Part shown: in pieces, positions 1 through 64,000 of the stretch
Numbering within the stretch: position 1 is the first letter of the stretch
How the letters are laid out: each line of letters starts with the position of its first letter
Assembly: GCA_024516035.1 (NCBI GenBank)
Contig: CM044958.1
Coordinates: 46,511,205-46,575,204 of the forward strand
Direction of reading: 5' to 3'
DNA: 64,000 nucleotides
DNA from: Bactericera cockerelli
Taxonomy: Eukaryota > Arthropoda > Insecta > Hemiptera > Triozidae
Notes under the pieces: generated by a model
Seen by the model: only the letters and a program-made list of their open reading frames with translations
Told to the model about the DNA's origin: nothing
Database searches by the model: none
Translations under genes and position numbers: made by a program

Positions 1-471
1 CTCCTCTAACTCTCCTTCAAGCAGGGAGAGCATAAGCAGGGAAAACACGAAGAGAATTTATGAAAAATTTACAAGAAAGTGAGGAAAAATGTTAGCAAAT
101 ACAACAACATAATATTTATGTGACATTTTAGAGAATGAAAATGAAAAATAGCAGAGAATATTTTATCGTGATAGGTAGGTACTCTTAATACTTTTCAAAG
201 TATAATATGTATGTATTTACGGGCCGATGTGCGAGTGAGTTGTGTGACGGTTGAAACGGAGATTTTGAGAGTGGAGAGAGTTTCTGGAACGGGGCACTAG
301 TACTGCCACCGGTCTATATCTGTTTAACGTCCCCCAACGGAACTATAGAGTTGATTTGGGGATTTTGAGAGTGGAGAGTGCTTTTTAGAGTGAGACCCAG
401 AGACCGTACTCGCACAAAATGTAAATGAGTGACTATTTATATTCTGTTGAAAGTCGCTTACCCTAAGGTTA
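1..471. other. No gene seen; AT-rich flank
   Basis: I recognise no gene or repeat family at the left edge. A short phrase 'ttttgagagtggagag' occurs twice (about 263 and 363). A minus-strand open frame at 324-542 runs into the adjacent repeat array and has no recognisable protein features. Confidence 0.5.
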
Positions 472-1455
472 TTTTTCCTTACACAGAGGTGATGTTGACC
501 TGAAAATGGTTCTCTTCCTTCCAGTATTGACTGTACTATCATTTCTCCTTACACAGAGGTAATGTTGACCTGAAAATTGTTCTCTTCCTTCCAGTATTGA
601 CTGTACTATTATTTCTCCTTACACAGAGGTGATGTTGACCTGAAAATTGTTCTCTTCCTTCCAGTATTGACTGTACTATTATTTCTCCTTACACAGAGGT
701 AATGTTGACCTGAAAATTGTTCTCTTCCTTCCAGTATTGACTGTACTATTATTTCTCCTTACACAGAGGTAATGTTGACCTGAAAATGGTTCTCTTCCTT
801 CCAGTATTGACTGTACTATTATTTCTCCTTATACAGAGGTAATGTTAACCTGAAAATTGTTCTCTCCCTTCCAGGATTGACTGTACTATTATTTCTCCTT
901 ACACAGAGGTAATGTTGACCTGAAAATTGTTCTCTCCCTTCCAGGATTGACTGTACTATTATTTCTCCTTACACAGAGGTAATGTTAACCTGAAAATGGT
1001 TCTCTTCCTTCCAGGATTGACTGTACTATTATTTCTCCTTACACAGAGGTAATGTTGACCTGAAGATGGTTCTCTTCCTTCCAGGATTGACTGTACTATT
1101 ATTTTTCTCCTTACACAGAGATAATGTTGACCTGAAAATTGTTCTCTTCCTTCCAGGATTGACTGTACTATTATTTCTCCTTACACAGAGATAATGTTGA
1201 CCTGAAAATTGTTCTCTCCCTTCCAGGATTGACTGTACTATTATTTCTCCTTACACAGAGATAATGTTGACCTGAAAATTGTTCTCTCCCTTCCAGGATT
1301 GACTGTACTATCATTTCTCCTTACACAGAGGTAATGTTGACCTGAAAATGGTTCTCTTCCTTCCAGTATTGACTGTACTATCATTTCTCCTTACACAGAG
1401 GTAATGTTGACCTGAAAATTGTTCTCTCCCTTCCAGGATTGACTGTACTATTATA
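472..1455. repeat. 70 bp minisatellite with splice-site-like motifs, about 14 copies
   Basis: A 70 bp unit repeats about 14 times with few substitutions. On the plus strand each unit contains a good acceptor-like string (pyrimidine tract, then 'cttccag'), about 34 bases that read IDCTIISPYTE in one frame, then 'acagag|gtaatg', a good donor-like string, and 36 bases to the next acceptor. It could be an amplified exon-intron border of a plus-strand gene that extends beyond the window, or a non-coding satellite that happens to look like one. I could not assign the short peptide to any protein. Confidence 0.85.
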
Positions 1456-2124
1456 CTGTTGGAGAGCAACTTTCATTTTTTTTTTTTTTTTGAGAACAAA
1501 GGTTAGAAACACATAGTTTGTTCTTTGTCACTCCATTCAGCACTCTGTGTAACGTCTGAACTTTTGAAGGGTTCAAAGTTTCCCCCAGGTCGTGTGTCAA
1601 CAAGGAGGGGGGAGAGGGGTCAGGTCGTGTAACAACAAGGAGGGGGGGGGGTCATTAAGTTCCTTTTTATAAAGCGTGACGTCATGCCAGGAATATCCTG
1701 TATGAAGGATAGATAATAATAATAATACCCTGGATACCCCACCTATTTTTATAACTAATATCTAACCTATCAGGGGCCTGTATAACAATCATTTTACATG
1801 TTTTTTTACGAGCGGACTGAACCTGTTAATACCTGAAAATTTGGCGGGACTAAATGCGTTAAAAAAAGGTCAACCGAACCCAATTCGTTGACTCCCGAGT
1901 GAACCAGGCTTGAACGCATGGTGACCTGGATTCGAATCTTAGATGGGTAGAAATTTTTTCCTACACCACAAATAATTTAATAATAATAATAAAAGTAAAT
2001 CTTATAAGGGCAAAGCTTTATAAGTAAAGCTATTTATCAACATTTTTTCTCTCTCTTGATTCAATTCAATCTAACATTAATTATTGAGTCCTCACAATAT
2101 AATATATATATACCCACCTTTACC
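1456..2124. other. No gene; AT-rich DNA with a tRNA-like fragment
   Basis: Holds a poly-T run near 1478 and G-runs near 1600-1650. A degraded tRNA-like SINE head sits at about 1895-1965, with 'ggtgacctggattcgaatc' as its B-box. No coding exon is visible. Confidence 0.5.
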
Positions 2125-2842
2125 GATAATAATAATAATATCGCCATATTTATACTGCCGATTAGGACTATTGAGTCCCATTATTCCAGCAGTAAGCATA
2201 ACGTATTATTATGTGGTCAAAAAAATCAGTAGTCACTGTGGCAAAGCGAGTTAGCGCGCTAGGCATTGCACACAATGGTGACCTGGGTTCGATTCCCAGC
2301 GGGGCAGGATTTTTTCTGCTCTGTACTTTGATGTTCGGGGTCCACTCATACCTCGTGAGAAAAAATGAGTAGCTGCTTTAATGTGAAGCAGCGACCAGTG
2401 GCAGAATCTTAGGCAAAAAAATAATACAAGATATTGTAAATTAAATTAATACAACTTCTCACTTTTCTGTTTATACTGATTAAAGAGTAGAGAGGTTAGT
2501 TGATAGCATGGATATTCAGAACTATTACCTGCTGATGAGAGCAAATGAGCTCGAAACAGCTGTCCAGGTATATTCTGATATTCATGTATATCTAATACAA
2601 CTTCTCACTTTTCTGTTTATACTGATATACTGTTTATACTGAAAGTGTAAAGTCCTATGATTCTGCGCTACCCACTAAAATTGTGACATAATAACACAAA
2701 GAAAAAGCATTATTATTGTTATTATTATTATGTGGTAAAAATCCCAAATTGGAGAATAACTTGGTATGTCCCGGCTGGGTTTTGATCCCGCGACCTCTGG
2801 ATTACCAGTCAGACGCCTTGACCACTGAGCTACCGATATACT
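2125..2842 (-). mobile_element. tRNA-derived SINE (family C) split by a younger SINE (family A)
   Basis: The outer pieces 2125-2226 and 2717-2842 are two halves of one family C SINE read on the minus strand. Its tRNA-like head ends the element ('gctaccg', B-box complement 'gggttttgatccc') and its body has 'ggactattgagtcccattattccagcag'-type sequence. A family A SINE lies between them. The phrase 'tattattatgtggt' is present on both sides of the inserted element, as expected for a target-site duplication. Confidence 0.75.
2231..2715 (+). mobile_element. tRNA-derived SINE, family A, inserted in family C
   Basis: Starts with 'agtcactgtggcaaagcgag', followed by a B-box-like 'gggttcgattccc', a shared body with 'tcatacctcgtgag', and a tail ending in an 'attattgtt' run. 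Compared with the full-length copy at 29962-30251 it carries about 190 extra bases near 2446-2640. That insert is bounded by a 34 bp direct repeat beginning 'taatacaacttctcac'. Confidence 0.8.
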
Positions 2843-2859
2843 TCCCAGGTTATCTATAG

Positions 2860-2995
2860 TTACCTATACTTCCAGGGTATCTATCTTCCTTCCTAGGGTA
2901 TATCTATAGTTACCTATATACTTCCAGGGTATCTATCTTCCTTCCTAGGGTAATATTTATAGTTACCTGAACTTCCAGGGTATCTATGTAGTTTC
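2860..2995. repeat. Short tandem repeat of about 60 bp, 2-3 copies
   Basis: The phrases 'cttccagggtatctat' and 'tatagttacctata' alternate three times. No coding potential is visible. Confidence 0.6.
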
Positions 2996-3069
2996 CTAAT
3001 GCCAATCCATCAGGTTTCGATGCTTTTGTTGATTTGTTGTTAAGCTGACGAGAGTGTGCAGCGAGGCGA

Positions 3070-3680
3070 AACTATGAGCTTTAGGAGGAGGGATGGGCGG
3101 TAGGGGGGACTGAAAGGAGAGGGGGGATGAGGAGGTAGTAGAGAAGGGGAGAAAAGTGAGGAAGGAAGTGACGGGGAGGGGGCGGAAAGGGAGGGAGAGA
3201 AAAGATGGGGGGGAAGAAGGATTTTTTTGGTTGGGAGGATAGAGGGGGGGGGGATAGGAAAGAAGAAGGGGAAGACAAGTGGGGTTTTTTTTAGACTGGG
3301 GAGAAAGCAGGGAAGTAATAGGGGGTTGTGTGGAGGAGAGGTAATGAGAAGAGGGTGGAAAGTGAGGGGAGAAAAGAGGGAGGATGAAGTTATATGAAGG
3401 TGGATATTTTATTCCTTTGTGGAGAGGGGGATGGGGGGATAGAAAGATGATGAGGATGAAGAGGGGGTAATGGAGGTGAAGGAGGGGTTAGAAATGAGGG
3501 AATTATGGAGGTTAACCTTTTTTTTCCTCGTGGGGGGAAGGAATAGGAAGTGATAAGGTTGAGAGGGGAGTAAAGAGTAGGATGAGGAAACGAGAAGAGG
3601 AGGGATGAGAAGTAGAAAGAGAAGAAAATCAGGCTGGGTGGTGGAGGTGTAGGGGGGGGGGAGAGAAATGAGGAAATTAT
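3070..3680 (+). repeat. Long polypurine (G/A) tract
   Basis: About 600 bases of the plus strand are almost only G and A, with a few T and very little C. Any minus-strand open frame here (for example 3081-3278, a serine/proline-rich string) reflects base composition, not a gene. Confidence 0.8.
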
Positions 3681-3723
3681 GAAGGTGAATATTTAATACT
3701 CCCCGCTTGTTGTTGTAGTTTTT

Positions 3724-4091
3724 ATACAGGGTGGTTCAGTAAGAACAAAATCGTCCTTGACGAAATCGGAAACACGCAAGTTTGATTCATGTGTTAATTT
3801 TCCCCCATTTCAGAAATATTCAAAAATAATACTTTTGCCCGGAAGTCGTATAAAAGGGAAGAAATTGTAGGTTTAAATCTCAAATGAAATGGGCGGGACG
3901 CCGCTTTTTGCAACGGGAGACAGAAAGTGTGAGATTTGTGTGGATAAATTTAAACCTATAAACACAATCAAGCATTAAAATTAAAGACAAAATACATAAA
4001 ATGTCATAGTCATAACATTGGTTACGGGTTGATGGTTTTAATTTTTAGTCTGGAGGTGACGGTCCTGAAAAAAGGACTCGTTGGCAACACT
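3724..4091. other. Unassigned DNA; possible DNA-transposon end
   Basis: Begins with 'tatacagggtggttcagtaa', which resembles the end of a Tc1/mariner-type element. I found no matching inverted partner nearby. The rest is not recognised. Confidence 0.3.
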
Positions 4092-4250
4092 GAATGGGAA
4101 ATATTGTGTCACTTCTAGCCCATCAGAGGAAACGCATACTACGGGATGAGTAAGCTACTACACATACCACAAGCGTCTACTGTAGCTGATGTTTCAGGGC
4201 TACGAAATAAAAAAGGATGTGGAACACTCATGTTGAAAAAATAATACTGC
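4092..4250 (+). repeat. 3' part of SINE family G
   Basis: Shares 'gggaaatattgtgtcacttct', 'cccatcagagga' and a 'gctacgaaataaaaaagg' tail with the longer copy at 41238-41475. The tRNA-like head is absent. Confidence 0.65.
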
Positions 4251-4457
4251 TTTATTTAATTCTATGTATTAATAGATTATTATAGGTACCTATAACCTTT
4301 AGAAAAGAGACTTTATAACCTTTAGAGAAACTAGCCGTTTGATTTTTCTATGAACGCAATTTTGAACGGAAAAGCTGAAGCAGTTGGAATGATATCTAAA
4401 ATGTCGCGCTGCTTTTCTATCGTTCACCTTTGTGGGGTTAAATAAACTTTTTTAATT

Positions 4458-4685
4458 CTTTTTTAATTTGGGTTTAACGTCGCTTTCAGCTGCATGGTGA
4501 TATCACGACGGGGGTGTTACCCTCCATCTGCAGGATACTTACAAACCTGTTACCCACATTAACCTCACCCAGCCTTTAGGCGTGAAACTAGCTTGACTAA
4601 ATATTTGCCATACCTGGGACTTGAACCACCGACCTCAAAGTTGCGAGTCTGCCGCCTTATCGATCAAGGTACTGAGGTCGGTAGG
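4458..4685 (-). repeat. Chimera of 5S-type SINE tail (family D) and family E head
   Basis: 4458-4595 has the family D tail read in reverse ('gggtttaacgtcgctttc' through 'cccagcct'). It then changes abruptly into the tRNA-like family E ('ttgaaccaccgacct', 'gccttatcgatcaag'). The junction suggests a SINE-SINE fusion or one element inserted in another. Confidence 0.6.
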
Positions 4686-5431
4686 GAAAAGAAAAACAAT
4701 ATTTCATGATTCAGAAATACACATAGTTGTGTCTATCTTGATTTTATTTTCCATGGTTTTATCTTACAAAATAAATCATACGTACTAGTAACACAGCCTT
4801 GCTATTCAATAAATAAATAAAAATTACTTCACTTGAATTCATAGAATTGTATCATCTATGGTATTTCAGATTTCCAACGTTTAGGAACATTCGAAATATT
4901 TAATCGATGTTTCTGTAGAATCTCATCAAGAAAGTAACAGGGTCCAAAATCCTAATATTTGGGCCCCAAGTTCCCACAGTGACCCTTAGGAACCTAGAAT
5001 ATAATTTTGGTGCTCGGAACTTTTGAGTTTCAACATAAGGTGTTTCGGTTTTGCCGAAACTTTTATTGCTAACCCAATTGATGAGGTCAAAACAGCTTGA
5101 TGGGAATGTGAGCCGAAATTCAGTACCACTGTGACAAGTACAATTTTTTTTTTTTGATTTTAGGAAATACTTCATAACAAACGTTTTGTCTCGCTGGAGT
5201 AGGTAAACCGGATACGGTACCTACCTTCAAGTCATCTTAGGCACAAAGACAATAACACAAATAGTTGACACCCTTAACAGGGTTGGTGTTAGAAAGAGCG
5301 TCTAAAGTGAATGAAGGGATAAAGGACTTCTTGTTGACAAACACTTGGCCAGAGCAGTGTCTCGAGGACGGAGGTGGGTAGCAGGCGCCAGTCTGTCTCA
5401 GAGTTCATCTCTGTCAGACCTGCGGACGCCG
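4686..5431. other. 3' flank of the LRR gene; no other gene seen
   Basis: Lies downstream of the minus-strand LRR stop codon, so it probably includes that gene's 3' UTR. An AATAAA on the minus strand at 5062-5067 is a candidate poly(A) signal about 365 bases past the stop. The small minus-strand open frame 4900-5175 resembles nothing I know. Confidence 0.4.
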
Positions 5432-6191
5432 TCATGGCAGAGGGAAACACTTGGAGCAGAACCAGTGGGAGCCAGCATTGAGCTGGATCTGGAAGTTGTC
5501 CCCCTTGAGGTAGCTCTGCACCGTGGCCTGCTGGGCGGGGTTGAGGCTCCAGTTGCCCAGGTTCCCCAGCTGCTTCAGCGACCGCCAGGACTTGAGCAGC
5601 TGCAGGATGCTGGCTTCACTGAGATCATTGTCCATCTCGTAGATGTAGAAGCACTCCATCTGGTGGGACAGGGCGGTGAGCGCGCTGAAGATTTTAGTCT
5701 CCAGGTGAGGAACACTGTGGACGTGCAGGGTGTGCAGACGTGGGGCGCTCTCCACGATGCGCAGCAGCGTGTCGCCTGGGACGAGTTTGCCGAGCTGGAC
5801 TTTCGCGAGTTGCGCCATCGGAATCTTTCTGCGTTCACTCCAGGAGAGCTCTGCGCCGTCCACGATGAGCATCTTCAAGTTGGGGCATGCGCGGAACACC
5901 TTGCTGAGATCGAGGCTGGCCAGGAACTCGCCGGGGTAGAACCGGAGGGTCAGGGCGCTGTAGGCGGCCCCCTGCGTGGAGAGGAACTCGTACAGGCCAC
6001 TCAGCCAGGAGGCCTCGCTGGGGATGTTCTGCAGCGCCAGGGAGGTGATGGTGGAGGGGAGGAGGTAGAGGGCGGAGGGGGAGTGGTTGGGCTCGTTGAT
6101 GGTGATCTTGTCCAGCTTCGGGCAGAGCTTGGAGATGAGCTGCAGACGACGCAGGGTGGTGCGGGAGCAGCGGACGGTCTTCAAGTCGAAT
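5432..6191 (-). CDS. LRR gene, last coding exon
   Basis: Begins after an acceptor (minus-strand 'cttctttcag') with the third base of a split AGA codon and runs 252 codons to TGA at 5432-5434. It encodes residues ~263-514 of the partial protein: FDLKTVRCS at the start, several leucine-rich segments, and a C-terminal CxxC. It is GC-rich against its surroundings. The long plus-strand frame over the same bases (5345-6328) is a shadow. Confidence 0.8.
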
Positions 6192-9100
6192 CTGAAAGAA
6201 GAGAAATAGCAGTGGTCAGAATTTTTTTTAGGGTTTGTCTACATACCCTCATAATTAAAACAGGTTTCTTTGTACATTTAGGAAAATATTATATTTGTCA
6301 TTTTATTGAATTAGTAATGAAATTGTAAACATACGAGTTGTACAAATGTGCTTGAAAACAAGAGTCCGTGTCATCGGTGTCATGTTCTTCTGATTTCATG
6401 TTCGGTCATAAACCGATAAACATTATTTTAATTGAACTTATGAAGTATTTTCTACCACGAGTCAGTCTACTGTGTTCTATGAGAGGAAAATAAGGTGAAA
6501 CACCAACTTTGTACACTCGACAGTGTCCAACTCACCTGAGATTGTCAATATGATGGTCATCAATGATCTCCATCGCCCGTCCGATGTGGCAGTACTCCCC
6601 CAAACTCTCGAGTGAGGGAACATTGTTGAGGGCGAGGATGATACCCTCACCGCTTACTCCGGTGTTGGCGATGTTGAGAACTCTCAGGGACTTGCAGAGG
6701 GGGGTGCGCTTCTCGCAGTACTCGAGGAGGAGCGGAGGGAGGTCCTTCTTGTCTCGTCGACTTTTGGACAGAAATCTGTCGTGCAGAGATCTGGGGAGGC
6801 AAAGTTTGAAGTTGTCAAATTTGTTGGAAGGTGCGACTGAAGGGGTGGCGGTCTATAAGTGCTAAATTTGAGGGAAAGTGTTGCTTAAGGGGCTTTGTTG
6901 CAATCTAATTTTTGTCTCTCAGGGCTGAATTATAAAACAGGACTAGATGTCCAGGTCCACACTATCCCTTAACTCGGGCTATAGTGCGCTGTGATTGGTT
7001 GAGAAGTGTTGCTAAAACGTTGAGAAGCAAGGTTTCAGTCAATGGAATTCAACCTTAGTTGATTCTAAAGGAAGAGCGGAGCATGAAACCAGTTAAACAG
7101 TTAAACAATTTGCAACGTTGCGAGACAAAAAAATTATACTACAAAGTATTACAAACAAACAAAATACAAACTCACCTGGCCAAATGTTTGATCCGACTCC
7201 AGCCCGACAGCTTCTTCCTGAGCAGACTCCCGGAGGCACTGCCCGCCCTCCTCCTCTGCTTGTCCCGGATCTCCACCTGGAACAGCAGCTGCCGGATGCC
7301 TGCGTTGGTCACCTGTCTGGAGTGCGACACGTCCAGCACTGTCAGGTTCGGACAGGCCACGCCCACAACCTCGAGGATGCCGTCGGTGGCAATGTTGCGC
7401 AGGCGCAGACACTTGAGATGCGGCGCGGCCAGGAGTGCCGAGTGGAGGAGGTTGCGATCTGTATTTACCAAACAAAAGTTGATCAGACCCTGTTTGCACA
7501 AAAGAGGTGGGGCGTACTCTGTAACATAATTTTATTTGAGATGTTGGTCGGTACCATAAGATTTTCATTTTTTTGTTTAAGAATAATACATCATGTAAAT
7601 GTATCATAGGTACAGATAATCATATCAAGCTGCTCAAAAACACCCTCCTTAACAGAATAGACAGTCCATACATAATATCAAAAATATATTTCAAAATACC
7701 TGACCCTAAACTGAGAATAGACCCAAACAAACTCTACAGCTGTCCAACATATATTATACCTTACATTCCTTATTATCACAGCCATGAAAGCATACAATGA
7801 CTTAGCCCACAAACCTGACCTTTTCCATCTTAATTTATGTATGAATGAGAAAAAGACTGCGTTAGTTATTGCTTGTTAATGCTTAAACGCTTAAAGAGTG
7901 TAATCGCAGTATGTTTTATTGGGAAAAAAGATTTTATCCAACTGAGAGAGATATGGAAGATGAAAGAGCCGTTCTCTTGCTACGTGCTTGAAGTAATGAA
8001 CAAAATTTGAATCCGATCACGGTAGCTTACTGAAAGATTAGGTTTTTAAATGCCACACTACAAGGTAGTACCTTGGGCGTCTTTAAAAGATATTTCCCTA
8101 ATCATTCTGTAGAAAAAAGGGGGGGAGTTTTCCAAGACGTTATATTTTTTTTGTGTGTTAAACAAAGCTCTGTAAAAAAATTTAGAACATACCTATCATC
8201 ACCCAAGAATGAGACTTTGTTTAGACTGTGAGAGTAAAAAGACTCTTTTGGGCCTAAAATAATATCAGACCCTTGAATTTTATAAACTGACTGTTAGGTA
8301 ATTACGCCAAAGTGACATACAGCTACAAAGTCCGGCTTAGAAATGCTTCATAATTCGGCTCTCAGTCTTATTCTTGCAGAATAAATAGAGTATTATACTG
8401 TATAATAGGTTAGGGGGTAGAGCATCCATCCGCGCCTAGTTAATAATTTCCACTAAAAAGTATTATTATTTATAATGAAGAATTGAAAATACAACTCTCA
8501 AATTCAGTAATCCCCTCCCATCCTACCATGAGCTCATTAATTTATGCTTCCAGAAAATGAGAATTTAGAAATGAGAATGTCTCGAGAATAATTTTATTAA
8601 CCTGGCATTCCTCATTGCACTACACTTGGACCCAAACTGTCGGGAGTTCATGAATTAAAAAAAAAAATGTTCATCTCAACCTGTCAGTGAGTGTAAGAGA
8701 CATGCTTTCCTACACTCACTCTCAAAATAAAAAAGCTCTACCAGTTGATCACAATGAGACACTTAAAAGAGCCTATTTTTTGAGGAGTACTGAAGTTATT
8801 TTTTGAGATTGTACATCAATCTTCTTAGGTATGGGAAAATAAAATCAGTATTACGAAAAATCTAAAGGAAATACAATTTTGAATGTTAGTTGTCATATTT
8901 GTGTGAATCACTTTCGTGATATCACAACTTATCAAACTAGCTTTACTAAATATTTGCTGAAACCGGGACTTGAACCACCGACCTCCAGGTTACAAGTCCG
9001 CCGCCTTATCGATCAAGCTACTGCTTGAAGGAGAAATTATCATGTCCTCATAATTTTGTGTCTCAGTGTAACTACAAGCTACAAGTATGATTTATATTAG

Positions 9101-12100
9101 TATGTACACAATAAAATTACACACTATACGTATGCTTACATTGCTTACACTATACCTATAGGTTTTACTCTCAGAATGTAAATGGGATTTGCGTGTTACG
9201 TTCACCAAAAATGCATTAATTAAATATATTATTATTTTTTTGACAAACAGGGTTGTTTGTTGAAGTACCTTCGTTTCCTCTTTCAATGGAAAATTCTCTT
9301 ACGTTCTTTAAAAAAAAAGTTTGCATATTCGAAATGTTTTGATGGCAAATTTAGAGTCGTTTTATGTATTGAATTGTGCCTTCTCTGTAAAACTTTCGTA
9401 AGTTGTATACTGTTTCGTGTGCTGGGGCCATTTAGCAAAAAATGTCAGTAATTTGTAGCTCGAGTTCTAATTTTTAATGTTTCTTGAGAAAGTTTGTTCC
9501 TTTTTCCATGTTAATTAGAGTTTGAGGAATAATTACATGTAGATGAGGATTTTTTTTGTACCATAGGTCTGAACGAACATACCTGTAGTTATGTCTTAAT
9601 AATTTGCTCTTAGGACAGTATAATGAAACAGGATTAGTAAATCTAAGCCGACTCTTAGATTTCATCAGCTTAATCTCATCAGCCTAAGTGGGGCCCATCA
9701 CGAGGGTTCGAAGGGTACTTTAAATACATACAAAAGTTATTATATGTATGGTATTAACAACAATCGTCATGTCACAATTACTCAAACTCGCCTGAATAAT
9801 ATCTTGCTGTACGAGAGACTCGAACCACCGACATCAAGGAGTCTGCTGTTTTAGCTGTGGAACTACTGAGGTCGAGACTTTACAGTCTAGCCTACATTAT
9901 GAGAAACTTAACTGTTGTAAAATTGTATGAACGCCGTATAAATATACAGTTATGCAATGCGCCATGAACAGGTTTTCTATCGAATTTTTGTGTCGGGTTA
10001 TTCTTAAATTTCTAGATAGTGTCATCGTTAAAGATTCTATTATATAATGTTACCATGAATAAATTTCTTTTATGCCTCTAGTTTTCACATTGAGTCACCA
10101 TCATTAGAGCATTATTCTGGGATTGGTCCATTGTATAAACTACTTCGTCCGTTTAGTTTGTGTATTGCCTTGATGTGTTTTTTTCACATCAGTTTTAACG
10201 ACTTGTTTTTACTCTAAACTTTTATTCAATGCATACATTTTCCATTTATTTTACCTCCCCTGATGTATATTTTCCATTTATTTTGCCTTTCATGCGTACA
10301 TTTTCTATTATAAGCGGTGTTTAACAAAAGGAAAAGAGTTCAAAATGCATTTTAAATCAAGTTGACCACTAGTATTCCGTGTCCTACTGTGGAGGTTTGT
10401 GTTTGCAGTCATAACACACGGGTGTATTTCCTCTGTACTTGGTGTCTTCACATGCAATCTATGTTTCCTTCCTCTTCTGCACTCTCTCTCTCTCTCTTTT
10501 CCTCCCCCCTTTCTCTCTCTTTCCCATCTCTCTCAATCTTTCCCTCATTTTCTTCGTCCTCCTCTCCCCCTCCGCCTCACTCTTTCCCTCTCCTTGTTTT
10601 TCTTTCCTATCTCTCTCACTCTTTTCCTCATTTTCCTTGGTTTTCTCTCTTGCCCACCCCCTCTCTTTATCTCTGTTTTACCCTACCTTCTCTCGCTCTC
10701 TCTTGAAAAATCAGTCACACACAAAAAATTCCATTTACAATTTAAAAGTTCTGATGTAGGTACTAGGAGGTTAATTATCATGTAACCAATTTAAAGTAAA
10801 TAATTAAATATCCCTCCCCTGTTCTCTTCTCTCTTTTTTGTTTCGCTTATTTATTCCCCTTCCCCCCGTTCTCCCTCCCTTAATCACTGCTCTTTCTCTC
10901 TCTCTCTTTTCTTTCTTTGTCCTTCTTTCGTTCTATATTTCCCTATTGTCTAAACGTTTGCCATATACTCACATACCCGCTAACATAAATACCAGCTCAA
11001 TGTCCTTGCATATTGCATACTCACAAAGCACTATCATAATATATTTTCGTAGCGCAGGAGTAGTATTGTGTGCGAGATTTTCTGTTTGAAGATTAGAAGG
11101 TGTGCGCGAGGAAACAATACCCAAAACTTGTAATTTATTGTTCAATTAAAAGCGAGAGAGAGAGCTAGTTGTTTATGTAATTGTGTCACAATTTTTAGTG
11201 GGTAGCATCAACATTACGAGAACTGATGCTAATGCATCATATCTTAAAATCAACCATCATATTCTTATCAATCTCGTTATGTCGCCTTCTTCTTCTTCTA
11301 ATGCCTATCCTTTTCGAATGTTGGCTATCATTTGGGCTATCTTCACTTTATTTACAGCTAGTCGGAATAGTTGGGTAGTTGTCTGGTTATACCACGTTCT
11401 TAAATTTTTCTACCAAGAGATCCTCCTCCTTCCTGGTCCTCTTTTGCCAAAAACTTTTCCTTGTAATATGTTCTGTAGTAGTTGGTACCGATTTTCATTT
11501 CGCATAATGTGGCCAAGGTATTGCAGCTTCTTGATTTTGACTGTATCTAGCACTTCAGTATTTTTTCTCATTCTTCTCAGGATCTCAGTATTTCGCACTT
11601 TATCTTTCCATGACACTCTGAGTATTCTGCGGTACAGCCATAACTCGAATGCCTCCAGTTTTTTGGATGAGGCTTCTGTCAAAGTCCATGACTCTACTCC
11701 GTAAAAGAGGATTGAAAAAACGTAACAACGCAATAATCGTACTTTTAAATCTAAATTCAGAGCATGACTCTTAAATAACTTGCTCATTTTAATGAATGCT
11801 GTTCTTGCCTTTTCAATTCTTATTTTAATCTCTTTTGAGCTATCCCAGTCTTCATTTATGTTTGTACCAAGGTAAGTATACTGTTGTACTCTTTCTACTG
11901 GGTTACCATCTATGATTAGATTACCTTGTAAATTACGGTTTTACTTATGATCATAAATTTGGTTTTCTGGATGTGCATTTCAAGACCATATTGTTTACTA
12001 TAAGCATTTACTTTATCCATTAGAGATTGTAGACTAGAAAGGCTGTCTGTAAATATGACTGTATCATCAGCATACCTGATATTGTTTATTTTCTCCCCGT

Positions 12101-14324
12101 TTAACATGATACCACTTTGTGTGTCCAAGAGAGCCTCTTTAAATATAAATTCAGAATAAAGATTGAACAAGACGGGGGATAAGATACATCCTTGACGTAC
12201 ACCTTTAAGGACCTGAAAGGTATCTGTATTTTCTCCATCAACATTTATTGTTGCTAGCTGATTCCAATAAAGGTTGCTGATTATTTTGAGATCTCTGGAG
12301 TCGATTCCGGTCTTTTTGAGTACATCAATCATTTTGAGGTGTTGAACATTATCAAAAGCTTTACGTTAGTCAATAAAGCATGCATAAACGTCGCAATTAA
12401 CGTCCCTGCAACGCTGAAACAATACTTGAATGCAGAACAAGGCCTCACGAGTTCCTACCGCTCTTCTGAAACCAAACTGTGTGTCCGAAATCTGTTCTTC
12501 ACATTTATTATAAATTCTGCCATGTATGATTTTCAAGAACATTTTCAACAAGTGGCTCATCAAACTGATGGTTCTGAAATCACCGCATCTCTTTGCTCCA
12601 GCTTTTTTTGGCAGTATTATGAATTCTGATTTTAACCAGTCTTGCGGAATTACCCCTCTGGAATAAACTTTGTTGAATATTTCGGTGAGCCACTTTAAGT
12701 TATCCACATCAAATAGTTTTATAATTTCAGCAGGTATATTGTCAGGTCCCAATGCCTTTTGATCTTTAGAGTTTTTCAATGCTGTCTCAACTTCTTCTTC
12801 TAGTATCTTAGGTCCACTATCTCCCTCAATAGTTGGTGGGTCGACTGGTCTTTCATCGTGAAATACTTCTTTCACATACGTTTCCCACATTTGTCTGATA
12901 GTATCCTTATCTGTTATAATCTTATCATTATTGTCAGTTAGTATATTGATTGTTCTCTTCCTCATTGTTCCTGTGACTTCTTTAACTTTCTTGTGAAGAT
13001 TGAAGCTATCGCCTTTCAGTTGACACTTTTCTGTTATGCCGCCACTGGTCGTTAATTTTATTCACGAGGTTAGGGTAGACCCCGACATCCAAAGTACAGA
13101 GCCCAAAAATATTCCGACCCACCGGGTCTCCTGGAGTGCAAGCTAAGCATGCTACCGCTAGGACAATGTCACAACTTATTCTCCTAATAACGCCAATATT
13201 GTATGTATGTATGTATGTACGAATTTCTTTGTGGTGAAGCACAAGGCCTCTTCACAATTTTTGTGGGTAGCGCAGCATTACTAAGAGCCTCCTTTACATT
13301 TCGAATTATTCTATTACATTAATTTCTTTTTACTCTGGTAATGCCGCCACTGGTCGTTACTCATACAAGTAACTACTCATTTTTCCTCACGAGGTATGAG
13401 TGGACCCCGAACATCCAAGTACAGAGCAGAAAAAATCCTCCCCCGCTGGGAATCGAACCCAGGTCACCATGTGTGCAATGCCTAGCGCGCTAACTCGCTC
13501 TGCCACAGTGACTACTTAATAACGCCAATATTGAACATTAGAACCCTCGCATTGGCATCTTTGAAAGCATAGCATTTCGAATAGCCATTACCAACCAAGT
13601 CTTGACGTTGTTGGACGTTATTTAGTTTCCGTGATCCAACGAGAAATGGTATCAACGTTCCATCGACGCTGAATTTTCTTCTCTTTTAGATGGTGTGTAT
13701 GCTAAATTAATAAGAAACTTTATGCTGGTCTACTATCTTTCTGGATCCCAATTAAACTTAGGTAATCACTCCAGAAAACCGAGAGAGATATGGAATTCAA
13801 AAAAAGCCCAGCTAGAGTCGATGGCACGTCGAATACACCAGTTCAATTACATAAGTTAAGCAACATCCAGCGAGGCTAGGACTTGGATGGGTGACCATTG
13901 AAATACGGACCCTCGTAATAGTGTTGGCTATTCCCGGCCGCACTCAGAGGGGGTGAGATTAAAATAACCTGTTAGCTGGTTTGTGAGTTTCCAGCGAATG
14001 GAAAGTAAAGCGCCCGTTATGATATGACCAAGCAGTTGAAAGCGACGTTAAACCCAAAAAGAGTTATTTCCCTTACCTAATCGCAGAAGGGCAGAGCGGG
14101 CCAGCTCGAGCGACTCCAGGCCCCGCCCCTCGGTGGCCAACAGTTTGAGAAGCGCTGACTGGTGGCTGCACCCATAGTAGCAGCAGAGGTCCACGCGGAG
14201 GTGTTTGATGTCGGGCGAGAGGAGGAGCGCCAGGAGGTAGAGGGGGATAGGCCCCGCCCCCACGGAGGCGGTCTCTGTGAAGGAGGTGCTGATGAGGGAG
14301 GTGGCGTCCTGCAGGATTCTGGAC
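5432..14324 (-). CDS. Leucine-rich-repeat protein (F-box/LRR-like), four C-terminal exons
   Basis: Exons 14324-14077, 7458-7176, 6790-6536 and 6191-5432 are joined by GT-AG introns with matching phases. They give about 514 residues ending at a TGA. Repeated leucine-rich segments of the form LxxLxLxxx run through most of it, for example HLKCLRLRNIATDG and NLTVLDVSHSRQVTNAG in exon 2, SLRVLNIANTGVSGEG in exon 3 and NLKMLIVDGAELSW in exon 4. The layout resembles the curved repeat domain of F-box/LRR adaptors. No F-box is visible, because the N-terminus is not in the exons I can find. The protein ends HWFCSKCFPLP. A basic stretch (KQRRRAGSASGSLLRKK) interrupts the repeats in exon 2. The role is probably protein binding, possibly ubiquitin-ligase substrate choice, but that is inference. 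I cannot name an ortholog. Confidence 0.75.
6536..6790 (-). CDS. LRR gene, internal exon
   Basis: Acceptor 'gcctccccag' precedes 6790 and donor 'gtgagttgg' follows 6536 on the minus strand. The 255 bases start by completing AGA and end on AG, so the exon keeps the frame with both neighbours. It encodes RSLHDRFLSKSRRDKK, a leucine-rich repeat, and ends HHIDNLR. Confidence 0.8.
6922..7060. repeat. Short dispersed element, family J, in LRR-gene intron
   Basis: Contains 'gggctgaattataaaacagg', 'ggctatagtgcgctg' and 'tgattggttgag', shared with copies near 14350-14518, 14640-14780 and 47880-47990. It looks like a MITE but is degraded here. Confidence 0.5.
7176..7458 (-). CDS. LRR gene, internal exon
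   Basis: The minus-strand acceptor '...aatacag' at 7459-7460 and donor 'gtgagttt' at 7175-7170 bound 283 bases. The first two bases complete a GAT (Asp) begun in the upstream exon; the last two (AG) begin an Arg. It encodes two clear leucine-rich repeats followed by a basic, glutamine/arginine-rich insert and IKHLAR. Confidence 0.8.
7459..8894. other. LRR-gene intron, no feature recognised
   Basis: AT-rich intron sequence between the exons at 7458 and 14077. A fragment near 8330-8400 ('cttcataattcggctctcag') resembles a family J end. Nothing else is recognised. Confidence 0.5.
8895..9027 (-). repeat. tRNA-like SINE, family E
   Basis: Read on the minus strand it has the family E head: 'agtagcttgatcgataagg' near the A-box and 'ggtggttcaagtcccgg' near the B-box. 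The tail is 'gtgatatcacaact'-like. Confidence 0.65.
9028..9761. other. Intron sequence, nothing recognised
   Basis: AT-rich. Several open frames of about 60 codons (for example 9257-9451) have no protein-family features and probably arise by chance. Confidence 0.5.
9762..9876 (-). repeat. Degraded SINE, family E
   Basis: Shares 'actcgaaccaccgac' and 'ctactgaggtcg' with other family E copies. The tRNA-like head is eroded. Confidence 0.55.
9877..10469. other. Intron sequence, nothing recognised
   Basis: AT-rich, with a twofold repeat of 'tacattttccatttattttgcc'-like text near 10230-10290. No exon is seen. Confidence 0.45.
10470..10930 (+). repeat. Long polypyrimidine (C/T) tract in two blocks
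   Basis: 10470-10715 and 10808-10930 are nearly pure C/T on the plus strand, mostly (CT)n and T-rich runs. Three overlapping open frames rich in Ser, Leu, Phe and Pro arise only from this composition. Confidence 0.8.
11283..13036 (-). pseudogene. 5'-truncated non-LTR retrotransposon (LINE), reverse-transcriptase remnant
   Basis: Minus-strand fragments read as one endonuclease/reverse-transcriptase-type LINE polyprotein: an upstream linker (12965-12366), the RT palm with the catalytic motif IRYADDTVI and the preceding KGVRQGCILSP (12332-11916), and the C-terminal part with YGVESWTL and RRILRVSWKDKVRN (11787-11410). It is broken by an in-frame TAA near 12363, a 1-base frameshift near 11935 and a TAG near 11409. 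The original stop appears to be TAG at 11305-11307. The element then ends in a short GAA-type tail at ~11283-11300, as in RTE-like LINEs. The 5' end is cut at ~13036, with no endonuclease domain. It lies in the LRR-gene intron in the same orientation. Confidence 0.8.
13036..13165 (-). mobile_element. tRNA-like SINE (family A variant) abutting the LINE
   Basis: Read on the minus strand it has 'cctagcggtagcatgct', a B-box-like region around 'ggagacccggtgggtcgg', and the family A body 'aacctcgtgaa...gccactgg'. Its end meets the truncated 5' end of the LINE with no spacer. Confidence 0.6.
13230..13514 (-). mobile_element. tRNA-derived SINE, family A
   Basis: Near-complete copy on the minus strand. 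Its head is 'agtcactgtggcagagcgag' with 'gggttcgattccc'; its body is 'tcatacctcgtgaggaaaa'; its tail variant has 'aggaggctcttagtaatg'. Confidence 0.8.
13556..13672 (-). repeat. Fragment of 5S-rRNA-like SINE, family D
   Basis: Complement of 'ccatcgacgctgaa' through 'cttgacgttg'. It is a degraded version of the 5S-like head seen at 13812 and 34151. Confidence 0.5.
13812..14060 (+). mobile_element. SINE with 5S-rRNA-like head (family D)
   Basis: The first ~110 bases track a 5S rRNA sequence: 'gttaagcaac' followed by 'acttggatgggtgacc', which is the 5S internal control region. After a ~140 base body it ends 'agcgacgttaaacccaaaaa'. The tail ends only 16 bases from the LRR exon boundary at 14077. 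Confidence 0.75.
14077..14324 (-). CDS. LRR gene, most upstream exon found
   Basis: On the minus strand the acceptor 'cgcctccacag' precedes 14324 and the donor 'gtaagg' follows 14077. The exon opens with one base of a split codon, then SRILQDATSLISTSFTETAS, continues with DIKHLRVDLCCYYGC and ends SALLRL plus one base. Since it starts mid-codon after an acceptor, at least one further upstream exon with the start codon must exist. I could not find it. Confidence 0.75.
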
Positions 14325-14349
14325 CTGTGGAGGCGAAGGAGGAATAGAA

Positions 14350-14518
14350 TCAGGCCAAATTATGAAACAGGATTAGATTAACTAATCCTACACTATTCCT
14401 TAACACGCCCTCTGGTGGAAGTTTCAACCAATCACAGCGCATTTATCAGATTTTAAGTGATAGTGGCTTGGATTAACAAATCCTACATATTTAATCCTTC
14501 ATAATTCAGCCCTTAAGC
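14350..14518. mobile_element. MITE-like element, family J
   Basis: The ends 'ggccaaattatgaaacagg' and the complement of 'cttcataattcagccc' form imperfect inverted repeats. The core has 'caaccaatcacagcgca', a CCAAT-type motif conserved in other copies. It lies ~25 bases upstream of the LRR exon acceptor. Confidence 0.55.
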
Positions 14519-14639
14519 AACTGTCCCGAGCAAAATCGTTAGAAATATAAGATGAAAAAAGAAAAAGAAATATATTTTAGAATGCGTTTTAAACTCATAT
14601 TTTTCAGTGTGGGTATTTTAAAATACATAATTATAATGG

Positions 14640-14780
14640 TCTGCTTAAGTGAAAAATCATTAAACAGGATTAAATTTAAGAAAAGCCATTCCCTCCCTCA
14701 ATCCCGAGTTTTAACCAATCACAGCACACTGTAGCCTGAATTCATCCATATTTTAAATTTAATCCTGTTTTAATTTTGGT
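14640..14780. mobile_element. MITE-like element, family J, second copy
   Basis: Carries 'aaacaggattaaatttaag' and, inverted, 'aaatttaatcctgttt', with the 'accaatcacagcaca' core. It is a more diverged relative of the copy at 14350. Confidence 0.5.
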
Positions 14781-15357
14781 TCTAAGAGTGTTTTTTAATA
14801 AGGTAGGTTCTGTTTTCAAGATTTTCTATCTTGTCCAATCTTGTAAAACAAAGAAACTCAAGCGCAACTTCTCCTTGACATCATTAGTGAAAACTTTCAC
14901 CAGAATTTTAAGCGTTCTAATTTTAGCTTCGAGCAACGCTCAAAAAATAAAAAGAAGATATCATCCATGTTTGAGAGACACGTTTGCAACAGCAAACAAA
15001 AAGTCACCAAACTTCAAGTATTTTGTATTTTTTACTCTAAATATTCACTTTTCTAAAGCTCGTTGAGAATTATATTTTCAACCTGATTCTTTTATTTTCG
15101 AAAGCTCATTTTTTAAAGTTCTAGAGTTTGCTGAAATGCAGATGCCACATAGTGTAGAGAAGTTGAATAGAAGTAGAATCCCTTTCAATAGAAGTAATGA
15201 AAACAGACAGACAACATGGAGCAACGGAACACGTCAGACATGAGACGCTTGAAACCAGAGCCAGCACAAGAATAGTTAAATCCTCGTCTGGATTTGTGTA
15301 TGTAGATTGTAGATGATGATTGTTTTTGCGCTTTACAACTCTTTCTCATTTTTCTGT
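14781..15357. other. No feature recognised
   Basis: AT-rich, no repeat family identified. Short open frames have no protein features. Confidence 0.45.
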
Positions 15358-15542
15358 TAATCATTTTCGTGATCTCACAGCTACTCAAATACGCTTTACG
15401 AAATATTTGGTAAAAATCCCACACCCCAGAGAGAGAGGTGGCTGGGTGTCTTTAGAAGATTTTCCTCTCTTCAATTGGGATTTGAACCACTGACCTCCGG
15501 TTACAAGTCCGCCACCTTATTGATTAAGCTACTGAGGTCGGT
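15358..15542 (-). repeat. tRNA-like SINE, family E, with a short insert
   Basis: Shares the 'gccaccttattgattaagct' head complement and 'ttgaaccactgacctccgg'. About 60 bases around 15420-15470 are not found in other copies. Confidence 0.6.
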
Positions 15543-16189
15543 GCGCTTTACGACTAGTGTTTTAATGGTAAGCAACGCTATTCCGTACAGCCATAAGTGT
15601 TATACTTATAATTGCATTATAACGGTATGTGGGATGCGACCTGTTCTTTTTCGCTAGCGAGAACTAACAGAAACGATGCTGAAGGACCTGGATTTTCTTC
15701 TGAGAACGCTGCACGCAAAAAGCACTCGAAATACTCAAGGATAAAAGACAATTATAGCTTTCTTGCGTTCTCAGTTGAAACGTTGGGTCCTTGGGCAGCT
15801 GAGTCGATTTCTTTTCTAAAAAAGATTGGCTCTGCCCTTCGGCGCGTTTCTGGTGATTCTCGCTCGCATCAGTTCCTGATACAAAAAATATCACAGGCCA
15901 TCCAAAGGGGCATAAGCTCGAGCATCAGAGGCACGCTTCCTCTCGGTAGTGAGATGGAAGAAATATTTTACCTTTGAAATATATATTTACGAACGGTAGA
16001 AGACTTTAATATTGAATTTAATTTGCCATTCAGTACAGTGCGATAAAGAATACACACGAATAATGAGTTTTGATTACTGATTTTAAAAGGTAAAATTGAT
16101 ATTGTTTTTATTCAAGCCATTTGATTAAAGTTGTTCGTTACATTTGTGATTAAATCTTTTTATTTGCATTCATGCAATTAGGCTTTGCA
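15543..16189. other. No feature recognised; one unassigned open frame
   Basis: A plus-strand frame of 121 codons (15612-15977) has somewhat higher GC than its flanks, but no motif, domain or splice context I recognise. It could be an old transposon remnant. Confidence 0.35.
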
Positions 16190-16640
16190 ACTGTCAGTGG
16201 AAGTCTTGACCTCGCTGGACTTTGCTTAATATCATTGATCCGACGAGACCTGGTCTATTCAATTTGCACTCGACACTGGCTCAATAGGCATCTGTTTGCA
16301 TGACACGAAACCAGTACATCTCTTAAACACCCTGTATATTCACTCGAAACTGGTTCGATTGGTTTGGTAATAGATTTGACGGTTGACACCATAGTACGAA
16401 CTCTGGCCGATGGCCTTGAAAAGTAACAATGTGGTTTAGCACTTGGCAATGCAGTATGATGGTTACTCTAGAACTGACACTTGGTGCATTCAATACCTGC
16501 TTCATGTGCATGTGTATGCTGCATGAAGGTTGTTTTTGCCCAATGCCAAAAAAAAATGTGCCATGTGAGAGGATATCTTATCATGTCCCAGCTGGGTTTC
16601 GAACCCACAACCTCTGGATTACCAGTCCCAAGCCGAGACC
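16190..16640. repeat. Mixed SINE fragments (5S-like family D, then family C head)
   Basis: 16195-16260 is a reversed 5S-like piece ('gatccgacgagacctgg'). 16560-16625 is the reversed family C tRNA-like head ('gggtttcgaacccac', 'tggattaccagtc'). The sequence between is unassigned. Confidence 0.5.
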
Positions 16641-16864
16641 CTGAAATCTATCCTTGATTCCTACCTGATGACTCCGGGAAGGCTTGATATCCAGGCAGGT
16701 CGGACGCAATTCCTTGTGAAGTTGAAGGCTTGCGTGGCCGAAGTTTCCTGGGCGATACTTTGCAGCATGCGGCAAGTCTCCAGAACATCTGCAGCAACAC
16801 GCGTGTGGCACAGTGCTAGCAGGCTGCGAGGTTGACGCTTCTGCGGCATTTCTGCGGTTGTAGG

Positions 16865-17105
16865 GACGTTGTGATAGCTAGGATTGATTGGGCTTTCTAT
16901 GATGCTGGTGACGGTAGACACATTGGGGATTCAGTCTGAAATGGAAGAGATGTGGGGTTAGTGGACATGCGAGGGTGATTTATAGGACGTTGTGATAGTG
17001 AGGACTGATTGGAGTGGGGTTTCTATGCTATTATGGACGGTAGACACATTGGGGATTTCGTCTTTAATGGAAAATATGTGAGGTTTGTGCACAATGGACA
17101 TGTAG
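16865..17105 (+). repeat. Tandem repeat of ~115 bp, two copies plus a partial third
   Basis: The phrase 'aggacgttgtgatag', then 'gacggtagacacattgggg', occurs twice at ~115-120 bp spacing. A further partial copy follows at ~17229-17275 after an intervening SINE. Confidence 0.65.
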
Positions 17106-17240
17106 CAGTCACCTTGGTCTAGCGGTAGCAATGCTTTGCTTCCACTCCAGGTGACCTGGGTTCGCATCGCGGCGGGGTCGGATTTTTTTTGGCTCTGTAC
17201 TTTTGATGTCGGGGCCTATCCGATCCTCGACATGTAAGGG
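17106..17240 (+). mobile_element. tRNA-like SINE (family A variant)
   Basis: Contains 'tggtctagcggtagcaatg' (A-box region), 'gacctgggttcgcatcgc' (B-box region) and 'ctctgtacttttgatg'. It interrupts the third copy of the neighbouring tandem repeat, with 'gacatgta' on both sides. Confidence 0.65.
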
Positions 17241-17519
17241 TGGGTTTTGGGACATTGTGATAGCTAGGATTCGGATTCGGATTCTCATTATACATTTCGA
17301 ATAATATTTTCCTCGTGTGACCTCCACTTCAATCGTTTCTAAATTAATAAATTTGTTTTTTTAGAAGTATTTCTTTTGTTAGAATTAAAGTTTCAAGGAG
17401 TTCCGGGTATAATTTTTTGTTGTAACTTTTTTAATGAAACTTGGCAATCACAAACTGATTGACTAAAAATAATCTGGAAGGTTGGAAGGTACAAGACCAA
17501 GGGAAAGGCCTCGCACCTC

Positions 17520-17549
17520 ATATTTTTTTTTTTTTTTTTTTTTTTTTTT
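17520..17549. repeat. Poly-T run
   Basis: About 29 consecutive T. It could be the reversed poly(A) tail of a retro-element, but no body is recognised next to it. Confidence 0.7.
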
Positions 17550-17669
17550 AGTTACGATGCAACATTGTGCATAGTAGAATTACTGTGCACAACAATACAA
17601 GCATCAAATTATGTACATGACAGATAAAATACAGAAAAAACAAGAATATATCAACTTGAAATTAGAAGA

Positions 17670-18423
17670 AAAAAAACACTGCCAATTATGGACACAATAC
17701 TTCCTCGTGATTGCTTCACATTGTAAACACGTGCCAATTTTGAGATTTTATAGAAAATTACTTGTATCTCCAAAACGGCTCAACCGATTTTCTTCAAATT
17801 TGTTTTATATGGTAGAATATCGTTTTTTTTACAATCTGAATTCAACAAAAAATTCTGTATCGGCAAGACGTGGTCCTTATTTTTTTTACTTTTTTGTCCA
17901 AAATTTCGGATTTTCTTAAATATCAGAGTCAAATTATAATTAATTCAAAAATAAATATAAATAACCTATGTCAAACAATAATATGCATATTCTTACAAAA
18001 TTTCATCGAAATCGGGTGTACCGTTCACGAGATATAAGCGTTTAAGTAAAAAGTTAGTGGTCAGGCGCATGGTCTCTTTCACCTAGAACCGCTGGTATGA
18101 ATTCGATAAATTTAAAATGGGACCATCTACAGAATGTCTCCTAGGTGTGTGCAAAATTTCATCAAAATCGGTCGAGTAGTTTCCGAGATTTGCGCGTTAC
18201 AAGGAATCGTTTTAACAGACCGACAGACCGACAGAACGACAGACCGACAGACCGACAGAACGACAGACCGACAGACAGACACAAAACCAAATTTACTCAG
18301 TAGGTTATGAAACGTCCAGAAATATGAAAAAAATTGAAATCGGAGCAAAAAAATATTTTTTTTACAAAAACGAACACAATACTTCCGATTTCTAATATTA
18401 GAAATTTCTCGGAAGTAATATAA
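17670..18423. repeat. Dispersed repeat, family K, with a GACA-type microsatellite
   Basis: Has runs such as 'aaatttcatcaaaatcggtc' and 'cgagatttgcgcgtta', a (cagaccga)n block at 18216-18276, and ends 'cacaatacttccgatttcta'. Related pieces occur at ~36470-36660, 39850-39900 and 45940-46015. No coding frame survives. It is probably a transposable-element remnant of unknown class. Confidence 0.6.
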
Positions 18424-19078
18424 AATTAACAAATAGGTACCTATTTAACTGACCTTATCCAACTGATGGGATGTACTTCATTTTATTTAATTTTATCCAA
18501 CATTTATCCAATATTTTATCCAACAACTTCATTTTATTTAAAGAAATTAGCTTTTGATTAAAAATGGCTACAACGACAAGGGCTGCCTTTTAAAAACAAA
18601 ATATAATAACCACGAACCCCAAGTGATAGTTATATAACCTGTACATATATAAAAATAAAAGAATACATGTATATAAACTGGTCAGTAGAGCAAGGTTAAT
18701 CTCCAGCCAATGTCAGTAGAGAGATTAGCTCACCAGGAAACATTGCAGTGATCCTATGGGCACACCTAATCTACACGTTCATTCTCAAGCCTCTCCTGAG
18801 CCCTGATAAGGTGACATTGATAAGGCCACGATTCAGATATAAATAGTTGTATGGATGTTCAGTTGTAATAGTGCCTATCGAGATATTAATAGTAGTATTA
18901 TTCATGTCGTACTTCATATAAAAATACACTCTTAGTCTATAACAGATGCAGTGTACAGTGTATTAGACTCTCTGTGTCTATGATAGATGAAATATGAATA
19001 ATTCTGTATCATAGAATTCATAGACCTATGATAGTTATAATATCAATAATGACTATACATATTTTACGTTTTTAAACA
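18424..19078. other. No feature recognised
   Basis: AT-rich intergenic DNA. No exon or repeat family identified. Confidence 0.45.
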
Positions 19079-19372
19079 TAATAATACTATCGCTTTATTT
19101 ATACTGCCCTACAAGGACTAATGAGTCCCATTATTCCAGCAGTAAGTCCAATAATAATAATATTAATAACACTCTTTAGTGGAAGGTTACCTCCAGGCGA
19201 GGTTAATGCTCAAAGCATTTTCTACCACCTAACCCTCAGAGTCTTATTATTATGTGGTCACGAACTCAAATTAATGAGGAAAAATTCATGCACTGGGTGG
19301 GATTCGAACCAACGGATCCCTACACTACCTGATGGATTACCAGAGTAGGGCCTTAACCACTTAACTACCAGT
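19079..19372 (-). mobile_element. SINE family C fragment followed by SINE family B
   Basis: 19079-19143 is the family C tail. 19145-19372 is a family B SINE on the minus strand, with a B-box-like 'ggttcgaatccc' complement, 'tagtcttattattatgtggtc'-type middle and a tail 'cactctttagtgg'. Confidence 0.65.
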
Positions 19373-19397
19373 ACACGCTTGTCCAAGACGCCCAAGG

Positions 19398-19605
19398 CGT
19401 ATTATTATGTGTACAAATCCCAAATGGAAGGATAGACGCTATTCTGGTAATCCAGGCAGGGTGGGTGTATCCGTGGGTTCCAATTCCACCCAATGCATGC
19501 ATCTTCCTCACTTGAGTATGTGACCACGTAATAAAATTTTCCACAGGCGGTGGAAAATGCTGCATTAACCTGACCTTATGGTTACATTCCACTAATCATT
19601 AACCT
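19398..19605 (+). mobile_element. Family C/B SINE chimera
   Basis: Starts with the family C phrase 'aaatcccaaatggaaggat', then becomes family B ('tggtaatccaggcagg', 'acttgagtatgtgaccac', 'aatgctgcattaacctgacc'). A template switch between SINEs would explain it. Confidence 0.55.
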
Positions 19606-19671
19606 GACCTTTCTTTCAACTAAAGGGTCTATGATTATTATTTTAGTATTATTATAATTTTGGTGGCATTT

Positions 19672-19950
19672 TTTTTTTTTTACTGTAGACCATTGTGGTC
19701 TGTGTTGTACCTTGCCCATCCCGTAGTATGCTTCCCCTTTGATGGGCCAGGGACGATGTCCGCCCTGGGCCAGAAGTGACACAATACTTCCCATTTAGGT
19801 GCTGGGTCAACGTCAACACAAATGCACCGGGAGTTATCCCTTACAAACAACTGTAACCAAATTTAGAATACAATTTTTTTGTCGGCTCGGCCCGCATGTC
19901 AAGCGAGTACTTAACCACTGAGCTAATTGCTTGCTCTTCTGTGTTAATGA
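19672..19950 (-). mobile_element. SINE family G
   Basis: Reversed copy of the element at 41238-41475: 'agctcagtggttaagtactcg' complement at the right end, 'aagtgacacaatacttccc' and 'ggcc...gatgggc' in the body. Confidence 0.65.
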
Positions 19951-20214
19951 TGATAGTGATAATAGACCTATACACCTAAAGTTATACTTCATTTATAATA
20001 AAGTTGATAGAGTACGTGTAAAGTGCAAGGTAACCACAGGGCGAGGTTAACATTTGAAGGGTGCTATGATTATGTGGTGAAATTAAAAAATGGAATTGAA
20101 TTGAATTATCTTTTGTATGAAGCCTATGAGTGTAAGAGTATGTACCACACGTTATTAAAAAAAATAACAAATTATGTACCAACACTTGTAGTAGAAGTGG
20201 GATAACCAATTCCT

Positions 20215-20757
20215 TCGCAGAGCATGTGTGATGTAGTCAGAATTGATGGTACGTTGAATACACCAGTTCTCTTTCTGTTACTGAAATTTCTGTCCAGCAA
20301 ATTTAGAACTTGGAATGGTGACCATTCAAATTCGAGCCCTCATGAAAAATGCTGCCTGTAGCACCGTTTGGTATTCGTAGAATGGTATTATTGAAAAAAC
20401 TCCTCTTAGAATTCCAAGGAAACAAATAAGGCACTTACTGATTCCTAGCTGACGAGGTTTAGTTTACGTCTAAGATATATAAAATATTGTGTAAAGAAAA
20501 GGAATAATTTGAGTGGTAAAGGATAACGATTTAAAGACTTTTCTCATCCTTTATAAAGTACACTTGTAGTCAAGTGGTTAATTCAGGTAGTGTAGGGATC
20601 CGTTTGTTCGATTCCCACTCAGTGCATGAATTTACCTCAGTAATTTGAGTTTGTGATCATATAATAATAAGACTCTGAGGCTTAGGTGGTAGAAAATACT
20701 TCGAGTATTAATCTCGCTTGATGGTTACCTTCCACTAAAGAGTATTATTATTATTAC
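20215..20757 (+). repeat. Degraded 5S-like fragment, then SINE family B
   Basis: 20228-20345 keeps weak 5S-like phrases ('gaatacaccagttctc', 'acttggaatggtgaccat'). 20567-20757 is a family B SINE with 'tagtcaagtggttaa', 'gttcgattcccac' and a tail 'aagagtattattattatt'. Confidence 0.6.
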
Positions 20758-21245
20758 CAATGCTATAATAAACGTGACAGAGCACGAGATGTACCACAGG
20801 TGGCAAGTATCGGTAGGTATGTAGCTTGCTTATCAGCAATTCGAACAGGCGCAGCCGGTGTTAAGAAGTTGCAGAACTCAAGCACCCCGAGACGAAAAAG
20901 AGAGGATTTTCTCGAGTCCTTAGCGTAGTAGATACACAATGAAAATTATCACACAATTCTAGAATAATTAATGCATAATTATTATGATTGGCATGGTAAA
21001 CAAAGTCAAACTCTTTAGATACGGAAAGAGCGACTCTATAAATCCCATTTTAGTCCAGTTTATGTGGCAGCACCCTCAAAACATTATCCCACCGGCCGCG
21101 CCTGTACCCGAACTCTTATCAGTTCAATAAATTAGGTAAACAGAGTAATTTTAGAACAAAATGAATGGATTCGATCAGAAATAAGTGCACGATCTATATG
21201 CGTGCAACAGAGCTTGTCTGAACACAACAGAATTGATTGTATCTT
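20758..21245. other. No feature recognised
   Basis: No exon or repeat family identified. Confidence 0.4.
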
Positions 21246-21650
21246 AATGAGGAAATAATAATAATTCCGTGTCCGTGAGATAGGCAACTATATCACGATG
21301 GTGAGAAGATTATGTGAATGCCCAGATGCAATGTCTGGGCTCCTTCTGTCCATTGATTCTATAGTCTGTCCATTGATTCTATTTGGTTTTAACGTCCTGA
21401 ATTGAGCCGAGATTCTTATTTCCGGTTGCAAATGTTTAATATTGCAATTGTTGCAAAACAGTCTTGCACGCACGGTGACCTGAGTTCGAATCCCGGCTGG
21501 GTAGAATTTTACTACTCTGTAATTTGAATGCCAACTCATGCCTTGTGAGGAAAAAAGAGTAGAATTTAGTGAAAGCATTTAGTCCTGACTTCGCTGGGCG
21601 TTGCTTAACTTGAGTGATCTAATGAGAACTGGCGTATAGAACATACCATG
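21246..21650. repeat. SINE fragments: family F tail, A-like head, 5S-like piece
   Basis: 21246-21420 is the reversed tail of family F, with an internal 20-odd base duplication of 'tgtccattgattctat'. 21468-21570 is a family A-like head ('gcacgcacggtgacctgag', 'ttcgaatcccgg'). 21578-21640 is a reversed 5S-like fragment. Confidence 0.55.
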
Positions 21651-21680
21651 GACGGACACTGGCGGCTAATTTACTTTTTT

Positions 21681-21839
21681 TTAACACTTAGACGACCGGG
21701 TGTACCACCGGTGGTACACGCACGTTCGTACGTAATGGACCGGGTGTACCACCGGTGGTACACGGGATCGGTATAGCCGCAGTATCGCCGGTCCCACAAG
21801 AGAATTCACGAAAAACCATGCCGGTCGTCTAAGTGTTAA
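21681..21839. mobile_element. piggyBac-type MITE
   Basis: Perfect 19 bp terminal inverted repeats start with TTAA (ttaacacttagacgaccgg and its complement), the target sequence of piggyBac elements. The interior has two copies of the palindrome 'gtgtaccaccggtggtacac'. There is no transposase frame, so it would depend on a full-length element elsewhere. Confidence 0.8.
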
Positions 21840-22476
21840 GGCGATTAGCTTTGTTAAAGCGGTATTAAAAAGGCGACAAACTTTGTTAAAGCATTGTTCA
21901 GGCCCTCCGGTATGTGTGCAAGTGTGCACTATTATCTATGAATGACGAGCAAAATAATCAATATTCAGTTTCTAAAACAAGGAAAACAATATTAAAATTT
22001 AGTATTTATCCATGCAGTTATTGCATAATATAAGAAAATCATTAAAATATAATGTTTTCAATGCGCAGTTTAATAACATAGGATGTTATTTAATGAGTTA
22101 ATGAATCAAGAGTTAAGAGCATAAACATCAAAGTTAAATGTTTTTATGTTTAGTTAATTAATAACAAAAGCATCGTAAAAAAATCTGATACTTTTGATGT
22201 CCGGGGTTCGCTCATACTTGGTGAGAAAAAATGAGTAGTTACTTATATGACGTTGCTTCACTTGAGTGATCTGATAGGGCTATCCAATCTTACCGGGTGA
22301 GGTGTTTTTCCCTTCCAAAGGTATTTTTTCCTAATGATAGGTATTTTTTATTCTTATTTTTTTTTTTTTTTTAATAAAATTTGTCTACAGAGCTAAAACT
22401 TTGATATAATCTTGATATAGTATCATTCACTTCATGTAATAAAGCTGCACCCGCTTGGCTAAGCAATCACACAGCA
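21840..22476. other. No gene; weak SINE scraps
   Basis: 22190-22300 has a decayed family A body ('tggtgagaaaaaatgagtag') joined to a 5S-like scrap. A poly-T run follows at ~22358. Otherwise unassigned. Confidence 0.4.
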
Positions 22477-22580
22477 CACGACACATCATACATCACACAC
22501 CAAATAAAACACATCACACAACACTCATCACACACACACACCACACCATACGAACACACCCACACCCTGACACCCACCTT
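22477..22580. repeat. CA-rich imperfect microsatellite
   Basis: A run of 'cacaca', 'acatcaca' and 'cacaccc' variants. The 68-codon frame over it is His/Thr-rich from composition only. Confidence 0.65.
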
Positions 22581-22869
22581 CGTACGGTAGAAAACAACAG
22601 AATGGCTGAATTCTTCATAGATGAATTCTGTCATGCATTGCTTAATGTGAGTAATGTTTAGTTCAGTTAATGATGATACTAATTATGCAATGACTGTGAT
22701 GAATTCTAACGTACTTTACGCCACATTATGATGAGACTATTAGTAGTGTTCTATGTCTTGATCTCCATTCTCCATCGTCAGTAGTTTACGTCTGAGCGCA
22801 CTGCAGTGCGCCAGGCCAAGTTCCAGCAAGCATGCCGGCAGTGTATCTTTACACGAACGAATTCAACCG

Positions 22870-23290
22870 GTTTTTCACACCCTTATATGAAGATATAAGG
22901 GTGTTCTAGATAAACGATATCAGAAACCAAGTTAAAGAAAACATACAAAATGAGGAACTCAGAAAACGGATTTTAATAAAAAGAAATGGTTCAGTACCAA
23001 GCAGTGGCGCAGGAAGGGGGGGGGGGGGTTGGGCACAAAAACACCCCCGATATTTTCAAGAAACCCCTGCAAAATAAATACGAGGAATATACGTAGTCTC
23101 TTCCGTCCTAAAAATCCCCCCCGAAATGTAGGTCTAGCTCCGCCACTGGTACCAAGGTAGCTTGGCCGCAAACTAGAGAATATCACTACCTTCATTACCT
23201 AAAACTTTTTGGATAGGAGCTTAGGAACTTGGCTCTTTTTTGAACGGTAGTTTTTTTGGGAGATTTTGATTACTCCTTGAGAAATTTCCG
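22870..23290 (-). repeat. Older dispersed repeat, family L, hosting a MITE
   Basis: Matches, in reverse, the sequence at ~28790-29260: 'aaccatttctttttat', 'gagttcctcat', 'tttgcggccaag' and 'gggccaagttcc'-like pieces occur in the same order. A 28 bp hairpin sits at 22877-22904 ('acacccttatat' and complement). Confidence 0.6.
23002..23148. mobile_element. hAT-like MITE with 8 bp target duplication
   Basis: 147 bp element beginning 'cagtggcgcagg' and ending with the near-complement of that string ('ctccgccactg'). Both sides carry the exact 8 bp 'gtaccaag' (22994-23001 and 23149-23156). CAG-type ends with 8 bp duplications are typical of hAT transposons. The interior has a G-run of about 14. Confidence 0.8.
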
Positions 23291-23869
23291 TCCAATTAAG
23301 TCCGCCTACTAAAATTATTGTTGCTCTAATTGAGTGCTTCCCAATTTATGATTTTTACGAGTTGTTGTCGCTGGTCTCTTGCCAGAGTCTGTCAGATTAG
23401 CCACCTAGCCAGCGTCGATGGTAATGGTTGAAAAACTAAACCACCGACCACTGGCTTTCAGTAAACCAGTTGAGAATAACAGTTATCGGTTGAACTGGTT
23501 AAACAGCGATAAAAGCGTTGTTTTGATGATCTAATTTATTTAAACCCGTCTACTTGCTGTTGAAGCACAATTTTCTCTTCCCTGTGAAATAAAACTCGCC
23601 TTATAATACGTACATATACCTGTACCATGTAGGTACCTATTATGAAACTCAACACATTAACCATAGTGCTGTAAAACATCTAAAAGGGAAATATGAGTGT
23701 TTTAAAACACCAAAAACACCGATTTCTCCTATTTAATATTTTTGAACATTAGCTCATTTCCTTTTTAGATGTTTTCCAAACTTTAGTACCTATACATATG
23801 AATGTACGAGTATATACTCGTATTTAACTTTTTATAAAAAATATCAGAGGCTGGCATTTCCGGCCCTAC
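23291..23869. other. No feature recognised
   Basis: AT-rich DNA, nothing identified. Confidence 0.4.
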
Positions 23870-24115
23870 ACAAGCTAGGTGAGGTTATTGCGTGGGTAGC
23901 TCGTACGATTCCCAGTGAATTGAGGGTAAAACCCCCGTCCTAAACAGGACTTTAAATCAAATAGAATCGTTGGCGTCAGGAAGGGCAACCAGTCGTAAAA
24001 ATGTTCTACAACCAACTAACCCCAACCATGAGGTTGAACAATGGCGACCTCAAGTAAGTTTGGGAAAGGCAAAGTGAAAGAAAACGGAATAAGAAGAAGA
24101 TTAAAAAGATTAAAC
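23870..24115 (+). repeat. SINE-tail and LINE 3'-end-like fragments
   Basis: 23880-23960 shares 'ggtgaggtta' and 'ggagggtaaaac'-like text with families D/F. 23965-24110 ('aggaagggcaaccag' to a GAAGAAG tail) matches a piece at 37878-37990 and resembles the 3' end of a LINE. Confidence 0.5.
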
Positions 24116-24401
24116 AAATAAACAACTGTCTTTTTTACAAATTCAGAATTATACCTTCGCCATGCATCATGCTAATAAATTCTCTCTTACGTTTATTAAT
24201 GATTACAATTTTTCCTTGTGTTGCAGGTAAGTGTGGCTTAGCATGCGGACTATAGTTACTATTGCATAATATGAGCGACCAGATATAAAGCAATGTAATT
24301 CACGTTCCGGTAAGTTTAATTGTCATAATTTTGTTAAGTTCATAGTGCATGTATACCTATACATATTATGTAATTATTAATTATGTATGTATTGTCAGAT
24401 A

Positions 24402-24755
24402 GCCAGCCTCCGTGGCGGAACGGTTCTGAGTACTGCCCGTCGCGCGTTGTTCAGAGATCCTTAGTTCGACTCCCGGTTGGAGCAGACTTTTCCCTTTCTG
24501 TTCCTTCCGAACACGTGAAGCTGGCATTCCCGGCCCTATCCAGACTGGGTGAGGTTAATGTGTGTAGCTGGTACGACTCCCAGCGAATGGAGGGTAAAAC
24601 CTCTGTCCTAACTATCTCAAATTAGGATGTGAAAACCAAATACAGAGAATCAATGGACATGAAAGGAGGTTAGACATTGGATCCAGGCGTCCATATAATA
24701 CTCTCACCACCGTGATATAGGTAGCTGATCCTATATCACGGAATTATAATTATTA
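24402..24755 (+). mobile_element. tRNA-derived SINE, family F
   Basis: Head 'cctccgtggcggaacggttc' and B-box-like 'agttcgactcccgg'. The body shares the 'ctgggtgaggttaatgtg' block with family D. The tail 'ctctcaccaccgtgatata' ends in 'aattataattatta'. Confidence 0.75.
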
Positions 24756-25042
24756 TCACTCTCAGTTGAGTGAAAAATTCCACTCACTAATATATTTTTT
24801 AGTTCTTTTCCTTTTGCCCAGTAAGCCTAGATAAGTTATTTTTCCCCAGTAAGCCTAGATTTTCCCCAGTAAGCCATTACTTTGTCACTGCTCGAGATTA
24901 CGTGAAGAAGAATATCTATCTTGCTTTGTACTTAACTTTCATAGAAGAAAAATTAAGCGCGCGTGTTGCAGTGATGTCAGAATTTCGCAAGACAAGGAAC
25001 TGTTCAGAACCTTGAGTGTGCTACTCTGTATCCTTATCATAA

Positions 25043-25240
25043 TAATTATAATATCGCCTTATTTATACTTCTCGATTAGGACTAATGAGCACCATTATTC
25101 CAGCAGTAAACCCAAGACATATTATTATGTGGTCAAAATCCCAAATGGGAGGATAACTAGTTATGTCCCGGCTGAGTTTCGAACCCACGACCCTGGATTA
25201 CCAGTCAGACGCCTTGACCATTGAGCTACCGAGACATACT
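25043..25240 (-). mobile_element. tRNA-derived SINE, family C
   Basis: Near-complete copy. On the minus strand the head has 'tagctcaatggtcaaggcgt' and 'gggttcgaaact', with the characteristic 'ggaataatggtgctcattag' body. Confidence 0.75.
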
Positions 25241-25259
25241 TATGTACGAGAGTCCCTGC

Positions 25260-25360
25260 AATGTTCTGGTGCCCACCTCCGTGCTGCAACGGTAGTGACC
25301 CCTGTCCATGGTCCAGAGATCCAGAGTTCAATAATCCTCAGGTTCGCAGAATTTTCTATC
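25260..25360 (+). repeat. Degraded family F head
   Basis: 'tccgtgctgcaacggtagtg' and 'ccagagatccagagttcaat' resemble the start of family F. Confidence 0.45.
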
Positions 25361-25402
25361 TGAAATTTTTGTTACCTCTGAAGTATTGGTAGTCCAGTGT
25401 CC

Positions 25403-25617
25403 GTGCACTGGTAGTCAAGTGGTCAACGCGCTAATCTGCTAATCCAGGTAGTGTTGGGATCCAATGGTTCGAATCCCACACAGTGCATGAATTTTTCCTC
25501 ATTAGTTTGAGTATGTGACCACATAATAATAAGACTCTGAGGGTTGTGTGGTAGAAAATGCTGTGAGCATTAACCTGACCTGGTGGTTACCTTCCACTGA
25601 AGAGTATTATTATTATT
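25403..25617 (+). mobile_element. tRNA-derived SINE, family B
   Basis: Reference copy of the family: 'tggtagtcaagtggtcaacg' (A-box region), 'atggttcgaatcccac' (B-box), 'gtgaccacataataataag', 'ctgacctggtggttacc', ending in an 'attattatt' tail. Confidence 0.8.
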
Positions 25618-26039
25618 AAGTATGTAAAACAACCGGCTCAAAACAGGCTGAGTGAGGTTAATGTGGCTGCGATTCCCAGCGATTGAAAGATCCTTGTCCT
25701 GAATAACTCATATCAGTACAATTCCAATAAATTTGGTGTATTCAACGACGCGACGCTGGCTTTGTGCACTTTGTATACAATTTTGTTTCTTTGAACGAGT
25801 AAATGTTTTACATGTCTCAACTGAATTGTTGTTCTACTTCTTCATCTTCTGCTACTGACACCCAGTATATTTAAAATGCGATATTTCATATTTCGCCTAG
25901 CGAGAATGTTACAATGCCGCTAATTGTTTGGTCATACATCGCGCGCTGGTGGTTACAGGGGGTACCATAGGTTAATTTACGAAGAGATTGAAATGTGGCC
26001 TTCAACCTAGGCGGGCCACTCCGGGACAGTGTGACATTC
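25618..26039. other. No gene; short SINE-tail scrap
   Basis: 25630-25760 carries a decayed family D/F tail. Otherwise nothing recognised. Confidence 0.4.
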
Positions 26040-26230
26040 TATACAGGGTGGTTTCCCAGTTTGAAACGTCATACAAAATACACACGGATCTCTAAATAAA
26101 GTATAATTCACCAATGTTTTATACAGGGTGGTTCTCGAGTTTGAAACGTTTTACACAATAATTATACACTGTACAGGTCACGTAGATCGAAATAAAGCCA
26201 AGAAACAAAGTATAATCCACCCATGTTTAA
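26040..26230 (+). repeat. Tandem duplication of a transposon-end-like segment
   Basis: 'atacagggtggttt' then 'gtttgaaacgt', and 'aagtataattcaccaatgttt'-like text, occur twice about 80-100 bases apart. The 'acagggtggtt' start resembles Tc1/mariner-type ends. Confidence 0.5.
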
Positions 26231-26448
26231 AAAAAATCCAAGGAAGACGCCTAAGAATAAAAGAGCCACCCGAGGCATGGCCCTATGTTTATTTTATCCT
26301 TCTCTACGCAATGAGGCATTGCCGTACATCGTTTCGGGACTGAATCCGGTGCCACCGCTAAGGGACAACTCCTTCGTGTGAGAATCCTCTTGTGGTGACA
26401 AAGTGCGGGGGTCGAGCTAGTATTGATCATATAATACGGTTTTACCGA
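26231..26448. other. No feature recognised
   Basis: The 184-codon minus-strand frame that crosses here (26805-26251) also runs through a SINE and has no family features, so I do not call it a gene. Confidence 0.4.
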
Positions 26449-26545
26449 CCTCAGTAGCTTGATTGATGGACTTGTAATTGGAGATCGGTGGTTCCAGTCC
26501 CAAGTTAAGCAATAATTTAGTAAAGCTAGTTTGAGTATTTCTAAT
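26449..26545 (+). repeat. tRNA-like SINE head, family E
   Basis: 'cgacctcagtagcttgat' followed by 'ggtggttccagtcccaag' and 'gtttgagtatttctaatat'. Confidence 0.6.
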
Positions 26546-27349
26546 ATAACGATTGTTATCAACACAAATATGTAAACCTGAGTTCCTTTCGAAATATAAA
26601 CGTTGTATGCAAATTCAAACTCAAAACTCAATATTATTACAAGTAAAACACATTTTCCTATGTTTGAGTAGAGGGAAAAGATCCCAAAATGTAGATATGA
26701 TAACTTTTCATGCAATACGGCTTGCAATGTCCTGTCCTGAGTGGAAACACTTTGGTCCAAAGTAGCGGACATTTTATTGACCTCATGAATGGACCAGCAA
26801 GTCAAAAATCTTTAAACCGGTTCGATTTTTTCTTATCTCCATCGGATACACTTGACTCCAAGAATTTTGAAGAATTGTTTCGCAAGAAAATAATACGAGA
26901 GAGAATGTCATTATTGAATTTGTCCTGCAGCTGTAAGGCCAAGAGGTTTGACAAATAATACGAGTCTAGTGCACATGTTTGAAGTTCAAAGAAATTACAT
27001 CATTGACCGTAATTTTAGGCGATTTTCCAGATACACTGACACGATTAAAAATCAGACCCCTGGCACTTTAAAGCATCCTCATTGTATTGTATATTGTATT
27101 TTATTTTTCTTAAATAGTCTTATCAGTAGGTCCTACAGAAATCAAGTTTGAATTTTGACAAAATTCTATGTCATTAGAGTTTCGAAATTTTCGGTTCAGT
27201 GCCACCACATTTGGTGTCCAGTGTTGGGCCAAACTTTGGTGTTTGAAGCCCCCAAAAGTGGACCGAACAATATTTTATTTTAAAACCCAGCGAGTGGGGA
27301 CAATAGTGAATGAAAGGTTTTTTTGTCCTGATGTTTGATGTGACATTTT
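26546..27349. other. No feature recognised
   Basis: No exon or repeat family identified. Confidence 0.4.
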
Positions 27350-27520
27350 TTTTTTTGGTTTAACGTCGCTTTCAACTGCTTAGTCATATCACGACGGGGC
27401 TTTTACCCTCAATTCGTAGGAAACCCTCAAAGCAGATACTCAAATTATCCTCAGGCAGTTTGAATGAGCCCGGGAATAGCCAGCATCACGGAGGTTGGAA
27501 CGGTCACCCATCCAAGTCAA
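27350..27520 (-). repeat. 5S-type SINE (family D), partial
   Basis: Reversed family D tail from 'ggtttaacgtcgctttc' to 'gaacggtcacccatccaag', reaching the 5S box C complement. The rest of the head is missing. Confidence 0.65.
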
Positions 27521-27681
27521 CAAAATTCAGGTCCATTCAGGGTTCTCTTACATCCAGGTGCGACTGAACTAGAACATAATTCTATGAACTGTCGTTTGAC
27601 TGGCCCTGTAGTCGCCACGTCTGGTCTGCATGGATTTGCCAATGCAATGCAAGAGGTGTGTGACCACCGATTATATTTATA

Positions 27682-28239
27682 CAGGGTGCGGCGCGGTTAT
27701 GTCCCATTTTGAATCGCTTAGTGTGAAGCCGCACTTCTAATTAGACAAGTTCAAACAATGTTAGAAGATACACAAACTACTAATTTTTTCGATTCAATTT
27801 AGCTCTATTGTCAAAATGATTTTATCAAAGCAACAGAAAGCTTATTGCGTGGAGAGTTATTTTTCGAAAAATAATTGTATCGTAGCAGTACAGCGGGAGT
27901 TTGACATTGCACACCAAACTGTATGACAAAATATGCGTTATTGGAGTGACAACAACCCTAGGGAACTTCATGAAAACTCCCTCCATGCAGATCGAGTTAC
28001 AGTTTGGTGTGCAATGTCAAACTTCCGCTGTTCTGCTACGATACACTTATTTTTCGAAAAATAACTTTCCACGCAATAAGCTTTCTGTTGCTTTGATAAA
28101 ATCATTATGACAACTGAGCTCAATTGAATCGAAAAAATTAGTAGTTTGTGCATCTTCTAACTTTGTTTGAACTTGTCTAATTAGAAATGCGGCTTCACAC
28201 TGGGCGATTCAAAATGGGACATAACCGCGCCGCACCCTG
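27682..28239. mobile_element. Foldback Tc1/mariner-like element built from a transposase 5' end
   Basis: Two arms of ~240 bp (27682-27925 and 28000-28239) are near-perfect inverted copies around a 74 bp spacer. TA flanks both ends and the termini are 'cagggtgcggcgcgg'. Each arm carries the start of a transposase-like frame (LSKQQKAYCVESYFSKN) of the DUF4817 helix-turn-helix type. The left arm then runs into a stop and, via the spacer, a DDE-region-like VTVWCAMSNF. A full-length transposon probably lost its interior and duplicated one end in inverse orientation. No intact transposase remains. Confidence 0.8.
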
Positions 28240-28789
28240 TAGATCAAGCGTGTTAGCATTGATATTTGATCCAGGCGACTCATATTTGATTCTAGAAGAT
28301 TCCGTGCCAGTGTGAGGGTTAGAGTGAAGGTCTGTGAACTTCTGTGATAGTACTCTATCTGTGTTGATAGTGATATCTGTGCTGATCATAGAGATATGGT
28401 GGAGAGTTCTAGAATAAGATTGCCTAGTCACTCACCTGTCACATATGAGTGCTAGTAATATATATGTTGCAGAATTTGGATAGCTTTGGGGTGCGTTTAT
28501 CAGTCACGTTAAACAGGGTGATGTATCAGTAGTCAGCTGATCAGTGCTTCTGGTTTTTTTATGTTATATTCTTTGACAGTTTATAAATGTACTCTAAGGG
28601 CGAAATGAATACACAAAATCCAGATCTTAAGTCATTGACTTAGCATTGGTTTTCCCCATCTAAGACAATATGCAAAATCTAGACTTATCTCCACACAGAG
28701 GTATTACAAAAGCGTCTATTAATTCCGCGCTAAAACTATCTTTATTATTAATTTAAAAAATACTTGGGTTTACGCCATATTTCCCTGCT
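28240..28789. other. No feature recognised
   Basis: AT-rich, no exon or repeat family identified. Confidence 0.4.
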
Positions 28790-29260
28790 AGAGAAATATA
28801 TAATCCCCCAAGAGAACTACTGAAAAAAGGGCCAAGTTCCAGACCAAAAAGTTTTCCCATGAAGGTAGGAATATCTTGTTTGCGGCCAAGTCACCCTGGT
28901 ACTAAACCATTTCTTTTTATAATAATAATGCTTTTTCTTTGTGTTATTATGTCACAATTTTAGTGGGTAGCGCAGAATCATAGGACTTTACCTCTTTAAT
29001 TTACAATATCTTGTATTGTGTTTTTGCCTAAGATTCTGCCACTGGTCGCTGCTTCACATTAAAGCAGCTACTCATTTTTCTTCACGAGGTATGATTGGAC
29101 CCCGAATATCCAAGTACAGAGCAGAAAAATCCTCCCCCGCTGGGAATCGAACCCAGGTCACCATGTGTGCAATGCCTAGCGCGCTAACTCGCTCTGCCAC
29201 AGTGACCATTTCTTTTTATTAAAAAGCGTTTACTGAGTTCCTCATTATTTTATCTAATAC
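28790..29260 (+). repeat. Older dispersed repeat, family L, hosting a SINE
   Basis: Second copy of the repeat at 22870-23290, in the opposite orientation. It lacks the hAT-like MITE (empty site around 'ctggtactaaacc') but has a family A SINE at 28921-29204. Confidence 0.6.
28921..29204 (-). mobile_element. Full-length tRNA-derived SINE, family A, with target duplication
   Basis: 284 bp copy on the minus strand flanked by an exact 15 bp duplication 'accatttctttttat' (28906-28920 and 29205-29219). On the minus strand: head 'gtcactgtggcagagcgag', B-box 'gggttcgattccc', tail ending in a short 'cattattatt' run. The perfect duplication implies a recent insertion. Confidence 0.85.
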
Positions 29261-29961
29261 ATAGCTACTCAGTGACTGATTGATTAATTAGGTTAAAGGC
29301 TGATCAGTGTGATAAGACTCAAATTAACGCACAGAGAAGATGAAAATTCTTATCAGTTGTATTGACTAGTAGGACGCGCGATTTGCAATGCCTTGCCAAT
29401 ATTCATTTTTAGCAACAGACTAAAACAAATATACATCTACATTGTACATGTACAAGTTATGCATGGCCAAGTCAATGTGGGTGTGAGCTCTTTCAATGCT
29501 GAACTGTACAACAGTAAATTAATTGTGCCAAAATATATTATTCTGTCAAATTTGTTTTGGATTTTTTTTTTAATTTTCAGTCTAGATGTATCCCTCCCTT
29601 TCCATCTTTTTATATTAATGTAGATAATATAATATTATTATTAACAATAACTTTTGTATAATATTATTATTAATCAACACAAGTTGTAACTTTATTATAC
29701 AAATAGTTACACAGAAGAAAAGTATAGGTAATATTAGAATAAGTATAATAATTATAATTATAGTTGGGCTACAGCAGTGTCCCTATAGGGTTCACTGTAG
29801 GTTGGTCCCGAGGTGGTTTATTAAAGAAACATCTGAATGCGCTTCAAACAAACGTCTCTGCATAACAAAATCAGCTGATGAGACAAATGACCCAGGCATC
29901 CCTACAGTGAGGACTCTACATACACATACCACCCTAAAGGTTTATTTATGTCTTTAGAGGG
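29261..29961. other. No feature recognised
   Basis: AT-rich, with 'attattattaa' runs near 29630-29680. No exon or repeat family identified. Confidence 0.4.
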
Positions 29962-30251
29962 AGTCACTGTGGCAGAGCGAGTTAGCGCGCTAGGCATTGC
30001 ACACATGGTGACCTGGGTTCGATTCCCAGCGGGGGAGGATTTTTTCTGCTCTGTACTTGGATGTTCGGGGTCCACTCATACCTCGTGAGGAAAAATGAGT
30101 AGCTGCTTTAATGTGAAGCAGCGACCAGTGGCAGAATCTTAGGCAAAAAAAATAATACAAGATATTGTAAATTAAAGTGGTAAAGTCCTATGCTTCTGCG
30201 CTACCCACTAAAATTGTGACATAATAACACAAAGAAAAAGCATTATTATTA
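29962..30251 (+). mobile_element. Full-length tRNA-derived SINE, family A (reference copy)
   Basis: 290 bp element between exact 16 bp target duplications 'ttatgtctttagaggg' (29946-29961 and 30252-30267). Starts 'agtcactgtggcagagcgag', has the B-box 'gggttcgattccc', a conserved body with 'cctcgtgaggaaaa', a 'ctacccactaaaattgtgac' 3' region and an 'attattatt' tail. Confidence 0.9.
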
Positions 30252-30267
30252 TTATGTCTTTAGAGGG

Positions 30268-30780
30268 GTCAACCCGCACACATTTTCAACTGTAAAGATA
30301 GATAAAAAAATGACAAATTCCAGTGAAAATGTGGTTTTTGCGGCGTTTGGTACCGGACACAGAGCCTTGTTCTTCTGAGCAAAACAAGTCCAAGATCTTG
30401 TTTTCCTTATTCTGAAAGTTGTCGTATTTATCTTAAACAATATTATGCTGTTGAATCCCACAAGAATTTGCTTAAGTCGTCTAAAACCAGGAAGTTTTTA
30501 TTTTCTTGAAAAATTTGATAATATCTAATTATCCACAGGAGGTCCTAAAGACCGTCTTTCCGTGCGTAATAGAAATTAATAATTTACAAGTTCATGTTGC
30601 TGTTTATTTATCTAGTTTTAAGACGTCATCTCCAGGGGTGTCTTCAATTTCTGAGTTTATACATAATTTATAGTTTTTTTTCAACAAATACTTTTCATCT
30701 TCATAAATATCTTGTAAAAAAAATCAAGTGTTATATAATGCAAAGCATGTGTTGGGCCAGTTTTGTTGTGTTCTCTTTTA
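30268..30780. other. No feature recognised
   Basis: AT-rich, nothing identified. Confidence 0.4.
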
Positions 30781-30988
30781 TTTTAATTTGGGTTTAATTT
30801 CGCTTTCCACTGCACAGTCACGACGGGGGTGTTACCCTCCATTCGCAGGAAACTCACAATCCTGCAACCCACATTAATCTCACCTAGACTGGGTTGGGCC
30901 GACATGACAAAGTCTTCACCTTGCTGGAAGTTGCTTAAATTCGGTGATCCTACGAGAACCGGTGATTTCAATGCGCCATCGGCGCTGG
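30781..30988 (-). mobile_element. SINE with 5S-rRNA-like head (family D), near full length
   Basis: On the minus strand: a head with 'ccggttctcgtaggatcacc' and 'aagcaacttccagcaagg' in 5S order, then the 'ggttgcaggattgtgag'-type body, 'cccccgtcgtgac', and a tail 'aattaaacccaaatt'. Confidence 0.75.
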
Positions 30989-31454
30989 CTTGTGTTCTTC
31001 TTTTATTTCCCTATTATCTTGTTTTTGAAAAAACTCATCTCCTAGACACATCTTCCGTGTTGCAAAATTTACAAGGACTATAACTCAGTCCTATCATGTC
31101 TGTTCGTTGAAATCTACATGTCGGTCAGCTTTGAGTGACTTTTATTTTTATTTTTTATCTCAAATGTTTTTTTCTTTTTTTTATATTCGTCTTTTTCTTT
31201 CTTTCTTTCTTTGAGAACCTTGGATTTAACATTTTATTTTCTTGATCAGTTCATCAGTCAATAGTTTGCAAAAATGCTCTTTAGAAACTTTCGTATCTTC
31301 TTTATACGCTACGAGAAATTTTCAAGACCAAAAGAGAAAGCGAATTTAGCCGAAACGAGACACCATCTTTTCATAGCTTCATGACGATATTACTTGACGA
31401 TATTACTTCAAGTCTTAACTTCCATCACAACAGTTATATTACTTATGTGTTAAC
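30989..31454. other. No gene; CTTT microsatellite
   Basis: A short (cttt)n/(ttct)n run at ~31185-31215. The rest is unassigned. Confidence 0.45.
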
Positions 31455-31665
31455 TGTAGTCAGTAAGTCACCGTGGCCACGTGGGTAGCGCAGTAGGCTT
31501 GCAAGCACGGTGCCCTGGGTTCAAACCCCAGCAGAACAGGTTTTTCTTACTCTGTACTTGGATGTCCGCGGGGTCTACTCATACCTCGTGAGCAAAAATG
31601 AGAAGCTGCTTTCATGTGAGGAGCGACCAGTGGCAGAATTGTAGGCAAAAATAAGATCTAAGAAT
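31455..31665 (+). mobile_element. tRNA-derived SINE, family A variant
   Basis: 'ccgtggccacgtgggtagcg' (A-box region), 'ctgggttcaaaccccag' (B-box) and 'tcatacctcgtgagcaaaa'. Confidence 0.7.
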
Positions 31666-31769
31666 ATGAGAAGAACTGAAGTCGGTGATAAAGAGCTAGT
31701 AGCATCGACATCACAAGATCTAATGCTAATGCATCATATCTCCAAACAACCACCATATTTCAATATCAA

Positions 31770-31935
31770 TCTCGTAATGCCAACTGGTCGTTGCCCACTC
31801 TACAACTACACCAATTGTCCTCACGAGGCTAGGGTAGACAGAGTACAGAGCCGAAAAAACTCCGACCCCGCGGGGAATCGAAGCCGGGTCACCTGTAATG
31901 CGAGCCTGTAGCATGCTACAACCAGGCCTAGGTGA
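31770..31935 (-). mobile_element. tRNA-derived SINE, family A variant
   Basis: Reverse orientation: 'gacccggcttcgattcccc', 'tacctaacctcgtgagg'-like body and 'aacgaccagttgg'. It lies ~100 bases after the preceding family A copy in a head-to-head layout. Confidence 0.65.
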
Positions 31936-32194
31936 CTACTACACTGCTGGTATTTCCGCCTCACGAGGACTTGTGAGGTTAATGCACCTGCGCGCCGGGT
32001 AGTTTTAATGACTAAAGTAAAACCCCGCCTCGTCATGATACTCCTACATAATTTTATGACGACATTGACCACTCTAATCTCCTCATAATATTCAACCAAA
32101 TGACCACAGCTTAGTCACAAGTCATGTTGAACTTTTAACTCTAATGTCCAAACGACCGTAGTTGTAGCTTTAAACCCCTAAGTAAGAATCACCG

Positions 32195-32475
32195 ACATAT
32201 ACATAACTAGCCGTTTGCCCGTGCTTTGCAACGGGCCTAAATTTAAAATTTACTAAGGCATGGCCGTACTGCTGGACAGCAATGCCTTTTTGAACTTTTT
32301 ATAATTTTTCTGGACAAAGCGATAATGGTTTTGGGGGGGTCAATTCTGAGACATTTTTCGCTATCTCTTACCGTTTTGGCTAAACAACTCCGGACAAACA
32401 AACAAACAAACATAGGTAGGTAGGTAGGTAGGTAGGTAGGTAGTCCTTTTTTCTGTTTTATATATAGAGATATGC
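32195..32475. repeat. Dispersed repeat with a (GTAG)n microsatellite
   Basis: Starts 'actagccgtttgcccgtgct' and ends 'ttttatatatagagat', a pattern common to old arthropod transposon remnants. It includes (ggta)n at ~32413-32443. No coding frame survives. Confidence 0.5.
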
Positions 32476-32559
32476 TACCCGAAACCGGAACAAATGTCTT
32501 ATGAAAACGTTGGCCAAATAACAACACACTGGTCACCGATAAGGTCATTCATAATTCCT

Positions 32560-33010
32560 AATAATAAGTTAGAAGTGATGAGCATCATTCAGACTCGAAC
32601 CTAAAGACGCAACTTTTAAAAATTATAGTGGTTCGACCAAATGACCACTGTAGATGAATGTGGCGTTAATCCCCAAATTCAACCAGATAATACGTAAATA
32701 TTATGTTACGCGAATCCAAATGGCTTTTTAAGAAATTGACCACATGATACCTACTGCGTGCGGGCTTGGTAACCAAATATTCAATAATTACTATGAGTAA
32801 ATATGTATAATGACTTGATGAGCGTTGAGACTCGATACTAAAGACGCAATTTTCAGAAATAATAAGATATATACAACCAAATCACCACTATATATTTGAA
32901 TGTGGCGTTAAACCCCAAAGTCAAGCAAATAACACACAGAAACCAATGAATTTTTAAGAAATTGAACACATACCACATGATACGCACTGCACGGGTGTTG
33001 GAAAACACAC
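32560..33010 (+). repeat. Diverged ~245 bp tandem duplication
   Basis: The ordered phrases 'actaaagacgcaa', 'tgaatgtggcgtta', 'ttttaagaaattga' and 'cacatgata' occur twice, at ~32600-32750 and ~32840-32985. Confidence 0.55.
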
Positions 33011-33156
33011 ATGAGATAATTCATAATGAATTAGTAAGCACGTTGATATTTCATCCTATAAAGTCCTAATTATTACCGAAATTATAGCAACTGGTTGCGT
33101 CATTAGTGGTTTATAAATTATTGTGATGAATATTAAAATTCCGGGATTTTCAGTTT

Positions 33157-33290
33157 CATTAGGACTAATGGGTCCCATTATTCCAGTAGTAAGCCCACAC
33201 ATGTAATTGTTTGTGGTCAAAAATCCTAAATGGGAGAATATCTTGTCATGCCCCGCGTGGGTTTCAAACCTGCGACCTCTGGAATACTCA
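33157..33290 (-). repeat. SINE family C fragment
   Basis: 'attaggactaatgggtccc' through 'gcgacctctgga'. The head end is missing. Confidence 0.6.
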
Positions 33291-33534
33291 TTCTAGTTCC
33301 AGAGTCATATTTATCATTTACCTATTTGTTACGTATTTGTTACGTATTCCTTTACGTAAACTTAAAAGGCGTGATTTCTGGAGACCTTTGAGTACTTATT
33401 TTAAAACGAAGTATTTAGTCTTGAACAATATTATTATGTACTATCTTATCATTGTAATAATATTATACATATGTATAAATAAATAAACATCGGTTATACC
33501 CGTCAATTTGTTAAATAAAAAAATAAATGTAATA

Positions 33535-33811
33535 ATATATTATGTGTTGGGCTTACTGCAGGAATAATGGGACTCATCAGTAAGGGTTGGATGGAAGAGA
33601 TTGCTATAGGCAATAACCCCGCCTTTTAGTCAGGACATATTTTTTTATATATATATTTTCTATTCTTTTTCATTTTTATTGTATATATTGTTTCCATTTT
33701 TTCTTTTCTACAAATAAATAATTTGTACTGTACATAATGTCCATTTTTATCTAATAAAGTGTTGTATAATAATAATAATACTGATAGGACAGTATAAATA
33801 AGGCGATATTA
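33535..33811 (+). mobile_element. SINE family C tail split by family H element
   Basis: The flanks 33538-33584 and 33768-33811 are two halves of a family C tail. The ~185 bases between begin 'ggatggaagagattgctata' and end near 'ctaataaagtg', with an AATAAA-type signal. The insert is the same family H found reversed in two TTLL5 introns. Confidence 0.6.
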
Positions 33812-34149
33812 TGTATTGTACCCCTATCAATTATTTTGAAAGATTGAATTACAGGGTTTGGTGGAAGAGTAAGCCAGACTTTAACCTCGCCCCTTGGTTC
33901 ACAACTTATTCTATTATATTCCATGTCCCGTGTTACATTATTTGATGTAGTTTGCCAGTAAAGTATTGCATATTAATAAAAATTATTTCATTCTCGAGCT
34001 CAAGAAGGAAGGGTTGAGAAAAAATGAATTAGTTGTAAAAAAATCATAAAAGTTAAAAAGCAAAATTTTTGCGAAAGAAAACAATAATTATAGAGGTATT
34101 TATTATTATTTCATGTGTATATGTATAATAATAATTTAGTGAAAATGAG
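33812..34149. other. No feature recognised
   Basis: AT-rich, nothing identified. Confidence 0.4.
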
Positions 34150-34348
34150 ACTGCTATCTATGGCGCGTTGAACGCACCAGTTCTCGTAGGATCACCGAAG
34201 TTAAGCAACCTCCAGCAAGGTGAAGACTTCGTGATGGTGGCATTCCGGTCCAACCCAAGCTGGGTGAGGTTCATGTGGGTACCAGGTTTGTAAGTTTCCT
34301 GCCGTGATATGCCCATGCAGTTGAAAGCGGCATTAAACCCACAAAAAA
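34150..34348 (+). mobile_element. SINE with 5S-rRNA-like head (family D)
   Basis: 'gaacgcaccagttctcgtag' and 'gatcaccgaagttaagcaac' match the order and spacing of a 5S rRNA start very closely. The body 'ctgggtgaggttcatgtggg' and tail 'ttaaacccacaaaaaaa' follow. Confidence 0.8.
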
Positions 34349-35060
34349 ATGAGTCCATCATTATTTTATCTTACCTCGTAATTTTTCGCTATAATCCAAT
34401 GGGAGAACAGGAAACGTGTATCCTCTGATGTGTTCAAATCCTCAATCCAACACAAAAAAGCCAGGCAAAAACTATTTCTCCGAGAATGCCTTTACTAACC
34501 ACTGCAAAAACGACGTTACGAATTCTGCAAAGCTTTAATAAAGAATTATTTTCAATATTTATTTTGATTATAATCAACAAACTCGAGAAAAAAATATTCA
34601 CAAAATAAATAAATAAAATCAATGAAAAATCTATCACAAATCACGTGGGCTTTGTTGCAAAAAATCTATCACATTTATTTCTGTTAAATTTATCACTCGT
34701 GACTCTTGTGTGATCACTTAATGGCAAACTAAACGTAACTAAATCAGCTGAATCACATCTCTGGTCTCGTCCATATCTTAGCCCCCCCCCCCCCCCCCTC
34801 TTCCCACCAGCTGGCATGGCCACAGTCTAAATTATATTTTTATCTCATTTCCTAGTTTGTCTTGTTTTTATTTATATTCAAACTACATAAATATATAACA
34901 TAGATATACAATGTACAGTGTGAGTGTACGATGCAATATAGATATACAGTGTGTGCAATGTTCACAGTTTTGTGCACAGCATAAATTCGCCAGTGAAATG
35001 CGACAGGGTTCTGCTGTCGGTGTAATCTTGTACGATTTTCTTGCCCATAAATGCGTAAGC
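34349..35060. other. No gene; poly-C run
   Basis: AT-rich, with a C-run at ~34783-34799. Nothing else identified. Confidence 0.45.
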
Positions 35061-35067
35061 AAGTCAT

Positions 35068-35180
35068 TGTTATCATATTTGTGTTAATCACATTCGTGAT
35101 GTCACAACTACTCAAACTCGCTTTACTAAAAATTTTCGAGTCCGGGAATTGAATCACCAACCTCCAGGTTACGAGTCCGC
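35068..35180 (-). repeat. tRNA-like SINE, family E
   Basis: Body 'tgtgttaatcacattcgtga' and 'aaactcgctttactaaa', B-box-like region 'gaattgaatcaccaac'. Its head continues directly into the tandem array at 35181. Confidence 0.65.
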
Positions 35181-35392
35181 CGCCTTATCGATCAAGCTAC
35201 TGACGTCGGAGCCGCCTTATCGATCAAGCTACTGACGTCGGAGCCGCCTTATCGATCAAGCTACTGACGTCGGAGCCGCCTTATCGATCAAGCTACTGAC
35301 GTCGGAGCCGCCTTATCGATCAAGCTACTGACGTCGGAGCCGCCTTATCGATCAAGCTACTGACGTCGGAGCCGCCTTATCGATCAAGTTCA
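35181..35392. repeat. 32 bp tandem array of a SINE head, 6.6 copies
   Basis: The unit 'cgccttatcgatcaagctac' plus 12 more bases repeats with period 32 and no visible divergence. It is the complement of the 5' (A-box) end of family E, so each unit carries a Pol III A-box-like string. The last copy breaks off at 'atcaag|ttcaccctg'. Confidence 0.85.
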
Positions 35393-35879
35393 CCCTGTAC
35401 ATGTACTCGTAGATAAAGGACAAATCAATGAAACGCCTCCTCATAACCGCCGCCGCCGGGATAGTAATAATAATAATAATAGTGTCGGTGTAGCCCAACA
35501 TGGAGAGAGTAGGATGCATCAGGTCTGCTAAAATCCTCTGGATGGCGAAGACTAACAAGTCTGGTGTCTAGTATTTCTTTGAGCAATGTTTTGTTGTTGA
35601 ATTCTCAAGCAACAAATCCTTGGACTTCATTTACAACAAAATATTTATTTATGTTTCAACACTACATGGCTGTTAACACACGTCACAAAAGTAAAATTAA
35701 TCATAAAAGAGTGAGAATTTTTTGAAATTAGTTCATTCGACAGTAAATATAGCAATAAGAACTCAACTAAAATAATAACACAAAAAGGTAAAGGGCCCAA
35801 GTATACTTTTTGTAGTACAAGTCTAGTATTAGAAAAGGGCCCAATCTCAAGGCTCACAAGTTTGCAAAATCAGAAATAA
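35393..35879. other. No feature recognised
   Basis: AT-rich, with a short (aat)n run near 35466-35480. Nothing identified. Confidence 0.4.
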
Positions 35880-36180
35880 TATGGCTCAGTAGCTGGATCG
35901 ATAAGGCAGCGGACTTGTAACCTGTAGGTCGGTGGTTCAAGTTCCGGAATCAGCGTAGATTTAGTAAAGCTAGTTTGAATAGTTGTGATATCACGAAAGT
36001 GTATTGTGTATGATTGTATTTGTGTTGAATCACAAGGCCTCTTCACAATTTTTGTGGGTAGCGTAGCATTTGTTACCGACCCCGGCAGTCCTAATCTCTT
36101 TTTTGGGGTGGAACGACTAAGAACACAAGTTAGCGGAATCCTTGCCAATGATGCGGTTCTATAAATATAGAGTTTGAATC
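35880..36180 (+). repeat. SINE family E followed by family A-type tail
   Basis: 35880-36005 is family E ('ggctcagtagctggatcgat', 'ggtggttcaagttccgg'). 36020-36070 has the family A tail variant 'cacaaggcctcttcacaatt'. Confidence 0.55.
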
Positions 36181-36468
36181 ATTAACAAAGTTCCAACAAG
36201 CGCCTTAGTGTTTAAGAAAAGAAATGAGTGATAAATAAAAAGAATTAAATAATTCTTGTACCTTAAATATATTATTTATTTAATGAAGGATGTAACACTG
36301 TAATATAGAGTTGTCCTCTGAGAGCCTATCGAAAATAATAAGGTAGATGGAAATTGGACTCACCGGCAGGAACTCAACCACTCGCTAGAACTCACTCACT
36401 TCGACTGCCCGAGGTTTGGTAGTGGTAGTTACTAAGAGCCTCCTGTACTTTTCGAATTCTATTACATC
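36181..36468. other. No feature recognised
   Basis: Short AT-rich stretch; nothing identified except 'actaagagcctcctg', a family A tail scrap near 36433. Confidence 0.4.
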
Positions 36469-36469
36469 A

Positions 36470-36665
36470 TTGCTTCCGAGAAATTTCTAATATTATAGAA
36501 ATCGGAAGTATTGTGTTCGTTTTTGTAAAAAAAAATATTTTTTTGCTCCGATTTCATTTTTTTATATTTGTGCACGTTTCATAACCTTCTGAGCAACTTT
36601 CGTTTTGTGTCCGTCTGTCGGTTTATCGATCCGACGGTCTGTTAAAAATATTCCTTTTTTTAACC
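36470..36665. repeat. Family K fragment (reverse)
   Basis: 'cttccgagaaatttctaata' through 'gtgtccgtctgtcgg', the complement of the right part of the 17670-18423 copy. Confidence 0.6.
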
Positions 36666-36710
36666 AGGTATGTTTGTTTGAAAAAATTAACTTTCATGAA
36701 AATATTAGTT

Positions 36711-36760
36711 ACGCGTGTAAAACACACGTTTAAAACTTTAAACGTGTGTTTTACACGCGT
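36711..36760. repeat. Perfect 24 bp hairpin
   Basis: Arms 36711-36734 and 36737-36760 are exact complements separated by 2 bases. The arm reads 'acgcgtgtaaaacacacg...'. Confidence 0.85.
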
Positions 36761-36991
36761 TTAAAGTTATTGAACTTTCAATGTTATTGAACTTTCAATG
36801 TTCAGAGTCAATCACCCACAACCAATACATATACTCGTTAGGCTAATAATTAGTGAAACTGTTCTTACATAGAACAGTTTTTTTTTCAAACTGTAATTCA
36901 AATGGTATAACATATTTCATTAAAAACGTCTTCTTTCTTCAGTGTGCTCATTACGGATACCACATTTCCTTAGAACAGTTGTGTATAGCTT

Positions 36992-37400
36992 AGCCGTCGC
37001 GCGTCGTGGCGTAACCGTTGTGACTACTGCCCGTAGTCCAGAGATCCTGAGTCCGATTCTCGGTTGGAGCAGATCTTTCACACAGAAATTCTGTTTCCTC
37101 CGACGTAGTTCAGAGATCCTGAGTCCGATTCTCGGTTGGAGCAGATTTTTCACACAGAAATTCTGTTTCCTCCGAACACGTGAGGCTGACATTTCCGGCC
37201 CTACCCAGGCTGGGTGTGGTTAATGTGAGTAGCTGGTACGATTCCCAGCGAATGGAGGGTAAAACCGCCGTCGTCCTGACTATCTTAAATCAGGACGATA
37301 AAACCAAATAGAATCTATCGACATGAAAGGAGCCATAGACATAGGATCCGGCGTTCATAATTATAATCCTCTCACCACCGTGATATATGTATCTGTGCCT
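36992..37400 (+). mobile_element. tRNA-derived SINE, family F, with internal duplication
   Basis: Same body and tail as the copy at 24402. About 70 bases around the B-box ('agagatcctgagtccgattc') are duplicated in tandem (~37033-37100 and ~37103-37175), so the copy has two B-boxes. Confidence 0.75.
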
Positions 37401-37647
37401 ATCGGACGGATATTGAATTATTTCTAATTATTAACAGTTTTGCATATTTTAATATTTCTCCTGGATATCCCTGGACACTGGACATGATGGCAATTCATAT
37501 TCTGGCAGTACTTTGACAAAGTTAAGGCTCGGTCATAAACATATGCAGCGTGATTGGACTGCATGCTGGGTTTAATTTAATCAGGAAAAATCCCCGTTGA
37601 CCTATGACCATTGTATATTACAATTGATAAATATACACATTGTATAC

Positions 37648-38070
37648 ATTTAGCCGTGGCAGAGTGAGTTAGCGCTCTAGGCATTGCACGCATGGTGACC
37701 TGGGTTCGAACCCCAGCGGAGCAGGAATTTTTCTGATCTGTACTTGGATGTTCGGGGTCCACTCATACCTCGTGAGGAAAAATGAGTAGTTACTTGTATG
37801 AGTAACGACCAGTGGTAAGCATTACCATCAGAGTAAAAATAAAATAGTGTTATAGAATAGAAAGAAAAAAAAAAGTAATAGGAAGGGCATCCAGCCGTAA
37901 AAAATGTGCCAAAACCAACCAATCTCAACCATGAGATTGAACAACGTCGACCCTGCTTGAGCGGTATAAGACCGAGTAAAAGAAGAAGAATTCGAAAAGT
38001 AAAGGAGGCTCTTAGTAATGCTGCGCTAACCACAAAATTTGTGAAGAGGACTTGTTCTTCATCACAAATA
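37648..38070 (+). mobile_element. SINE family A interrupted by a LINE 3'-end fragment
   Basis: Head 'gccgtggcagagtgagttag' and 'gggttcgaacccc' are clear. The tail resumes at ~37990 ('aggaggctcttagtaatgct'). Between them, ~37878-37990 matches the LINE-tail-like fragment at 23965 and ends in GAAGAAGAA. Confidence 0.65.
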
Positions 38071-38122
38071 AAATCACCCCCGTCGTAATATGACCTTGAA
38101 GTTTAAAAGGATGAACAATTAC

Positions 38123-38252
38123 TTTTTTTATTTGGGTTTAACGTCGCTATCAACTGCATGGTTATATCACGACGAGGCTGTTACCCTCCATTCGCAGGAA
38201 ACTCACAAACCTGCTACCCACATTAACCTCATCCAGCCTGGGTTGAGCTGGA
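38123..38252 (-). repeat. 5S-type SINE (family D), 3' part only
   Basis: Reversed tail and body from 'gggtttaacgtcgct' to 'cccacattaacctcatccag'. The 5S-like head is missing. Confidence 0.65.
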
Positions 38253-39550
38253 CAAACACTTTGAAACAACACAAACAAACGCAAATAAGAAAACACTTTT
38301 TAGATTAATTTGGGTAGTGTAAATAGAAATCTATTATTGCCATACGCACATTATCTGTGAATAAAAAACCAATCAACCCCGCGTATCTTATCACAAAGCA
38401 TACTCTTCCACTCAACCGAGGAGAAAAGAAAGTTTACACACCTTGAAGATAACCTTCCTCAGGGTTCAGACAAAGGTCACTGGCAGAGTCTATTTCATCT
38501 TCTCCTCAGGGCTCGGTCAAAGGTCAAGGAAAGTTTTTTCCTCGCTTCATCTTATATTTTTTTGTCTCTTGGCTTATAGCTCTTTTGAAATACTTGTAAA
38601 TTTGAACAAACAAAAATCGTAAGTAGCACAAAGAAATACATTTATTTATTATTTTAAAACTTTATTTGCCCCCTTTTCCTTCACCTGGCATTCTTATCTA
38701 ATCATTAATTTATTAAGTATTAATATCTAGGTCAAAAAAAAAAAAAAAAACAATACACCAGCCGTTCGAGATCATTTGAGTCAAAACTCCTTTAGTAGTC
38801 CTCCGCCTTATCGATCAAGCTACTGAGTTCGGTTATAAAGAGTAACTACCTATTATTTTTAGAAAGCCTTACCCTACATTTGGGGGTAAAGCTGATTTTC
38901 CAGGCCCGTTTCTCATGTTTTTGCTCATATCTCAAAAATGATGTGTCGAAACTAAATAATTGTAATGATAAAATTTGTAGACAGTTAAATTACCTATGTA
39001 CAACTTAAATTCTATTCATAATTTCGATTAAACCATTCTGAAATTTTTGATCCTCCAAAAATATTTATGTATAATTATGTAATACCTATAGGTAGGTCTA
39101 GATATAGGTAAATGTATATGTACCTAATACCTTTATGTGTATAATACATCTACCTAGTTATGTATACGTATATATGTATATTATTTTGCCTTGGAAAAAA
39201 ACGCCTTCTTTTTGATCTCTACTGTACGAGGTTGTGTACTGAAAGCAAAAAAATTTTGCACTGAGGCGAGAAGACTGCCTGCTGACGTCAGAATACGCAA
39301 TAATAATTTAATAATTCAGATTATTATTATTATAATAATTATTATTATTATAATACATAAAAAGAATGATGTTAATTATTATTCTTATTATTATTGTTGA
39401 TGATGATGGTAGTGGTAGAACAAATAATAAGAAGACGCTTCAGCAATGCTTGTGGGCGTGTCCTCTAGACATTTCATTTATGTGTATTTCAAATTTTGCA
39501 TTGAGCCCCCCTCTCGTTCACTCTATTTTGTACTGAGTGAAGAAGAAGAA
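38253..39550. other. No gene; AT-rich DNA
   Basis: A family E scrap occurs at ~38800-38835 ('ccttatcgatcaagctac'), an A-run at ~38733 and (att)n runs near 39320-39350. Nothing else recognised. Confidence 0.45.
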
Positions 39551-39554
39551 GTTA

Positions 39555-39690
39555 TTCATATTTGTGTTAATCACAACAACTACTCAAACTAGCTTCAATA
39601 AATGTATACCCTGAAACCAGGACTTGGACCACCAACCTCCCTCCAGGTTACAAGTCCGCCGCCTTATCGATCAAGCTCTGAGTTCGGTTT
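39555..39690 (-). repeat. tRNA-like SINE, family E
   Basis: 'gtgttaatcacaacaactac', 'aggacttggaccaccaacct' and 'gccgccttatcgatcaagc'. Confidence 0.6.
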
Positions 39691-41237
39691 TTGTATTAAT
39701 TGTCTTGTATGTTATCACCTATCACACAATGTGTTCATTATCTATTTTTTTTTTTTTTTAATTTGTGCTTAACTTCGCTTTCAACTGCATGTTTAGAGGT
39801 TTTAGAGATACAAATGATTTAGTATAAATTCTCAAAATTGCACGTGTAACAATCACGAGGAAGTATTGTGTCCATAATTGGCAGTGTATTTTTTTTTCTT
39901 TAGAAAATCAATATTTAGAAAATGACTAACATTTCAATATTAAATTACTTAAAAATCAATATTAAATTATCTCTCAATTCATTCAAGTCCTCTATTCTTC
40001 CTCCTAATTCTCCTAAAGCTTCCTCTATGAATTTTAATGTTCCCTTTCATGCATAATAATTTAACATCTTTATAGACTCGACACTATTTTATCATACAAA
40101 TTATGCCTAATTTATGTCCATCATTTATTCAGGATGTGAAACTGTACGTCATCATTTAATCTTGTATACATATTTTATGTATTCATTGGTTGCTTTTTTT
40201 ACATGTTGAGCGACGTTATTTAGGATTATTATGATTATATTAAGCATAATATGTAATAGTATCATGTATCTATATAATTAATTAATTATGTATATTTTAA
40301 ATTTTCATATGTTGCTTTTATACAAGCTAAATACCTAAACGTGTAGTCTCGTAAAGTTTACGTGATTCTTTCACGACAATTATTATTCACTCATACATAT
40401 TCGCATACATCTTACGTATTTCCTACATACATATAACCATGAATTAATTATGTATTTATTTAATGGATTCATCCAGAAGCTCCAACAATAATGACTCGAT
40501 TATTATTATTAAACATACGTAATCAAGTTTTATTTACAATAAGAATGTATACATGGAATATTTACAAAATGAAATTATTAAAACAAAATTGATTATTAAT
40601 ACCATTCTGGCCATCAGGACCTCATTGTTAAGCACAGCACAAAGACTTTTTTCAATGCCATTCCTTAGATTCGACCCGTGACCTTCGCTTAGAATCTGCT
40701 TTATATGCAGGCTGGATCTCCGGTCTGCCAATCAATATCATACTAATGTGTCAGTATCTACATCACTGAGTGAATCCGTAATAGTTTTTTATTAAACACT
40801 ATAGCGGGCTGCTAAAACTATCGAACTGGGTAAATTTGAAAGAATACCTATTGAAAACCAACTACCCACATTAACTTAACCCAGCCTGAGATGGGCCGAA
40901 AACCTTATTATACCTTAGCTAAGTAGCTAACATAATAATATACAAAGTCTACCCGCAGGTGGAAGAGTAAATACACAAGAGAGCTTTGTATATAATAGTA
41001 TATGGCCGCAGCACCGTATGGTAGCGCAAGCCCGCGATATTTTTTAAAATAATTTTAAATTTCTTTCAATTAATTTTCAAAAAATCTTTTAATTTTAATT
41101 CAAGTTTTAAACTTTTTCTTTTCTTCCTTTCTTCTATTGATATAATAGTATATGAATTATATGTATAGTATATTTTAGTATAATCAAGTTACTATAATAC
41201 TAAAAGTTCCAAGCCGTGCTTTCAAATCAACTTTCAA
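39691..41237. other. No gene; AT-rich DNA
   Basis: Family K scrap at ~39850-39900 and family D scrap at ~39760-39790. No exon seen in this 1.5 kb. Confidence 0.45.
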
Positions 41238-41475
41238 ACACTGAGGGCGCGATTAGCTCAGTGGTTAAGCACTCGCTTGACATGCGGAAGGTCCCAGGTT
41301 TGGTCTTAATTTGGTTACAATTATTTGTAAGGGATACCTTCCGGTGCGCTCGTGTTGACCCAGCACCTAAATGGGAAGTATTGTGTCACTTCTCGCCCAT
41401 CAGAGGATGGTCCGGCTACAACACAGACCACAATACTGTGGCTACGAAATAAAAAAGGCTGTGAAACACTCATCT
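41238..41475 (+). mobile_element. tRNA-derived SINE, family G (reference copy)
   Basis: 'gcgattagctcagtggttaa' is a convincing tRNA A-box region, followed by 'gtcccaggtttggtc'. The body has 'ataccttccggtgcgctcg' and 'aagtattgtgtcacttctcg'; the tail is 'gctacgaaataaaaaaggct'. Confidence 0.75.
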
Positions 41476-41597
41476 TTTTAAAAAAAACTGGCTTTATTAG
41501 AACATGGCCCTTGAAATAAAATAAAATGTCTCAATAATATTATTATTGTAACGCTCCATTACATAACATGTTCGGGAAAGTTTCGAAAGAAAGTATT

Positions 41598-41803
41598 CAT
41601 ATGGATGTGGTTAGGGCGCTAGACTTGTATTGTAAACAATCCAGCGCGAGCGCATGGATCCGTTATCTGTGGATCGGATCCCACCCAATGCCTAGATTTT
41701 TACCCATTTGAGTTCTTCACCACATAATAATAAGACTCTGATGGTCAGGCGGCAGAAAATCTTGCCTGGTTGTTAATTGTTACCTTCCACTAAAGAGCAT
41801 TCT
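41598..41803 (+). mobile_element. tRNA-derived SINE, family B, degraded
   Basis: 'ggttagggcgctagacttgt', 'caccacataataataagact', and 'gttaccttccactaaagagc' at the end. Confidence 0.6.
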
Positions 41804-42084
41804 TATATTTATGATTATGTAGCAGAGAGACATCACACTTCCTTATAGGACAAGGATGTGGAGGACTCACTACTAGACCTGCATGCTATTCCACATATCT
41901 GGCAGGCGGCTCCTGTCCTTTGGTTCTAGTGCCAAAACCAGATGGACAGGTCGTATATCTATCCGCCATCTTTAATATATACAGGATACACCAAGATTTC
42001 GTAACTATTTTCAACATTTTAAACATCAACATTGTGATACCTATGTGAGTGGAAGGTGACGTTAAAAAGAGCATCTTATTTTTT

Positions 42085-42325
42085 TATTTTGGGTTTGAAC
42101 GTCGCTTTCGACTGCATGTTCACATCACGAGGGGAATTTTACCCTCCATTCGCTGGAAACCCACAAACCATCTACTCAAATTAACCTTACCCAACCTGAG
42201 TGGGGCCAAGAATAGCCGGCATCATGAGGGTTCCAATTTGAATGGTGGCTCATCCAAGTCCTAACCTCACTGGACGTTGCTTAACTTTAGTGACAGAACG
42301 AGCATTGGTGTATTCAACGTGCCAT
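42085..42325 (-). mobile_element. SINE with 5S-rRNA-like head (family D)
   Basis: Reversed: tail 'gggtttgaacgtcgc', body 'cccaacctgagtggggcc', and a 5S-like head with 'gtcactaaagttaagcaacg' on the minus strand. Confidence 0.65.
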
Positions 42326-42392
42326 CGACGCTGGTAAATAAAAAGCATTATCAGTAACATCTTACTTAATAATGGTAAATACTGTAACATGT

Positions 42393-42512
42393 GACCGATC
42401 TTGATCGATAAGGGGGCGCACTTGTAACCTGGAGGTCGGTGGCACAAGTCCCGGATTAAGCGTAGATTTAGGAAAGCGAGTTTGTGTAGTTGTGATAACA
42501 CGAAAGTGATGA
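42393..42512 (+). repeat. tRNA-like SINE, family E
   Basis: 'accgatcttgatcgataagg', 'ggaggtcggtggcacaagtc', 'gttgtgataacacgaaagtg'. Confidence 0.6.
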
Positions 42513-44109
42513 ACAGAAATACTCGTATGATAATTCTTTTTATTAATACCGTAACATGTGGTACGGAATTTCGTTACATCCTGTACCTAGGTACTTGAAG
42601 AACTTTATTGCTTTGATCTTTCAGAATGTGAAATATTGTAACATACGGGGAATAAGGAAACTGGGTTTTACTGAATATGTTCGTGACTAGTGGTGAGACC
42701 GGTGAGTCACACAACTCTTCTTATAGTATTGGTTGTACACATGAAGAGAAGGAGAAAGTTATGAAATCTGTGCTAACCACAATCGAATTTTATTATACAT
42801 TTTGAAACGGAACAGAGCGAATAGTCTTAATGAAATGCACTCTTTCTCTCAAAATGTAAACAAACATAGGAACATCCGTTTCTTCAAAAAGAACAGAGTC
42901 CCCGACTGGGTTCTTTTAGGAGAAACGGATGGTTCTAGTTTCTGATTGGTTCTCATTCTGCGTCCTTTTGACAATGGAATATTAAATGAGAGCGCCAAAT
43001 TTTGAATCTGCATTTTAAATTAATTTTTGAAATGAGATGAGCTAAGAACCAATCAGAGAAGACCTACACAAATACAGCTGATTACAGAAATTTCACTTCT
43101 ATTGATCTCTGAAATGATCTTGTTATGTTTTCTTTAACTTCAACCAATCAAATGCCCCAAACATGTAAATATGCTCATGCTGTTCCGGTTAAAAATTTAT
43201 AATAAAATTCAGCTTTACCAAGTAAAATTGCCACTAACAATTTATTCCGTCCCTGAAACATTTGAACATTCGCCGTCGCGTCGTTACACTGAAAATTGCA
43301 GAAAATATGAGACGTAGGTGTACAATAAACACCATTGACACGATAAATTACTTATCATGTCATGAGATTTGTGTTGATGTAACTACAAGACAAAAATAAG
43401 TAGCGTGGGGGAGGGAGTATAATAAACGAATGGCACAAAAAAAAATTATCGGAGCATTTTTTCTAAGGGATCACTTGCACGCATCTATGTATATTAGTGG
43501 CCCAATCGAAAGAGGTCTATTCTTTTCAAATTTTCTACCATTTCTAGCCTTTTTTTGTGAATTCTGATAATACGAAACGATTTCTGAAAAAATTCCAAGG
43601 ATTCAGAAGAAGACCGCCAGGGATATAAAAAAAAATGTTAAAAAAAAGTTCCATAACAACGTGCAGACTGAAAAATCCAACTGGGTAAATACATATGACG
43701 TCACAGTTACAAAACAGCTTTTTTCCGATCAGGCAATTTTATTAGTCTATTAAAGGTCTTTGTAGCTCTTTCTTCGTGGTTTTGATGGTGGAAATGGCTT
43801 TTACTGGTAATTTTACAATAGAATCAGACATTTTCTAAACATATTTTTCCATTTGCAAGTGACCCATTACAAAAACGAACAAAATAATATTAGATACTAT
43901 CGGAAGTAATCTTATCGTCTAAATTTTGGGGTGATGAAGCAAGCCTAAGTGCGCTAAAAGTTCTCAATATTTTAGAGAATTTTATAACTTTTTAGCAATA
44001 TAACTTTTTTCATACAACATTTTTTAAAACCGACACTCATGATTTTTTTTTAATTTTTAATTTTTTGAAAAGATAGTTGTGCCACAGAACCGCTTTCGCA
44101 TTACTTCTG
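42513..44109. other. No gene; AT-rich DNA
   Basis: No exon recognised in 1.6 kb. A family K-like scrap lies near 43870-43910. Confidence 0.4.
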
Positions 44110-44515
44110 TGCACTTTACCTTTACATCCATGCCATTCCGGTCAGAATTCTCCGCTCTAGCCGGGTCAGCAGCCAATGCTCTTAACCACTGAGCCAAGGA
44201 GTCGGCTCATTATTCTATATACTTCCTTTTCTAGCTAAGACCTAAGTTATTCTGCAATGGTTTCCATGTATCATTAAAATCATAAAAATTCTGCAATTCT
44301 TTCCATGTATCATTAAAATCAAACAAGTTAAATTATATAACGCGAAATTGAAATCTATAGCTTTCAATACTTACCTTATTATAAATTCTGCATTGCTTCT
44401 ATAATTATTACAATTTATTTTGTTGTTGTGAAAATCATACGAATTCTGCCATGGTTTCCTCGCATCATTAAAATCAAAAAAATTCTGCCATGCTCCTATT
44501 TTTATGACCCACATA
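44110..44515. repeat. tRNA-like SINE head scrap and ~40 bp imperfect repeats
   Basis: 44125-44210 holds a reversed tRNA-like head ('gctcttaaccactgagccaa'). 44250-44500 has four imperfect copies of 'attctgccatggtttcc...catcattaaaatca'. Confidence 0.5.
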
Positions 44516-45294
44516 AAATCGATCAATGCGATACACAAAGCGACCATTATCATAAAAATTCAAGACGAAACTCAAGAGAGAAAAAAAAACTCAAGAATAC
44601 ATTAAATGACAAAACTCCACAGCAAGAAGAATACATTAAAGAAAGCGAAATGTCTGTTCTTACTGCTGTATCAATTGTACCTTGTACCCACCAACATAAT
44701 ATTCTCCTTAGAACATTCTGTGTGTGTCAGCCAACGTTTCAGCTATACGAGTATATCGTTGGCAGACTTTTCTCTAAAGGAAGAACAAAATCACCATCTT
44801 TTTCATGGTTCGACCATTTTCATTTTGAAAGTTCGTTGAACAGTTGAAGCTATTTTAAGTTTTCCTTGTCCTTTAAAAGTTTTTAACATTGTGAAAGTTT
44901 TTAACAAAAGTTTTTAACATTTCATAATATTCATGCTTTTGAAACTGTATTACTGAAAGCTTTTTTTAAAATACTGTCCCGTTGTTCCCCAATAACGTAA
45001 ATAAACTGGTGTGACATCACACGAAGTCAAATTCCGCCACTCGTGACTCAACGGGTACAGTTAACGAGAAACTTATATCATATTCGTAAAAAAAATGGAT
45101 TTGTACCGATATTAAGAAATCTGTAAAGTGAGATCTCTTTACCCAAAACCTGCATCGGATTATATCAGTGTAGGATGTAAGAGCTTTTTCCATCAACTTT
45201 TTCACCTTAAAGTAATCTTAAAATAAGTCTCTCTACAGGACTATAAACAGAGACTAGTCAACCCTAACAAGCTAGGCTAGCTTGCAGTTCCCCA
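44516..45294. other. No feature recognised
   Basis: A 139-codon plus-strand frame (44428-44847) begins in the repeats above and has no recognisable features. Confidence 0.35.
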
Positions 45295-45511
45295 AGGGTT
45301 TATTGCATGCACCGGTTCTCGTAGGATCACCGAGGTTAAGCAACGTACAGCGAGGTGAAGCCTTCGTGATGCTAATAGCATTCTGTTCCAACTCAGGCTG
45401 GGTGAGGTTAATGTGGGTAGCAGGTTTGTGAGTCTCTTGCGAATGGAGGGTAACACCCCCGTCGTGATATGACCATGTAGTTGAAAGCGACGTTAAACCC
45501 AAATTAAAAAA
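45295..45511 (+). mobile_element. SINE with 5S-rRNA-like head (family D), near full length
   Basis: 'gcaccggttctcgtaggatc' and 'accgaggttaagcaacg' follow 5S. Then comes 'aggctgggtgaggttaatg', 'cccccgtcgtgatatgacc' and tail 'gacgttaaacccaaatt'. Confidence 0.8.
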
Positions 45512-45939
45512 GTCAAAGTTAAAATTTTTAGTTGAAAATTCACATTGAAATCTGTGCTTCAGAACGAACCAACTTTTTCACTTAATTTGGGTGGAGACCA
45601 TCACTCCCCACAGCTGCAGCCACAAGGTGGTTTTAACAACAACAACAACAACAAAAATGACGCGAAAAAAAAGTCTCTCCCTGCATTCGCCATGGAATTA
45701 AAGTGTTAACTATTAGGTTCAATCAAAACAATCTCATCTCAATCACGATTCCTGACGGGACTACTCATGTTGATTTAAATTGTTCACGACTCTCAACTCC
45801 TTCCATCTGTTATGACGCACCATGTCAGTCAATGTGGAATCGTTTGTCAGTCAATGTGCTGGCGGCAGAAGTAGTCTTGAAAAAATCTTTTCTCTTGCAC
45901 ATCTAGAACCTTCACACTATAATTAATTAAGAAATTCGG
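45512..45939. other. No feature recognised
   Basis: A short (aac)n run near 45640-45655; otherwise nothing. Confidence 0.4.
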
Positions 45940-46310
45940 AGCAAAAAAATATTTTTTTCTTTCAAAAACGAACACAATACTTCCGATTTCTAATATTACA
46001 AATTTAATGAAGTAAAAAGTTATCAGTTTTGTGTTAATGACCATGACTGTGATTGATATCACAATCAATCAAACTTGCTTTACTAAATCTATGTTAAATT
46101 TGGGACTGGAACCACCAACCTCCGGTTACGAGTCTAATGAGTCCCAGGATTCTAGCAATAAGCCCAAGACGTATTATTAATATTATTATGTGGTCAAAAT
46201 CCCAGATCGAAGGATACCTTGTCCTGTCCCGGCTGGGTTTCGAATCTGCGACCTGTGGATTACTAGATATTCACCTTGACAATTGAGCTAGCGGGACAGA
46301 GCTACTGGGA
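45940..46310. repeat. Family K, E and C fragments in series
   Basis: 45940-46015 is family K ('cacaatacttccgatttcta'). 46020-46130 is a family E piece. 46133-46310 is a reversed family C ('ggtttcgaatctgcgacct'). Confidence 0.55.
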
Positions 46311-47800
46311 TAGGAAATCATAAAATTTTAATTGAGGTATAATGAAATGTAGTACCTATAGACATTTTAAACGAAAATTTTAAACGTCATGCCATTACCT
46401 ATACCTAAGTCTATAAAAATTCCATAATAAATTTATAATGAGTTACTCTGTCATCGGATGTTGTTATAATATTATTATGAATCTAAGTTGTTATATTATT
46501 AGTAAGGTTTTTTATTTTATATATTTTAATATGTTGGCGATTTTGTTTAAAATTTTAAATGGATGCGACATCCGTAAAAAAAAAAAAAAAAAAAACAAAC
46601 ATGTACCTGGAAAACAAAATATATTAGAACTGTGTGCCAAACTTTGCCATGCGTTATTTAGAGCAAAAAAAAAAAATCATCTCCACCAAACGTGAGAAAT
46701 AACAATTTGCTTCAAATAATTTGCCCAGCAAATTGCAATATGTGAAAATTGAATTGGTTACGTTTGGGTGATTTTCCGTGTGCATCCAGAATTTCCACAA
46801 TCTAATGGGAAAATTAATAGGAGGCAACCTGGAAAATTCCCTTGGTTAAATTTAGTTGGTGTCGGTAATTTAGATCTCCTGACAGGATGTGCACAGTATG
46901 AAAATTGCGAAATTTTCCTATGAAAAAAATATATTATTAGTGGTGCTAGATTTGTGTTTATGACATGACGACATAGGTCATGGGCTGTCTATTAAAGCTA
47001 AATTATCTGAATCTTCCAACACTAGATTCAACTAGCACTTTTCAAAAAAACATAATTATGCTTAACGTACATCTCTCAGCAGGATGCATACAATATGAAA
47101 GTTGTGAAATTTTCCTATACATAATTATAAGGAAATCTGTATGAAGCATTTTTTGCACAGAATGATGTGGGTATCTACATAATTATTATCTATTATGTAT
47201 ACAGGGTGTCCAGTTTTTATTTTTAGAAAATTTCAGAATCAACTCCAGGAGACACTCTAAGACTAAAATAATCTTAGGTAAATTTTAGATTTTTTTTTTT
47301 AAAAAAATCTGGTGTAAACACCACACGACTTTCCTTACCCCATTAGGAATTAGAACAGGACCATAAGCCACTGGTAACTCAAAGGTAACAGTTCGATTAA
47401 AAGCAATGTCAAATTCGTAATCAGCACCCCAAAATCTTTGGATTTGATATGTCACAAACCCCATCTACAATAAATAATAAAAAAAGTTGACCTAATGGGG
47501 GATATGTCACAACTCACAACCCCCATCTACGATAAATAATAAAAAGAGTTGGTCTTATGGGGACCCTCGAAAAAGCCGCTAAATTGGGGCCGGCTTCCAA
47601 AAAGTTCAAGATATCAAAAAAATGATCAGGATACTCGTAGACCCCTATTCTTTAAAAAAAAAAAAAAATGTTGTTGTCTAAAAAAAAATGTATCTAACCA
47701 ATTCAAAGAAACGGCCCTCTCGGCCCTTTTTCGCGGCCCTGCGGCCGCAGATTGCGGTTAATTTCAACCAAAAGTTTCGTGGTTCACACACACACACACA
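46311..47800. other. No gene; short local duplications
   Basis: Pairs of similar phrases occur at ~46880 and ~47080 ('gaaattttcctat') and at ~47460 and ~47515 ('ccccatctac.ataaataata'). A-runs at ~46578 and ~47655. Confidence 0.4.
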
Positions 47801-47801
47801 C

Positions 47802-47990
47802 ACAGAATTAAATTTAAGGTTATCCAGACACCCCCTGAACTCAGGGTATAGTGTTTTTTCACGTTTAAGTTCACACACTCACTAAGGGCCGAATTATAAA
47901 ACAGGATTAAATTAAAGGTTATCCAGACACCCCCTGAACTCAGGCTATAGTGTTTTTTCACCATAATGTTGTTCACACACTCAAGCAGTT
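47802..47990. repeat. Tandem duplication of a family J-like segment
   Basis: About 75 bases with 'ggttatccagacacccc' and 'ctatagtgttttttcac' occur at 47818-47862 and 47918-47962, with 'gggccgaattataaaacagg' between. Confidence 0.65.
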
Positions 47991-48624
47991 GCTGTACTCT
48001 ACCGTAGCTAGCCTGGTCCATGGCTCGCCAAGTTCTGAGGCTTCTGATTTACAGTCAAGAACATGCCGACGTCAGCTTAGGGGGGGAGGGGGACCACTGG
48101 AGAGCTTGCAGGGGCTAGGTCACCCATCATTGCAAGGATGCCGTCCGGACAGTCGGATATTCAGTCTTCTATTCGGTCGGTCGCACAAGAATTTGAATAC
48201 AAAGAGAATTTTTTGACTGTGTTTTGTTACAATAATTTTGAGAACTTTGATTGTGATATTATATTCAGATTTTCTTTTATGATAAATGAAATCTGACCAA
48301 AATCCAAAATGTTTTTCTTTCCAAATTTTATCAGGTAGTTTTTTTTTGGCTAGCTGTAGGTGTAGGTACTTCTTTTTCTAACTTCGAGTTCTATTAAGTG
48401 TGGGAATTCATTTAATTGATTTTATTTTCATAAATAAAAGTGCAGAAAGTCTTTTTCCTACAGGAAGGTTTCCGAAATATTACTCACTTTTGGTATCTAG
48501 TTGTTTAATATGAGTTGTTCCACCGGTAATTTTACCCAAAATGAGTTTTCAAATATTATACCTATCAATGATAACCCCTCAAATTCAAACAAAAACGACG
48601 GTCAAAACCATACGATTTAGCTTA
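47991..48624. other. No gene recognised; GC-richer patch
   Basis: 48010-48190 is GC-richer than its flanks and holds part of an 88-codon frame (47950-48216), but shows no known domain or splice context. Confidence 0.35.
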
Positions 48625-48845
48625 GAACAATAATAATAATAATAATAATATCGCCTTATTTATACTGCCCGATTAGGACTATTACGTCCCATTATTCCAG
48701 CAGTAAGCCCAAGACGTATTATTATGTGGTAAAAATCCCAAATGGGAGGATAACTTGTCATGTCTCGGCTGGGTTTCGAACCCGCGACATCTTGAATCTC
48801 TGGATTCACAGAGTGCCGCCTTTACCACTGAGCTACCACAATAAA
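48625..48845 (-). mobile_element. tRNA-derived SINE, family C
   Basis: (aat)n tail, then 'atcgccttatttatactgcc', 'aatcccaaatgggaggataa' and the head complement 'gggtttcgaacccgcgac', ending 'accactgagctacca'. Confidence 0.75.
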
Positions 48846-49104
48846 CATGCAAAGACAAAGCGTATTTCTCTGTCCTCGGCAACATTTACAATCTTCCACA
48901 ACATTTACAACAATTCACAACATATAAGTTACGCAAAGTTTCTTTCAATTTTTAATTCGCTAAACATGCAATATCTGTGTTTTTGCATATTTCTCCCGTT
49001 TCTCCGATAGACAATACACAATATTGATATCATCCCCTCTGTAAAATTTTAATCACATAGTTTTTCTTCCATCATCAGGGCCGAAAATAGAGATCAATAC
49101 CACT

Positions 49105-49275
49105 GGTATTGTCGAGTGGTTAAGGCGCTAGTCTGGTAATCCAGGTAGCGTGGCTTTCCGATGGTTCGAATCCCAACCCGTGCATGAATTTTTCCTCATT
49201 TGTTTGAGATCAAGACCACTTAATAGTTTTTACGAAACAACTGCTGGAATAAAAAGAGTCTATTATTTATTTATT
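49105..49275 (+). mobile_element. tRNA-derived SINE, family B
   Basis: 'ttgtcgagtggttaaggcgc', 'atggttcgaatcccaacc', 'gcatgaatttttcctcattt', with a changed tail. Confidence 0.65.
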
Positions 49276-49369
49276 ATGAACGCAGCGTGTAGTTTGAGAA
49301 TACGGCCATGCCTCAGATTCATTAAGTGTTAAAACGTTCAAAAAATGTTTAACCACTTTTTCGAGCTTT

Positions 49370-49683
49370 TTTTTGTTGCTTTCAACTACATGGTCATATC
49401 ACAACGGGAGTTTTACCCATCATTCGCTGGGCAAACAACCCATCAGTTACTTCATTAAATTAATCTCACCCAGCCTGTGTGGGGCCAGGAAAAGCCAGCA
49501 GATCGAGGATTGCCATTATGACTTATTATTATGTGGTGATATTCTCAAATAAATGAGGGGAAATTCAAGTTTCTGCAAAAAGATCCTTTAACTTGCATTT
49601 AACTTGCATGCATTGGGTGGGATTCGATCCCTAAGCTACCTGGATTACCAGACTAGCGCGTTAACCACTTGACTACAAGGGCT
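49370..49683 (-). mobile_element. Family D (5S-type) tail followed by SINE family B
   Basis: 49370-49516 is the reversed family D tail and body. 49525-49683 is a reversed family B ('gggtgggattcgatcccta', 'taaccacttgactacaagg'). Confidence 0.6.
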
Positions 49684-50672
49684 ACCGAAGAAGCAAAACC
49701 TCAGAAATACCTGGCCTGATGGCTCACACCCTCGCTGTAATATTTTTATTGCTCCACAAAGTTTTGCTAGACGTTCACCACACTCACGTGAGGCTTGTAA
49801 TAAAATTACCTGCTTTATTTTTTGACTCGCAATATTTACAACTTGTTATTTTTACTAGTAATATTAAATATTATTCTATGTTCACTACGTGGAATGAAGA
49901 AGAGTGAGTTGAGTGAGACAAAGGTTTTTCATTTCTTTTATGAGGTTTCGTGACGTTTGTTTTATCGCAAAGGTTTCCTCGCCTTTCAAAGTTAATTTTT
50001 GAATGACTTTTATTAGATTTTGAAAATTACTGCTTGCTTCGGCTTCGATTGGCGCTACTATAATGAGTAGTTCGTGTATATTATTTTATCTATTTACATA
50101 TCTATCTTCTTATCTAGTCAGAATAATTATCTAAAATGTTCTTTGCTCAAACCTTTTGAAATTTGCACGCGTGGTATTTCTATCTATCTTCTTTTAACTG
50201 GATTTCAAAAGTTAAAGGGCGAAAGTTAGGTTTGATTTTGTAATTTTGTAAAAAAACAAAATGTCAGAAAACAGTTTAAATACTTAATATTAATATGATT
50301 ATTTTATCAATACACTCCCATTAAGAAAGTGCCTATTGCTTATGGCCATTGTTTGTATTTTAATTTAAACAGAATACACACACAGAAAAATCTTCCACTA
50401 TCCTCGTGCCTATTATTATCTAACTATTCAGTCTATTCACCTACATATATTATGTATGTACAATTACATACATATATGTATTTATATTTCTCATTCTATT
50501 TATACATTTGACTATCTTTTCTCATCTACCTAGGAATGTAGCCATATATTTCTTTGGTTCTAATGTCTAGTAGAGTTCCAGGAACTCCTAACTGAGGACA
50601 CTTGTCACTCGTCCGATCCAATGACACATTTCGACAGAGCCATTAGGACACTCCAGCACAATAAACAGGATA
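49684..50672. other. No feature recognised
   Basis: AT-rich, no exon or repeat family. Confidence 0.4.
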
Positions 50673-50673
50673 T

Positions 50674-50861
50674 TACAGGGTGTAACAAAAATATTCAAAT
50701 TAACACAATCTCTACAAGTTTCACAACATTCCAGAAACGGAAAAACTTGATCAGAGTTTTCCGCTCTGGCGGGGATCCGAACCCGCAACCTCCGGGTCAG
50801 CAACCGCTGCTCTTAAACACTGAGCCACGGAGGATAATGGATGATTTCGTTACACCCTGTT
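50674..50861 (-). mobile_element. Inverted-repeat element enclosing a tRNA-like sequence
   Basis: The termini 'acagggtgtaac' and 'gttacaccctgt' are exact 12 bp inverted repeats. Inside, on the minus strand, is a tRNA-like head ('cgtggctcagtgtttaag' and 'gggttcggatcccc'). Either a SINE head was captured by a MITE or a MITE inserted around it. Confidence 0.65.
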
Positions 50862-51342
50862 GTATTTACTATTTAGATTCTAGATTCTCGTCAGTAGTAT
50901 GACCTTAGAAATCTTAGTTTAAAATCAAACCAGAAAAGAAACATGCTTTGATGTCAAGTGATTTACACCGCTACTCACATCCGCATCTTGTGCCAGGATT
51001 TGTGAGTTCTCATCCCAACAAATATCTAAGCTAATCAAAATATATTAATTTATTTGTTTTCTTTTTCTTTTTTTTTTTTAGCACCCCCAAACCATTTTCC
51101 CACCGGCCACTCCTGTTAAGGACAGCCTGTGGTAGGATAGTCTAGGCTATAATAGATAACAAACATGTTACTTCCTTCAAATAGAGATCAAGTTCATATT
51201 AATAAGATGATAATTTGAACAGTAATCCACACAGGCGGAGGAAGGTCTGCACTGATATGGCCTTTCAATAAGGTCACTTTACATGTGACTGATGTGAGAT
51301 TCCACTTTCCTAGTCAAGGTTTTTCCTGCATCACGTTTTAAC
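50862..51342. other. No feature recognised
   Basis: Nothing identified. Confidence 0.4.
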
Positions 51343-51404
51343 CCAGATGGGGCTGACGTCCTTCCAGAAGGACGTCCTTCTGGAAGGAAGTCAGCCCCAT
51401 CTGG
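51343..51404. repeat. 30 bp near-perfect hairpin
   Basis: Arms 51343-51372 and 51375-51404 are complementary with one mismatch and a 2-base loop. The arm begins 'ccagatggggctgac'. Confidence 0.85.
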
Positions 51405-51624
51405 TGAAAGGTACTACGTTGTGGAATTTTTCTAATTAATTCAGCTTGTTGAGGTTAGTTGGCGACACCTTAAGCTCTTTGTTTTGAGTCCGAGTGATAA
51501 GTTGACAGCACTTATTTTGATTCAGGACTCAATTTATATCACTCCGAAAAAATAAAACAAAAAATTTCACCGCGTTATCTGGGTTAATAAAGGCTAATGA
51601 TATTGAGTGGTGTACGCCTGCGAC

Positions 51625-51835
51625 CGTGGCGTAACGGTTGTGACTCCTGCCCGTAGTCCGGAGATCCTGAGTTCGATTCGCGGTTAGAACAGTCTTTTCA
51701 CACGGAAAATTCTGTTCCACACGGAAAATTCTGTTCCCTCCGAACACGTGAGGCTAGCATTTCCGACACTACTCAAGCTGGGTGAGGTTAATGTGGGTAG
51801 CTGGTACAATTCCCAGCGAATGGAAGGTAAATTGT
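51625..51835 (+). mobile_element. tRNA-derived SINE, family F
   Basis: 'gaccgtggcgtaacggttgt', 'gagttcgattcgcgg', a small duplication of 'cacacggaaaattctgttcc', and the 'ctgggtgaggttaatgtggg' block. Confidence 0.7.
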
Positions 51836-51837
51836 CA

Positions 51838-52160
51838 TCTACAACACCAAACCACAAGCGCTGCTGTATGTCTGTCGCTTATACCATTACACAAACATTC
51901 CGTTGAAAATATACATCCACACACACGATATACACACATTCCACTCAACTAAAAACTGAACAAGTCCTACACAAAACTTATCACTTCAAATTGTATTCCT
52001 ATACAACACCATAAGACAAAGACTGCTGTATCCCAATACCCAAACATGATGGTGAAAATAAACATCCACAGACACGATATAGACTCATTTGACGCATCTA
52101 AAAACAACTTGAACACAAATCATAAACTCATCACTTCAAAAAAATTGCCTTGTACATTAC
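51838..52160 (+). repeat. Diverged ~160 bp tandem duplication
   Basis: 'acaacaccaaaccacaag', 'gctgtatg', 'acatccacacacacgatata' and 'cttatcacttcaaa' recur in the same order about 160 bases later. Confidence 0.6.
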
Positions 52161-52269
52161 CACAACACAAATATGACTCGTACATTACTTAACATCCTTC
52201 ATTACAAAAATGATGTTGAAAAAAAAAACAAAAAAAAACACCATGAATCTTTTTTCTTGAAAAAAAAAA

Positions 52270-52480
52270 AAAACACGATGTTGCCTGAGGTTCGTGACGA
52301 CAAAACTTCTGCCAGCTCGCGTGCCAGCCTCAAGTATTGTCAGCTGTCGAGGCGGCTGGGCGGGGGAATCGAAACTTCGAAATAGAATATTAGCAAAGTG
52401 ATCATCTTCTCTAGCGGCACGCTGAGTATAAGAATCAGGTGCAATTCGATACGGCGCGCGGCGCACCAATTAAAAGTTCT
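52270..52480. other. GC-rich patch upstream of TTLL5, unassigned
   Basis: About 200 bases rich in CpG ('tcgaggcggctgggcggggg', 'atacggcgcgcggcgc'). It could be a promoter or a first exon of TTLL5, but I see no convincing start codon followed by a donor. Confidence 0.3.
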
Positions 52481-52856
52481 TCACTAATTTTTAGAGGCGG
52501 GAAAGTATCGCCTTTGTTTTGCTATTAGTTTCTTTGTAAATTGAGCTATTACATGAAAACTTTCTCGCGAAAACGAAAAGTTTGAAGCGAAAATTTGCAC
52601 GAAATTCTCCGTACTTGATGTACCTATCTGGAAATGAAAATATTAAGTTGGAGGTTTTAAAATAGGAGCAAAAACAAGTGTAGATTTTTAACCAGAAAAA
52701 CCTGATGCGTACTTTTAATTTATTTGTTTTTTGGTAAATTTTCTCAAATGCTTAAGTATGTGTACATCAAAATATTTTTTGATGAATAAAAAAAAATTAG
52801 ATAAAAAATCTTTTGTTCAGGTTCAGAGGAGCGTTTTTAAACTTAATATTTGTAGG
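52481..52856. other. No feature recognised
   Basis: AT-rich. Confidence 0.4.
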
Positions 52857-53005
52857 TCAAATTTATTACTTCTTACTCTAGATCAAAATATCTGACTTCT
52901 CTATCAAGATCAAAATATTTTATTTCTTATTCTAGATCAAAATATCTTACTTCTCTCTCCAGATCAAAATATCTCATTTCCTATTCTAGGTCAAAATATC
53001 TTATT
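52857..53005 (+). repeat. ~28 bp repeat of pyrimidine tract plus AG, about 5 copies
   Basis: Units such as 'cttctctctccagatcaaaa' and 'ttcttattctagatcaaaa' repeat. Each looks like a 3' splice site (pyrimidines, then YAG) followed by the same AT-rich string. Confidence 0.65.
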
Positions 53006-54366
53006 TCCGTTTCAAAATGAAGAACTCGTGCACACGTCTCGGATTTCCTTATTTCTGTGGCATGTCTCAGCAGGGTTCCCACATTCTGGGCCATCAAATA
53101 ATTTGACGAGGAAAACAATCATTCAATGTCAGTGAAACTGGGTATCCTAAAAACCATGCTCTTTTGTATGTCAAGATTAAATAATGTTAGAACGAGAAAA
53201 CAAAAGTTGAATGGGTGGAAAGAAAATTTAGCATACATCGGTTGTATCTAGTTGAGAGTCGGATTTTTGTTTGTTTGTTTTTTTTTTTTTTGTATACCTA
53301 CTGGTTGTTTCATTTGAGAGGTCCTAATAGTAAAGTTTATTATTAAAATATAATAATTATAAATAAGTACGCGGTGTAGAAGGTTATATTTACGGGAATT
53401 GCTATATTTACAATGTCAAATGTCAAAAAAAAATAGACAAGTTAGTATAAACAATGTCACTTAAAATAACATTTAGTGTCGTGGTTGCCTGCTCGAATCA
53501 TTCTATTTAGAGGCGAGAAATGTGCTTAGTTAATGGGACATGTTGTTGATTAAAATAAGTTATTTTCTCCTATGGCAGTCGAATTCGTAATAATTTGATA
53601 ATTATTCGTCAGTGCCAAAGTTGATTTTTTTTTATTAATCAAGCACATTTATAAATTTATTTTTATGTGTAGGTTTGTAGATTTAGTTCGATAAATGGTA
53701 CTTTTCCGTACATCCTGTATCATATCAAACTACAATGTAGAAAACAAAATCATGATAAAGTATAGACAAGTTCAGTAGGCTTTCTTCTTCTATTCGTGTC
53801 ATTTCTCTCTCTCTCTGATTATCTCTCGTGTTCCAATTACCCCCTCGGTTCCCTACATATTCAAATTACCTCTCCTCCCCTATCGCACACATTTTCCCTA
53901 TTTTCAGTCCATTAAACCCGCATTGAATTATCTTGTCAATGAAAAATTTGATACCTAGACACTTTCGGATTAGCTTTCCTGATAAAATGAACGACAGCTT
54001 TCACGAAAAGTTCAGGGCTGATTGTAAAATATGAGATTTATAGAAATCGAGGCCGGTTTAAAGAATTTGCATCTCAATCACAACTTTTGAATGATCTCAA
54101 TATGTGAAAAAGGAGAAGTTCAGTTTAACCTGGATATAAGAGAACTCAAGGGACGGGAATTTTTTTCTCTTGTGCCCAGGTTTCTCTTATGAAAAGGTTA
54201 ATTTCAAATTACTCTTTGAGAGAGAGAAATTTGACCTGGAAATTATTCTCTTATATCCAGTTCTTTTATATATCGCGGTTTGACTTGATCACATTTTTAT
54301 TTTTGTTGCTATTGTTGTTGGTGTTATTATTATTGTTGATAACAACTGCTCCCTTATCTGTTTCAG
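53006..54366. other. No exon seen; putative TTLL5 upstream intron
   Basis: A long AT-rich stretch. Near 54128-54262 are inverted pieces 'acctggatataagagaac' and 'attctcttatatccag'. The latter's context ('gacctggaaattattctc') resembles part of the 70 bp unit at 472-1455. Confidence 0.4.
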
Positions 54367-54473
54367 GTGACGTCAGAGGTTGCCGACTTCAATCTGCTCT
54401 GGTCAGGTCTTCATCCTAAACCTCAGACCCTGCGATCTCTAGCCCCTCATCAGAAGGTCAACCATTTTCCTAG
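54367..54473 (+). CDS. TTLL5-like exon A
   Basis: Follows acceptor 'ctgtttcag' and ends before 'gtatgtg'. It encodes [18 protein letters not shown] and continues to KVNHFP plus two bases of a split Arg. It starts mid-gene, so an upstream exon must exist. Confidence 0.8.
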
Positions 54474-57400
54474 GTATGTGCTGAGGGTCCAATGTATAAC
54501 CTTATTGCCAAAAGTTGAATTCCAACTATAAATTTTTGGCTAAATTGCTCACACAGAAATTTTGACTCTCATGGTCCAACATTTAACTTTTTCGTCAAAA
54601 ATTTCTGCCCAAACCGAGAATTGAACTCAGGTACTCTTTACCATGAGCAGTAGTCACAACCGCTACACTACGGAGACTGGAATCGACGGATTACAATTTT
54701 ATTCTGTTCATTCTATCACTGAGTGCAACACCTTGTCTCGAAACGTTTCGAAGCATTTCTCATTGGCTCAAACATTGCTTAGCAACACTTCGCAACAAAA
54801 TTCAAGACAAAATGTTGCGAAACATCTTGAAACAAATGTTGCGCTCAAGGAGATCATTGCTCCCTTCAACACTTTGCAATAAAATTCAAGACAAATAATA
54901 ATCATTATTTATCGCCTTATTTATACTGCCCGATTAGGACTAATGAGTCCTATTATTTAAGCACAAGACGTATTATTATGTGGTCTCTGCGGAGCTAAGT
55001 CTAGATTTAGCGTACTGACTTATTAGTAATAATAATAGTTTATTTATTTATTTTCTTTATAAAGAAACATTTATACAAAGGTACTTCTCCTAAGCTTTGA
55101 AGAGCTTCTAAGAGCTTGGGTCAAAATCCCAAATGGGAGGATAACTTGTCATGTCCCGGCTGAGTTTCGAACCCGCATTTTCGACCTCTGGATTACCAGT
55201 CAGGGCGACGCTGGCTGAACCATTCTGTTCCTCCTCAGATCGTACGAGCTGACTCGCAAGGACCGGCTCTACAAGAACATAGAGAAGATGCAGCACTGCA
55301 AGGGCTTCAAGCACTTTGACTTCATCCCCTCCACCTTCGTCATGCCCGGGGACTTCAGGGAACTCACCATCAGCCACTATCGAACCCGCGGACCCTGGAT
55401 TGTGAAGCCCGTGGCGTCCTCCCGCGGCCGCGGCATCTACATTGTGGATACGGTGAGTTGTGTTCCTGTTCTGTAGGGTGGTGGACACGGTGAGGTGGTG
55501 TTCCTGTTCTGTAGGTGGTGGACACGGTGAGTTGGTGTTCCTGTTCTGTAGGGTGGTGGACACGGTGAGTTGGTGTTCCTGTTCTGTAGGGTGGTGGACA
55601 CGGTGAGTTGTGTTCCTGTTCTGTAGGTGGTGGACACGGTGAGTTGTGTTCCTGTTCTGTAGGGTGGTGGACACGGTGAGTTGGTGTTCCTGTTCTGTAG
55701 GGTGGTGGACACGGTGAGTTGGTGTTCCTGTTCTGTAGGGTGGTGGACACGGTGAGTTGTGTTCCTGTTCTGTAGGGTGGTGGACACGGTGAGTTGGTGT
55801 TCCTGTTCTGTAGGGTGGTGGACACGGTGAGTTGTGTTCCTGTTCTGTAGGGTGGTGGACACGGTGAGTTGTGTTCCTGTTCTGTAGGGTGGTGGACACG
55901 GTGAGTTGGTGTTCCTGTTCTGCAGGTTGGTGGACACGGTGAGTTGGTGTTCCTGTTCTGCAAGTTGGTGGACACGGTGAGTTGGTGTTCCTGTTCTGTA
56001 GGTTGGTGGACACGGTGAGTTGTGTTCCTGTTCTGTAGGTTGGTGGACACGGTGAGTTGGTGTTCCTGTTCTGCAGTTTGGTGGACACGGTGAGTTGGTG
56101 TTCCTGTTCTTGCAGGTTGGTGGACACGGTGAGTTGGTGTTCCTGTTCTGCAGGTTGGTGGACACGGTGAGTTGGTGTTCCTGTTCTGTAGGGTGGTGGA
56201 CACGGGTGAGTTGGTGTTCCTGTTCTGCAGGGTGGTGGACACGGTGATTTGGTGTTCCTGTTCTGCAGGTTGGTGGACACGGTGAGTTGTGTTCCTGTTC
56301 TGCAGGTTGGTGGACACGGTGATTTGATGTTCCTGTTCTGCAAGTCGGTTAACACGGTAAGATGGTGTTCCTATTTACATAGCTATCAAGCTATAGAAAC
56401 TTTACCGTAATAGTCTCCGTAACAGAGGAGCACACTAGGATTGCACGCACGGTGACCTGGGGTTCGAATCCCAGCGCAGTCGAAAGTTTTCGTCTCTGTA
56501 CTTTGGCTGTTACGGGGTCTACTCATACCTTATGAGCAAAAATAAGAATTTAGATTGGATATTCAAGGAGAAGAAAAAGTTCTGTAATTCTGCGCTACCC
56601 ACTTAATTTGTATAATAACACAAAGTAACACTTTATGACATTACTATTTCGTAAAAATTCAATCATAACAGCCATGTTGATAAGATTCTTAAGTGATTCA
56701 ATGCCTCGGCACTCAGCGGATTATGTATTCAGTATTCATCATTGCACATTGTCTACCTACTAAATTTACACGGCGCGCATATAAATGACGCAATTTATTC
56801 TTAGCACTGCAGTTTGCAGTTCAGTTCATATAATTTCCTATTTAATTGAATTATTTCACTACAACCTTTTTCTATTTTATTTTCAAACTTTGCTTCTCTC
56901 TAGATAATCATGTCTAATACTTTGTAGAAAAGTATAAATTACTCATACTATCCAGTTGGTAGCAATTTTTTTTTTTTAATCTAATTTGAATCTGTCTTAC
57001 ATGAAATTGATCTTTCGTTAATTACGAAAGATGCATTGGAAATGTGATATTTTCATTTTCATCGTATCTTCGCGAATATCTTTTACATGCAAAGTATTGT
57101 AAGCTCACAATGAGCTAAGAGGTATGTGTACCAGCTTGCCATGCGGATGCGGAAAGGCCCCGGGTTTGATCCCCAGAGCCGACAAAAATATTGTATACAA
57201 AATTTGGTACAGTTATTGTTAAGAAATAACTTCCGGTGCCCTCGTGTAGTCATACCACGAGATGAGCAAAACTGCAACACAGACAACAAGAGCTGCTACG
57301 ACAGCTGCTGGTTCATGGCTTAGAAATAATAGAAAAGGCTGTGAAACTCTCATTTTTTAAAATAATAAAATACATATTAATACAACTGAACAATATTCTA

Positions 57401-57791
57401 TGCTGTTCTACTTTATTTCTTTGCATTCCATTTTATTCTATTCTGTCCCATTCCATGCTATTCAATGTTTATTCTTATCATTATTCTCATTCTTATTCTA
57501 TCTTTTATTTTCTATTCTATTCCATAGCCGGAAGAAGTGCCTCTAGAAGAGTCAGTGGTGGTCGCCAAATACATCGACAAGCCTCTCCTTGTCTCGGGTC
57601 ACAAGTGCGATCTCCGCCTCTATGTGGTTGTGACGTCATACGACCCACTCATCATTTATATGTACGAGGAGGGACTGGTCAGGTTTGCCACGGTCAAGTA
57701 TGAGGAGGGGAGGAAACACTTGTGGAACCCCTGCATGCATCTCTGCAACTATTCCATCAACAAACACCACTCGGACTATATCAAGTAAGTG

Positions 57792-57853
<62 letters not shown>

Positions 57854-57960
57854 TCAAGGTCAAGTATGAGGAGGGGAGGAAACACTTGTGGAACCCCTGC
57901 ATGCATCTCTGCAACTATTCCATCAACAAACACCACTCGGACTATATCAAGTAAGTGAGG

Positions 57961-57992
<32 letters not shown>

Positions 57993-60900
57993 GCGTGTGG
58001 CCCTGCGACCGAAGAGTATGGCCGATTTTAACAAAAACATTTTTGGTTCGTTTGTTATATAAAATCAATTTCCATACCGAATTTTAAGTCTTTAGCTCGG
58101 ACGCATGAATCAAGTGCTGAAAACAACGTTTTTGGTATCCTGAGGTTATGATTCGTCCAGAAATGTGAAAAAATGTGAAGGTCAAATTTTCGACGGATAC
58201 AATATAGGATCAGGAAAATAAATAACGATTTATTTATTTGATGGGATATTGATTCCTAACTATTACATAAAGAAATACCTTATCGAATAAAGTACGAAGA
58301 AAAAAAAGAAGATGGTTAATTATATCCTAGCTGGCTTACAACTAAACTTAGAGTAAAATTATTTTCTACAATATCAACAAAGTAATAGGAACTTTTATGT
58401 CTCTCTACCAATTTGTTCCATAAGTTACGGATAACTCATAGACAGATCTAATATTTCTTAGTAAAATTGTTCAATGTTGATAGTATGCAGCTTAGTGATT
58501 TAGCAAAATTACTCTGCCTTTTCTCCGAAGCTCTTCAAGTTTAACTAATTAATGTAAACCCCCCAGGAGTGAGGACCCAGAGGCGGAGGACGTGGGTCAC
58601 AAGTGGACTCTGAGTGCTCTGCTACGCCACCTACGCTCCTGTGGCGTCGACACTGGCTCCCTCATGCAGAGGATAGAAGACGCTGTGATCAAGGCAGTCC
58701 TAGCCACCGCGCCGTCCATCATAGCTGCCTGCAAACTGTTTGTGCCTCACTTTAGCAATTGTTTCGGTGAGTCTTGAGTAACACTTAAGCTAGACAGGAC
58801 TTATAACTCTATCATACAAAGAATTCAATTGATCAAATCGTCCATGATAGCTGCCTGCAAACTGTTTGTGCCTCACTTTAGCAATTGTTTCGGTGAGTCT
58901 TGAGTAAACTTAAGCTAGACAGGAATCATAACTCTATCATACAGAGAATTCAAGTGATCAAATCGTCCATTATAGCTGACTGCAGACTGTTCGTGTCTCA
59001 CTCTACCTCATAAATAAATACCTCTCACTGTGAGATACACGTGCTGTTTTACGGACACGCAATAATAATAAAAATACTCTTTAATGGAATTTAACCACCA
59101 GGCGAGGTGAGGTTACCTTCCATTAATGCTCATAGCATTTTTCACTACCTAAACCTCAGAGTCTTATTATTATGTGGTCTAAACTCAACTTAATGAGGAA
59201 AAATTCGTGCACTCGGTGGAATTCGAACCAACGAATTTTTACGCTAGCTGGATTACCAGACTAGCGCGTTATTTTATTTATTTATTTAGAAACTCTTTAT
59301 TAGTAGAACATAAATATATACAGACAAATAATGGTAAAAATTAAATATAAAATTAACAATATTAATAATATAAACAAGAAAAAATTAAATAAAATATATA
59401 CATATGTCCTAACTAAAGGGCGGGGTTATTGCCTATGGCAATCTCTTCCACCCAACGCGTTAACCTCTTACCTCCCAGTTACTAACGATGCATTTCTACT
59501 ACAAAAGTTTTATAATCAAGCCCTGGTTCCTCCCTCAGAGCTGTACGGGTTCTATAATCAAGCCCTGGTTCCTCCCTCAGAACTGTACGGGTTCTATAAT
59601 CAAGCCCTGACTTCTCCCTCAGAGCTGTACGGGTTCTATAATCAAGCCCTGACTTCTCCCTCAGAGCTGTACGGGTTCTATAATCAAGCCCTGATTTCTC
59701 CCTCAGAGCTGTACGGGTTCTATAATCAAGCCCTGACTTCTCCCTCAGAGCTGTACGGGTTCTATAATCAAGCCCTGACTTCTCCCTCAGAGCTGTACGG
59801 GTTCTATAATCAAGCCCTGATTTCTCCCTCAGAGCTGTACGGGTTCTATAATCAAGCCCTGACTTCTCCCTCAGAGCTGTACGGGTTCTATAATCAAGCC
59901 CTGACTTCTCCCTCAGAGCTGTACGGGATCTATAATCAAGCCCTGACTTCTCCCTCAGAGCTGTACGGGTTCTATAATCAAGCCCTGATTCCTCCCTCAG
60001 AGCTGTACGGGTTCTATAATCAAGCCCTGATTCCTCCCTCAGAGCTGTACGGGATCTATAATCAAGCCCTGACTTCTCCCTCAGAACTGTACGGGTTCTA
60101 TAATCAAGCCCTGATTTCTCCCTCAGAGCTGTACGGGTTCTATAATCAAGCCCTGACTTCTCCCTCAGAGCTGTACAGGTTCTATAATCAAGCCCTGATT
60201 CCTCCCTCAGAGCTGTACGGGTTCTATAATCAAGCCCTGATTTCTCCCTCAGAGCTGTACAGGTTCTATAATCAAGCCCTGATTTCTCCCTCAGAGCTGT
60301 ACGGGTTCTATAATCAAGCCCTGACTTCTCCCTCAGAGCTGTACGGGTTCTATAATCAAGCCCTGACTTCTCCCTCAGAGCTGTACGGGTTCTATAATCA
60401 AGCCCTGATTCCTCCCTCAGAGCTGTACGGGTTCTATAATCAAGCCCTGACTTCTCCCTCAGAGCTGTACGGGTTCTATAATCAAGCCCTGACTTCTCCC
60501 TCAGAGCTGTACGGGTTCTATAATCAAGCCCTGATTCCTCCCTCAGAGCTGTACGGGATCTATAATCAAGCCCTGATTCCTCCCTCAGAGCTGTACGGGT
60601 TCTATAATCAAGCCCTGATTCCTACCTCAGAGCTGTACGGGTTCTATAATCAAGCCCTGACTTCTCCCTCAGAGCTGTACGGGTTCTATAATCAAGCCTG
60701 ATTCCTCCCTCAGAGCTGTACGGGTTCTATAATCAAGCCCTGACTTCTCCCTCAGAGCTGTACGGGTTCTATAATCAAGCCCTGACTTCTCCCTCAGAGC
60801 TGTACGGGTTCTATAATCAAGCCCTGACTTCTCCCTCAGAGCTGTACGGGTTCTATAATCAAGCCCTGACTTCTCCCTCAGAGCTGTACGGGTTCTATAA

Positions 60901-63507
60901 TCAAGCCCTGACTTCTCCCTCAGAGCTGTACGGGTTCTATAATCAAGCCCTGACTTCTCCCTCAGAGCTGTACGGGTTCTATAATCAAGCCCTGACTTCT
61001 CCCTCAGAGCTGTACGGGTTCTATAATCAAGCCCTGATTCCTCCCTCAGAGCTGTACGGGTTCTATAATCAAGCCCTGACTTCCTCCCCAGAGCTGTACG
61101 GGTTCTATAATCAAGCCCTGACTTCCTCCCCAGAGCTGTACGGGTTCGACATTCTCATAGACTCGGACCTGAAGCCCTGGCTCCTCGAGGTGAACCTGTC
61201 CCCCTCCCTGGGGTGCGACACCCCCCTGGACACCCGGCTCAAGTCCGCCATGCTAGCCGACACCCTCACCCTAGTGGGCCTCCCCGCCCTGGACCCCATG
61301 ATCCGGCACAACTCCACCAAGCGCTCCCCCTTCCTCTCTTCTAGTCACACGGTGAGTGGGTCCTAACCTCACCCAGCCTCCTTCGGGTAGGGAATGCCGC
61401 TCTTACACTAGTTGCATTTAAAAAAATTCTATAGTATTTACTTTTACACATAATATATGTACATACATAATTCAATTTTTCCATTTAAATTTACTAATTA
61501 ACGTATGTCACCTTTGTCATTGATTTGCATGCTGGCATAACTCCTTTGATACCCCAGCAGGTGTAGACAGTACCATAAAAAATATGAAGATTACAAGTAC
61601 AATTATTCTCACTATTATTGTGATCTGGTTTCATTTCAACGTTTATTTATTTATTTTTATTTATTTAGAAACTCTTTATTAGTAGAACATATATACAGAA
61701 AAATAATGGTAAAAATTAAATATAAAATTGACAATATTAATAATATAAACAAGAAAAAAATAAATAAAATATATACATATGTCCTAACTAAAGGGCTATT
61801 GCCTATGGCAATCTCTTCCACCCAACGTTCACCCATTTCATCTCCCCCCCAGGGCGGGCGTCGTGTGCGCTCGGCAGATTCTCTCCCGGGGGCCCGAGGC
61901 AGGGGCAGGGGGGGCAAGCGCCCCTCTGCGCCCCCCACCTTCCCCGCCACCCCCCTCTCCCTCTCCCCGGATGAGGCGCGCCTGGTGAGGATGGCGCGCG
62001 CTCAGTTTGAGAGGCGCGGGGGCTTCATCCGCATCTTCCCCTCCCGGGAGTCCTGGAAGCGGTACTCCTGCTACCTGGGTGAGTAGTGATAATAATTCCG
62101 TGTCCGTGAGATAGGTATTGATACCTAAATTACGGTGGTGAGAGGATTATATGGACGCCCAGATCCAATGTCTAGGCTCCTTTCATGTCCATTGATTCTA
62201 TTTGGTTTTAACGTCCCGACTTGAGGTAGACAGGACGGGGGTTTTACCCTCCATTCGCTGGGAATCGTACCAGCTACCCACATTAACCTCACCCAGCCTG
62301 GCTAGGGCCGGAATTTGCTAGCCTCACATGTTCGGAGGGAACAGAAGTTTCTGTGCGAAAAGTCTGCTCCAACCGGGAATCGATCTCAGGATCTCTGGAC
62401 TACGGGCAGTAGTCACAACCGTTACGCCACGGAGGCTTGTGTGTATGTTTGTGTGTATAGTAGTAGAGTAATAATAGTCATAGGGCCGACGTCGGCGCCG
62501 GACTTTCACACCAAAATGATTGTTTCCTTTCAAGACTTTAAATTAACTTCACCCAGCCCGAGTGGGGTCAGCAATAGTCAGCATCACGAGGGTACGCATT
62601 GAAATGGGTTACCCATCGTTGTCCTAAACTCGCTGGACGTTGATTAACTTTAGTGACAGAAGGTGACCTGGGTTTCGACTCCATGTTGTTTGTGTTCTTT
62701 GTTATAACTATTCAATTCAATTCAATTTATTTACTGTGAACAAATTTAATACATAAAGTATGTGTTTCACACCAAGATTAGGTACTATACTAAAATAAAT
62801 TAGTTAATTAAAATTATTATCTAGAATTAGTATTAAAAATGTCAAAAAAAACGCTTGCATACGAGTCTGCAACCATTGGGACATTTTCATCTTTACTATT
62901 CAAGTTTCGTTACATAATTTCGTTACATAATTTCGTCACATAATTTCGTTACATAATTTCGTAACATAATTTCGTCACATAATTTCGTTACATAATTTCG
63001 TTACTTAATTTCGTTACATAATTTTGGTTATGTGCCAGAGCAAAGACATGAAAATGTCAATATCGTTACATAATATCGTTACATAATATCGTTACATAAT
63101 ATCGTTACATAATTTCGTTACAAATTTCGTCACATAATTTTGGTTATGTGCCAGAGCAAAGACATGAAAATGTCAAAAATAGGTTATGTTCCGTAAATAT
63201 ACAATACCTGACGGTAGCATTACAATATCTAAGTATACAACACCTAACGGTAGCATTACTCTTGCAGACCCCGCCACCGGGATCCCCAGCACGGGCAACA
63301 TGCAAGCCATCAACATGTACTCCGCCCACAACTACAACCTCCTCCTGCACCAGACCCTCTTCCCCCGCCCCCTCGCCTCCAGGCCCCGCCCCCTCGCCTC
63401 CAGGCCTCTCCCCCTCCCTTCCGTCATATCCGCCGAGAAGTTGAGTCGCTATGAGCGGGCGCTAGGCAGGGGACATCGCGTCAGTCTGGAGGGGACCTCA
63501 TCCTCAG
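54367..63507 (+). CDS. Tubulin polyglutamylase, TTLL5-like (seven exons, partial)
   Basis: Exons 54367-54473, 55239-55452, 57528-57784, 58567-58766, 61134-61351, 61853-62078 and 63268-63507 have GT-AG borders and consistent phases. They join to ~487 residues. TTLL5-type enzymes add glutamate chains to tubulin tails, so the likely site of action is microtubules, basal bodies and cilia. Visible landmarks: NHFPRS-type N-lobe entry (~33-37), the ATP-grasp strand [19 protein letters not shown] (~87-105), [13 protein letters not shown] (~135-147), HLCNYSINK (~178-186; most family members have HLTNYS), [10 protein letters not shown] (~260-269) and the metal-binding [10 protein letters not shown] (~276-285). 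A later [14 protein letters not shown] block (~390-403) is typical of the region after the TTL core in TTLL5. The N-terminal exon(s) and the C-terminus are not in view. The family call is firm; TTLL5 rather than another glutamylase is likely. Confidence 0.88.
54893..55205 (-). mobile_element. SINE family C, interrupted, next to TTLL5 exon B
   Basis: Family C pieces at 54893-54983 and 55120-55205 are separated by ~136 bases of unrelated AT-rich sequence. The tRNA-like head ends ~33 bases before the exon B start, so the element supplies much of the DNA in which the branch point must lie. Confidence 0.65.
55239..55452 (+). CDS. TTLL5-like exon B (ATP-grasp core)
   Basis: Acceptor 'gttcctcctcag', donor 'gtgagttg'. 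The first base completes the Arg codon from exon A. Encodes [13 protein letters not shown] and then the ATP-binding [15 protein letters not shown], ending IVDT in phase 0. Read-through past the donor meets TAG eight codons later. Confidence 0.88.
55441..56360 (+). repeat. Tandem array of the exon B donor, ~24 units of 36-39 bp
   Basis: Each unit holds 'gtggacacg|gtgagttg', copied from the exon B end (gtggatacg|gtgagttg), followed by 'gttcctgttctgtag', which looks like an acceptor. About 24 further donor-like strings follow the real one, and the last has decayed to 'aacacggtaag'. Large minus-strand frames here (up to 415 codons) are artefacts of the repeat. Confidence 0.92.
56361..57104. other. 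TTLL5 intron; SINE A-like copy, otherwise unassigned
   Basis: 56425-56600 is a family A-like SINE ('gcacgcacggtgacctgg', 'ggttcgaatcccagcgc', 'actcataccttatgagc'). The rest of the intron is AT-rich. Confidence 0.55.
57105..57350 (+). mobile_element. SINE family G in TTLL5 intron
   Basis: 'caatgagctaagaggtatgt', 'ccgggtttgatccccagagc', 'aacttccggtgccctcgtg' and tail 'aaaaggctgtgaaactctc'. It ends ~175 bases before exon C. Confidence 0.7.
57528..57784 (+). CDS. TTLL5-like exon C
   Basis: Acceptor 'ttctattccatag', donor 'gtaagtgagg'. Encodes [17 protein letters not shown], then [23 protein letters not shown] and HLCNYSINK, and ends with two bases of a split Lys. Confidence 0.88.
57692..58000 (+). 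repeat. 166 bp duplication of exon C end, donor and GT microsatellite
   Basis: 57692-57857 (last 93 exon bases, donor, GT-run) is repeated from 57858, giving a second exon-like block 57858-57950 with an identical donor at 57951 and a second GT-run. Extending exon C to the second donor adds 166 bases and breaks the frame. Confidence 0.92.
58001..58566. other. TTLL5 intron, nothing recognised
   Basis: AT-rich intron. Confidence 0.45.
58567..58766 (+). CDS. TTLL5-like exon D
   Basis: Acceptor 'aaaccccccag', donor 'gtgagtc'. Completes Lys, then [19 protein letters not shown], continues through [15 protein letters not shown] and ends [11 protein letters not shown] plus G. Confidence 0.88.
58713..59008 (+). 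repeat. ~125 bp tandem repeat of the exon D end, 2.4 copies
   Basis: 58713-58838, 58839-58963 and 58964-59008 are successive copies. The first two carry the last 54 exon bases, the donor 'gtttcg|gtgagtc' and ~70 intron bases. The third is more diverged and stops before the donor. Confidence 0.9.
59061..59272 (-). mobile_element. SINE family B in TTLL5 intron
   Basis: Reversed family B with 'ggtggaattcgaaccaacg' and 'ctcagagtcttattattatg'. A repeat of 'ggcgaggtgaggttacc' is inserted in its tail. Confidence 0.7.
59276..59470 (-). repeat. Family H element upstream of the exon E array
   Basis: Same sequence as 61645-61850 ('aaactctttattagtagaac', 'catatgtcctaactaaaggg', 'gcctatggcaatctcttcc'), both reversed relative to 33585-33768. 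Confidence 0.75.
59511..61144 (+). repeat. 42 bp array of the exon E acceptor, 39 acceptor copies
   Basis: Each 42 bp unit contains 'ttctccctcag|agctgtac', the exon E acceptor with its first codons. Acceptor copies run from 59539 to 60673 at exact 42-base steps (28 copies). One unit is 41 bases, and ten more 42-base steps lead from 60714 to the exon start at 61134. The array is open as 14-residue repeats ([14 protein letters not shown]) until the short unit. The 456-codon frame over it is a product of the repeat. Confidence 0.95.
61134..61351 (+). CDS. TTLL5-like exon E (metal-binding core)
   Basis: The last of 39 acceptors, 'ttcctccccag', precedes AGCTG. With the G from exon D it restores Glu. 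Encodes [19 protein letters not shown], then [13 protein letters not shown], and ends SSSHT before 'gtgagtg'. Glu and Asn of EVN are the expected magnesium ligands. Confidence 0.88.
61352..61644. other. TTLL5 intron, nothing recognised
   Basis: AT-rich intron start. Confidence 0.45.
61645..61850 (-). repeat. Family H element directly upstream of exon F
   Basis: Near-identical to 59276-59470 and ends just before the exon F pyrimidine tract, so the same element precedes two successive acceptors. Confidence 0.75.
61853..62078 (+). CDS. TTLL5-like exon F (post-core basic region)
   Basis: Acceptor 'tctccccccccag', donor 'gtgagtag'. Encodes a low-complexity basic stretch ([12 protein letters not shown]), then [16 protein letters not shown] and [16 protein letters not shown], and ends YLG split. 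The second half matches the conserved block after the catalytic core. Confidence 0.85.
62085..62438 (-). mobile_element. SINE family F in TTLL5 intron
   Basis: Full-length reversed family F ('ccgtgtccgtgagatagg' tail to 'gttacgccacggaggct' head). It starts about 7 bases after the exon F border, right behind the donor. Confidence 0.8.
62528..62662 (-). repeat. 5S-type SINE (family D) fragment
   Basis: 'cccagcccgagtggggtc' and 'ggttacccatcgttgtcc', continuing to a reversed 5S-like 'gttgattaactttagtgac'. Confidence 0.6.
62905..63180 (+). repeat. ~16 bp tandem repeat in two blocks with a duplicated spacer
   Basis: 'cgttacataatttcgtcac'-type units (and 'atatcgttacataat' variants) fill 62905-63023 and 63060-63138. 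A 36 bp sequence starting 'tttggttatgtgccag' follows each block. Confidence 0.8.
63268..63507 (+). CDS. TTLL5-like exon G
   Basis: Acceptor 'attactcttgcag', donor 'gtaattg'. Completes Asp, then [19 protein letters not shown], a proline/arginine-rich stretch made by a 21 bp in-frame duplication (RPLAS twice, near 63366-63407), and [17 protein letters not shown]. Assignment to the same gene rests on phase, strand and GC content. The segment is less conserved than the core. Confidence 0.7.
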
Positions 63508-64000
63508 GTAATTGAATTGAAATAGAGAATAATAGGTAATTGAATTGAATTGAGTCGCTATGAGCGGGCGCTAGGCAGAGGACATCGCGTCAGTCTGGAG
63601 GGGACCTCATCCTCAGGTAATTGAATTGAAATAGAGAATAATAGGTAATTGAATTGAAATAGAGAATAATAGGTAATTGAATTGAAATAGAGAATAATAG
63701 GTAATTGAATTGAATTGAGTCGCTATGAGCGGGCGCTAGGCAGAGGACATCGCGTCAGTCTGGAGGGGACCTCGTCCTCAGGTAATTGAATTGAAATAGA
63801 GAATAATAGGTAATTGAATTGAAATAGAGAATAATAGGTAATTGAATTGAGTCGCTATGAGCGGGCTCTGGGTAGGGGACATCGCGTCAGTCTGGAGGGG
63901 ACCTCGTCCTCAGGTAATTGAATTGAAATAGAGAATAATAGGTAATTGAATTGAAATAGAGAATAATAGGTAATTGAATTGAAATAGAGAATAATAGGTA
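63440..64000 (+). repeat. Tandem copies of the exon G end and a 28 bp intron repeat
   Basis: The last ~65 bases of exon G and its donor recur at 63552-63616, 63717-63781 and 63849-63913, each followed by 'gtaattgaattgaaatag'. Between them a 28 bp unit repeats, itself ending 'aatag|gtaattg', so more donor-like strings are added. The array continues past the window edge. Confidence 0.92.

Follow-up and report, generated by a model that had tools for sequence, protein, structure and literature searches.

The window analysed here, a stretch of 64,000 nucleotides, lies on contig C4 (46.51-46.58 Mb) of the 565-Mb assembly. The protein encoded by the exons joined from it contains a tubulin-tyrosine-ligase domain (PF03133, E 5.8e-87). 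Among predicted proteins it matches TTLL5 of Diaphorina citri best, with 90% identity over 100% of the query. The next-best protein matches by score show 70-72% identity. Since D. citri is a member of the Psylloidea, the DNA most likely comes from another psyllid. Moreover, solved TTLL6 structures align across the exon junctions of the joined protein with small gaps only. The protein thus shows both features used here to define a TTLL5 member, a TTL domain and orthologous sequence across the query, and the gene is, by its predicted product, a TTLL5 tubulin polyglutamylase. The exon borders (Table 1) were set by tblastn with this 90%-identical D. citri protein, by alignment with TTLL structures and by the frame, since 11 TTLL5 exons form a single unbroken reading frame ending in a stop codon. 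The rest of the gene was found in the 20 kb next downstream of the window. Exon A is the first exon identified; no TTLL5 exon was found 5' of it. Note that exon G also carries an in-frame coding repeat of 21 bp (x2.6, 63363-63416).

Table 1. TTLL5 exons and splice-border arrays in and next to the window, and border arrays at myosin loci. Positions are those of the window.
Feature	Position	Strand	Unit (bp) x copies	Evidence	Remarks
TTLL5 exon A	54367..54473	+		tblastn with D. citri protein, reading frame	borders array-free
TTLL5 exon B	55239..55452	+		tblastn, structure alignment, reading frame	
Exon B donor array	55444..56372	+	38x24.7	TRF	
TTLL5 exon C	57528..57784	+		tblastn, reading frame	end TATATCAA|gtaagt
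Exon C donor duplication	57683..57999	+	166x1.9	TRF	two copies
TTLL5 exon D	58567..58766	+		tblastn, reading frame	
Exon D donor duplication	58713..59002	+	125x2.3	TRF	
Exon E acceptor array	59507..61147	+	42x39.1	TRF	
TTLL5 exon E	61134..61351	+		tblastn, reading frame	donor array-free
TTLL5 exon F	61853..62078	+		tblastn, reading frame	both borders array-free
TTLL5 exon G	63268..63507	+		TRF, tblastn, reading frame	
Exon G donor nested array	63441..64000	+	109/132/165	TRF	28-bp GT...AG subunits
Exon I donor array	downstream of window				copy spacing mostly 68 bp
Exon J donor array	downstream of window		99x10.2		
Exon K acceptor array	downstream of window		63x8		
Myosin L036 donor			17x2		
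Myosin L046 acceptor			113x14		exon of about 230 bp
Myosin L046 donor			22x45		50 surplus copies recognised
Myosin L048 acceptor			38x3		
Myosin L053 donor			83x3		
Myosin L055 acceptor			155x2		
Myosin L058 donor			30x10		
Myosin L059 donor			37x33		
Myosin L064 acceptor			63		21 surplus copies
L037 donor			77x7		neighbouring exons
L037 acceptor			85x3		neighbouring exons

Five TTLL5 borders, the donors of exons B, C, D and G and the acceptor of exon E, had been described from the sequence as lying in tandem duplications. TRF found all five arrays, with the splice border inside each. The duplicated unit of exon C consists of the exon end, the donor and the (GT)n that follows the donor, while each of the 39 units at exon E contains a pyrimidine tract, CAG and about 14 nt of exon E. 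In the exon B array, GT is intact in 23 recognised copies besides the exon's own. The four copies reported for exon G are correct for the window, but the array extends past the window end, to position 1443 of L033, and holds 10 recognised copies besides the exon's own. Three more spanned borders were found just downstream of the window: the donors of exons I and J and the acceptor of exon K.

Over the whole gene, the 11 exons found have 21 borders, of which 8 are located within a tandem array; of the 11 arrays in the gene, 8 span a border. When birth segments were placed randomly over all positions that leave the exons intact, 1.3 spanning arrays were expected (exact P 1.8e-6; 4.8e-7 without two small arrays that adjoin larger ones), although both values are post hoc, the gene having been chosen as striking. 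The original prediction that many borders of a single gene carry separate duplications over the splice site, more than random placement gives, is therefore supported. TTLL5 is also repeat-rich as a whole: using thresholds of score at least 80 and period at least 14, repeats cover 43% of the 23 kb holding it, compared to 3.2% of window positions 1-54300 and 0.8-14% of five 10-kb stretches elsewhere, four of them taken at preset round positions and one at a contig end. By eye, from the list of TRF arrays, 0 of about 7 borders of the window's minus-strand LRR-like gene are spanned.

Two gene families were then sampled across the assembly. A family search gave 44 TTL exon matches and 77 myosin-head matches, and 30 TTL loci and 30 myosin loci were examined with 1.5-kb flanks; three of the TTL loci were TTLL5 itself and were excluded. 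No other multi-exon genes for testing were found in the six-frame ORF lists, which were scanned by eye. The background density of arrays was taken from 104.3 kb containing 20 (score at least 80) or 32 (score at least 60) arrays, that is, 0.19-0.31 per kb. Automatic calling of the myosin borders gave 8 spanning arrays at 44 borders, compared to 0.78 expected, and 0 of 20000 simulations were as high. Among these 8 calls L039 was wrong, and the donors of L046 and L053 had been missed, which brings the hand count to 9 of 60 exon ends (0.83-1.34 expected). At the TTL loci, automatic calling gave just 1 spanning array at 23 borders (0.48 expected, P 0.39). For the hand count of the TTL genes, the 34 sides were reduced to 27 by excluding L006-L010, L014 and L025, whose long open frames make the genes look intron-poor; 2 of the 27 borders of the other multi-exon TTL genes are spanned (0.38-0.60 expected), both in one paralogue pair. 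The corresponding expectation for the borders of TTLL5 is 0.29-0.47.

To these we added exons picked blind. For the first set, 20 myosin exons were drawn from the match list without prior sight of their DNA; 19 of them were used, L087 being a surplus copy of an exon. Arrays span 5 of their 38 borders, the donors of L070, L072, L075 and L076 and the acceptor of L086, compared to 0.53-0.85 expected (Poisson P 2.2e-4 to 1.8e-3, values that are too small because borders are treated as independent). The second set comprised 12 further exons (9 myosin, 3 TTL) and does not form part of the pooled count. Here 4 of 24 borders are spanned, the donors of L090, L092, L098 and L100, although L092 and L098 had been glimpsed in earlier flanks and L090 is a paralogue of L076. 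L100, which belongs to a TTLL gene on C7 and has a 26-bp unit present 7.9 times, was entirely new. Note that both blind sets come from the two families already sampled, and largely from the same genes.

Pooling the hand counts, 24 of 153 borders are spanned where 2.1-3.4 were expected, an excess of 7-11-fold over background density; leaving out TTLL5, the figures are 16 of 132 and 1.8-2.9. These expected numbers are based on the unit length averaged over 23 border arrays, possibly a value above the general average, and treat as independent those borders that share a gene or belong to paralogues, which makes the Poisson values too small. A scan for border excess, run here on samples of two gene families only, thus did not refute the claim. 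The excess of arrays anchored on borders is supported in both chosen and blind samples of two gene families in one genome. What had been noticed at five borders of a single gene is confirmed, and it now extends to many borders in two families of this genome. In the sampled genes, roughly one border in six to eight has an array of surplus splice sites.

The border arrays have units of 17-166 bp. Consisting of head-to-tail units of about 10-170 bp, they have the structure of minisatellites. Those contiguous with a border come from nine separate myosin regions, blind sets included: two on C1, one on C3, three on C7, two on C8 and one on C9. A TTLL gene on C3 exists as two paralogues, each with an acceptor array (85 bp), and also has a donor array of about 107 bp (L016, L029, L098). 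The 94-bp array that L038 shares with L039 can, by eye, likewise be read as the donor of the exon before. Several candidates were left out of the counts. The array of L039, called automatically as spanning, was dropped because on reading it stops about 12 bp inside the intron; L043, with a 20-bp GT...AG unit, has an ambiguous exon end; the acceptor copies of L042 are not contiguous with the exon; the L040 array contains myosin-like coding sequence of the adjoining exon; and the L081 array abuts the acceptor, which is not inside it.

Comparison of paralogues suggests when these arrays formed. L036 has two copies of TCTG|GTGAGTTCCAGAC and its paralogue L035, 96-98% identical, has one. Similarly, L048 has three copies over the acceptor and L049 (90-92% identical over the flanking blocks) has one, and L053 and L055 differ in copy count at one donor and one acceptor. 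Other pairs share the border array in unequal copy numbers, 13.4 and 6.0 in L028 and L029 and 6.1 and 4.9 in L038 and L039. Since paralogues differ in border copy number, the duplication process looks recent, and the differences would reflect gain rather than loss. At five young junctions microhomology, measured by eye, is 0 bp in L036 and L076, 0-1 bp in L055, 2 bp in L048 and about 5 bp in TTLL5 exon C; automatic limits were poorly placed, and the exon D duplication of TTLL5 was not readable.

Errors favoured at AG|GT had been offered in the original prediction as one possible explanation, and a centring of the duplications on AG|GT is not supported. Three of the six array-bearing TTLL5 donors, those of exons B, C and D, read CG|GT, AA|GT and CG|GT. 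The array-bearing donors of exons G, I and J do read AG|GT, yet so do those of exons A and H, which are array-free. Nor do composition and motifs obviously explain the border bias. The GC content of arrays is slightly above background (for example, 0.39 vs 0.36 in random stretches outside TTLL5; 0.49 vs 0.43 in TTLL5), and 20 non-border arrays lean slightly to donor- and acceptor-like motifs (mean percentiles 0.41 and 0.42, compared to 0.5 for background).

We considered whether the arrays need any preference for borders at all. Ordinary minisatellites could be born at a uniform rate and be purged from exons, in which case border cases would only look special, exons being recognisable. The repeat content agrees with this: just 24 of 644 exon-interior 24-mers have a nearby second copy, as purging predicts, and border 24-mers (10 of 66) have one no more often than those of intron interiors (632 of 3971). 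The TTL loci alone, by automatic calling, are also compatible with it. However, an equal birth rate predicts the 2.1-3.4 spanned borders given above, not 24, and the myosin simulation never reached the number called; one of those calls was wrong and two real ones were missed. The position of the arrays points the same way: measured from the exon-match end, 10 array edges, including that of the miscalled L039, fall within 100 bp towards the exon, compared to 35 within 1400 bp towards the intron. Coverage per position is flat because long arrays fill the introns; thus, the enrichment lies in where the arrays are anchored, not in the repeat share of borders. Selection merely tolerating duplications, which the original prediction had offered as one cause, does not alone yield an excess of this size, and we consider it rather unlikely as the explanation. 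An assembly or scaffolding artefact that multiplied exon ends is extremely unlikely. The assembly does contain near-identical paralogous blocks, some of them possibly uncollapsed haplotypes, but the copies are distinguished by patterned runs of substitutions and indels, border arrays occur on six contigs (C1, C3, C4, C7, C8 and C9), and the two paralogue pairs sharing a border array have it in unequal copy numbers.

A different possibility is that the arrays are functional, their copies being kept for splicing efficiency, for regulation of alternative splicing or, at exons E and K, as in-frame peptide repeats. In 11 arrays, none of the 222 recognised surplus copies has lost its GT or AG, the units at exons E and K are 42 and 63 bp, and the frame upstream of these exons is open for 148 and 50 codons. 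A naive test of GT/AG conservation (0/444 changed vs 214/4884 elsewhere, Fisher 8e-9) was rejected because the copies are non-independent; tests by column gave P 0.04 and 0.07, which leaves room for selection on the surplus copies. Against a function, unit lengths are blind to frame (divisible by 3 in 6 of 28 arrays, P 0.23) and one 41-bp unit disrupts the frame of the exon E array. Moreover, when the frame is followed beyond the exon at each of the six TTLL5 donors that arrays span, a stop appears after 2-16 codons, and a protein made with a surplus donor would be truncated. Copies in L072 have AT in place of GT, one copy in L070 has a changed donor, and the predicted D. citri protein has no repeat insertions at these junctions. 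The surplus copies are probably mostly passive, and we regard a functional role as improbable. Even less credit can be given to the proposal that new introns are being born here by duplication of AG|GT segments. It has a precedent in a potato gene, in which a border-crossing tandem duplication led to a new intron (PMC4974935). Some units of the arrays do run from GT to AG, as in the 28-bp unit of exon G and the 20-bp unit of L043. GT...AG units of 20-38 bp are, however, probably too short for splicing. The arrays span junctions that the conserved exons already have, without AG|GT at B, C and D, and most surplus exon fragments lack, by eye, the partner site needed for exon status. Together with the early stops that follow the surplus TTLL5 donors, this leaves active intron formation very improbable.

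From the density arguments, a mechanism that favours borders is the best reading, and we think it fairly probable that these arrays are minisatellites anchored on splice junctions, arising by border-biased tandem duplication followed by growth into the introns. Under such a mechanism, small segments containing a border (17-166 bp units) would be tandemly duplicated far more than other DNA, an association seen in the two families. The first duplication is probably a product of break repair, in which staggered breaks are filled in and joined end to end, as the near-blunt junctions suggest by analogy: small tandem duplications are produced by break-end fill-in and end joining in human and mouse cells (PMC8355091). 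The array would then expand by slippage or unequal exchange. Expansion would proceed into the intron only, as the exon-side copy must stay intact, and in the arrays read the surplus copies are on the intron side. The gene is not destroyed because the original junction remains the coding one, the 11-exon frame of TTLL5 being intact. Surplus donors and acceptors would lengthen the introns, each of them a potential decoy splice site. Candidate grounds for the border preference are nicks associated with transcription or splicing, and the chromatin of exon edges; R-loops, named in the original prediction, may be another. A bolder version, that splicing or transcription breaks DNA at exon-intron borders in this lineage and makes junctions duplication hotspots genome-wide, is possible, but we put it forward tentatively.

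Changes in introns are usually ascribed to point mutation, transposons or rare duplications. A genome with repeatedly duplicated junctions allows a direct test of damage by splicing or transcription at exon edges, and shows how the spliceosome handles dozens of near-equal sites in a row. Paralogue pairs with one vs several copies are natural experiments in this respect. The arrays also carry a warning, since gene prediction and read mapping may misplace exons in such genomes.

Among the open-licence literature, judged from titles and the starts of abstracts, we found no description of splice-junction-anchored arrays on such a scale. The closest case is that of the potato RdRp gene (PMC4974935), in which, as in the psyllid, the duplication took in an existing intron-exon border together with its splice signals; the psyllid arrays likewise include an existing junction with flanking exon and intron, and so are boundary-crossing duplications. 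However, in potato a single two-copy event produced a new spliced intron, whereas the psyllid shows many events with up to about 50 copies, at donors as well as acceptors, and new introns are not evident. The Rogers model, as related in the same paper, has an intron arise by duplication of an exon segment containing AGGT. It shares with the arrays the tandem duplication that adds extra GT and AG to the gene, but the psyllid segments straddle existing junctions and do not require AG|GT, which the duplicated segments of TTLL5 contain at exons G, I and J and lack at B, C and D. Small duplications near splice sites are also known from insect genes as the near-intron pairs of Drosophila (PMC2891723); these are older and inferred from proto-splice-site similarity, and arrays are not described in the portion of that work considered. 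Introners, as elements recurring at unrelated genes, do not fit, as the border units read contain the coding sequence of their own exon.

In the 90-bp exon arrays of Tetrahymena LRR genes (PMC6564038) the repeat units contain splice sites as well. They consist of whole coding exons and introns that build a protein repeat, whereas the psyllid units take in exon ends only and the surplus is intronic. The break-end fill-in duplications resemble the psyllid ones in being short, tandem and near-blunt at the junctions, but they follow induced breaks in human and mouse cells and, in the part of the study considered, have no tie to splice sites. Finally, ordinary minisatellites and VNTRs share with the psyllid arrays the head-to-tail units and the copy-number differences between paralogues; the psyllid arrays differ from them in their anchoring on junctions, which is 7-11 times as frequent as expected from background density.

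Not all the tandem repeats of TTLL5, the tubulin polyglutamylase gene, lie at exon borders. At the coding repeat in exon G, the TTLL5 protein exceeds that of the psyllid Diaphorina citri by 9 residues. The large array in the G-H intron, in the stretch past the window end that carries the rest of the gene (L033), touches no border; its first part (1972-2810) holds 7.4 copies of the unit (TRF). A motif similar to that of the F-G intron array was found again in another locus of the assembly (L008, 582-611).

Tandem arrays and open frames in the window and in other loci (L-numbers, own numbering) of the assembly
Feature	Position	Unit	Copies	Strand	Basis
TTLL5 exon G, in-frame coding repeat	63363-63416	21 bp			
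TTLL5 G-H intron array	L033 1972-3661	114 bp			
TTLL5 F-G intron array, TTTCGTTACATAA	62905-63140	13 bp			
Tandem array	469-1454	70 bp	14		
Minisatellite TGCTGGTCTACTCCCTGTTTATAGTCCCCCAGCCAGAC	L013 827-1473; L018 1786-2451; L019 1328-1434; L054 718-792; L078 46-120	38 bp			
Multi-exon gene, leucine-rich-repeat-like	5345-7531, 14051-14359			minus	translation read
Open frames, putative LINE-type reverse transcriptase	11413-12365			minus	by eye

No coding exon was recognised adjoining the 70-bp array. Its unit contains the strong acceptor-like motifs CTTACACAG and CTTCCTTCCAG, and also AG|GTAATG.

On the minus strand, the multi-exon gene appears, from its translation, to encode a leucine-rich-repeat protein, and the other open frames resemble a LINE-type reverse transcriptase. 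No border arrays were seen at the former gene; a 21-bp repeat is present in two copies within its coding exon (6041-6080).

Seven pairs of paralogous blocks (L035/L036, L038/L039, L048/L049, L053/L055, L028/L029, L006/L007 and L011/L012) are ~90-99% identical, often on the same contig and in some cases inverted. These are either recent segmental duplications or uncollapsed haplotypes.

Finally, one 38-bp minisatellite, with variants, recurs near genes on three contigs (C1, C7 and C13) and looks like a dispersed element. In this it differs from the border arrays, which are locally derived.
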